This document shows, one piece after another, positions 1 to 44,406 of a stretch of 44,406 nucleotides of DNA (within the stretch, counting starts at the first letter, position 1; each line of letters opens with the position of its first letter). A program made the position numbers and the translations under genes. The DNA comes from Neelides folsomi (Eukaryota > Arthropoda > Collembola > Neelipleona > Neelidae). The stretch covers positions 1 to 44,406 of the forward strand of contig JAQGBZ010000468.1 in the NCBI GenBank assembly GCA_034687125.1, read 5' to 3'. Under the pieces are notes generated by a model. The model had not been told where the DNA came from. It was given only the letters and a program-made list of their open reading frames with translations, and did not search any database.

Positions 1-401
1 CATTTGTGGGCATTTGTATAAGTGTTGTCAAAGCAACAATTTTGATTTTCGCATTCTTCTTGGGTTATTCCAATTTGACCGCATTTAGTTCTATTTACAA
101 ATGGATTTTCAAAATTGCAATTTTTGTATTCACTTTTAAATATTGTTGAATTGTAGATTTGGATTGCAATCTCTCCAAACTGAAAATTTCCATAGAAGCA
201 CGAATGTTTTTCTTCGTCTTCATCATAGCAACAGCCACGATTTTGACAATCAAAAAAATTGATTTCATTCCACCCACATTTCGATCTGCTCGATGTTAAA
301 TTTTTATCAAATAAACATTTTGGATTTGTTTTATTTTCAATGGAAGCCCAAATACAAGATTGTACAATAAATATTAAATATAAATAAAATATAATTACCA
401 T
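1..401 (-). CDS. Secreted trefoil (P-type) domain protein, 5' part
   Basis: The frame opens at an ATG at 401 and runs without a stop off the left edge, giving 133 codons. Residues 1-20 are a hydrophobic signal peptide. Two cysteine modules follow with the trefoil spacing: C30-x12-C43-x9-C53-x4-C58C59-x9-C69, and C96-x11-C108-x9-C118-x4-C123C124, with a partial codon beginning TG where the next cysteine is due. The second module carries the signature CGQIGITQEECENQNCC. P-domains are compact three-loop folds found in mucus-associated peptides and in secreted family-31 glycosidases. Because the 3' end is missing, this could be a free trefoil peptide or the leader of a larger enzyme. No intron is seen in the visible part. 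Confidence 0.85.
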   Translation of the reverse strand, partial: MVIIFYLYLIFIVQSCIWASIENKTNPKCLFDKNLTSSRSKCGWNEINFFDCQNRGCCYDEDEEKHSCFYGNFQFGEIAIQIYNSTIFKSEYKNCNFENPFVNRTKCGQIGITQEECENQNCCFDNTYTNAHK

Positions 402-640
402 CTTAAAAGGTTAATGTGCGTATAATTTATTTATAATTTATAACTAAACATTTATAAAATGGAATGAAAATTATCTTTTTAATTATCTTATATACTATCT
501 AAGTTTACATAAATTTCAATAATTATTTTATATTTGTTTAATTTGCTTTCCGACTATTAAATTTATTCACTTGATGGCTTGTATTAATATCCAAGAAAAA
601 ATATTTTTAAGTTCTTCTAATTAATCAAAATTATTAAAGA
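402..640. other. AT-rich intergenic, 5' flank of trefoil gene
   Basis: No coding signal is seen. This is the upstream flank of the minus-strand trefoil gene and leads into the 97-bp tandem repeat. Confidence 0.5.
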
Positions 641-834
641 ATTACACTTATATACAAATATTGTTATATTTATTTGGAAGTACACTATTTCCTTCTATAG
701 AAGGAAAAGACATTTCCGAGTATATGAATATTATATTATTACACTTATATTCAAATATTGTTATATTTATTTGGAAGTACACAATTTCCTTTTATAGAAG
801 GAAAAGACATTTCCGAGTATATGAATATTACTTA
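641..834. repeat. Two-copy tandem repeat, period 97 bp
   Basis: The stretch beginning attacacttata at 641 recurs from 738 with only a few substitutions, for example ctatttccttct versus caatttcctttt. Each copy also holds a short internal palindrome, tttcctt(c/t)tatagaaggaaa. Confidence 0.9.
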
Positions 835-1526
835 TTCTAAGATTATTATCAAGATAATTTTAAATGTTGTGACATAACCATGACAAATGTAAATATGAGT
901 TAATAAATTAGGACTCAATAAATTCAGATAAAATACTTTTAGGTATTCACATATTTATTAAAAATAATTAATAACATATAAATTATTTATAATAATTATA
1001 ATGTACTAAATTGTAATATGAATTAAAAAGTGACAAGGTAATTTGCAATGTTTTCTGCACAAAATCATGCAACTACTAATTACCTGATACCCGATGAACT
1101 ATTTGGCCGAATACCCGATGTACTAATTACCGGATGCCCGACGAAATACATTACATGGCCTATCTAATCTTCCATTTACCCCATGACCCGACGTACTAGT
1201 AAGCCGAGATAAAATTTCATAATTCCCATATATATATATAGTTTGTATAAAGCTCAATACCCGATTCGACTCGACGTACTAATTACCCGAATGGGCAGAC
1301 TTTAGTCTGTCATTAACTTTAAAATTTCAAAATTCCTCATATATGTAGTTTACATTCATTCCTTCACCCGATGCTACACCCGACGTATTAATTACCCGAA
1401 TTGGATTATTTTAGCTTGCTAGTAGCTTAAAAATATATTTAACCTCCAAATATACTTTACATACCAGGTCAAACCCAATACTTTAATGTAAAAATTATCA
1501 ACAAAGTCTTACTACATAGTTATAAC

Positions 1527-2237
1527 TAGAGCACGGACATTTATGCAAGAAAAACCCTCAAAATATGTATGCAATATGCAGGCCAAAAGTGGCGAAATAT
1601 GCACGATATGCATATAAATATGCATGTGTAAGTTAATATTATATGTCCTATAATTTCCATGTTTTAAATAATTTAATTTTATTAAATACTACTTAAATGC
1701 AAACTTGGGTGTCTTTTTAATATAAAACATTAAATAAAACTCAAATACGATGAGTACTATATTTTTTAGAAAGAAAGTGTACTGTGTATATACTATACAT
1801 ACAGAAAGTATGATATTAATTATATTTACCACCATTTTATCATACAACATACTCCTTATTATATAACCTTTAACACAATTACATTAAATAGGATAAAATA
1901 CGTAAAAATTAAATATTACTATTAATTTAGGAAATATGAAACGGCAATTAAATGAGATTTGAGTAAATGCAACGTCATGTTAGTATATAAACATTTTTGT
2001 CTTTTAATATACATATATACAATGGTCAAACAGCTTATTTAGTGTTCATATATGATATTGAGGTGTTTTCAAACATTTATTTATTAGAAAATTATAAAAT
2101 TTTAAGAAAATTTAGTGAATAAAGTGCTAAAAATTTCAAAAAAGTCCGATATATGCAAAATGCGCAGAGAATTTGAAAATATGTTTTGCTGCAAAATATG
2201 CTAGCGATATGAAAAAAACATAAAAGTCCGTGCTCTA
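1527..2237. mobile_element. hAT-like non-autonomous element, copy 1 (nested)
   Basis: The terminal inverted repeats are tagagcacggac at 1527 and its complement ending at 2237. The flanking 8-mers gttataac (1519-1526) and gtaataac (2238-2245) match at 7 of 8 bases, the target-site length typical of hAT elements. Subterminal regions are full of gcatatgc words. There is no transposase frame. It sits inside the palindromic element 1078-3187, so it inserted later. Its left end resembles the inverted right end of the element at 6441-7315. Confidence 0.75.
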
Positions 2238-2374
2238 GTAATAACCATTACTTAACTCGAAGTTCATATACTTTTACATATTTTTATTTAAGTTAATAAA
2301 CTCAAAAATCAATGATATTAGGTATACACATATTAATACACAAATGTACGTAATACACAAATGTACATTTACCT

Positions 2375-2850
2375 ATTCGGCACACCATGGTGCACCATGG
2401 TGAACCATGAAGTTTCCATGGACAATTTCAGCTTCTCCATGGTGAGCTATTCATTAAATACATTCACCATGGAGTCATTTTTTCATGGTGAAGTCCATGA
2501 AATTCACCAAGAAGTGCTCCATGTCATCCATGGAGACTCCATGGTGCACTAGATTTCACCACCTGCTCCATGGTGAACACCATGGTGAGCCCCTCATTAT
2601 GGTGAACATAATGTATAAACATAAGAAATTACATGGTGAAGCTCAAATTCCACCAGGCTAGTGAACTCCATGAAGACTCCATTCACCATGGTGAGCTCAC
2701 CAACCTCACCATGGTGAAAAAACCAAAAATGACCAGTATGATGAAGGGAATATCATCAGCTTCACTATACACTCCATAGTGACTTAACCACCCAATCTAT
2801 AGTGAATTCACCACCTTCACCATGGTGCATCATGGAGCGAAAACTCCATA
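2375..2850. repeat. Palindromic caccatggtg array
   Basis: The self-complementary word caccatggtg and near variants (catggtgaa, ttcaccatg, ctccatggt) recur more than twenty times at irregular short spacing, so either strand can fold into many hairpins. A small open frame across it (2361-2552) follows from the repeat and is not a gene. Confidence 0.85.
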
Positions 2851-3239
2851 GTCGAATCGAGTATTGAGCTTTATTCAAACTATATATATGGGAATTATGA
2901 AATTTTTATCTTAATGCCAGACTAAAGTATGCCAATTCGGGTAAATAGTACGTGATAAATTGTATGTGATGTATAGGGAGGAGGATATTGCAATTTATAA
3001 GTTGATTGGAGACTAAAAGAAGCCAATTCGGGTAATTAGTACATCAGGTCTCGGGTCTCGGCTTACTAGTACGTCGGGTCATCGGGTAAATGGAAGATTA
3101 GATAGGCCATGTAATGTATTTCGTCGGGCATCCGGTAATTAGTACATCGGGTATTCGGCCAAATAGTTTATCGGGTATCGGGTAATTGGAATCTGTCACA
3201 AAATCTCATCATATCATTAAAATAATTCCTCCTTAGAAT

Positions 3240-4024
3240 GAAAAAATTAACAATTGAAACTGAAACTTTTCTTCTCGATCTTTTTACAGCTTTCAATATT
3301 TTAATTCTTTCAATTGAAGACGCACATTTTTACTATTAATACATTTGGATAAAATGTGTTTCTCTTGTATATCAAACACATGTTTAAGATATTTTTTAGA
3401 AGTTTCATTGACAATTACATCCATTCGAAATGCCATGATGAGATCAATTAAATTAAGAACACAAAATAGCTATAGAAAAACAATGTTAAAAGTTTCATTT
3501 GCGAATGTAATTTGACTAACATGAATGTAACTCCCACAGTTACAAATAATAACATTCTTGTTGTTGGAACTGTGAGTGGTTTTATAAATAAAATAACCAT
3601 CCTATAGAAAAAATATAATTGTTTGCATAATTTGTCCGTTTTCTGCACTTCTTCAAAATCCTCAATCAATAGGTGTTTAATAATTAATATGTTTACTAGT
3701 TTTATAAAAATGTATAAATAATTTAATATTTAAAAATGATTTTTACTTTAATAATAATCTAAAAACTATTCAATATGAAAATACAAGTCCAACAAAATAA
3801 AATAGATGAAATTGTATGATTAATATCATCCATAGTGTGTTGATATATTCAACAATAAAATCAGTTTTTGCAACAACAAAATAATTATGATTTAAACAAA
3901 AATGAAAAGGATTTGAAGAATGATTATAAATTATTAGTCCAATTGGAAGAACTAGAGCAAATGGACATACGAATTTGGCGATCAAGCTCGCTTTATCATA
4001 TTTACATTTGTGTTTTTCCTTCAA
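3240..4024 (-). pseudogene. Possible fragment of a multi-pass membrane (chemoreceptor-like) gene
   Basis: Two minus-strand frames, about 3770-4024 and 3448-3669, encode strongly hydrophobic segments and could be joined by a short intron (gtattttc near 3785, acceptor near 3660). A third stretch near 3330-3450, in another frame, continues with a polar sequence. The hydrophobic profile and the YRMVILF-type motif loosely recall arthropod gustatory/odorant receptors, but no diagnostic motif is certain. The frame change near 3450 and the lack of a start suggest a dead fragment. It could also be chance open frame in AT-rich DNA. Confidence 0.25.
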
Positions 4025-4159
4025 TTTTAAAATGACCTTCTAATAAACAATAAAATTAAGGTTAAATTAAGTTAATAAATTAATTAACTTCTTATTTTAA
4101 CTTCTACCGTATCATTTTCTACATCTACTTTATTTGGTCAGGTTATCGATGACGAACCC

Positions 4160-4480
4160 AAAATAAGGTAAATTGGGGTACATGTACCCGTTTATATCCT
4201 AAAATGTACTACAAAATGGGAACATTTGGTACATATATGGAAATTTTTTCATATACCCTTTGATGGGTACATGTACCAAGAAACTGAATACATATACCTT
4301 AATGAGGGTGCATTTGTGGGTACAAAATGGTATAAGTACCCATTAGATGGGTATAAAGATGTACATGTACCTTCATGTGGGTACACTTATGGGTACAAAG
4401 TGATACATATATCATAAAAAGGGTATATTTGTGGGTACAAAGAGGTACATATACCGTCTTATGGGTACATTTATACATAC
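4160..4480. repeat. gggtacatgtaccc-type short palindromic array
   Basis: Words such as gggtacatgtacc, tgggtaca and ggtacatatacc repeat about every 20-35 bp in both orientations, making a satellite-like block. The open frame at 4226-4417 follows from the repeat and has no gene features. Confidence 0.8.
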
Positions 4481-4822
4481 TCTCACATTATTATAACTTG
4501 GAACTTTTTCTTCATTTAAAAGTTTTTATCTGAACTGAATTACCTTTTTATGTTATTAACCAATTCTGATCAATTTTTTAATAAACTATGTATATGATAT
4601 GAATTAAACATTTCAATAATAAATGCACTCAATATTAACGCTTTATAAGTATAAACAAAGACCCCCTACTATCTGGGAAATTCGAATTCATTGTTTCGAA
4701 ATTGATAAATTCCTTTGTCTCCACATTCCACTTGTTCTCAATAAGGAAAATTAAGGTAATAATCATTAATATCATTACTCACAAGCATAAAATATTAAGC
4801 TAATTTAAATATAAATTAAAGC

Positions 4823-5848
4823 ATGAACGAGAGAGAGAAAATAAGAGCTTCAATTGTCCGGTTGCACGTTCTTGGCAATTCTCCCAGTGTGATTGAAAAA
4901 AAACTTTATGTGAAACCTATTTTAGTCAGAATGACCCTAAAACGATATGAATAAACTCAGTCAATCAAAAATAGGAAAAGATCAGGAAGGCCAAGGTCAA
5001 TAAGACCTTCAAATTTAATTCGAAAACTTCAATAAAGATTCAAAATGAACCCTTCACGTTCCGTCAAAAAGCTTGCCAAAGAATTGGGAATTGCACGATC
5101 AACCCTAAAGGATGCAATCCATTTTGATCTCGGATTTCGTGCATTCAAAATTTCAAAGACTCACTTTATATTTAAAGTGAACAAGGAAAGAAGAGCCGAA
5201 ATATGTAAAAATTTACTCCAACTCTTCAAAAGTCAAATATCGATTAAAAATATTTTATTTTCTGACGAAAAAATTTTTACCGAATAAGAACGGTCAAAAC
5301 AATCGTGTGTATGCTATCAGAGCTAAAGAAATCCCAAGGCATCTAAGAATTAAGCCAAAAAGAGCTTTCTCTGGTTATGTGATGATTTGGGCTGCTGTAA
5401 GTGCAAAGGGAAAAGCCCCGCTTTATTTTGTGGAGAAAGGAGTAAAAGTGAACCAAAAGGTTTATCAAAAAGATGTGTTGGAGATTATTGTTAAGCCATT
5501 AGGGACGACTCTTTTTAAAGGGGAACATTGGGTCTTCCAACAAGACTCAGCCACATCTCATAGGGCCCGTGCAACCAAGAATGATTAGAGAAGAGCGTCC
5601 CTGACTTCATTGCTTCGGATGAATGGCCAGCGTCAAGTCCGGACCTCAATCCACTTGACTATTCAATCTGGGATCAATTGGAATCAAAAGTTAACAGAAA
5701 ACCCCATAAAACCATCGAATCACTGAAAGCAAAGCTTCTTAAAGAATGGGAGAAGTTTCCGATAGAGAAAATTTGTTCAGCGATTGATGAGTGGAGACCT
5801 AGACTTAAGAAGTGTATTGAGGCAAAAGGCGCAACATATGATACTTGA
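4823..5848 (+). pseudogene. Degenerate Tc1/mariner-superfamily transposase
   Basis: The remains start at an ATG at 4823 with a helix-turn-helix region (MNEREKIRASIVRLHVLG). A second DNA-binding part follows from 5045 (VKKLAKELGIARSTLKDAI). The catalytic core keeps the first Asp in FSDEKIF (about 5260), the second in VFQQDSATSH (about 5540) and the third in SPDLNPLDYSIWDQLE (about 5640). At least two in-frame stops early on, a stop and frame change near 5284-5300, and a frameshift after 5585 inactivate it. The short distance between the second and third Asp implies a small deletion. The motifs point to an IS630/Tc1/mariner-type element. Its ends were not resolved confidently. Confidence 0.9.
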
Positions 5849-6432
5849 TTTTTTTAAACACTAACTTACGTGCAATTTGCCTTATTAATATAAATCTTCG
5901 TGACAATTGGTCGATTAAATAAAAAGTTAATTCAGAAAATTCAAAAATGCAAACTTTTCGCCCACCTATTACATATTAGAGTTAAATGTAGATAGCAATA
6001 CAATATTAAACCTTAATACATATCTGAATTAATTATTCCATTGATTTTACAAAGATTGGCATATTTGAAAAGTATTACAAATGTTGTTACAAATCTGCAA
6101 AGTCAAATAAAATATCCCAAAAACTTCTATTGGCCTTAAAATTGTTCCATAGATACAATTTATAAATGGAAAAAAAGTCCCAAGTTATAATAATGCGAGG
6201 ATACCTAGGTATAAAGTGATGCAAATTCTAATTTCTTTAGCAAATGAAAACTTGGCTTTTTGCTTTATTATTCTTATACAATACATGTAGAAAAACTAAT
6301 AGTAAATTTTTTTACCTATTTTTTTTTAATTTACCAATATGCAAAGATGAATTTAAAATTATAATTTGATTAAATTATACTAATACAAGTACATATAATT
6401 ACATAAATACTTACATGTAAAAAATAATAATA
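5849..6432. other. Intergenic, no recognised feature
   Basis: AT-rich stretch between the dead mariner transposase and the second hAT-like element. The first 150 bases probably include the mariner 3' end. Confidence 0.5.
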
Positions 6433-6440
6433 ATTATTAG

Positions 6441-7315
6441 AAAGCGGACTTTTACGCAATGGCATGTTTTTTATTTGTGAGGGATATCCATTCAAACTTT
6501 GGAAGTGAACTGATTCATAAAAACAAGGAATCTTCTGAGATTTTTCTCATGGCATGTCGAGCATATTTTCTAGTTTAGCAGCATATCGCCAATGTTCGCG
6601 CATATTTTGGCCATTTATTAAAAATTTTCTTTTTAAAATTGATTATTTAGGACAAATAATTGCATAATTTAAACTAAGTATAATAAAAATTCTATTAAAT
6701 AATTGATTATATCTCATAAATAGTGATAATTGTGCTTTAGATATTAACTAGAATAGTATATTATTTAATTTTTATATTAAATTCAAAGTTAATCTCCACG
6801 TTTGTTAAAGTACAAATGGAATTGTTCGATCTAGGTATACAGATATACATATGCAACATACCATATATTTACTTAAGTAATTCGCTATAATCTTAATTTA
6901 GTCCTTTTTTAAATGAGTTGTTAAGTTTAGGTATTTAATACAGGTAGAATTCATTAGAATTCATTAGTTTGTTGTTTTAAAATATCGTTATATTTTCTAT
7001 TGGCTGAATATCTATATTATTCAGTTTACATACATAAGAATTAATAATGCCACAAGATAAAACAGGAACTTTTACAAATTAATTGAAAATATAAGAATAT
7101 AATTTTTTTTAAAAAGATGACTTATTGATTTCTGCTGTTTATTTATAAAATTTAGATTCTGTATACAAAATTTATTAAAAAGTGTACACAATTATGCATT
7201 TTTGCATGTTTTGCATGGGCATATGCATATGCAAAATTGGCATATTTCACCGTTTTTCCCCTGCATATTGCATGCATATAATCGCATTTGATAGGGCATA
7301 TAAGTCCGCTCTTTA
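6441..7315. mobile_element. hAT-like non-autonomous element, copy 2
   Basis: The ends are aaagcggactttta at 6441 and agtccgctcttta ending at 7315. The flanking 8-mers attattag (6433-6440) and gttattag (7316-7323) match at 7 of 8. The inverted right end shares words with the left end of copy 1, including gcaatatgcagg and gaaatatgc, so the two belong to one family in opposite orientation. There is no transposase frame, so it must be mobilised in trans. Confidence 0.75.
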
Positions 7316-7399
7316 GTTATTAGTGTATAACTAGTATAAATATTTTGTTTAATTATAATTTGAAATGATTATTTTTTAATTAAATTAATTATTGACTAG

Positions 7400-7748
7400 A
7401 CGTTCTCACTCCGGATTAAGATCATTTCTTTGCCATTTATGTCCAGCAACTTTCACACGAACAAATGATCTCAAAAACCATTTAGGGAAACATGGTGGAA
7501 AATACAAATTTTGTCAAAAATATTTCGGTATTAGATGAAATAATATAAATTATTTATTCACTTTTAAATTGACTTTTTATGCTAAACCCAATTTAATCAA
7601 TTTATATATTTTAGCAAACCCGATCAATTTGAAACATCATATAAACCAAGTTCACATGAAATTTCATGTGCGAAATTTGTTCAAAGGGATTCGCAACCCC
7701 TGGATTACTCAAAACTCATATAATCAGCATCTTGATTATATTAGTTAA
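7400..7748 (+). pseudogene. C2H2 zinc-finger gene fragment, two exons
   Basis: After an acceptor at 7398-7399 the frame reads a linker (HSGLRSF), then a complete finger with C-x2-C and H-x3-H (CHLCPATFTRTNDLKNHLGKH). A donor at 7528 and an acceptor at 7613-7614 join in frame to a second finger, FCQKYFANPINLKHHINQVH, followed by a tail to a stop at 7746-7748. The second finger lacks its first Cys, as if two residues were deleted. No upstream exon or start was found, and the hAT-like element ends only 77 bp upstream. This is most likely a truncated remnant, but an active gene with distant 5' exons cannot be excluded. Confidence 0.55.
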
Positions 7749-8363
7749 TTAATGATACATACAATTAAAATAACTTATAAATGCGTTACATATTTACACA
7801 TAATATAACAAACTTTTAATTCTAAATAATTAAATGGCTCCTAGATTTACAAGTCATTGGAGTCATTGGAGTAATAATATGTATCAATCCTATGTATTTA
7901 TTCTAGTAACTACTTAAAAGAATTTCATGTGTGTAGTGTATTTCTTCCTGACTCAACATATATTTAACCGAGGGGGTTGAAAGAGGGAGGAAAAGGGTCA
8001 ATCCCCAATCAACCTCCAAACTCCCCCTTTTAAATTCATACACAAGATTACATTTTTTACAACTCACCAGTTATTACATTATTGGCTTTATTGATTTAAT
8101 TAGTATATTACCTATACAATCAAGTTAATTAAAAGCTATTTGTATTTGGCAACTGTTTTTATTAAGTTCAAACCCCCATGGGTTTTAGTACAATAATCCA
8201 AAGTTTGGTTTGAAATATTTTAAATTCCCTTTATTTGTTTCTCCTCTAATTGTATTTTGAGTTACAGTTACAATGTAAACATTCGTATCGTGTTTAAACT
8301 GACATTAAAATTTATTAAGAATTCAATTCCTCAAGTCTCCCAATGGAAAGGAAATGAAAAGAA
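7749..8363. other. Intergenic, 5' flank of Ly6-like gene 1
   Basis: No coding features are seen. A G-rich/C-rich stretch at 7970-8035 (gagggggttg, actcccccttt) could pair with itself. The segment before 8364 is the presumed promoter of the next gene. Confidence 0.5.
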
Positions 8364-9481
8364 ATGGAGAAATTCATTTTTTATGTGTTCTTCGTCGTTG
8401 GAATTTTGCCGATCGGTAAATTTTTATACAAATTCAATTGTTTTTATTTACTAATTTTATTTAATTTAAGATTAATGAAGATCTTTTATTTAAGTCAGCA
8501 ATTTATTTAATTAATCATAAAACTTGTTATTTGCTACAAAGTCCTTTAATTATTTGTCATACCTAAATTCAACTTGTAAGTTTCATATTTTTATAGCTTT
8601 CGGCCTGCGATGTCATCGCTGCATCTCTTGGGAATGTGACGATGAAGCGAAAGCCAAAATATGCGAGTCAATGAAAGAATTTGGTAACAATTTGTTATTT
8701 TACAGTTTATCTAAGAATCTGCAATTCCTATTATAGTTAAATAATAATTAAAACAATGATTAAATTCATGCTCTAATGAACTACAATATGAAATGCCTAT
8801 TATTACAATGAGCTGTAATAAGTTAAAAACAACATTATGTTTAAATGAATTTATATAGTTAGGTAGTTATAATTTAATTAATATAAAAGATGATTAAAGA
8901 TAATTTTAGTTATTTAATTTTATTGTTTTTTTTAATTTCTTTCAGTTCGCAGTGAAATCCCAAAATATTTTCTAGTCGATGACCATCATGTTCCCACTTG
9001 TCCTCCACCAACCGATTCGGAGGAAGCGTGGGAAGGTTTGAAAATCCGGCGACCATCTTCAATTTCCTGCGGGGGGAACCGTGAAGCTTGTACCGTTGGG
9101 AGATTCCAAGTGAAGACGGAAGTTCTCCCTTCTGGGGATTACGAAGGAATCAACTTCACTTCCCATGGGACTGTGTTCGGATGTGCCAAGGAGGAATTGT
9201 TGGCAGGGGCGAAAGAAAGGGCCGCGTTGGGTCAATGCTCAATCTACAGGGAACATGTGTGGAAATACAAAATGAACACGAGACATACGATGGACATCGA
9301 AAATTGTGAGACGGATAATTGCAAAAGAGATTTTTGTCTTTTTGCAAACAAAAGCGTAGTTTTGAAATTCCGAGGCCAAGGAGAAGTTAAAAACCCAATG
9401 AAATGGATTTTTGGGTTTTTGATAATTTTTGGACTCGCTGTGGGGATTTTGACAATTTTGGGGATCAAATATGATCGGTAA
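8364..9481 (+). CDS. Ly6-like single-pass membrane protein, paralog 1
   Basis: Three exons, 8364-8415, 8597-8683 and 8946-9481, join in phase to a 224-residue protein. Exon 1 is a signal peptide. Exon 2 opens the mature chain with LRCHRC, like the LxCxxC start of Ly6/uPAR three-finger domains. Further cysteines follow (SCGG, EACT, FGCAKE, GQCSIY) with a closing cluster IENCETDNCKRDFC. The last 29 residues hold a transmembrane helix and the short tail GIKYDR. The chain is longer than a canonical Ly6 domain and ends in a membrane anchor rather than a GPI signal. The gene at 13341-14169 has the same cysteine plan, the same membrane end and the same first splice phase. Function unknown; a cell-surface recognition role is only a guess. 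Confidence 0.8.
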
Positions 9482-9597
9482 TTACTGGGTTAAACTGTGC
9501 CATTCTCACCGCCAAATTCAAATTTCAAATAATGAATCTTTTTTCCATTTAGTCATTAATTAATAATTAATTAATTAGGTATTTAATAACCATTAAA

Positions 9598-9636
9598 ATC
9601 TGATGTATAGTATGTATAACTTACTATACATCAGAT
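9598..9636. repeat. Perfect 15-bp inverted repeat, 9-bp loop
   Basis: atctgatgtatagta (9598-9612) is followed after nine bases by its exact complement (9622-9636). It lies about 120 bp past the Ly6-like gene 1 stop codon. Confidence 0.9.
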
Positions 9637-11229
9637 ACAATAATTTTAGTGTGTATGATCCAATATTTTTTTAAATATTTTACAATTTTGACTGAAAAAG
9701 AAATTTATGCAGCTTCCAGGATTCTGATTACATTTAGCTTACCTGTATTCTCATATTTACTATAATATAGGTATACTATACATATGCTAGATTAAACTAC
9801 CATTTTAAATCTAACTACAAAACAATAAAATGGTTATATGGAGATAGTATGTGCTAACTCCTTTACAACACCACTTCAACACATCTTACTATATCCTGCG
9901 CCTTTTGGCAAAAAAGTCAAAAGCATTTCTAAACTGAACAGCACATGAAATAATTTTAGAATCTCTAAATTTTGTGTTTCTTAAATGTATTGTTCATATT
10001 TTTAGTAAAAAATACAATTATGTATAAAATGAATGTCTAATGTGAATGTGTAATCCTATTTTAACCTAAATAATTATTTTTCGATTCTTTATAAATAAGC
10101 ATGTTGAATTATACTTATTTAACCTCTAAATTGACATAAAATTTACTTAAAAATATATTATTTAAATCAACTATGAAAAATATATATTTCACTTAAAAGA
10201 CAAAAATGTTATAAATCGATTCGATTTGTTCTATATAGATTTATAATCCCTTTAAATAAAATATATAAACGAGTTTCAAAGTATGTACATGTCATTCTTT
10301 AATGAAATTTCCTCATTAGAACCGCACAGGATATTGGACTATTTTCACACGTTAATCAGCTCACACCATTTGATTCAACATTACACGCCAACTTCCATTC
10401 CTTTTTGCTCTACTGTTCAATTTACTCATGATTAGAGAAAACTTTACATTTATGTTACACGTGATTTAAAGATGACCCTAATTTATTGTGAGTGAGATAT
10501 GTGACATTAATGTACGAGAAGAAATCAATTAGTATTTAATTTACACTTTGTGTGGAATTTGATATTTACATATATTACATTACAGATGCATATATACAAA
10601 TTACGTACATATTGAAATATCTATATTACAATGTAACGGCTCAATTACGTAATATACAAAATAACATTAATTTATAGACGATAAAATATCAAATCATGAA
10701 TTTTTACAGTTAAAAATACTGACTAATACATATTCGATATTTTATATAAACTGTATTATATTTACGACTGTACTCAGCATAATGGTAATGGTAAATATGT
10801 ATATATAGACTATAGACATGGACATAAACAAAGTTTATATGATATTTGATATTGGTACATTATTACATTACATACGGGATGATCTGCGCAAAACATTTCA
10901 CATTGCCTTAAGCCAAATAATAAAGTTTTTTACCCTCGCAGTTCTCCTCAGCTGGTCTTGTTTTCTTTCCCAACTTCGCATTTACTTTTTTCTTTTTTAA
11001 CATTTAATTTCCTCTTTATAATCCAAATACATCAATTCAGAATTAATTTAATAAGAAATTAATATGAAGATTGAAGAGTAAAATGAAGTCCAACAGTTTA
11101 TCTTAAAAGTATCTTTAATCATGAACTTTAAAGGTAATAAAAATTTCTTTTATTTATCACGCCATTAAACTAAACTTTTTACATTCTTTATTTTGATAAA
11201 TATTAACATTTTATGATTTCTTTCGCTTG

Positions 11230-11275
11230 CATATTTACAATATTAATTTCTTTCACTCTTAATATTGTAAATATG
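11230..11275. repeat. Perfect 17-bp inverted repeat, 12-bp loop
   Basis: catatttacaatattaa (11230-11246) pairs exactly with 11259-11275. It lies about 300 bp upstream of the ApoL-like start codon. It could be a remnant of a short element; no regulatory role can be shown. Confidence 0.85.
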
Positions 11276-11574
11276 AACAAGGAATTGAATTTTTACTAAA
11301 ATTACGCATTTACGCAGTTATTGTATTTCAAGGTTTGCATTACAGATTATCCATTTCAAATTGATTGCTTTAGTTTTTTGAACTCATAATGAAAATAAAA
11401 TCTGTAATGTGACTTTATTTGAAAATAATTTAAAATTTTTCATAAATTAAAAATATTAAAATTCAAATCCTCTATTTAAAATTTTAGTGAGTTTTAAATT
11501 TTTTATTGTATTAATATTTAGACTGAATTGAAAATATCCGAGTGAAGCAGCTTTAATTCAACAATAATCATATC

Positions 11575-12459
11575 ATGGATTCCGACGAATATTCCGACGC
11601 TAAAGACACAAAAGAGCTCGAGGATTCTGAGGATTCATTTGAAGAAGTGGACGAAGAAAACGAAGAATTGTCAAGTTTCCACGATGCAAAGCTCCTCGAA
11701 TTCGATCGAAAAATCATCGAAGAATTGGAAGAATTGCGAACAAGTGTTGGTTTATCTCATTACAAGTGCAATTTGGGGAAATCGGTTGGCGTTGGAATAG
11801 GCGGTGTTGGAACTGCAGGATCTCTTATTGGTCTTATGGGGGCTCCCGCATCGGGAGGAATTTCACTTTTTTTGACCTTCGGCGGTGTGGCGTCTGCCGT
11901 CGGCGGAACTCTCACTTCAATCACAACTTCGATAATTAGGAAAAAATCCATGAATGGATTTTGGGCCCAATTGGATGAAATAATTTGCAAAAGAAATGAG
12001 TTCATTGCAAATCATTGCAAATCCTCCGAAGTTGAAATTGTCGGAGATGAACACGGAATTTTCGTCACGTTAAGACGAGCCTTCCGGGTTGGGAACGCTT
12101 TAAGACAAGTTCAAGCCAATGCTTTAAAAGCTGCGAAAGCCACCCGGGTAATTACGAAAATTGTAGCTGAAGCTCAGGCAACTCCTGCGGGTCGAGTCGC
12201 AATGGCCAAAATGATCAAATATGAATTGAAAGCTTTGAATGAATTGCCCAAACTCATTGGATTTCCTCTTGGGGCAAAAGCTCTTAAAATGAGCTTTGTT
12301 GGACTTGGGCTGATCGGAACGGCTTATGAGTTCATTGACACGTGGAGGAGTTGGACAAATCCACCGGACATTTTAAATGTCATTGGCCAATTTGTTCATG
12401 AATTGGAATCGCAAGTTGAGTCAATGGATGTTGAAAATGATTATGTTTTAGTTATTTAA
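11575..12459 (+). CDS. Apolipoprotein-L-like protein
   Basis: A single-exon frame of 294 residues with an upstream region rich in stops. Residues 1-55 are very acidic. Residues 71-121 form a long glycine/alanine-rich hydrophobic hairpin (VGVGIGGVGTAGSLIGLMGA and onward), the hallmark of the ApoL membrane-inserting domain. A central amphipathic helical stretch follows (about 165-215, ALRQVQANALKAAKATR), then a second hydrophobic stretch near residues 232-255. Vertebrate ApoL proteins bind lipid and can form membrane channels, and ApoL-like proteins also occur in invertebrates. There is no signal peptide, so an intracellular location is likely. The lack of introns, unlike its neighbours, may mean retroposition or an old transfer. 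Family assignment rests on the domain pattern, not on a search. Confidence 0.75.
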   Translation: MDSDEYSDAKDTKELEDSEDSFEEVDEENEELSSFHDAKLLEFDRKIIEELEELRTSVGLSHYKCNLGKSVGVGIGGVGTAGSLIGLMGAPASGGISLFLTFGGVASAVGGTLTSITTSIIRKKSMNGFWAQLDEIICKRNEFIANHCKSSEVEIVGDEHGIFVTLRRAFRVGNALRQVQANALKAAKATRVITKIVAEAQATPAGRVAMAKMIKYELKALNELPKLIGFPLGAKALKMSFVGLGLIGTAYEFIDTWRSWTNPPDILNVIGQFVHELESQVESMDVENDYVLVI

Positions 12460-13340
12460 TTAAATATTTAATAAGTAATTTAATTATTTAATTATGTAAC
12501 TCAAGTCTAGTTCAAATTGTGAAAAAAGCTTTAAATCTCCATCCACTTTTGTACATAAATGGTCCATTTGTAAATTGTAACATCGCGCAATAAATATATT
12601 TCGTACATGGTAGAATATCTCTCAATAGTAATAATTACTAATTACCAAATGCAATAAATACACAATGTATTATGTATAGGATAATAGTTTAGCATATTAT
12701 GTAAATTACTTGTTTAAAATATTATTTTATTACTAATCTTTATATTATTTCCTTTTTAACCAAATAAACTTTTAATAAGATTAATAACAACTTGTTATAC
12801 TTTAAATGTCGTTTACAAGTTCTAACAGTTTAAATTTAATAAAATGACAAAATGATATGAATTTGTAAAAGTGTCATTTTAAGCATAATACAATACTTTA
12901 CAAGTACCATATAGCCTTCATGACTTAATAGAAGAAGATTATTACATATTTGAATATATGCGGCATAATTATATATGTAATATTTACACATATATGAATG
13001 TGTGACAATTAACTATATAGGAATTATATGAATATGGAATATGAAGTAATGTAATAAAGCTTCTAATGACCTGAGGTTTCTCTAATCCAATGTTTGAATA
13101 AGAATTTAAACGTGAGAAAATTCCCACGAATTACTCAAAACAATCAAAACTCGTCCACCCAATTAATTCTCTGCACACGGAAATATGACTCACATTAGAC
13201 TTTTACTTTTTAAACACAAGACATCTTTTTCCATTTATTTTTTCATTTAGTAAAAATACAATTTTAATTATTATTAAACTATATAAATTATAATAATTCG
13301 TATTAGTGAAAATGATATTTTATAAAATAAAAGATTTAAA
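12460..13340. other. Intergenic, no recognised feature
   Basis: AT-rich spacer between the ApoL-like gene and Ly6-like gene 2. No coding or repeat structure stood out. Confidence 0.5.
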
Positions 13341-14169
13341 ATGAGAAAGGAATATTTACTAACATTAAAATTTACATTTGTGTTATATTTTTTGCTAATT
13401 GAACAACCACAAGGTAAATTTCAATTAAATCAATAATCTACAATTGATAACTTAATTAGATTAATTATCATACCATTAAATTCAATATTAACATTATTAT
13501 AATTACAATTAAGTTTTTTGATTAACTTTAATATTTTTAGCAACATTTTCCTTGCGATGTTTCAAATGTCTCATTTTGCAATGCGAAGGCCCAAAAGACG
13601 TTTGCGGTTCAATGGAACGCTTTGTCAAATCTGAATTGTCCAGACTTTATGAATTCGATTTGAATTTGCCCGCGTGCCCAGAAAACGAAGAAGAATGGCA
13701 CAGTTTAGAATCTCGTGAACCTTCGTCTATTCCTTGTTTAAATGAAGATTCTTCTTGTTCCCTCGCTCGATTTGTCGTCACTTCTTTTTCTCATTCACAT
13801 GGAATTCATCGGAGTTTTATTCAAACTGAAGTTCGAACTGTTGGAAGGATTTTGGGATGCGCTAAAGAAAAGGTTGTCAGTGCGGCGCGAAATGCTTCAA
13901 TTCAAAATTCCGCCTGTGATGTTTATAACGTTTCGTCGAGGTTTCGCGGGGCTTTGGATCATTACATGGAAATCGAACATTGCAATAAAGCTGAAGAAAT
14001 TTGCCATTCCAATGATTTTTGCATTCAGCCGCGGGAAAGAAGGAATTTGTATTTTGAAATTAGCGAACCTGTACATTATTGGTTGTTTTATGTCACTGGG
14101 TCAATTTTAATAATTTGTCTTTCTATAATTATTTGCATTTTATTTATCTGTGGAATTAAGTATAATTAA
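13341..14169 (+). CDS. Ly6-like single-pass membrane protein, paralog 2
   Basis: Exon 1 (13341-13413, ATG plus signal peptide) joins in phase 1 to exon 2 (13541-14169) for 233 residues. The mature chain begins TFSLRCFKC, matching the LRCHRC start of the paralog at 8364. Shared landmarks are the early C-x2-C pair, IPCLNEDSSC, the GCAKE motif, an IEHCNKAEEICHSNDFC closing cluster, and a C-terminal helix ending GIKY. This gene lacks the second intron of its paralog. The pair flanks the ApoL-like gene in the same orientation, consistent with local duplication. Function unknown. Confidence 0.8.
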
Positions 14170-14447
14170 ATAAAAATTCAATTTCCTGGCCTTATAAAAC
14201 AATGTTTTATTTTTCTCATATACATAATTGAAGAAATGGATTATTAAATCATTTCCTTTTTGTCTATCCAAGATCTCGATCATTTAGCTATTAAACTTTT
14301 GCATTTAATATTCCATAGAAATTTAATTAAATCTCCAACGAATTTAATTATTTTTTTAAAGTAAAAAATTCAAATGGGTTAAATTAGGAATTTAAATTAT
14401 TGGCTTGAGTGTGGTTGGCGTTCGGACGAGCTTTGGCCATTTAAAAC

Positions 14448-17189
14448 ATGCTGCAACAACCTCCATTCATACCCGTAAATATTTAAACTATCATATACAA
14501 TATAATTCCGTTAATGGGCTAACGGTGAACTAAATATTAATAATTAAATAATTAAATGCCAATTATGAATGAGATAATTTTGTCAACTTATTAAAGGCTG
14601 GACCAAATTGTCACCGGAAATGGCCAAGAACAGCAGAAAAGAAACAAAATCAAGTTGTCCAAACTAATCCTTGCCCTGTTCCGAACAACAACAATGAAGT
14701 GGTCGTGGCGTCCGCGCCGGAATGCAGCTACGATTGCACTGCAAATTGCGACTGGCATTCAAATCTCTTTGGGGAAAAATTGAACAAACTTGCCAATTCA
14801 CTCGATACAGCCAAAGCTGGAGGAGTTAAAAGATTTGTGGGAGAAAATTATCTTGGTAATTTCAGATTCAAATTTAATTACTTAACTATATTCAAATTAA
14901 GTATTTAAATTAAGTATTTATGAGGATTAGTGAGGATTAAACTGAGGATTTAAATTGATTATTTTAACTCTAGTTTAATTAATTTTTTTTAATTTAAAGG
15001 AACCGTCAATTACACAACCAACCTCCCAGATTTCGAATGGGGCGGCAAAGGAGGCAAGAAAGAGAAAAAAGGTAAAAAGGGCAAAGAAGCCGAGCCGTAC
15101 AAAGGACCAGGAATTGTTTATCGTTATGATTTCGCGACCGGTGGTTGGAATTTCTGCGGGGAAGCTCCGTGCTTTGGAACTAATTGCGAAAAGAACAAAA
15201 AGAAGGACAAGAAGGGAAAGAAAAAGGGGAAGAAAGGGAAAGGAAAGAAATCCAAAAAGGGGAAGGGAAAAAAGGGCAAAAAAGCTTCAAAGAAAATGAG
15301 TTTGCAATTCATTCCCTCGGCCGACTTTTACGAACCGTTTGATGAATCCGGAAATGGAACACCGATGCGAAATTGCGTCTCTGCATCGGACGTTACAGCC
15401 CTGGCAAAAGCCATTGAAGAAGGCAAGAAGGATCTAAACCATGAACTCCGACGAGCGGGAATTTCAAATGCATTTGTTCAAGCAGGGCCTTCGATAAAAC
15501 CTGCGACGGCCAGTGAGGAAAAGAAAGAACAAAGCGTTGGGGTCAGCAAAGATAATCTCCAAATAACCGGAACAACCCAAACCAAAATTTCCCGCGAAGA
15601 TGCCCAAATCTCAGCACAAGAATTTTCCTATGAATCGCTGAAGCTAAACGAAGTTCCAAATACCGAAAGCGGCAGCTTCGAAGAAGATTCAAATTCCGAC
15701 AGTCAAATGCCAAATAAAATTAAACTCGCAATTCCACATGTGCGGAATTCAAAACATAAAAGTTCAGGTCCTTTGGACCAAGAAATCCCCGATGTCGACG
15801 ATCGTGCAATCACCCCACCAGTTCCATTTCAAAAAGTTAATGACGACATCATTCGCGGGATTTACGAATGGAGGGAAAATAAGATTTTCGACCAAATGCA
15901 CGCTTATCAATATCCGGAAGATGACGATGATGATGAAGACGATGACGACGACGAGGAAAGCGATGACGATTCTCGTGATTGGATATTTGAAGAACATCAA
16001 GATGAGAAACGGAAATTTAAAATCACCGGAGTGAGTGTAGGAGACAAAATCAGTCCAGTATTTAGACCCAAAGTCATCTCGAAGAATCCTTATCCATTAA
16101 GGAAAGTTCACACACGTGGTGACAAAACAGAAAGAGCTTTTGAGCCACATCGTCCAAAATTGGGTCGTTTACTTCTTGACAATTCTTACTATAAAAATAA
16201 ATTTCGTCAGAAAGCTCCTAATGTAAAAACATAAATATAAAAATTAAACATTAAAATTAAATGTTTATTATAAAAATTAAATTAAATATCTATTATAAAA
16301 ATGATTAAACAATAATTATGATAATAAAATTATCCTGTTATAACATGATTATTAAACATAATTAAAATAATCCAATTATTTAATTAAATAAGATTTTTAA
16401 ATTGAATTTCAGACAACAGCACCAAAATGGATTCCATTTCCGATCCATCCCAAAGCACCAATCGATCTCGAAAAGACTCGTCATCCACATCGACAACAAA
16501 CCCCAACAGCAACAAATTCAACAGCTCCAGGTTCAAAATCTCCTTCAGGTCCTCCATCCCGATCTGCAGCTCAACATCATTCAATTCCATTCCGGTCAAC
16601 AGCTCATTCAACATCTCCGACGCCATTCAAATCGCCCGCATCTTCCACATCGAAACAACCCCAACATTTCTTCCCCTTTCGCCCAAATTCAACCAATCCG
16701 AAAAGTTCCAATTCCATGAAGACTTCCGAACCTCAAAAGCCGCATTTGCCCACAAGGTTATTTGCCGATCTGCTTCGTGAAAAAGCCCAAATGAAGAAAC
16801 AACTCGAAAAGTTGGAAAAATCTTTGAGAACCATGGAAGGGAAAAGTAAACGGCCGTTGAGTTCTGGACTCAGCCGATATTTTTCGCCTATTGAAACTCC
16901 GGGAATTTCGCTTTCGAAAACTTTCAAAGGAATGAAATCAAATAATTTAAATTCTCAAAATCGAAGACAGCTGAGTCGGAGGAAAGAATTAATTCGGCGA
17001 CTTACATCGGTGCCGAATAATAAACAAATTCCTAAACGGTACGAGACGCGGGAAATGGAAATCAAAACTGGAACTTTTCTCACTCCAAGGGCCAAAAGGG
17101 AATTTCAGAATGCGTGGAAACCTCAACGACCGCCGAGTCCACCCGGAAGTAAAAGAAATCCGCTCATAAAAACCCCAAATTGGAAATGA
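14448..17189 (+). CDS. Unrecognised 761-residue disordered, charged protein
   Basis: Four exons, 14448-14474, 14597-14855, 15000-16222 and 16413-17189, give 2286 coding bases in continuous frame. The first exon (MLQQPPFIP) is short, so an earlier start is possible. Residues 10-115 carry scattered cysteines (CSYDCTANCDWH). Next comes a lysine/glycine tract (15045-15300) with KKGKKKGKKGKGKK-type repeats, and a GGWNFCGEAPCFGTNC motif inside it. A pure Asp/Glu run sits near 15918-15975. The last exon is Ser/Pro/Thr-rich, with a short predicted coiled coil (LREKAQMKKQLEKLEKSL). The acceptor at 16411-16412 and donor at 16223 fuse what look like two genes. The make-up suggests a nuclear, cytoskeletal or germline protein, but no family was recognised. 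Confidence 0.65.
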
Positions 17190-17604
17190 TTTTTAAATTC
17201 TAAATTAAAAAAATTATGTCAACTAAATTCTTGTCATTAAATAAATTTATTATCAACGTTAATTCATTTAAAAATCATTAATTACAAAACTAGTGCAACT
17301 AATACTACTTATGGTAATATTAATTTATATTATTTATTTATTTTAATAATCATTTGTAATTTAAACTCATACAGATACAGCTATACTTGAAAAACACTTT
17401 AAGATTTAATATTGATAAATGTAATATTTGAAACTAGTATTTACGGTATTTACACAACACGAGCATTTAAATATTAAACATTTAAATACAATTAATATTT
17501 AAATCGATTAGTAAAATATAGATTTAAAGGTAATATTGAAAATATTTAAAAATGAAATAGTAAGAACTTGTAATATTGAAGTGAAGTTACAATCGTAATG
17601 TAAA
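17190..17604. other. Convergent 3' intergenic
   Basis: Spacer between the 3' ends of the orphan gene (+) and SYF2 (-). It contains polyadenylation-type aataaa words and nothing else identified. Confidence 0.5.
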
Positions 17605-18573
17605 TTAAATGGCCGTTCCTCGTTCAAGATTCTGCTTGATCTCAGCTGTGTATTCTCCGTAGAATCTCTCGAGTTTCTTGTTGAATCGCATGTTCCTCTC
17701 GTTGATGTAGTCGATGTCAGCTTCGTCGTTGTGCATTCTCCTCCGGCTGAATTTCTCTCGTTTTTCAACTCTGCAATTAAAATTAGCATTTATTTAATAA
17801 AATCAATATAAAATTCTATTTATTTAATGTGACTAACAATGAGTTAAATTGTATATTAAATTAAATTAGTTAAAATTTAAATTAGTTAAAATTAATTGAG
17901 CTTGCTGTTTTTCAAGGTCGTTGACCATCCGATCGATTGCCTTTGTTGAATCTTTTCTCAGTCCAATCAAAACTGTGTCCCTTCCGGCATAAAAAGCATC
18001 TCCGAGTTCAGACTTCTCTTTCTCGTATTCTGCCATGTCGGGAGTGAGGGCGTTTGTGAGACGTCGATGTTGGCGAATTGTTTGATCCTCGTAGTTGGAA
18101 AATCCCGTGTGGGGATTTAACTTCTTGGCTTTGAGTCGTTCGGTCCGCTCGACATCGTCCGCTTGGACCCCAAGGAGTTTTGCGCGATCCCACGAAGTTC
18201 CCGCTTCGGCTGCTTCTTTCTTTCGGTCATCTTCGTCGAGAAGCCAATCGGCACGGCGTTTTTGCGATTCCCAATTTTTGGGCAATTTGGCTCTACGTTC
18301 TTCTTCTTGGACTTCTACGTGGTTCAGCTTACGGGCCTCATTCTATAAATTTAGTTAATTTGACAAATTAATTGAATTAATTCGATTCGCAATTAGTATT
18401 ATCATTATAAAAGATTAAAAGTAAATTTAATTTGGTTAAATGAGTCATTGGAATTATTTTAAATGATGAATTTAATGAATATAATAATTTACCCTTTTCA
18501 TGTGGAGATCTCGAAGGCGGTTGAGTCGATCAGACTTCACTGACGCCTTTGATTCTTCTTTAACACCTTCCAT
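17605..18573 (-). CDS. SYF2: Pre-mRNA-splicing factor SYF2
   Basis: Three exons on the minus strand (18493-18573, 17906-18342, 17605-17770) give 227 residues, close to the 243 of human SYF2. Diagnostic blocks include [51 protein letters not shown], then [20 protein letters not shown] and [19 protein letters not shown] at the C-terminus. SYF2 is a component of the Prp19-associated/late spliceosome. The second intron starts with GC rather than GT (GCAAGC). Only this donor keeps the conserved [14 protein letters not shown] reading, and reading through hits a stop. The start at 18573 gives a Lys/Glu-rich N-terminus. Confidence 0.95.
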
Positions 18574-19055
18574 GGTCAAATTAACTTAATTTTAATTATC
18601 GGGATAATTAAAGTTGGCGAATTAACAGAAAGTTACGAAAAAAAATATTTCGACAATTTGAGAAAGCTTTTGTGAGGTCATGGGATTGAAATTGGCTGTT
18701 TGTTTCCGCAGTATTTAATCATATGCTTTAATATGAGGTAAGTTGAGACTATCACTTTTTTTTTATTTCTTTCATTCTCTTTCAGTTTAATTGAATTAAA
18801 CTATCTGAACTAATAAACTTAATGGTAGTTAATTACAATTAACCAGTAAAGCATGACCTTTGACCGTTGATTGGTATAAAGAATAATTATTATTATACTC
18901 TGAGCTTTCAACCCATCCAAAATTAAATATTTTCTATAAGCAACAATATCAAATAACAAATAGAAGAAAAGAACACAAAATTAAAGTTTGAAAATAATTT
19001 GAGATAAATTCTCGACCCTCGAGTTTGTTCATTATTAATTCATTTAACATCAAGA
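18574..19055. promoter_or_regulatory. Divergent promoter region of SYF2 and the 19056 gene
   Basis: These 480 bp separate two divergently transcribed genes, so both promoters must lie here. It contains a tataaaga-like word near 18875 on the plus strand. No specific motif can be assigned with confidence. Confidence 0.4.
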
Positions 19056-20046
19056 ATGCCTGGGCTGGACGAAGAAGTAAAAGCAAGAAGTAAAAGGGCC
19101 AAAGTTCATGTTTTCTTCTGGCGCTTTGTTGTCTTCACATCCGTCGTTGGACTCGTGCCGTTTATTTGGTCTTCTTATGTGTGGAATCGAGTGGGAGATT
19201 TTGAAACAACCGGGAGACTCCTTCAAAGATGGAATCTTTCTTCTAAACAAATACTCATCTTGGATTCAACAATCCAATGGCTGAATAATCAAAAGCATTC
19301 AGATTTACCTTCGCCGCCCAATCTTCAAAAGATTGAACAAAACTTGGGAAAGAAGATGACTCAAACGGATGAAATGTAAATTAACAATAATTGATTATTT
19401 TAATTGTAGGTATAATTTCATAATAACGGAATTAGGTAATTATTTATCTTATTCTTTATAATCCAACAGGTACGAACATCTTCAAGTTCGGATGAATACA
19501 ATTGAAGAATTTTACTCGCGAGTTTCTTCAGCAGCTAAAGGTCCGATTTCTGAAGGAGACGCAATTGTGGTGGCTTTGAAGTCTTTAAAAACAAGTCAGG
19601 AAGAAGATTTGGAACACAAATTATCAGAAGCAGTTCGCAGAGTAAAATAAAAACAATTAAACAATTAATAATTCATTTATAAAATTAATTGCAATAATGT
19701 TCCATGTGCTATTTGATTCTTTTACTAATTACATTTTAATTTAATTTATGGGATTATATTTATTCATTATTTCATTCAGATTAAAGAACTTGAAACTGAG
19801 CTTGATTTGATGGAATTGAAATTTCGACAGTTTGAATTAACAACCAGCAAAATCCAATCTGTTCTTGGGCAAATTGATCCCGAGTCAGTTGTGAAAGAAG
19901 CGACTAAGAAAATCCACAAAGTTGCTGACGAATCTCTTCGTTGGTTGATTGAAAAAGTTGAAAGTGAAAAGGAGCATTCGTCGGTCTTCTTTTTCCTTCG
20001 ACGTCCATTGCAGTGGATCATCTCAGTTGTCACAAATATATTTTAA
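19056..20046 (+). CDS. Unrecognised membrane protein with coiled coil
   Basis: Three exons (19056-19375, 19470-19641, 19780-20046) join in frame to 252 residues. The N-terminus is basic (KARSKRAKVH), followed by one transmembrane helix around residues 21-45 (FFWRFVVFTSVVGLVPFIW). The middle is a long heptad-like coiled coil (residues 105-190). The C-terminus has an aromatic amphipathic segment (FFFLRRPLQWIISVVTNIF) that may contact membrane. No family was recognised. The layout would suit an organelle-membrane tether, but that is speculation. Confidence 0.7.
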
Positions 20047-20344
20047 ATCTAGCAAAAGGACAAATATTGCATTAAATTATTAAATTCCATTCAATGTTTT
20101 CAATTTAATGGTGGGACGTATTTTAAGATTAATCAAAAAATATTATTAGCTATTTATTTATTTTGTGTTGAGCAAACAATCTCATTATTATTGGCTTAAA
20201 TCCAAAATTGTTAGTGTTAAAAAATGTAAAATAACATTATGAAAATTAATAAAGATAATAAATAATAATATGTTTTTATTCAATCAAATTGATCTAACAT
20301 GTTATTTGTTGATTAACTAAATTAATATATTAAGGTAGTTAGAC
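20047..20344. other. Convergent 3' spacer
   Basis: Lies between the 3' ends of the membrane/coiled-coil gene and the Orai-like gene. No features beyond AT-rich sequence. Confidence 0.5.
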
Positions 20345-22151
20345 TTAAATTGTTATCACTCCGCTGTCGATGTCTCTTTTCATTGCTTCCAATTCTTGAT
20401 ATTTTTTATCCAAAACAATATGTTGATATTTCATCAACTGTCTGTAAAATGCGACTCCAAAAATGGACACGATTATGAGAACAGGGACGAATCTAAATTA
20501 AAATATTTAGCATTATAATTATTATTGATGTCATTTTATTCAGATTAATCGATATAACATATACGCCATAAGACTTAAAAGTACAATTAGATATACTGAT
20601 ATACCTAATTAACTATAAATTAATGTAAATATAAGCTACTGTGAATTTCCATTAAAAATTTATACTTACATGGAAGTTGCACACCAACTTGAAATTTCCG
20701 AAACATCTTTATATCTTGAATTAGATTAGATCAAATCATAGATTAGATCATTTTTTGGATTAGATCAAAGAGAAATTAAATTAATAAACGTTGTTAAATT
20801 TTATATTTAATTTATATTATCTCACTTTATGAAAATTATAATGACCATATCCAGAGTGAATAAAAAGATCGACACGCTGCTTGCCAACACCTAATTAAGA
20901 ATAAATCAATAATTAGCAGGTATTTATGTTAATTTAATTTTTACTATCATTATAATTTTATAATAAATAATAATTTAATACCCATGTAAGATCAATGTAA
21001 AATTTTAATCTGTCATGAGGACTCTATAAAAAATAGAATATGATTATTCAATTCTATTTAATTTATAATATGAATATACCTACGTAGATTGCATTTACCT
21101 CAATAATTTTGATTTTTGGATAAAGCTCCGCAACGACTTCAATATGTGGCAAAATACAAGTTGCTAAATATTGCGGGCAATTAGTTTATTATTTTTTTAT
21201 AAACCATGGGCAAAGTATTATTTATAATATTCGCATACTTATCATAACGGTGAGCATTGAAGTGCTGACAAGAAGGGAAGTTGTAATAGCCAAACATATA
21301 AGCAAAGCAGCTCCAGCAGTTTCATCAAATTTAAGATCGTTAGCAGCTTTCTGTCATTAATAAAACAATTATATGTGATTGTGTACATTTTAAGATAAAG
21401 AAAAATCAATGTTTACAATTTTAACTAAAAATTGTTAAGACTTTAACATTAGAGAATGAAAATCCTCACCACAGAAAATAAAGTCATTCTGGAAATAATT
21501 AAATATTATTTTAATTATAAAAATCATTTAAGTAATTAAAGTATTATTATGCGAATGAAATTTTTACACAGTTGTAATTTCGGTAATTCCTTCAAGTTTT
21601 GCTTTGCTCAAATGAAGTCGACGCCAATTGAGAAATTCTTCAGTGTTTGGATCCTCATTAGAAAGAATATTTGAAATATCATCATGGCGTTTAGACTATG
21701 ATTTAAAAGATACTAACATAATTAATAAACCTAACTAACATTTATTATTCCAAGTTTAACTTTGAAGCGTTCGAGACGAACTTTGCGGGTTTGGGGCGAG
21801 AAATAGTATGATGAACGAGATATTATTAAATATCTTTAATATAATACTATATCTCGCCCCAAATCCGCAAAATTGGCCACAAAGTTAAACTGGGGAATAA
21901 CGAATAAGATTAAAAAAATTAAAATTCTTAAAATAATCTTAATGTAATAAAATAAATATTAAAAAAATATTGAAATCATATCGCAATACAGGTGGCTGTG
22001 GTCCATAACTGGGAAGTTGGAGTGAGAGAATTGAATCTCTGCTTGATTGGTTTCTATTGGGAATTCTCCATGAAGCGGATCGAGATTCTCGACAAGGCGG
22101 TGAAGGAGTTTGAGGTGGAGATGATTTGGGTGATCTGGACTGAAGACTCAT
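20345..22151 (-). CDS. Orai: Divergent Orai calcium-channel homolog
   Basis: Nine minus-strand exons (21990-22151, 21568-21695, 21470-21488, 21239-21350, 21099-21163, 20982-21023, 20826-20890, 20670-20714, 20345-20492) give 261 residues. Orai is the plasma-membrane pore of store-operated calcium entry, gated by STIM. Diagnostic blocks are FLNWRRLHLSKAKLE before TM1, MITTCILPHIEVV at the end of TM2, SPHDRLKFYIDLTW in the loop, TM3 with LFTLDMVIIIFIK, and TM4 VPVLIIVSIFGVAFYRQL followed by a coiled STIM-binding tail. The Ser/Pro-rich N-terminus is typical. TM1 is unusual: the conserved SGFAMVAMVE is absent. The best splice places Asp where the selectivity Glu should be and Lys at the hydrophobic gate. 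The 19-bp exon 3 makes this the least certain part of the model. Confidence 0.88.
21745..21900. mobile_element. Palindromic MITE in Orai intron 1
   Basis: Roughly 65-bp arms pair across a loop of about 25 bp. The left arm runs ttattccaagtttaacttt through gggtttggggcgaga, and the right arm is its inverse ending cagtttaac/ggggaataa. It is too short to code and lies between the first two exons of the Orai-like gene. Confidence 0.8.
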
Positions 22152-22988
22152 TCCGATTCACAAATTACCTAAATAAAATTCACTACATAAAAATATATTT
22201 TTTTATTAAAACTTAGATATCACCATTTAATAATTATTTAAAATACTTTTATACTAATAGATTAGTCAGCTTTTAAGTTTATTATATAGTAAAGACAAAG
22301 ATCAATACTAAAAGACTTACTGAACTTCCTTAACTTCTAACTAAAAGTGTGAAAAGTTACTGAAACATTCCAATTGGGAATAATTCAATAACGTGACAAG
22401 ATTTGAAAATGTCGATAATGGTTAAAACGGCCTTTGGAAAACTATAAAGATAATCTCAAGTATCTTTAATTATTCTAATATTTAAATTAAACTGAAAAGA
22501 ACAAAATATCATTTAAGATCCAAATGTTAAAATAAATTATATTTAAAATATTCTTGTAATTAAAAAATATGTGACAAAAATTAAAATTCGAAATGACACA
22601 TGAGATTTGATGGTTTTGTCCTTGAAGTTAAACTTTGCCTAAAAACCTTCGGTCCAAATTATGTAAACAATCAATGCAATGCTTTAATATTTAATAGGTT
22701 TACTATTAGCATAATGTCTAAATAATAAAGTTAATAGTGGAAAATTTAAATTCTGTCAGTATTTATTAAACACAAATTTTATTAGATACATTATACAAAT
22801 TTATACCATATAGTACATTTATATCTACAAATTAATCTTCAAATTATTTTATTATTGTTAATTCTAAGATTTCCAATGTTAATTATTAAAATTATTTATT
22901 AAACATGAGACGTTTAAATTTAAAAAATAAATAATTGAAGAATTATATGCATAATTACGTATAAGTAAATATCGTATTCAATTTCCCT
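22152..22988. other. Intergenic, no recognised feature
   Basis: 840 bp covering the 5' flank of the Orai-like gene and the 3' flank of the first squalene-synthase-like gene. No coding structure was seen. Confidence 0.5.
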
Positions 22989-25088
22989 TCAAATTGGCGG
23001 TAGAAACTTCATATTCTTTATCACGTAATCGTAGGAATGGCAATTGAGCAAAATTTGATTTCTTTTGCTCTTTTTGAGTTCGACCGTTTTTTTAAACACG
23101 TCTGGATTGTTGTAGCATTTCACAAGTGTCAAATTTATCAATAGGAATATACATCCTATCCCACGAAATTGCGGCGAATCTTTCATCATATTAAGAAATC
23201 CAAGAATGTAAGGAAGATTTTCGAAACCATGTCGAATCAAATCGTTCACAACCAAAAGACCCTTTTCGCAATTTTCAGGCAAAAGAATTTCCTGGACAGA
23301 ATTGAAATGTTTTCCCCATAGAACTTTAGGAATATAATTCCTTGCATTTCCTTCTTGGGTCAAATCCTCATAAATGTCAATGACCGTCCCAAAAGTAATG
23401 ACAAAATTTCCAAAATGGTTTGCACATTTTTCAAGTTCTGCATCGCTGAATTCAATTATTTTTTTGCTCAAAACTTTTCCACATTTAACCAAAGAATTTA
23501 TAATTTCTCCTGCGATGTAATGACAATACAAGTCAAAGTCTTCGAATGTCAGAACTTCTTTAAATAAGAATTCGATCATTCCCTCAGTCATCATTTTAAT
23601 TTGATCGTAAATTATTGTTTGAATTTCACCCGGGAATGTTGAATAAACATTGAGAACTTTGTTAAAATCTTGTAATAATTCAGCTTCGTAGTTGCTATGG
23701 TCCCGCCAACCCAATTTCATTGTTGTGCCGATATCAGACGGGAAATCGGATTTCAAATCTTTTAAAACCTGCGGGAAGACTTTTAAATATTCGGCGCGAG
23801 TTTGAAGCGGAATTGAAGTGTCGTCCTCAATTGTGTCAGCCGCTCGATTAATCAAATAATCAACCACGATAATTAAATATAATTCAGAATCAAGTTTCAA
23901 GTTAAATTTTTTAGGTGAAAATTTATTAAAATAACGTGCGATTTGGTTATAACTTTTCATGCAAAATTCAACGTCTTCCAGAAAGTTGGCAAATGAGGAA
24001 TTCAAATGAAGAGCTTTGAGGGCAAAAGCTGTTGATAGATTTTGATTTCCAATGTAAATTTTCCCTGAGGAATTAAATGAAGCTTTTGGAAAAGAACCGT
24101 TTGAATTTTGCATTTGAATTAATTTCTCAGCTTCTGTTTGGATTAAGGTTTTGAATTCATTGTCGCACAATCTACCAAAACTGACCGAACAAGCGGCAAT
24201 AATTCTCATTGAAAGTTCTATTGGGGAATCATTTTGACCAAGACGAGCTTTAAGAGAATTGATAACAAATTTTTGTACCGATTTTTTAAATTTTAATGGG
24301 AAAACGCCCAAATTTTCCGATAAGAAATAAACGAGGGAATTCTGGGAATTGTGTGCCAAATCTTCAATTATTTCACAATTTTCCGAATTCTCCGCTTTGA
24401 CATGATTTAAATTGTCGATAAACTTTTCGCTTAAAATTTCATATTCCTCCGTCAGTTCCAATTTTTGAGTTAATGACAGCAAAACCGTGAGGAGTTTGAG
24501 AGATTCGGTGGAATTTTTAACAAGGCCATTTGAAAACATCAGAAGGATCAATTTAACAAATGGAACCGCGGCCTCTTTTTCGATTTTCTTGGTTTCAATT
24601 AAAATTGAAATCCATTCAATCGTGTCTGAAACAAATAAGATAAATTTAAACTATTTTATTAAACTCCTTAAATTAAAATGATTTAAGTTTAAGAAATTTA
24701 ATTTAAATTAAAGAAATTAAAATAATAGTAATATAATTAAATTGACCTTACCAATAATATTACAGGTCAATTTTGAGTTCACGAAAGAGATTGGAAGTCC
24801 ATCAGAAAAAAGAGTTGCAAAATGACCATTAAGGAAGTCCATGTTCAAATCCGAATCAATTGATTTCACCAAATGATACATCCGAATGGAAGTGAAGATT
24901 TCCAATGCCGAGTCTTCTGAAGTCTTTAAAAATTCCCCATCGGAAATTTTAGTTTGAAATCCAGTGTCCGAATTCAAAGTCGACTTGAGATAAGAAATTC
25001 CATTTTCAACACAAACCAAATCGTTCCCTTCGGGTGTGGAAGTTTCATTAAGCGAATTTTGGTCAAAGGCGTTCTTAAGAGAATCCAT
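22989..25088 (-). CDS. Terpene-cyclase-like/squalene-synthase-like fusion protein, copy 1
   Basis: Exon 1 (24752-25088) and exon 2 (22989-24625) join in phase 1 to 657 residues; squalene synthases alone are about 400. Residues ~330-657 are squalene/phytoene-synthase-like: first Asp motif RAADTIEDD (Asp at 376), YCHYIAG (~476), second Asp motif DIYED (529-533), then YIPKVLWGKH, LPENCEKGLLVVNDLIRHGF and CYNNPDVFKK. Such enzymes couple two allylic diphosphates head to head. Residues 1-325 are helical, with a QW-like QNSNGSF (285-291) and LSTAFALKALHL, as in alpha/alpha-barrel terpene cyclases; no DxDD acid motif is present. Against copy 2 and known squalene synthases it has lost the Asn and Arg before the second motif (FGTVIDIYED versus KVNIIRDIKED), and SRSF is ARYF. 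No membrane anchor is seen. It is divergent from the synthase at 26209. Confidence 0.92.
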
Positions 25089-26208
25089 CGTCTTAAAGTT
25101 AAACCTAATTTTTAAATCGTTAATTTATGAATGAATGATATTTTAACATTAAAAATCTCAAATTAAAAATTATACGAAAACCTTTATCTTTGTTTAAAGA
25201 AGAATTGGATGTCTGAATTGAAGACGAAATAAAATGAATATAAGATGTTGAAGTTCATATATACTGCAAAATAATTTTTTCCTTGATCTATTATACAATG
25301 TGTTAAAGTTAAAATATTATGGCTCTAATTAAGCATACTTTTATATCTTTAATGTGCAATAAACTTATTTTATTATTGATAAAATTCAACATAAGATAAT
25401 AAAATTCTCACATCAAATTTTTTATGTAACCAAAAAAAACATTGTGTTAAATTTCTACATATTCTCACATACAGTATTGTAATAGTAATAAGGTAATTAC
25501 ATACATCGTGCTTATATAACATGTAACATATGAACATTTCTATTAGTGTTTTCTATCTCGACTGAATAAACAAATTACAATATTTTATTACAATATACGA
25601 ACAAAAGATTTATTTAAATATATTAACCCACATATAAGATTTTAGTTAACCTAATAGTATAAAGAACATTTGATAAAATAGATATTTACTACTTAAATAT
25701 TACAAATATAAAAAAAATTCCATTAATTTTAATTTATCTGATTTTCCAACACGTGTTCTCACATAATTAATTTAATAGCATTTGAAAGTAAAGACAAAAT
25801 TCTTTCCTAAGAGTTATATAATTTATGATTGTGAAAATATTTGGATTTGATGAGGAATTAGGATTGCTGTACAAGTACAAGTTTAATAATAAAATTATTG
25901 AACTTAATTGAGGAAACTCAATTTTTAATTGGGATTCTTAATTTAATAATTGAACATTTACGTATAGAATATCCAAAGTAAATAAATTTCCCATCCGAAG
26001 TCCTTCGAACTAAACACAATAAAAATTTAATGAGGTTTTAAAAGTAAATAGGTAAGAAATTGACGTTAAAGAGAAGTATAAAAGAAAATACATTGAGTAA
26101 TTTGGAGTTTCATTTCTTACTTTTAAAAGTTCACTGTTCAGTTTCACAAATTAAAATTATCAAATCACAATTTAATATTTACAAGTACATTATATTCAAA
26201 GATAGATA
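25089..26208. promoter_or_regulatory. Bidirectional promoter region, terpene pair 1
   Basis: 1.1 kb between two divergent start codons. On the plus strand a TATAAAAG box at 26077-26084 lies 125 bp before the synthase ATG. On the minus strand a TATATA word at 25258-25263 lies about 170 bp before the fusion-protein ATG. The equivalent spacer in pair 2 has a similar length. No operator-like motif was recognised. Confidence 0.5.
26077..26084 (+). promoter_or_regulatory. TATA box of isoprenyl diphosphate synthase 1
   Basis: TATAAAAG is a full-consensus TATA box at a plausible distance (about 125 bp) from the ATG at 26209. This would give a 5' UTR near 100 bases. Confidence 0.5.
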
Positions 26209-27694
26209 ATGCAGTTCATTTGTACTAAAATGAATTTATTAAAAATCCAACAAGAACGAGAAAAATTCAACGCCGAATTCCCCAATATTGTTCGAGATCT
26301 CATTGAGTCTTCCGAATTTCAAGATATGGAAATTACAAATAAATGGCTTGAAAAAGTTTTAACTTACAATGTGAAAAACGGGAAAAAGAACAGGTGAGGA
26401 AATTATTACTCAATTTACAATAATACAATTAAATACAATTGAAAAACTTAATAAACAATTAACATAATTGTTATAATAATTAGGGCTTTTACTTTTATCT
26501 ACACTTTCAACTCTTTGTCGGATATTTTATCAGAAGAAGAAAAACGAATTTCTTATGTTCTTGGTTGGTGTGTAGAAATTGTAAGTTTAATTAACCAAAC
26601 CAATCGGATTGACAATATTAAATTAAATAAGATTATAATTAAGATTAATAATTAACAATAAGTAGATTTAAATTAATTTTTAATTGTAATTGGCATTGTA
26701 ATTAACAGCTTCAAGCTGCTGCATTAATTGCAGATGACATCATGGACAATTCTGAAACTCGTAGGGGAAATCTTTGTTGGTACAAAGTTGATAATTTGAA
26801 TGCCGTTGCCTTCAATGACGCTTTGTTTTTGGAAAGCTGTGCTTATTTCCTTCTTAAAAAACATCTCAAAGGGAAAGAAAACTATGAAACGGTATTTGAT
26901 TTATTTCACGAAATAAGTCATAAGACACTTTATGGGCAAAATCTAGACACACTGACAGCCAAAAATAAGGATTTCGAAAGGTGCATTAAAATTTAAATTA
27001 CTTATTAAATTATACATTAAATTAAATATTTATTAAATTACTCTGGGTCAAAATAATATTTTAATTTCTTTGAGTTATACGATGGAGCTTTACACATCGA
27101 TTGTTAAATATAAGACAAGTTATTATTCCTTCTATTTGCCGATTTTTCTCGCGTTTGCAATGGTAAAAATTCAAACTTTTACATATTCTCAAAATACAGA
27201 TTTGATCAAGTACATAATAATAATAATGCTGATATTAATTATAATTAATCATTAATTATAATTGTTCGTAATTTTTAAAGACGGGAATGAAAGATTTGGA
27301 AATTTTGAAAAAAACCGCTAATCTGACATTGAAAATCGGCCTCCTTTTCCAAATCCAAGACGATTATTTGGATTGCTTTGGGAATGTTGAAACTTCAGGG
27401 AAAATCGGATCGGACATTGGAGATGGAAAATGCACGTGGCTTTTCGTGACTGCTTACGAAAACGGAAACGAAGAAGAGAAAAAGATTTTAATCCAAAATT
27501 ATGGAAGTAAAGATGAAATAAAAATCTCAAACGTTAAAAAACTTTACGAGAAACTTCAAATTCCAAAATTGTTTTCCAATTATGAGGACGATGCTTTTAA
27601 AAATCTTTTCAATCAAATCGATTACCTCGGTGACAAATTCCCCAAAGAGATCTTTTACGAAATGCTTCATAAAATATATCGACGCGAAAAATGA
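26209..27694 (+). CDS. Isoprenyl diphosphate synthase (FPPS-type fold, predicted longer product), copy 1
   Basis: Five exons (26209-26393, 26484-26580, 26709-26980, 27075-27162, 27281-27694) give 351 residues, the usual length of animal farnesyl diphosphate synthase. The first Asp-rich motif is intact, IADDIMDNSETRRG (Asp 103-107), and so is the second, QDDYLDCFG (Asp 241-245). The conserved IVKYKTSYYSFYLPIFLA block lies between them, and the C-terminus ends KIYRREK. These enzymes add isopentenyl diphosphate units to an allylic primer using magnesium held by the Asp motifs. Residues 98 and 99, five and four places before the first Asp, are Ala-Ala; animal FPPS has Phe-Phe there, which stops growth at C15. 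Small residues predict a longer product such as GGPP. A second in-frame Met seven codons on (MNLLKIQ) could be the true start, as in copy 2. Confidence 0.95.
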
Positions 27695-27970
27695 ACAATT
27701 ATTATAATAATATAATTAAACATGTCAATTTATAATTGTCAATTACAATAATTATACCAAAGTTAATTAATTAATTTATCACTTAAATTGCCTTAATTCA
27801 ATTAAGTTAATTGTAACTATTCGTGGAGTGAAACGAAAAATAAAAGGATTTCAGATAACAGAATTAATAAAAGATTTATTCCAAAGTTAATCCAATCTTC
27901 AATTTAATTTTAGGTTCTTTAATTCACCCGTTTACTTTGTAATTAAAATTTAATTATGAATTGCCATTCC

Positions 27971-28645
27971 TTAACTTTCAGAGGAAAAGAAGTTGATCGG
28001 GGTTTCATTCTTTGCAGTTTTCATAATTAAATTTCCGACTTGGACGACTTCGTTCTCTTGAAAAAAGATCCGTTTGAGTTGTTGGAATCGTTGCACCAAA
28101 AACTTCCGTTCCTCGGCCAGTTGTCTTTGAAAGCTCTCGAGCCTTTTTTGCTTCTCTTCAAGTCTCTGCAAATCATAATTAAAATTATTAACTACCCAAA
28201 TGGTTAACACTAGAATTAAATTTCGAGTTTGACTAACTTTAACTTAATTTAATTAAATTGAAGATTTGAACCTTAATAAAAATCGTTGCTCGAATGAGGA
28301 CACTCAACATTGGAAGTTTCGGACCAATATGCTTCTTTGGCACAAGTTTCCTCAAATCACAAAGCAAATTTTTTTGTTCATCTCGTCGCTTCTTTTCATT
28401 CATTCGGTGATGGGGATTCGCATTCCTGCAATGTATAATCCTTTCAAATGAACATTGAAAGGAAAGAATCATTCTTCACTAATTATTTGCAATTATTATT
28501 ATACAGAATCCTTCTATTATTTAACTTATATAATATTAATAGATTAATAGCCTATATTGTATCTCTATTATTATTATTATTATTATTACCTGTATTGAAG
28601 TTGAGGTTGAAGCTGAATCAAATTGCTCATCGTGCAACGTTCCAT
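27971..28645 (-). CDS. Small MYC/MAX-type bHLH-zipper transcription factor
   Basis: Three minus-strand exons (28590-28645, 28272-28425, 27971-28165) give 134 residues. The basic region is NPHHRMNEKKRRDEQK, with the His, Glu and Arg spaced H-x3-E-x3-R as in factors that bind CACGTG. Helix 1 and loop read LLCDLRKLVPKKHIGPKL, helix 2 MLSVLIRATIFIK, and a zipper follows directly (RLEEKQKRLESFQRQL, then ERKFLVQRFQQL). Length and plan resemble MAX or a MAX partner rather than full-length MYC, with no long activation domain. An in-frame stop precedes the ATG, fixing the start. The family predicts nuclear dimerisation with a partner bHLHZ protein. Its exact orthology cannot be decided here. Confidence 0.85.
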
Positions 28646-29682
28646 TGGAAATCTTTTCTTTATCACGAGAGGTTTTTAATGACACTGTTGATCGATTAAC
28701 AATAGTTACTGGTCTAATTTAATTAATGATATAAATCAATGACCTCAATGCAATTAAACTTAATTGATGATTTACACTCACAAGATTATTAAAATGGCTT
28801 TTATCGCTAACTAAAACCGAAGTGACCGATGGCAGGAATTCAACGATGACACGGACACAAAGACAAGAACGAAACGAAGTGTCACTATGATACTGACACT
28901 ACTAAGGTGACACACAACTCACACCAGACACACAGACGAATCACGACCACGAGGAAACGACCACAAGGTGAAGGTGAAAGTGAATGGCTAGAATTTGAAA
29001 TTACTGGAAATATCCCGAAGAATTTTCTAAGTGGCAGCTAATAGAAACAAAGAATACAAAGTCTCATTTAACCCGATCTATATGCCAAATGTCGAAATAT
29101 AAATATTAAATATGTAAGAAATAGGATATTTATGTTAGTATTTTAGTATCATAAAATGTATGTTTTAACCTGTGAAATTCAATCCTTAAAATAATATTGA
29201 ATTATTGAAAAAGTTAAAGGTCAAATGATCATGATTCACGAGCGAGAGGTTAAAAAACACAATATTTTTTAATCGTCAGAAAAATTTCAACTAAGATACC
29301 ATGGAGAAATTCCGCATTGAAAGCGAGGAAAGGAATACCCGACAGAATAATAAATTGTAATTTTGAACATCAATTTTTATTCAATTTAATAATTTCTTTA
29401 ATTATAAAGATTACTTGCATATTTTATTTTTAAGCCTTCTTCCTAAAGTCTAAAAAGATTCAACAAACCTTAAAAGCAGATCTTGAAAACTGACTTTAAA
29501 AATCACGAATTCAGACAGTGAAAGATTTAAAATGTAATACTAATGTTTATTTAAATATCGTTCGACAGATGTTAATAATGTTATTATATTTTGTATATAT
29601 AAGTATATATAAGAGAGAAGTTAAAATAAACTAAATCTGTTTATATTAACGTTAAAAGTGGATTTATGGCTATTTAAGAAAT
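28646..29682. other. Intergenic, 5' flank of bHLHZ gene
   Basis: No further exon is convincing. 28850-28990 is unusually rich in gac/cac words (cacacagacgaatcacgacc) and may be untranslated leader of the bHLHZ gene. Confidence 0.45.
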
Positions 29683-29945
29683 GGTCGGGTCTCCTGTAGT
29701 TCGGGTAATCGGGTCTCTTGTAGGTTGGGTAGCTTAAATGGTCGAGTAGTCGGGTAGTGTGATGGTCTGCTAGCTTGTAGGTCGGGAGTCTGCTAGGCGG
29801 CTTACTTGTAGGTCAGATGGACGGCTCACTTATGTGAGATAGGGCATATAATGTTAAAGGGGAAAAGGTCTGCTAACTTGTAGGTCACCCGACCTACCCA
29901 GGCGGCTTACTTGTAAGTCAGGAGTCTCCTAACTTGTATTTGTAA
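29683..29945. repeat. Degenerate cttgtaggtcggg repeat block
   Basis: About ten imperfect copies of words such as cttgtaggtc, tcgggtagt and ggcggcttac. The composition (cgggt/acccg) resembles the arms of the palindromic element at 1078-3187, so this may be a decayed relative. Confidence 0.6.
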
Positions 29946-30121
29946 CTTGGATTGTTTAGGATATGTTTCAATGGCTTGGAAACTTGATCTATCTTTGATT
30001 TGCCGGGGATTTCAAACCATTTCCAATAAAATTAGTAAAGAAGAACTCTAAAAGAGAGACATTTTTTTAAAAATAAAAGAATCAGAAGTTGATTTTGCTA
30101 TGTGGTTTTATTTGATTCTAG

Positions 30122-30245
30122 GGCTAACAAAGAGAAATCTGATTATTTCGGTTACGAACAAATTAGCCCTGTAACAAGATACAAAAAAATTAAATATGAC
30201 CGAAAGGGATATTTTCCATATTGTTACAAGGAAATTGAAGATTAA
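30122..30245 (+). other. Possible orphan 3' terminal exon
   Basis: After a good acceptor (gattctag) one frame is open to a stop at 30243-30245 and encodes a protein-like sequence (ANKEKSDYFGYEQISP, then KYDRKGYFPYCYKEIED). A start-bearing frame at 29971 does not splice to it in phase. No family was recognised. It could be the tail of a lost gene. Confidence 0.25.
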
Positions 30246-30381
30246 TTAAAAATTGATAATTCCAAACTAAGCCTAATTGAACTAAATTGATCATTTTTTT
30301 ATTTTTATTTTTTAAATGTCATTTAGTTTAAAAATATAATGTATACTAGTTGTTTAAAAAGAATATAAAAGAATAAAAAAA

Positions 30382-32700
30382 TCAATTTTGAACTTTACAA
30401 TAACAGAATTTCTTTAAATAAGTGTCGTTAATACACCAAGATTGATTTTTATATGAATTGGTTCTGCTTATTGTTTCTTTACCTCCTAAAACTTTCAAGG
30501 CTCCATTTTTGTTTTCCACCGTGGCTTCAAACGTTCCATTCCCTGGAAATGTTTTCACCCCAATACGAATTTCTTCAATCGCATTTTGATCTTCGATTTC
30601 ATCCTTTGGAAATAAAAAAAGTTCAACTCCGTCCAAAATACTTGAAAGTTTCAGAATTTCACATTGCGGGAATTTAACCAACATTAAATTTAAAGAGGAA
30701 ACTACAACAGACGCTGAAGATTTGGCTAAAGAACTATTTTTATGAATTGTAGTTACTGGATGGCAAATGCACCTATTTGTAATTAACAATTAATTTATAT
30801 TTAATTAACTTATTAGCATTTAATATTGTTAAATATGATTTTTAAAATTAAAATGACATTAAAATTAATGTTAACAAAATAAAAACATACCAATGACTTG
30901 AAATATCCGCTTCAATACAATCTCTATTCCGATGTACCGGAAGAAAAAGACTAATCGATCGATCGCGTTTTGTAGGAAGTCTCTTTTGAACATTTTCATT
31001 TTCAATATTTGCCATATTTGCGAAATCCAAAAGAGTTGCGTGGATGTCAAAATGCGTTATGAGTCGATTTTCATTTTCTTTCATAAATTCCAAGCCTTTG
31101 GAATATTTCAACCGAAATGATTCTGGAAACACAAATGATAAAAACGGCATTCTTTCTTCAATTTTCCCTTGGCGGGTATTTCGAATTGAGCCATATCTCA
31201 TCCCATGGTCAGACATAAGAACCAAAATTGTATTATTTAAATACCCGTCGTCGTTTAACCATTTGAGTGTATTGAGAAGTTTGTAATCTCCAAAATGACC
31301 ATAATTCAACTCATCATGAGTCAAATAAGTTTCCCATATGAATTGGAAATATCTTTCATTTGGGTGATTTTTAAATTCAAATGCCGTTTTTGTAAAGTAA
31401 TCCATTAAAATGTCAAAGGTCAATTGCGGACCGTAGCAATATCCAACATCAGTATTGTGAACTTTTTTGTTCATGGCGACAGCCAAAGGACGGAAATAAA
31501 AATCAGTAGGAGGATCGAAAAATCCTTTGTGGAGATAATTCATAATAGCGTTTTTTGAATCTTCCGCGAATGAGGTGAGAAATCCTTTTGAAGCAAATTC
31601 ATTCCAGATAAAAGGACAATCGTCAAAGTATGAAGATTCCGATGGCCAACAAAAAGTCTTGAGGTCATTCACATGTTTACCTGTTAAAGCTGGGACCACA
31701 TTTGGAAATGTTCCTATAAAATTATAAAATAATTTAATTTATTAACTATATATTTTTTAAATTGTATATACATTCACATTAATTTTATTTTAATTACCGT
31801 CTCCTAATTTGTTTAATCCATTGAAAAAATAAGCAGAGAGATTCATTTTTAAATAATTGTAACTTTTTTCGAAACTGCGTTGGAAATTCATATTGGAAAC
31901 AGAATCAAGACCAAAAATGGCAACGTTGTATTTCCCATCCATTGAGATTTCATTCGCTCGCGGTTTTTTTAATTTTAAATTGTCAATGTTCACTGTTGAA
32001 AAATAGTCAACGACATTTAAAGTGCCGTTGTTGCAGAAAACGGCAATAAATTCATATTCGATTTTCGTTTCCTTTTTGTAAATCATGTGACACATTTCGG
32101 AATATCTTTAAAATTATCATTTAAATTCACTTTAAAGTAAAACATTAATGAAAATTCGAGAAAGTTATTATAATTATCTTATTTAAGAATCTTACATTGA
32201 TTCAACTTCAGTTTTTCTTGTAACAACTTTGTAACAACAATATTTATATCCCAACTTTTTAGGATTTCTCACACTCACAAGTGTTCCATCTATTGTCATT
32301 GAAAAAATGATTTTTCCCCATTCGCATTCCAATGTGGCTTTCCTTTGGTTATATTGGAGGATATTTGGATCAAATGGGTTTAAATGAGGAATAGCGCAAA
32401 CATTGGCTATAAAATAATATATTATAAAAAACTTAATCTAAAATTCTTATAAAATTATAATAATTAACTATATATTATGTTAAGCATAATATGAAATATA
32501 TAACGTATGAAATGTAATATATACTGCTAATCTTTACTTGTGTTTCTTATTTCATTTTTAATGTATTCTCCAATTTCAACGTTATCAGCCTTCAAAATTG
32601 ATTCGTTTGGTGAATAAAGGTTTTTGCGGATTGATTCAAAACCAACAATAAGTAATATTAGAATTATCAAAAAGTTTATCTTTTCAACTTTAAATGGCAT
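30382..32700 (-). CDS. DUF229 sulfatase-like extracellular/ER protein
   Basis: Five minus-strand exons (32538-32700, 32196-32406, 31798-32105, 30891-31713, 30382-30772) give 631 residues. Residues 8-20 form a signal anchor. The family start CAIPHLNPFDPNI is followed by IFGLDSVSNMNFQRSF, which carries the Asp-Ser of the alkaline-phosphatase/sulfatase fold. Then come the metal-site blocks LMSDHGMRYG and HFDIHATLLDF, and a Cys-rich C-terminal beta domain (WCICHP, CYCKVQN). DUF229 proteins are widespread in nematodes and arthropods. Their substrates are mostly unknown, and a secreted hydrolase or transferase acting on phospho- or sulfo-groups is expected. The first motif, metal ligands and final Cys pairs all look intact, so it is probably functional. 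Confidence 0.88.
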
Positions 32701-33628
32701 TATTCTATGAAAGATTCTAATTCAAAAAGTTATGTATTTGATTTATCAAATCAATTAAAACCTACAAGCTTGAGAAGACGTTATACATAGATTACATATA
32801 TAATGTATTAATAATTACTGCAAATATACCCATTGTTAGAAATCTTAATATGAAAATATTATTTCATTTTTATATTCACAATGTAAAATATTTACGTACT
32901 GGTACATTACAATATATTTATAATTTATAATACCAAATTTCTAATTATAATAATGAATATTTTATGAGTAGGATGAAATTATTTTGAATTAACTTTCTTA
33001 TAACAAAATACTTACATGTTAAAAACAACAATTCATAACTACCTATGTGATTAGAAATCAAAAACTGTATATTAATGAAACGATGGAAACTTTTATAATT
33101 TAAAATATTATGAGGTGGTAAAAACATTCAAAGATTAATAATATTATTATTTTGTATTTTCATTATACTATCAGACTAATCTAAATATTATAATTTTACT
33201 TCTATATCCTTATAATAAATAACACTAAATTGTCATTTGATATTGGTCAATTTATCCGACTTCCATTTATGAATAAATACGATAATTACAATAATTAGTC
33301 AGTAAATTCTTTAAATGGCTTTATTATCACCCTTATAAAGGGAGAATTCTTTGTATAAAATCGCTATCCATGCTTTACACGTATAAATATGAGGATTTCC
33401 AACTATGATAAGGGTAACCATACTACATAGGACACCGATGCTAATGGGTATTTGTCTTTGGTTTTCCTCTGGACATTTCATTTCCCAAATTTACCAACAA
33501 AGACGTTGTATTTGAAATTATAGGGAAGGAGTTAAAGATATGCACACTATATGTGAAATCTGTGGTTTGCAAATGGACAAAGTGAAAGGAAATATCTAAG
33601 TCGGTCTAAGGAATAAAACATGAAAAAT
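32701..33628. other. Intergenic, no recognised feature
   Basis: AT-rich 5' flank of the DUF229 gene and 3' flank of the secreted coiled-coil gene. A 37-codon frame near 33403-33517 was seen and not accepted. Confidence 0.5.
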
Positions 33629-35334
33629 TTATTGTAAAAAATGAATTTGAAATGGATTTGTTCGTTGGAGTTGACGCAGTTGACCCATTTGTGAACATTG
33701 AACTAATTTTACATTTAGATTTATATTTTCAGTTTGAATGTATCCTAATTGGGATTTCAAACTGTCTGAGTTTTGAATACAATCAGATGTGGTTCTTTCA
33801 TGTCTTCGCAATTCTTCGTTCTTATCTTCCAATTTATCAAACAGATCGTGAATCTAATTTCATAAATTAAGAATTTTTTAAAAACATTTGTGTCTAATAA
33901 ATTCATATAAAAATAAATCAATATTTAATAAAATTGCAATACTCTTTGAGAACGATAATCTGACGTATCTTTACAGCTCTCCAATTCCTTTTTAATTTTA
34001 TTCCACTCGATCTCTTTTATTTCCACAGTTGAATTTAACTGTTTGAGCTGTATAAGAAATTTCAATTGGCTGAGATTCGGAGTCTCTGCAAAACCATGCT
34101 AGAACCATGGGGCACCATGTTTCCCTATTCTTATATGTTAGGCTAGGTTAAGTTAGATGGCGCTAATCACCATTCCTATTTAAATGCACGCTGGAACCAT
34201 GGAACATGGTTTTGCGGAGATTCCGAATGTTAGCCTTTTAATTATGTATTTATTAACAGAATTCATATTTTAAATCAATAAAAGTCAATCTAAAAATCTT
34301 GATTGATTATAAAATGTAAAATTATAAAATGATTTATTAATATTAATTAATTCAATTAAATATTGTATAATGACAGAATTTTTCTTAAATTTTTATATTT
34401 TTTCAATTACCTGTTCATTTTTAACATCAATTGTCTCAGTATTTTTCAACTCCGCTTCAAGTTTATTTATTGTTTCTTCTTTTTCTTTCAGTGAAGATTT
34501 CGTTTTTTCAACTTCCTAAAAGTATCGAATAAAAATATTATTGTACTTCACATAAAAGTAAAAATGAAAAAGTACCAACATTTTATGATCAATATCAACT
34601 ATATTACAAAAATCATATTTTAATAAAATTTTAATTTTAAATATTCCCACATATTTACCTCATTTAAATTTTCAATTATTAGAGTTTTATTTAAAATATC
34701 GCTTTCAAATACGCCAATTTGCGTTTGAAGATTTGTTATCTCATTGACACTCTTTGAACATTTTTCTTCATTGGAATTTACTTTTGTTTCAAACAATTTG
34801 AGTTTTTCTTCGGTTAATTTCAGGGTTTTAGTAAGAAGATCCACTTTATCCTTTTATCATTTTTTATAGTCAGGATTAAAAAAAATATTTTAAATAATGT
34901 CCAAATTATGTATGTACTTATAATAATTGTTTAATAATTTAATAAGTATTCTTTACACAATCACCTCATTTGAATGGCAACAGGCTGCAGAATGTCTGGA
35001 AAGGGATCCTTTCGGACAATAACACGAACATGCTCGTCCATTCATATCTCTCCCAGACGCCGCAATTGTTTTGTTTGGAAAAGCATTCTCGCACCAAGTT
35101 TGAGACTCCACATCTCCTTCAATGACTTTTGAATTTAAAGTTTAATACATTTACTTATATTTAATTAAATGCTTAAAATTGAGTCAAGACAATGCATAAT
35201 ATATATATATATATATATAACTATTTGTACATAAGTAGTTATGTATGTGGAATATTTTAAATCATCAAATGCTTACATGGAAGAAGAGAAAGGAAGACGG
35301 TGAAGATAAAAAGAGTCAACGAACCCAAGTTCAT
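33629..35334 (-). CDS. Secreted coiled-coil protein with Cys-rich head
   Basis: Six minus-strand exons (35277-35334, 34965-35125, 34659-34850, 34411-34515, 33943-34047, 33629-33853) give 281 residues. The four middle exons are multiples of three or join in phase 0, so exons could be gained or lost without breaking frame. Residues 1-20 are a signal peptide (MNLGSLTLFIFTVFLSLLP). A small Cys module follows (TWCENAF, ACSCYCPKGS, AACCHSNE). The rest is heptad-repeat coiled coil, for example LTKTLKLTEEKLKLFE and KEKEETINKLEAELKN. It has no transmembrane helix, so a secreted oligomer is likely. No family was recognised. Confidence 0.75.
34068..34235. mobile_element. MITE, family A copy 1 (intronic)
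   Basis: 168 bp with about 29-bp imperfect terminal inverted repeats: ggctgagattcggagtctct at the left and gagattccgaatgttagcc at the right. It lies within an intron of the secreted coiled-coil gene. A near-identical relative is at 41445-41621. Confidence 0.85.
35196..35220. repeat. (AT)n microsatellite
   Basis: A run of about eleven to twelve AT units in the first intron of the secreted coiled-coil gene. Confidence 0.9.
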
Positions 35335-36203
35335 TTTACCAACTTCCACTTTGTGAAACTCAGGCGAGTTGAATAGAAAGAATATTCTCAAAGACAATGG
35401 AAGATCTTTTTATATACCAACTCTTCCAATAATACGAGTCATAGATTTTCCCATAAATGGTATTTGTACAAGGTTCAAGTTCAACGCTTTTGAATATTAA
35501 AGAGATTAAAAATAAAGAAGCCATTGTGAATCATAAGAAAAGAAATGGCGCAAATCATATTAATATTTGATATACCGCTACATATTTTGGGTATGTCAAA
35601 TGGTCATATCATATGTTCATAATGGTGAATTAATCTGCTATATGTTATATCTTTATATCATATTTAATCATGTTTAATTGAGATGAGATTGAATCTCACA
35701 TTTTTATTTTTTTAATAAAGGGTTTGTTGAGATATCCAAATGTTTCCAAATATAACTTTTAAGTAACGGCAAATATTAATAAAACAATAAAATAATTTTT
35801 TTTGTTCACATTGTATTTTATTAATCATTTAAATCTAATTTTGATATTATAACGAGGCTTTTATATTACTATATAACATATAAGCAAACAATGTGTTGGA
35901 ATTTTAAAATAGAATATTAACTGTTAATAAATAAAAGTTCAAAGGTTCAAAATCAAAAAGGGTTCAAAATGAAAAATTTCATACTATACATAAAAGTCAA
36001 CCACATGATAAAACCTGAAATTATTATCTACTCTATTCAAACTCATTGTTTTATTGTTTTGTTAGATTTTCTGATTTTCTTCATTTCTTACTTTCCTCTC
36101 AAACTCAATTGTTTTAATATTGAAAGACCCCTCACTTATTATTAGCTAATATTGTTGAACTTTGTTTTATTCTGTAAGAATAAATTGGCATTAAGTTTGA
36201 ATC
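35335..36203. promoter_or_regulatory. Divergent promoter region
   Basis: Separates the secreted coiled-coil gene (-) from the small gene at 36204 (+). On the minus strand a TATAAAAAGA word at about 35407-35416 lies 75-80 bp before the ATG at 35334. No other feature. Confidence 0.45.
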
Positions 36204-36926
36204 ATGTCTATCACTGAAACGGAGGAAGGTAATTTCGAATGTTACTTTTTGTTTATCAGTGATGAAATTTTAAAATTACATTTACTTGATTTTCTTTATT
36301 AAACTTACAATTTCATTTCATTATATATTGAACCAATTTGGTTAGTAAAATACAATTACTCTCTTTAGGTGTGAAAATGTCTGAAGCGCAAGGTCAAGGC
36401 CAACCTTCAGAGAAGGCTCATTTGGAAGCTCTCGACATCCAGCAAGTTTCACTTCGATTGATTCGGGTCTTTCACCAAAACTGCGGCTACTTCTCTTCTT
36501 CATTGAGGATTAAATCAATTGAAAAGAATGTGGATCCGGCTTCTTGGGCCGCATTGAGTCCTACCCAACTGCCCATGCCGACCTCAATTCAATACAACGA
36601 AGTGAAAATCGAATATGTGGAGGAAAAATGGACGGATTTGAACATATTCGACCCATCTATTGAATTTAAGAATGAAAAAGAGCGTCAAGATCTGTTGTCA
36701 TTAATTGAGTCTCTTCAATTCCCAAGTTGAATTGGCCCCCGCTTTCTTCGACCTCATCAAAATTCTTCGTTCCAAATTCAGCCATACTCATTTCACGGCT
36801 CAGATCCTCAGGGGAGGAAAATTGGAAAGAATTGAAGTTCCCTTTGATAAATTGGAATTGAGGAATTTGATCTCCCCAAAGAACACCATTTGTACACTCA
36901 AGTCGGAGAAAGATCCGTTCCTTTGA
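36204..36926 (+). pseudogene. Unrecognised gene with a frameshift near 36722
   Basis: Exon 1 (36204-36228, MSITETEE) joins in phase 1 to exon 2 (from 36369). The frame is open to a stop at 36728-36730, for about 128 residues. Immediately at that stop another frame continues with protein-like sequence (ELAPAFFDLIKILRSK to KSEKDPFL) ending at 36926. Losing a single C from the ttccca run at about 36721-36725 would put both parts in one frame. A sequencing or assembly indel, a real null allele, or two unrelated frames are all possible; no intron signals fit. The protein has no signal peptide and no recognised family. Confidence 0.5.
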
Positions 36927-37258
36927 ACGATGAGAAATATCGGACTAATTTCTAAACTATATGCAATCATACACTATTAGTACCCTAAATCAATCATTTC
37001 AATATATAAAATTTTAGTAAGAATGTTTTTACTTCATGTTGACTATATGCTATAATATGCATGTAAGATAAATATTATGAAAAATCGACTATAGCAACCG
37101 GACATAATCAAATAGTTAATTTAACTTTTGACTGTGTTTATTTAATCGAACAAAGATAAAGTTTTTTATTCATACTATTTAAAACTATTTGCTATTTGTA
37201 ACCCTATAACATAAATATTAATATTATTACTATAATACATAATATGTATGTAATATTA
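36927..37258. other. Convergent 3' spacer
   Basis: Lies between the small frameshifted gene and the 3' end of the second squalene-synthase-like gene. AT-rich, nothing recognised. Confidence 0.5.
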
Positions 37259-39365
37259 TTACAAAATATGAATATATGACTTTTCAATTTTGGGCAATTC
37301 TTTTAAATTCTCCCTTACAAAATCCATGGAGTTGCATTCAATGAATATTTTTGCCATGACGTCACTTTTCAATTTAATTGCCTTTTTGAAAATGTTAGGA
37401 TTGTTGTAGCACTCAATTAATGTTAAATTCCCAAGAAGTAAAGGAATTGCAGCTCCACGAAAAACATTTAAATCCCACGTTGCAAGCCCAATTGTTTCAA
37501 TGCTTAAAGGAATGAGCTCAAAAGCATCCCGAATCAATTCATTCACAATTTCGAGTCCTTTTGCACAATTTTCTGGCAAAAGAATTTCATCAATTGATTT
37601 AAAATATTTTCCCCATACGCATTTGGGATAAAAAATCCTTGGATTTGCATCTTGTGTCAAATCCTCCTTAATGTCCCGAATGATATTCACTTTCTGCAAA
37701 AACTTCCCAAGATGAATTCCCTTCATGGAAAGTTCCTCTTCTGGGACCTTTGGAATATTTTCGCAATTTGATGCAATTCTCATAATTTTTCCTAAAGCGG
37801 ATCCAACCGTTCCTGCAACATAATAACAATACAAATTGTAATCCTCCATTGTTTCAACATCTTTGTAAAGGAAATTTTCCATTCCTTGGGTCATTATTTG
37901 GATTTGGTTAGAAATGATCTGTTGGATTTGAAGTGAAAATGTTGAATAAACGTTAAGAACTTTGTCAAATTGTTGCAAGAGTTCGCATTCGGCATTTGAA
38001 TCTCCGCGCCATTCCAATTTTAAAGATGAGCCGATGTTGGAGGGAAAATTTGATTTCAAATTTACTAAAACCTGCGGGAAGGATTTGAGCAATTTTGATC
38101 TTGTTTCTAATGGAATTGAAGTGTCGTCTTCAATTGTGTCAGCAGCTCGGTCAATTAAATAAAATATAATTACAATTAGACGAAGTTCGGGGTTTAGACA
38201 AGAAGCAATCAAATTAAAACTCCGCGAAACTTTTGAAAAATTCTTCAAGCAAAAATCAACATCTTGGTCAAATTTAATTTTCCAGGAATTCAAATGCAGA
38301 GCTCTGGATGCAAAAGCTGTTGACAAACTTTTGCTCCCAAAATAATTCTCATTTGATAAATAAAAAACTGCCTTTGGCCAAGATCCATTCAAATTCTGCA
38401 TATTTGACAATTTTTCGATTTCTTCCACCATTAATGCTTTAAATTCATCGTCGCAGGTTTCAGTGTAATTGATTTTAATAGCCGAAATTATCCTCATGGA
38501 CATTTCAATCGGACAATTACTTTTTCTTATACAAACCTTTAAAACATTTGTAATGTAAGTTTGAACGGTTTGATGAACGTTGTTTGGAAAAATGTTTAAA
38601 TTTTCTGTCAAGAAATAAATTAACGTTTCTTTAGGAACATGAATTAAACTCTCGGAACTTTTCTGTTCTTTATATTCTTCTTGCTGAATAACATTCAAAT
38701 TTTTAATGAATAATTCAATTAAAAAATCAAAATCCGATTTGAGTTCCAATTTATAAGTTAAGTTCAACAATACAGAAAGGCAAATCAAACTTTGAGAACT
38801 AAAACGAATATCATTGGCGTACGTCAAAATAATTAATTTGACAAAAGGAAGCGCTGCTGTTTTATCAATTTTACATGTTTCGAATAAAATTGAGATGCAT
38901 TCGGCAGTATCTACATAATAAAATACAATATATGATTTAAACTAAAATTATTTGTACTTATGTACTATGTAAAATAAAGTATTAATTAATCAGATTATAA
39001 ATTTTATTAAACGTGATTAGTAAATAAATACCTGTAATATTCGAAAATTGTATCGGAATTTTTATATTAACAAAAGATGTTGGAATTCCTTCATTAAATA
39101 CTTTGGCTAGGAAATCCAAAAGTAAATTTGTTTTTATTTCCGAATTGTTTGATTTGGTCAATTGATAAATTCGAATCGTAGTAAAAATTTCCAAAGGCGC
39201 TGCAAATGAATTATTCAAAATTTTATCCAGGGAGGATTTAGATTGAACTCCACTTTCAGAATTTAGAGATGAATTTAAATACGCGATTGCTTTCTCAATT
39301 CCAGTTAATTGACTACATAAACCAAATTGAAATTTCCTAACTGTTAAATCTTCCATTGAATTCAT
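37259..39365 (-). CDS. Terpene-cyclase-like/squalene-synthase-like fusion protein, copy 2
   Basis: Exon 1 (39032-39365) and exon 2 (37259-38910) join in phase 1 to 661 residues, with the intron at the same place as in copy 1. This copy keeps more canonical squalene-synthase features: SRSF (340-343), RAADTIEDD (Asp at 369), YCYYVAG (472-478), the block KVNIIRDIKED with Asn 520, Arg 523 and Asp 524-528, FYPKCVWGKY, and AAIPLLLGNLTLIECYNN. The N-terminal half has a full QW-type motif QNLNGSW (283-289) and LSTAFASRALHL, typical of alpha/alpha-barrel cyclases. No DxDD was found, so that domain may be structural or use another chemistry. No membrane helix ends the chain, unlike many squalene synthases. 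The start is the ATG at 39365, which aligns with copy 1. It is divergent from the synthase at 40353. Confidence 0.93.
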
Positions 39366-40352
39366 TGTCACTATATATTTTAAATACAATTATTATTTAT
39401 ATATAAATAATATATAAAGATAGGTTATAATTTAGTAAATTTTTAATTTTTTGAAACTTAATATAAATTAATAAGAGTAATGAACGAAACTAGTTTCCCA
39501 CAGCACAGACGACAGAAAGCAAATGAGAAATAAAATTTGAACTTTTGTATGTATATGTATGAGAAATATTCTTAATTGCCCGTAATCTTTATGATTTAAA
39601 AGATAATCTCTGAATGAATTTTGATATCAAATGTTTGTAAACATAAAATTTCCGTTTCATGTAGTTTATTACGCCATTGGGGTTTTCCGTTCGAATTGAT
39701 TTTGAGATAAATTGTTTCTTACATACTCTGTACATGTATCATGTAAATGCTCAGATCTGTTAGTTGGATTTCTTAATTGAGATAAAAATATAAATTATAC
39801 ATTAATTAATTCAATTGCGTAATTTGAACCTTTAAATATAACCTGAGACTTTTCTTGTTTTCATGTAAAAATTACAATTTAAGATTTAACGATAAATATA
39901 TTAAAAACCCATTTATACATTTGATAGTAAAATGCGTGTGATCGTATTTTGACCTCTTCCTTTCTTGTGTTTTTACACAAATGTGAAGATGTCGAAATTG
40001 GAAAAATCCCTCAATTAAGTAAACATTTAAAACATGTATTATTTTATCACCTTGTTAATCCACCCTGTGTAGTCCGTTTCCATTTAAGGAAACTATACGA
40101 CATGGATTCGACTTGGCAAATTAGTTTTACTCCACATTTGGAATACAATAAGTGAATAATTAAATGGTCCCCTTTACTTAAATAAAGTTTAAACAAACTT
40201 TAAAAATACTTTATTTAATAGTTCAAACGTATTTAACTTTTCAAGTACTAAAATGATCAATTTACTGGGAAAATATAATCTGAATCAATTATAAATTATT
40301 TTACTTGGAGAATATATTTTATCAAATTTTGAATTCTGAGCAAACTAAAGTA
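39366..40352. promoter_or_regulatory. Bidirectional promoter region, terpene pair 2
   Basis: About 1 kb between divergent start codons, matching the 1.1-kb spacer of pair 1. By eye the two spacers share no long identical block, so either only short elements are kept or the duplication is old. A frame at 39949-40155 lacks an ATG start and family features. Confidence 0.45.
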
Positions 40353-42102
40353 ATGAATTTTCTTAATATCAAAGAACAAAGCGAGAAATTCGATAATGAA
40401 TTTCAAAACATTATTAAAGACCTTGTTGAATCTCCAGAATTGAGAGATATGCAAATGACAAATAAATGGCTCGAAAGAGCTCTCCACTACAATGTGAAAA
40501 ACGGGAAAAAGAACAGGTGAGAAATTCGTCAATTAATATATTAAATTGTATCAATTATTATTTATAATTATATTACATGATGTTATGAGGGATATTTAAA
40601 GTAAAAAAAGACATGTTTATTAATTTTCAGAGCTATGATTTTCATCTTAGCAAATAACTATTTAAGCACAGAAATAAGCGAAGAGAATTTAAGAATTTCT
40701 TACGTTGTCGGTTGGTGCGTGGAAATAGTAAGAATCTTAAAATTATGCAATACCTACAATGCAATGAAGGCTTTATTCATCAAATTATTATAAACATTTT
40801 TACAAATTAAATATGAAAATATTAATTGTCGAAAATTATATTTTAATTTCAAAAGCTCCAAGCTGCAGCTTTGATCGCCGACGACATCATGGACAATTCT
40901 GAAACTCGTCGGGGAAGACCGTGTTGGTACAAAGTTGAGGATTTAAATGCTGCTGCATTTAACGATGCGTTTCTATTGGAAAGTTGCGTTTATTTCCTTC
41001 TTAAGAAACATCTAAAAGGGAAAGAATATTATCAAGATGTTTTTGAATTATTTCACGATGTCATGCACAAGACGCTCTATGGACAAAGTTTGGATACTTT
41101 AACTTCAAAAGACAAGATTTATTCGAAGTAAGATTTGTTTATATCTTAATCACAATACAGCAATCATTTTATATCAATGCAGCTACATATACATACATAC
41201 ACTCTACCCTATATACAATAAACAACGATCTATACTCATTACAGTAATTTAAAATAAAATCAATTTTTAATTTGATGTTTTTTAAAAAAAACTATACAGG
41301 TATACAATGGAACATTATACTTTGATCGTGAAATATAAAACGAGTTACTATACGTTTTATTTACCAATATTTCTCGCATTTGCAATGGTAATTAAAAAGT
41401 CTTAATCAATTTACCATTTTGTCTGATTTTAGCATTGATTTTATGGCTGAGATTCGGAATCTCTGCAAAACCATGCTAGCACCATGTTTCCCTATTCTTA
41501 TATGTTAGATTAGATTAGATGGCACTATTCACCATTCCTATACAAATGCACGCTGGAACCATGGAACATGGTTTAGAACCATGGAAAAAACATGCTTGGG
41601 CAGAGATTCCGAATGTTAGCCGTTTATATATATAAACGTTAATTGTTTGTAATGTTTTTAACTATTTTTCAAAAAATATTTATTTTAGTTGGGATTGAAA
41701 GACAAAGAGCTATTGAAACAAACAGAAATTCTCACATTGAAAATGGGTCATCTTTTTCAAGTCCAAGATGATTATTTGGATTGTTTTGGTGACGAAGAAA
41801 CAACTGGGAAAATCGGGACGGATATTGCGGATGGGAAATGCTCGTGGCTTTTTGTAACTGCTAAAGAAAAAGCGAACGAAAGTGAAAAGCAAATTTTGCT
41901 CAATAATTATGGCCTCAATGACTCGGTCAAAATAGCAAAAGTGAAAAAGCTGTTTGAAAAACTTGGACTAAAAGATTTTTTCACATCTTTTGAGAAAAAC
42001 TCATATGAAAACATTTTTCATCATATACAAAATCTCGATGAAAAATTTCCAAAAGAAATCTTTTTCGCAATGTTGCACAAAATATATCGAAGGAAAAAAT
42101 AA
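40353..42102 (+). CDS. Isoprenyl diphosphate synthase (FPPS-type fold, predicted longer product), copy 2
   Basis: Five exons (40353-40516, 40631-40727, 40856-41127, 41300-41387, 41689-42102) give 344 residues. Exons 2-5 have exactly the same lengths as in copy 1 (97, 272, 88, 414), so the two are true duplicates. The motifs are IADDIMDNSETRRGRPCWY (Asp 96-100) and QDDYLDCFG (Asp 234-238), with KYKTSYYTFYLPIFLA between. The chain-length residues before the first motif are again Ala-Ala (91-92). Relative to copy 1, exon 2 has the most changes (LANNYLSTEISEENLR). Intron 4 holds a MITE. It is probably co-regulated with the divergent fusion gene. Confidence 0.95.
41445..41621. mobile_element. MITE, family A copy 2 (intronic)
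   Basis: 177 bp starting ggctgagattcggaatctct and ending gagattccgaatgttagcc. It sits inside intron 4 of isoprenyl diphosphate synthase copy 2, is absent from the same intron of copy 1, and has close identity to the element at 34068-34235. Confidence 0.87.
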
Positions 42103-42489
42103 TAAATCAATTAACAAAATTTCCTATTTAAAATACATGTAAATCATATTATTTAAATATTATATATCTTTATAGGTAATTAAAAAAGTTATTAATTAGA
42201 ACTTAAATTAAATGATGTAATTTCGTTAACCTTCTAACTTTAGTATTTAATATATTTATATTATCCTCAATTTGCTTCGCAAAAGAAATTTCACATTAAA
42301 TTTGAAAAAATACTCGACCATGCCACGTTCACTCCAGATTCCTTTGCTTCAATATATCGCTAAAATAAAATTTATAATTATTGTTTTTAAAATCAATAAA
42401 TTGCAAAACATAATGTTTCTCATAGTTTCATAGTTTCATATGAATAAACGATCGGTCATTTACATTTTTAACAAAATATATAAATTTAT
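42103..42489. other. Intergenic, no recognised feature
   Basis: 3' flank of the second synthase, running up to the dead Merlin-type transposase. Confidence 0.5.
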
Positions 42490-43182
42490 TATTGGTGCCG
42501 ATGTGTGAATTTTAACATATTCAAGACCCGTGTTTTGATCAATGTTATAAAGAGTTGGGTTGTACTATCAATTGATTTGGAGCAACAAAATGTAAGGAAT
42601 GATTTACTTTTCCGTGTCCCTTAAAACCCAAAACTCTGCACCCTCGATACGATCGATGAAAATCAGTCATTATAAAAGAATCTTGTGCAATAAATCTTTG
42701 CATAATTGGCCAGAGTTTGCTTACATTTGTTTGGAATAAATTTTATAAATCTCTTTTTAGTTAATCGTGAAATTCCACCAAACACCAAATATGCTCGTGG
42801 AAATTGAAGAGGCCTTCTCCTATGATATTTTATTTTGTATAAATGACTTTCATCACATTCAACAACATCGTTTTCACCTCCAATTTGTTCATTATCATTT
42901 TATAGCCTTCCTGATTTTATTATAAAACTTTAAAGTTGTTTTGTTGTATACTTCTGCATGAACATGTCCAATCTTAATACTAATATTGAAATACCATAAT
43001 CATAGTAATCGCATTATTTGTAAAAGGCCGCATCTATTTCTCTCAAAAATAGTATTGTTTAAGGGATTAAATTTATTTTTACATGTTCGGCATTTCCATA
43101 TGAATCCGCGTTTTTGGTTCGCACTCAATACTCTATGCAGCAAACGATCACAATAAGGATAATTTGGATGTCTTGGAATCAA
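42490..43182 (-). pseudogene. Degenerate Merlin/IS1595 (ISXO2-like) transposase
   Basis: The minus strand first reads a zinc-ribbon-like start with WKCRTCKNKFNPLNNTIFERN (43000-43182). Then, in shifted frames, it gives ENDVVECDESH (first catalytic Asp, about 42860), a PRAYLVFGGISR block, MTDFHRSYRG (second Asp, about 42670), VNHSLHFVAP, and an end motif near TGLEYVKIHT. This order is that of the DDE domain in IS1595-type and eukaryotic Merlin transposases. Several frame changes and stops show it is dead. Element ends were not located. Confidence 0.8.
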
Positions 43183-43245
43183 TCCAGTTTCATCATCACT
43201 GGCTAATTATTTCTTGCAGGTCTTGCAGGAACTTCCCGAAAAAAT

Positions 43246-44406
43246 TCAAAAACCCGCGAAATTCCGTAATAGACCTGGTTTTTGAATTTTCACTTGAAAC
43301 AATGACCGAAGTCTCATTTTCCTTGCGTTTGGAAACTGAGATTTGAAATCGGAAATATGAAAATTTGGATAAAATAGAAAAAATATTGATAAATCCATTT
43401 CGATGACATTTGCTGTTGTAAAATTCCCAGCCGGGGAGGTAAAAATTGAATGGTGAAATCCAAAGGTCAATTTTTCTTCTCCTTTATTCCATGTAATGTT
43501 TCTGATTGAATATTAAACTTTCTTCAATTCGTCCCAAATATTTGCAAACCAAAAGAAAAATAAATACGTGTAAATTGGATCCTCACTTGGTTCAAGTTCA
43601 CTTTCACTCCCAGTATTAATTTTCCAATCCCTTTTTAGAAATGTATTAAATTTGGCAAAAATGTTTTCATTTCTTTAAAGATTGTCGGAAGTTCCTCGTA
43701 CGGAATATCAAAGCTGTTTACTTTAATATCCTTTTTTTAAATTGACAAATGAATTAAAATTCCCAAAGTGCCTAATTTGCTAAACTGGCTTTTGTATATA
43801 ATATTAAGAGTTTCAAGTTTTGGAAACAATCTTCCTATTTACATTAAAAGAAATTTGTAAAAATTGTCGGAAAACGTCAATTCTTTGACAGTGGCTGAAA
43901 ATGCTCTGTAGTTTGAAACGAAGTCCCAAAACTTATTGTCAACATTAACTTGTTGAGATTCTTTCCAAGGAGCTTCGTACCTAAAAATTAAAATGAAATT
44001 TGAAAATGATTAAATCCAAACCGAAAGAATTTAAAGAGGATTTAATTATACCGACTTTTAATTCACAATTTATAAAATCATATATATTTTTTCAATTTTT
44101 TAAATATTTAAACAATATTTTTAAATTATGGTCTGTAAAATTTAAGGTTTTTGATATTTGAACCATATTGAACAACTGTTGAAAGAGTGTTTCATTATTT
44201 GAATCTATTGCTGATTTTTTTTATTAATTATAAAAATTTAATTTTTAAAAAATTAAATTGTTATCAATTATTATCATATTCACAAATATAATTTTGTAAT
44301 TAATAAATTTTAAAATTTATAATTAAAAATTACATAATTTTTACCTCGAGTATTTAATCTTTTTAATTATTCAACATCAAGTTCTCGAACTTTGGCAAAT
44401 TTCAAG
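43246..44406 (-). pseudogene. Decayed leucine-rich (F-box/LRR-like) gene, runs off the right edge
   Basis: An exon begins after an acceptor at about 43982 (minus) and reads ESQQVNVDNKFWDFV, then FSATVKELTFSDNFYKFLL. In other frames it continues with leucine-spaced pieces such as LFPKLETLNIIYKS and ending FTFGFHHSIFTSPAG. A further exon with a donor at about 44344 reads LKFAKVRELDVE at the right edge. The L-x2-L-x-L spacing suggests an LRR or F-box family member. Frame changes and stops (43842, 43788, 43630) suggest a pseudogene, although more short introns could explain some of them. Confidence 0.4.

What the first reader, a model, noticed from the sequence alone, without database searches (positions are those of the whole stretch)
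22989..42102. Duplicated head-to-head terpene gene pair: a candidate animal terpene biosynthetic cluster
Two units (22989-27694 and 37259-42102) each pair a minus-strand squalene-synthase-like fusion gene with a plus-strand isoprenyl diphosphate synthase across a 1-kb divergent spacer. Synthase exons 2-5 have identical lengths in both units, and the fusion genes share intron position and phase, so the unit was duplicated as a block. Consecutive pathway steps in adjacent, presumably co-regulated genes form a true biosynthetic cluster, which is rare in animals. Arthropods are generally sterol auxotrophs lacking squalene synthase, so this is unlikely to be sterol metabolism.
Basis: partly seen in the sequence, partly recalled or inferred. 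Interest (0 to 1): 0.95.

Follow-up and report, generated by a model that had tools for sequence, protein, structure and literature searches.

The report
Springtail paired terpene-making genes
In a springtail (a tiny soil arthropod) two copies of a gene pair sit head to head: one gene makes terpene chains, the other fuses a ring-closing enzyme part to a chain-joining enzyme part, a combination without a match in the databases searched, which makes the pair a good candidate for the unknown machinery behind springtails' unusual waterproofing terpenes.

Summary
Two units (22989-27694, 37259-42102) each pair a minus-strand fusion gene with a plus-strand prenyl diphosphate synthase. The host is a springtail by COX1. 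The fusion joins a class II terpene-cyclase beta domain (TC-beta, drimenol-synthase/AstC type) to a squalene-synthase (SQS) domain inside one exon (model). No such fusion turned up among 5.8 billion proteins (word-based, capped). The synthases are duplicates of an FPPS-like gene of the same genome, with its two chain-length phenylalanines changed to alanine, which predicts products longer than C15. FUS2 keeps the SQS residues that I checked except F288 (Gly) and one basic residue (Ser); FUS1 lost several. Pairwise dN/dS is 0.10 and 0.27. Squalene epoxidase and oxidosqualene cyclase were not found (limited sensitivity). Best reading: a module for higher terpenes (C30-C40, perhaps cyclised) like those of springtail cuticles. 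Products, expression and other springtails are untested.

The parts
22989..24625 (-). FUS1 exon 2: rest of the TC-beta domain and the whole SQS-like domain, stop codon at 22989-22991
24752..25088 (-). FUS1 exon 1 (N-terminal part of the TC-beta domain, start codon at 25088)
25089..26229 (.). divergent spacer of unit 1 (1141 bases between start codons; blastn of unit 1 against unit 2 gave 4 matches, none of them in the spacer)
26230..27694 (+). IDS1: FPPS-derived prenyl diphosphate synthase, 5 exons (26230-26393, 26484-26580, 26709-26980, 27075-27162, 27281-27694)
26709..26747 (+). IDS1 codons for LQAAALIADDIMD: first Asp-rich motif with Ala-Ala where the C364 FPPS-like gene has Phe-Phe
37259..38910 (-). 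FUS2 exon 2: rest of the TC-beta domain and the SQS-like domain (F288 to Gly)
39032..39365 (-). FUS2 exon 1 (N-terminal part of the TC-beta domain, start codon at 39365)
39366..40352 (.). divergent spacer of unit 2 (987 bases between start codons)
40353..42102 (+). IDS2: FPPS-derived prenyl diphosphate synthase, 5 exons (40353-40516, 40631-40727, 40856-41127, 41300-41387, 41689-42102)
40856..40894 (+). IDS2 codons for LQAAALIADDIMD (Ala-Ala before DDxxD, as in IDS1)

Best explanation
This is a two-gene springtail module for higher terpenes, present in two diverged copies. The synthase gene is a duplicate of an FPPS-like gene of the host. Its chain-length floor has been opened (Phe-Phe to Ala-Ala before the first DDxxD), so it should make a prenyl diphosphate longer than C15, most simply C20 (inferred). 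The fusion gene encodes a bimodular enzyme. Its C-terminal squalene-synthase-type domain joins two prenyl diphosphates head to head (in FUS2; inferred from kept residues). Its N-terminal class II cyclase beta domain, which ends a few residues before the SQS part begins, protonates and closes rings at a chain end, before or after coupling, or steers the chain (inferred; the catalytic Asp is only tentatively placed). FUS2 is the coupling-competent copy. FUS1 keeps both metal-binding motifs but has lost substrate- and NADPH-site residues and has the longer branch, so it probably does a different reaction. The products would be C30-C40 cuticular or defensive terpenes such as the head-to-head [4+4] tetraterpenes (lycopane type) known from some springtails. 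Shown: gene models, fusion in one open exon, sequence and fold matches, residues, host, constraint. Inferred: substrates, products, co-regulation.
Confidence: 0.5

Rival explanations
1. Plain squalene maker: IDS makes FPP and FUS2 makes squalene as a cuticular lipid or sterol precursor; the cyclase domain is an inert structural add-on.
For: FUS2 keeps most tested SQS residues; squalene and cholesterol are common in springtails; the fusion family holds the only SQS_PSY domains found in this genome besides a gene on C112 that looks like NDUFAF6 (that name is recalled, and only the best candidates are scored).
Against: FF-to-AA in both synthases while an FPPS-like gene with FF remains elsewhere; F288 to Gly; no squalene epoxidase or OSC found; the TC-beta half is about as constrained as the SQS half; no strongly hydrophobic C-terminal helix as in two fungal SQS.
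Confidence: 0.2
2. Diterpene or sesquiterpene cyclase system: the SQS domain no longer couples; the TC-beta and SQS-type domains act in turn as class II and class I cyclases on one prenyl diphosphate, like plant two-domain diterpene synthases.
For: FUS1 keeps both metal-binding motifs but lost S51, S53, Q212, K213, N215, R218 and has a much longer branch (2.04 against 0.29); springtails make cyclic diterpenoids such as curvisetone (PMC11959583, passages).
Against: FUS2 keeps the coupling residues checked; a class I cyclase in an SQS scaffold would be unusual (recalled).
Confidence: 0.17
3. Decaying relics of a gene family without present function.
For: A third copy on C649 is broken by stops and frameshifts and a fourth on C283 is a fragment at a contig end.
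Against: Four intact frames in the window with pairwise dN/dS 0.10 and 0.27 and intact splice signals.
Confidence: 0.07
4. Contamination: the contig is fungal or from another organism.
For: The named SQS relatives listed are mostly fungal; COX1 is on another contig.
Against: IDS1/IDS2 share exon structure with an FPPS-like gene on another contig of the assembly; family copies lie on C649 and C283; neighbours include SYF2, trefoil, ApoL, HLH and DUF229 domains.
Confidence: 0.03

Closest known systems
HAD-TC-beta drimane synthases (AsDMS drimenol synthase, AstC, AacA)
   Different: No HAD phosphatase; an SQS domain follows where drimenol synthase ends. The DxDT motif is incomplete.
Eukaryotic squalene synthase
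   Different: Fused N-terminal cyclase domain, no strongly hydrophobic C-terminal helix, F288 to Gly, below the NCBIfam equivalog cut-off.
Lycopaoctaene synthase (LOS) of Botryococcus braunii race L
   Same: SQS-type enzyme that uses GGPP (PMC4823828, passages), as proposed here for FUS2.
   Different: An alga's enzyme, which also takes FPP; sequences were not compared here.
Arthropod FPPS and its duplicates
   Same: IPP- and metal-binding motifs and the exon structure of the host's FPPS-like gene.
   Different: Phe-Phe chain-length pair is Ala-Ala; physically paired with a terpene enzyme gene.
HGT-derived chimeric genes of arthropods (PMC13389597)
   Same: That survey reports chimeras of foreign and animal sequence; its cluster 3 occurs in springtails, fungus gnats and mites (passages).
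   Different: The passages I saw do not say what cluster 3 encodes; squalene has 0 occurrences in the main text. Its supplement was not read.

Membership tests
Squalene synthase | two DxxED-type metal-binding motifs | tested here: met
   D80, E83, D84 and D219, E222, D223 present in both FUS1 and FUS2
Squalene synthase (FUS2) | S51, S53, Q212, N215, R218 | tested here: met
   all kept in FUS2
Squalene synthase (FUS1) | S51, S53, Q212, N215, R218 | tested here: not met
   A, Y, I, G, I in FUS1
Squalene synthase | basic residues of the KVKIRKG stretch near the end | tested here: not met
   FUS2 has Ser at frame position 526 (Lys/Arg in 50 of 51) and FUS1 Glu at 523 (Lys in 51 of 51); each keeps the other position
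Squalene synthase | F288 | tested here: not met
   Gly in FUS1 and FUS2; Phe in 44 of 51 relatives
Squalene synthase | NCBIfam TIGR01559 equivalog score | tested here: not met
   227 and 148.1 bits, cut-off 286.75
Squalene synthase | C-terminal membrane helix | tested here: not met
   highest 19-residue hydropathy in the last 90 residues 1.52 (FUS1) and 1.46 (FUS2), against 2.89 and 2.61 in two fungal SQS and 1.72 in the unnamed P0010
Class II terpene cyclase beta domain (HAD-TC-beta type) | fold and sequence relationship | tested here: met
Class II terpene cyclase beta domain (HAD-TC-beta type) | DxDT motif (AstC D271 base, D273 acid) | tested here: inconclusive
   a non-significant alignment puts the acid Asp and Thr on D-T in both copies and Ile at the base
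Class II terpene cyclase beta domain (HAD-TC-beta type) | HAD phosphatase partner | tested here: not met
   the partner is SQS
Farnesyl diphosphate synthase | DDxxD motifs and IPP-binding residues (GKKNR, TRRG, KYKTSYY, basic C-terminus) | tested here: met
   same as in the C364 gene in the alignment, apart from the last two residues; the role of each motif is recalled
Farnesyl diphosphate synthase | Phe-Phe at positions 5 and 4 before the first DDxxD | tested here: not met
   Ala-Ala in IDS1 and IDS2, Phe-Phe in the C364 gene
Insect IDS-type terpene synthase | loss of IPP-binding residues (recalled) | tested here: not met
   they are kept in IDS1 and IDS2
Animal terpene gene cluster | adjacent genes for consecutive steps | tested here: inconclusive
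   adjacent head-to-head pair in both units; that the steps are consecutive is inferred
Animal terpene gene cluster | co-expression and a shared product | not testable with these tools
   no RNA or metabolite data

The most novel reading that the evidence does not exclude
A terpene synthase architecture not described before, a class II cyclase beta domain fused to a head-to-head prenyl-coupling (SQS) domain, which together with a longer-chain synthase evolved from the host's FPPS makes cyclised or linear C40 terpenes in an animal: the missing enzymes for springtail tetraterpenes.
Probability: 0.33. Interest if true: 0.88.

Novelty: new variant of a known kind. Interest (0 to 1): 0.8.

Why it matters
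Springtails coat themselves with higher terpenes that are rare in insects, and the study I looked at assigns them to pathways by their chemistry; in the parts I read it names gene matches only for the cholesterol route and a putative squalene-hopene cyclase (PMC11321324, section 9, section 13 part 1 and passages). Here are four concrete, intact candidate genes, a domain combination that I could not find elsewhere, and a built-in comparison: an FPPS-like gene with the usual Phe-Phe in the same genome, a fusion that keeps most coupling residues and a diverged sister. Two or three in vitro assays would settle what they do. If confirmed it would be an animal two-gene terpene cluster built from a duplicated native gene and a cyclase domain whose origin is open.

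Tried and rejected
Structure from one sequence alone gave mean pLDDT 42.1 and was not used. A tree of SQS domains (44 rows: FUS1, FUS2, human, T. cruzi and 40 of the 120 listed hits, picked by me) did not resolve where the fusion's SQS comes from; the pair sits on a long branch and the program warns of long branches. A search of prokaryote genomes with the TC-beta alignment confirmed no relative (206 stretches matched one of only two peptide patterns, none held by tblastn); this is a weak test. The viral fold library gave 0 matches at E 0.001 or better. PF01222 (sterol reductases) was not found, but no control genome rang, so that says nothing. Scanning 7 of the SQS hits with Pfam for a cyclase domain tells little, because Pfam does not see the TC-beta domain in FUS1 and FUS2 either. 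Identical exon lengths as proof of block duplication: rejected. FUS1 and FUS2 as nearest sisters within the fusion family: not borne out. The synthases as IDS-type terpene synthases: dropped because the IPP-binding motifs are kept. Equating human F288 with CrtM F233, a size-shifting position in directed evolution (PMC4510654, passages), is recalled and was not tested. The paper on canonical terpene synthases in arthropods (PMC11665903) is not held. Print searches for a natural SQS fusion: (4 papers hold one of the phrases, 2 listed, both on engineering) and, on springtail or arthropod terpene genes, (5 of 5 listed; 13 of 13; 15 of 89; 20 of 1,397; 12 of 142); by the titles and starts of abstracts listed, none describes one.
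Full report
What is there. Two units, 22989-27694 and 37259-42102, each hold a minus-strand fusion gene and a plus-strand prenyl diphosphate synthase, with 1141 and 987 bases between the start codons. By my gene models the two synthases (IDS1, IDS2) have five exons of 164, 97, 272, 88 and 414 bases in both units and are 68% identical over 344 residues. The two fusion genes (FUS1, 657 aa; FUS2, 661 aa) have one intron in the same place and phase and are 48% identical over 642 residues. Constraint is visible although synonymous sites are near saturation: pairwise dN/dS 0.10 for the synthases, 0.27 for the fusions, 0.25 for the first 300 aligned codons and 0.28 for the rest. A pairwise value averages both copies, so it does not exclude relaxation in one.

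Who the host is. The assembly (75.1 Mb, 840 contigs) holds a mitochondrial contig. Its COX1, read with the invertebrate mitochondrial code, matches springtails: of the 36 best named hits (P0122-P0157, 79-82% identity) 34 carry a springtail name (partly by my own knowledge of the genera) and two are clusters labelled Metazoa (representative coded FOLCA) and Hexapoda; the first other named hit, P0158, is labelled Coleoptera (77%). The best hit of all (93%) is an unnamed metagenome protein. That the window comes from the same animal is supported by family copies on C649 and C283 and by the FPPS relative on C364, not proved.

How unusual it is. A search of 5.8 billion proteins with the exon 2 frame gave 352 hits at E 0.001 or better (only the 8000 candidates sharing most words were scored); the 120 listed cover 36-62% of the query and the longest is 504 aa. 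The N-terminal half alone gave none at E 0.01 or better among 2733 candidates. These searches need shared 5-residue words, and intron-split genes may be broken in the collection, so relatives can be missed. In the own genome the fusion was found twice intact in the window, once broken on C649, as a fragment on C283, and as a weak TC-beta-like end on C369.

The SQS halves differ. Against 51 relatives, FUS2 keeps S51, R52, S53, F54, R77, both DxxED motifs, the Y171 stretch, Q212, K213, N215, R218 and R228; it departs at F288 (Gly) and at frame position 526 (Ser, where 50 of 51 have Lys or Arg). FUS1 has A, Y, I, T, G and I at S51, S53, Q212, K213, N215 and R218 and Glu at position 523 (Lys in 51 of 51), but keeps both metal-binding motifs. 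At F288 both have Gly, where 44 of 51 relatives have Phe and none Gly. S51, S53, Y171 and Q212 are named as key in PMC4823828 (passages); F288 is placed by the human F288A and F288L mutant chains; the other numbers are counted from these or recalled. In a tree FUS1's end branch is 2.04 and FUS2's 0.29. Loss of F288 could widen the pocket for longer chains or disturb the second half-reaction; the data do not decide.

The cyclase half. AstC needs D271 (base) and D273 (acid) of its DxDT motif (PMC13244436, passages); AsDMS uses D333 (PMC12365925, passages). A non-significant alignment (-0.6 bits) puts the acid Asp and its Thr on D112-T113 of FUS2, at the exon junction, with Ile in place of the base. 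The same Asp is in FUS1, in the broken C649 copy and, read by eye across an intron border, in C283. So protonation is possible but not shown.

The synthase. IDS2 is FPPS-like (best PDB match 8a6u, an isoprenyl diphosphate synthase, E 8.6e-91). The same genome has an FPPS-like gene on C364 with LQAFFLVADDIMD, exon lengths 170, 97, 272, 88, 414, and 61.5% (IDS2) and 54.8% (IDS1) identity. IDS1 and IDS2 read LQAAALIADDIMD. In avian FPPS these two Phe set product length, and F112A/F113S gave products of C20 and above (PMC7887238 and PMC10563020, passages). 8a6u, with Ser-Leu there, is a reminder that smaller residues need not mean long products. The shared exon structure indicates a native duplicate, and shows that equal exon lengths do not prove block duplication. 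A copy on C591 also has Ala-Ala; its two exons compared are 51-63% identical to IDS1, IDS2 and C364 alike.

Duplication history. IDS1 and IDS2 are closer to each other than to the C364 gene. For the fusions the picture is open: FUS1-FUS2 53% and FUS1-C649 52% over the C649 piece; FUS2-C283 56% and FUS1-FUS2 50% over the C283 piece. Duplication of the pair as a block remains the simplest account of the repeated head-to-head order.

Why it may matter. Springtail cuticles carry [4+4] tetraterpenes (lycopane family) and [7]-[9]-terpenes, some with cyclic heads; the cross-species study found SQS and LSS matches only in Folsomia candida among the genomes it checked (PMC11321324, section 9, section 13 part 1 and passages). 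In this genome no squalene epoxidase (control rang in 2 of 14 genomes) and no SHC/OSC domain (controls 2 and 1 of 14) were found; both cyclase models also missed the fusions' TC-beta domains, so divergent cyclases would escape. The other SQS_PSY gene, on C112, looks like the complex I assembly factor NDUFAF6 (name recalled). A module of a longer-chain synthase and a coupling enzyme fits [4+4] chemistry best. Head-to-tail [7]-[9]-terpenes would not need the SQS domain.

Limits. No expression, no product, no second springtail genome. The novelty claim rests and the paper searches listed under Tried and rejected; the supplement of PMC13389597, whose cluster 3 spans springtails, fungus gnats and mites, was not read and could contain this gene.

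Noticed in passing
L031 (G000:C591), about 6600-7730 and 7840-9320, plus strand: Two tandem FPPS-like genes near a contig end. The second also has Ala-Ala before DDVMD; the first has lost the TRRG motif (DDMFDKSKERHFKPCW) and might be an IDS-type terpene synthase.
   Followed up: partly
L033 (G000:C275), about 4850-6380, minus strand: A further FPPS-like gene with Ser-Ser before DDLMD.
   Followed up: partly
L029 (G000:C649), 4955-6998, minus strand: A third TC-beta-SQS fusion copy, broken by several stops and frameshifts; no synthase match in the 10 kb fetched or on C649.
   Followed up: partly
L030 (G000:C283), 8673-9588, plus strand: A fourth fusion copy, a fragment at a contig end; it still has Phe at F288 (IFRFCAVP) and QKVNIIRD.
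   Followed up: partly
L048 (G000:C369), 2181-2369, minus strand: A 62-aa frame that looks like the C-terminal end of a TC-beta domain followed by a stop, without SQS, beside frames that look by eye like P450 fragments (E 0.006).
   Followed up: partly
window 11557-12459, plus: A 300-aa frame with an apolipoprotein L domain (PF05461, 4.2e-12), unexpected to me in an arthropod.
   Followed up: no
window 28239-28475 and 30848-31738, minus: An HLH domain and a DUF229 domain lie between the two units, so the units are not directly tandem.
   Followed up: no
window 5036-5848, plus: Overlapping frames that look by eye like a Tc1/mariner-type transposase; Pfam gave no match for the piece tested (5181-5585).
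   Followed up: no
G000:C742 (L027): COX1 has a 93% identical match in an unnamed metagenome contig (P0121), possibly a nearer relative of this animal than any named one listed.
   Followed up: no
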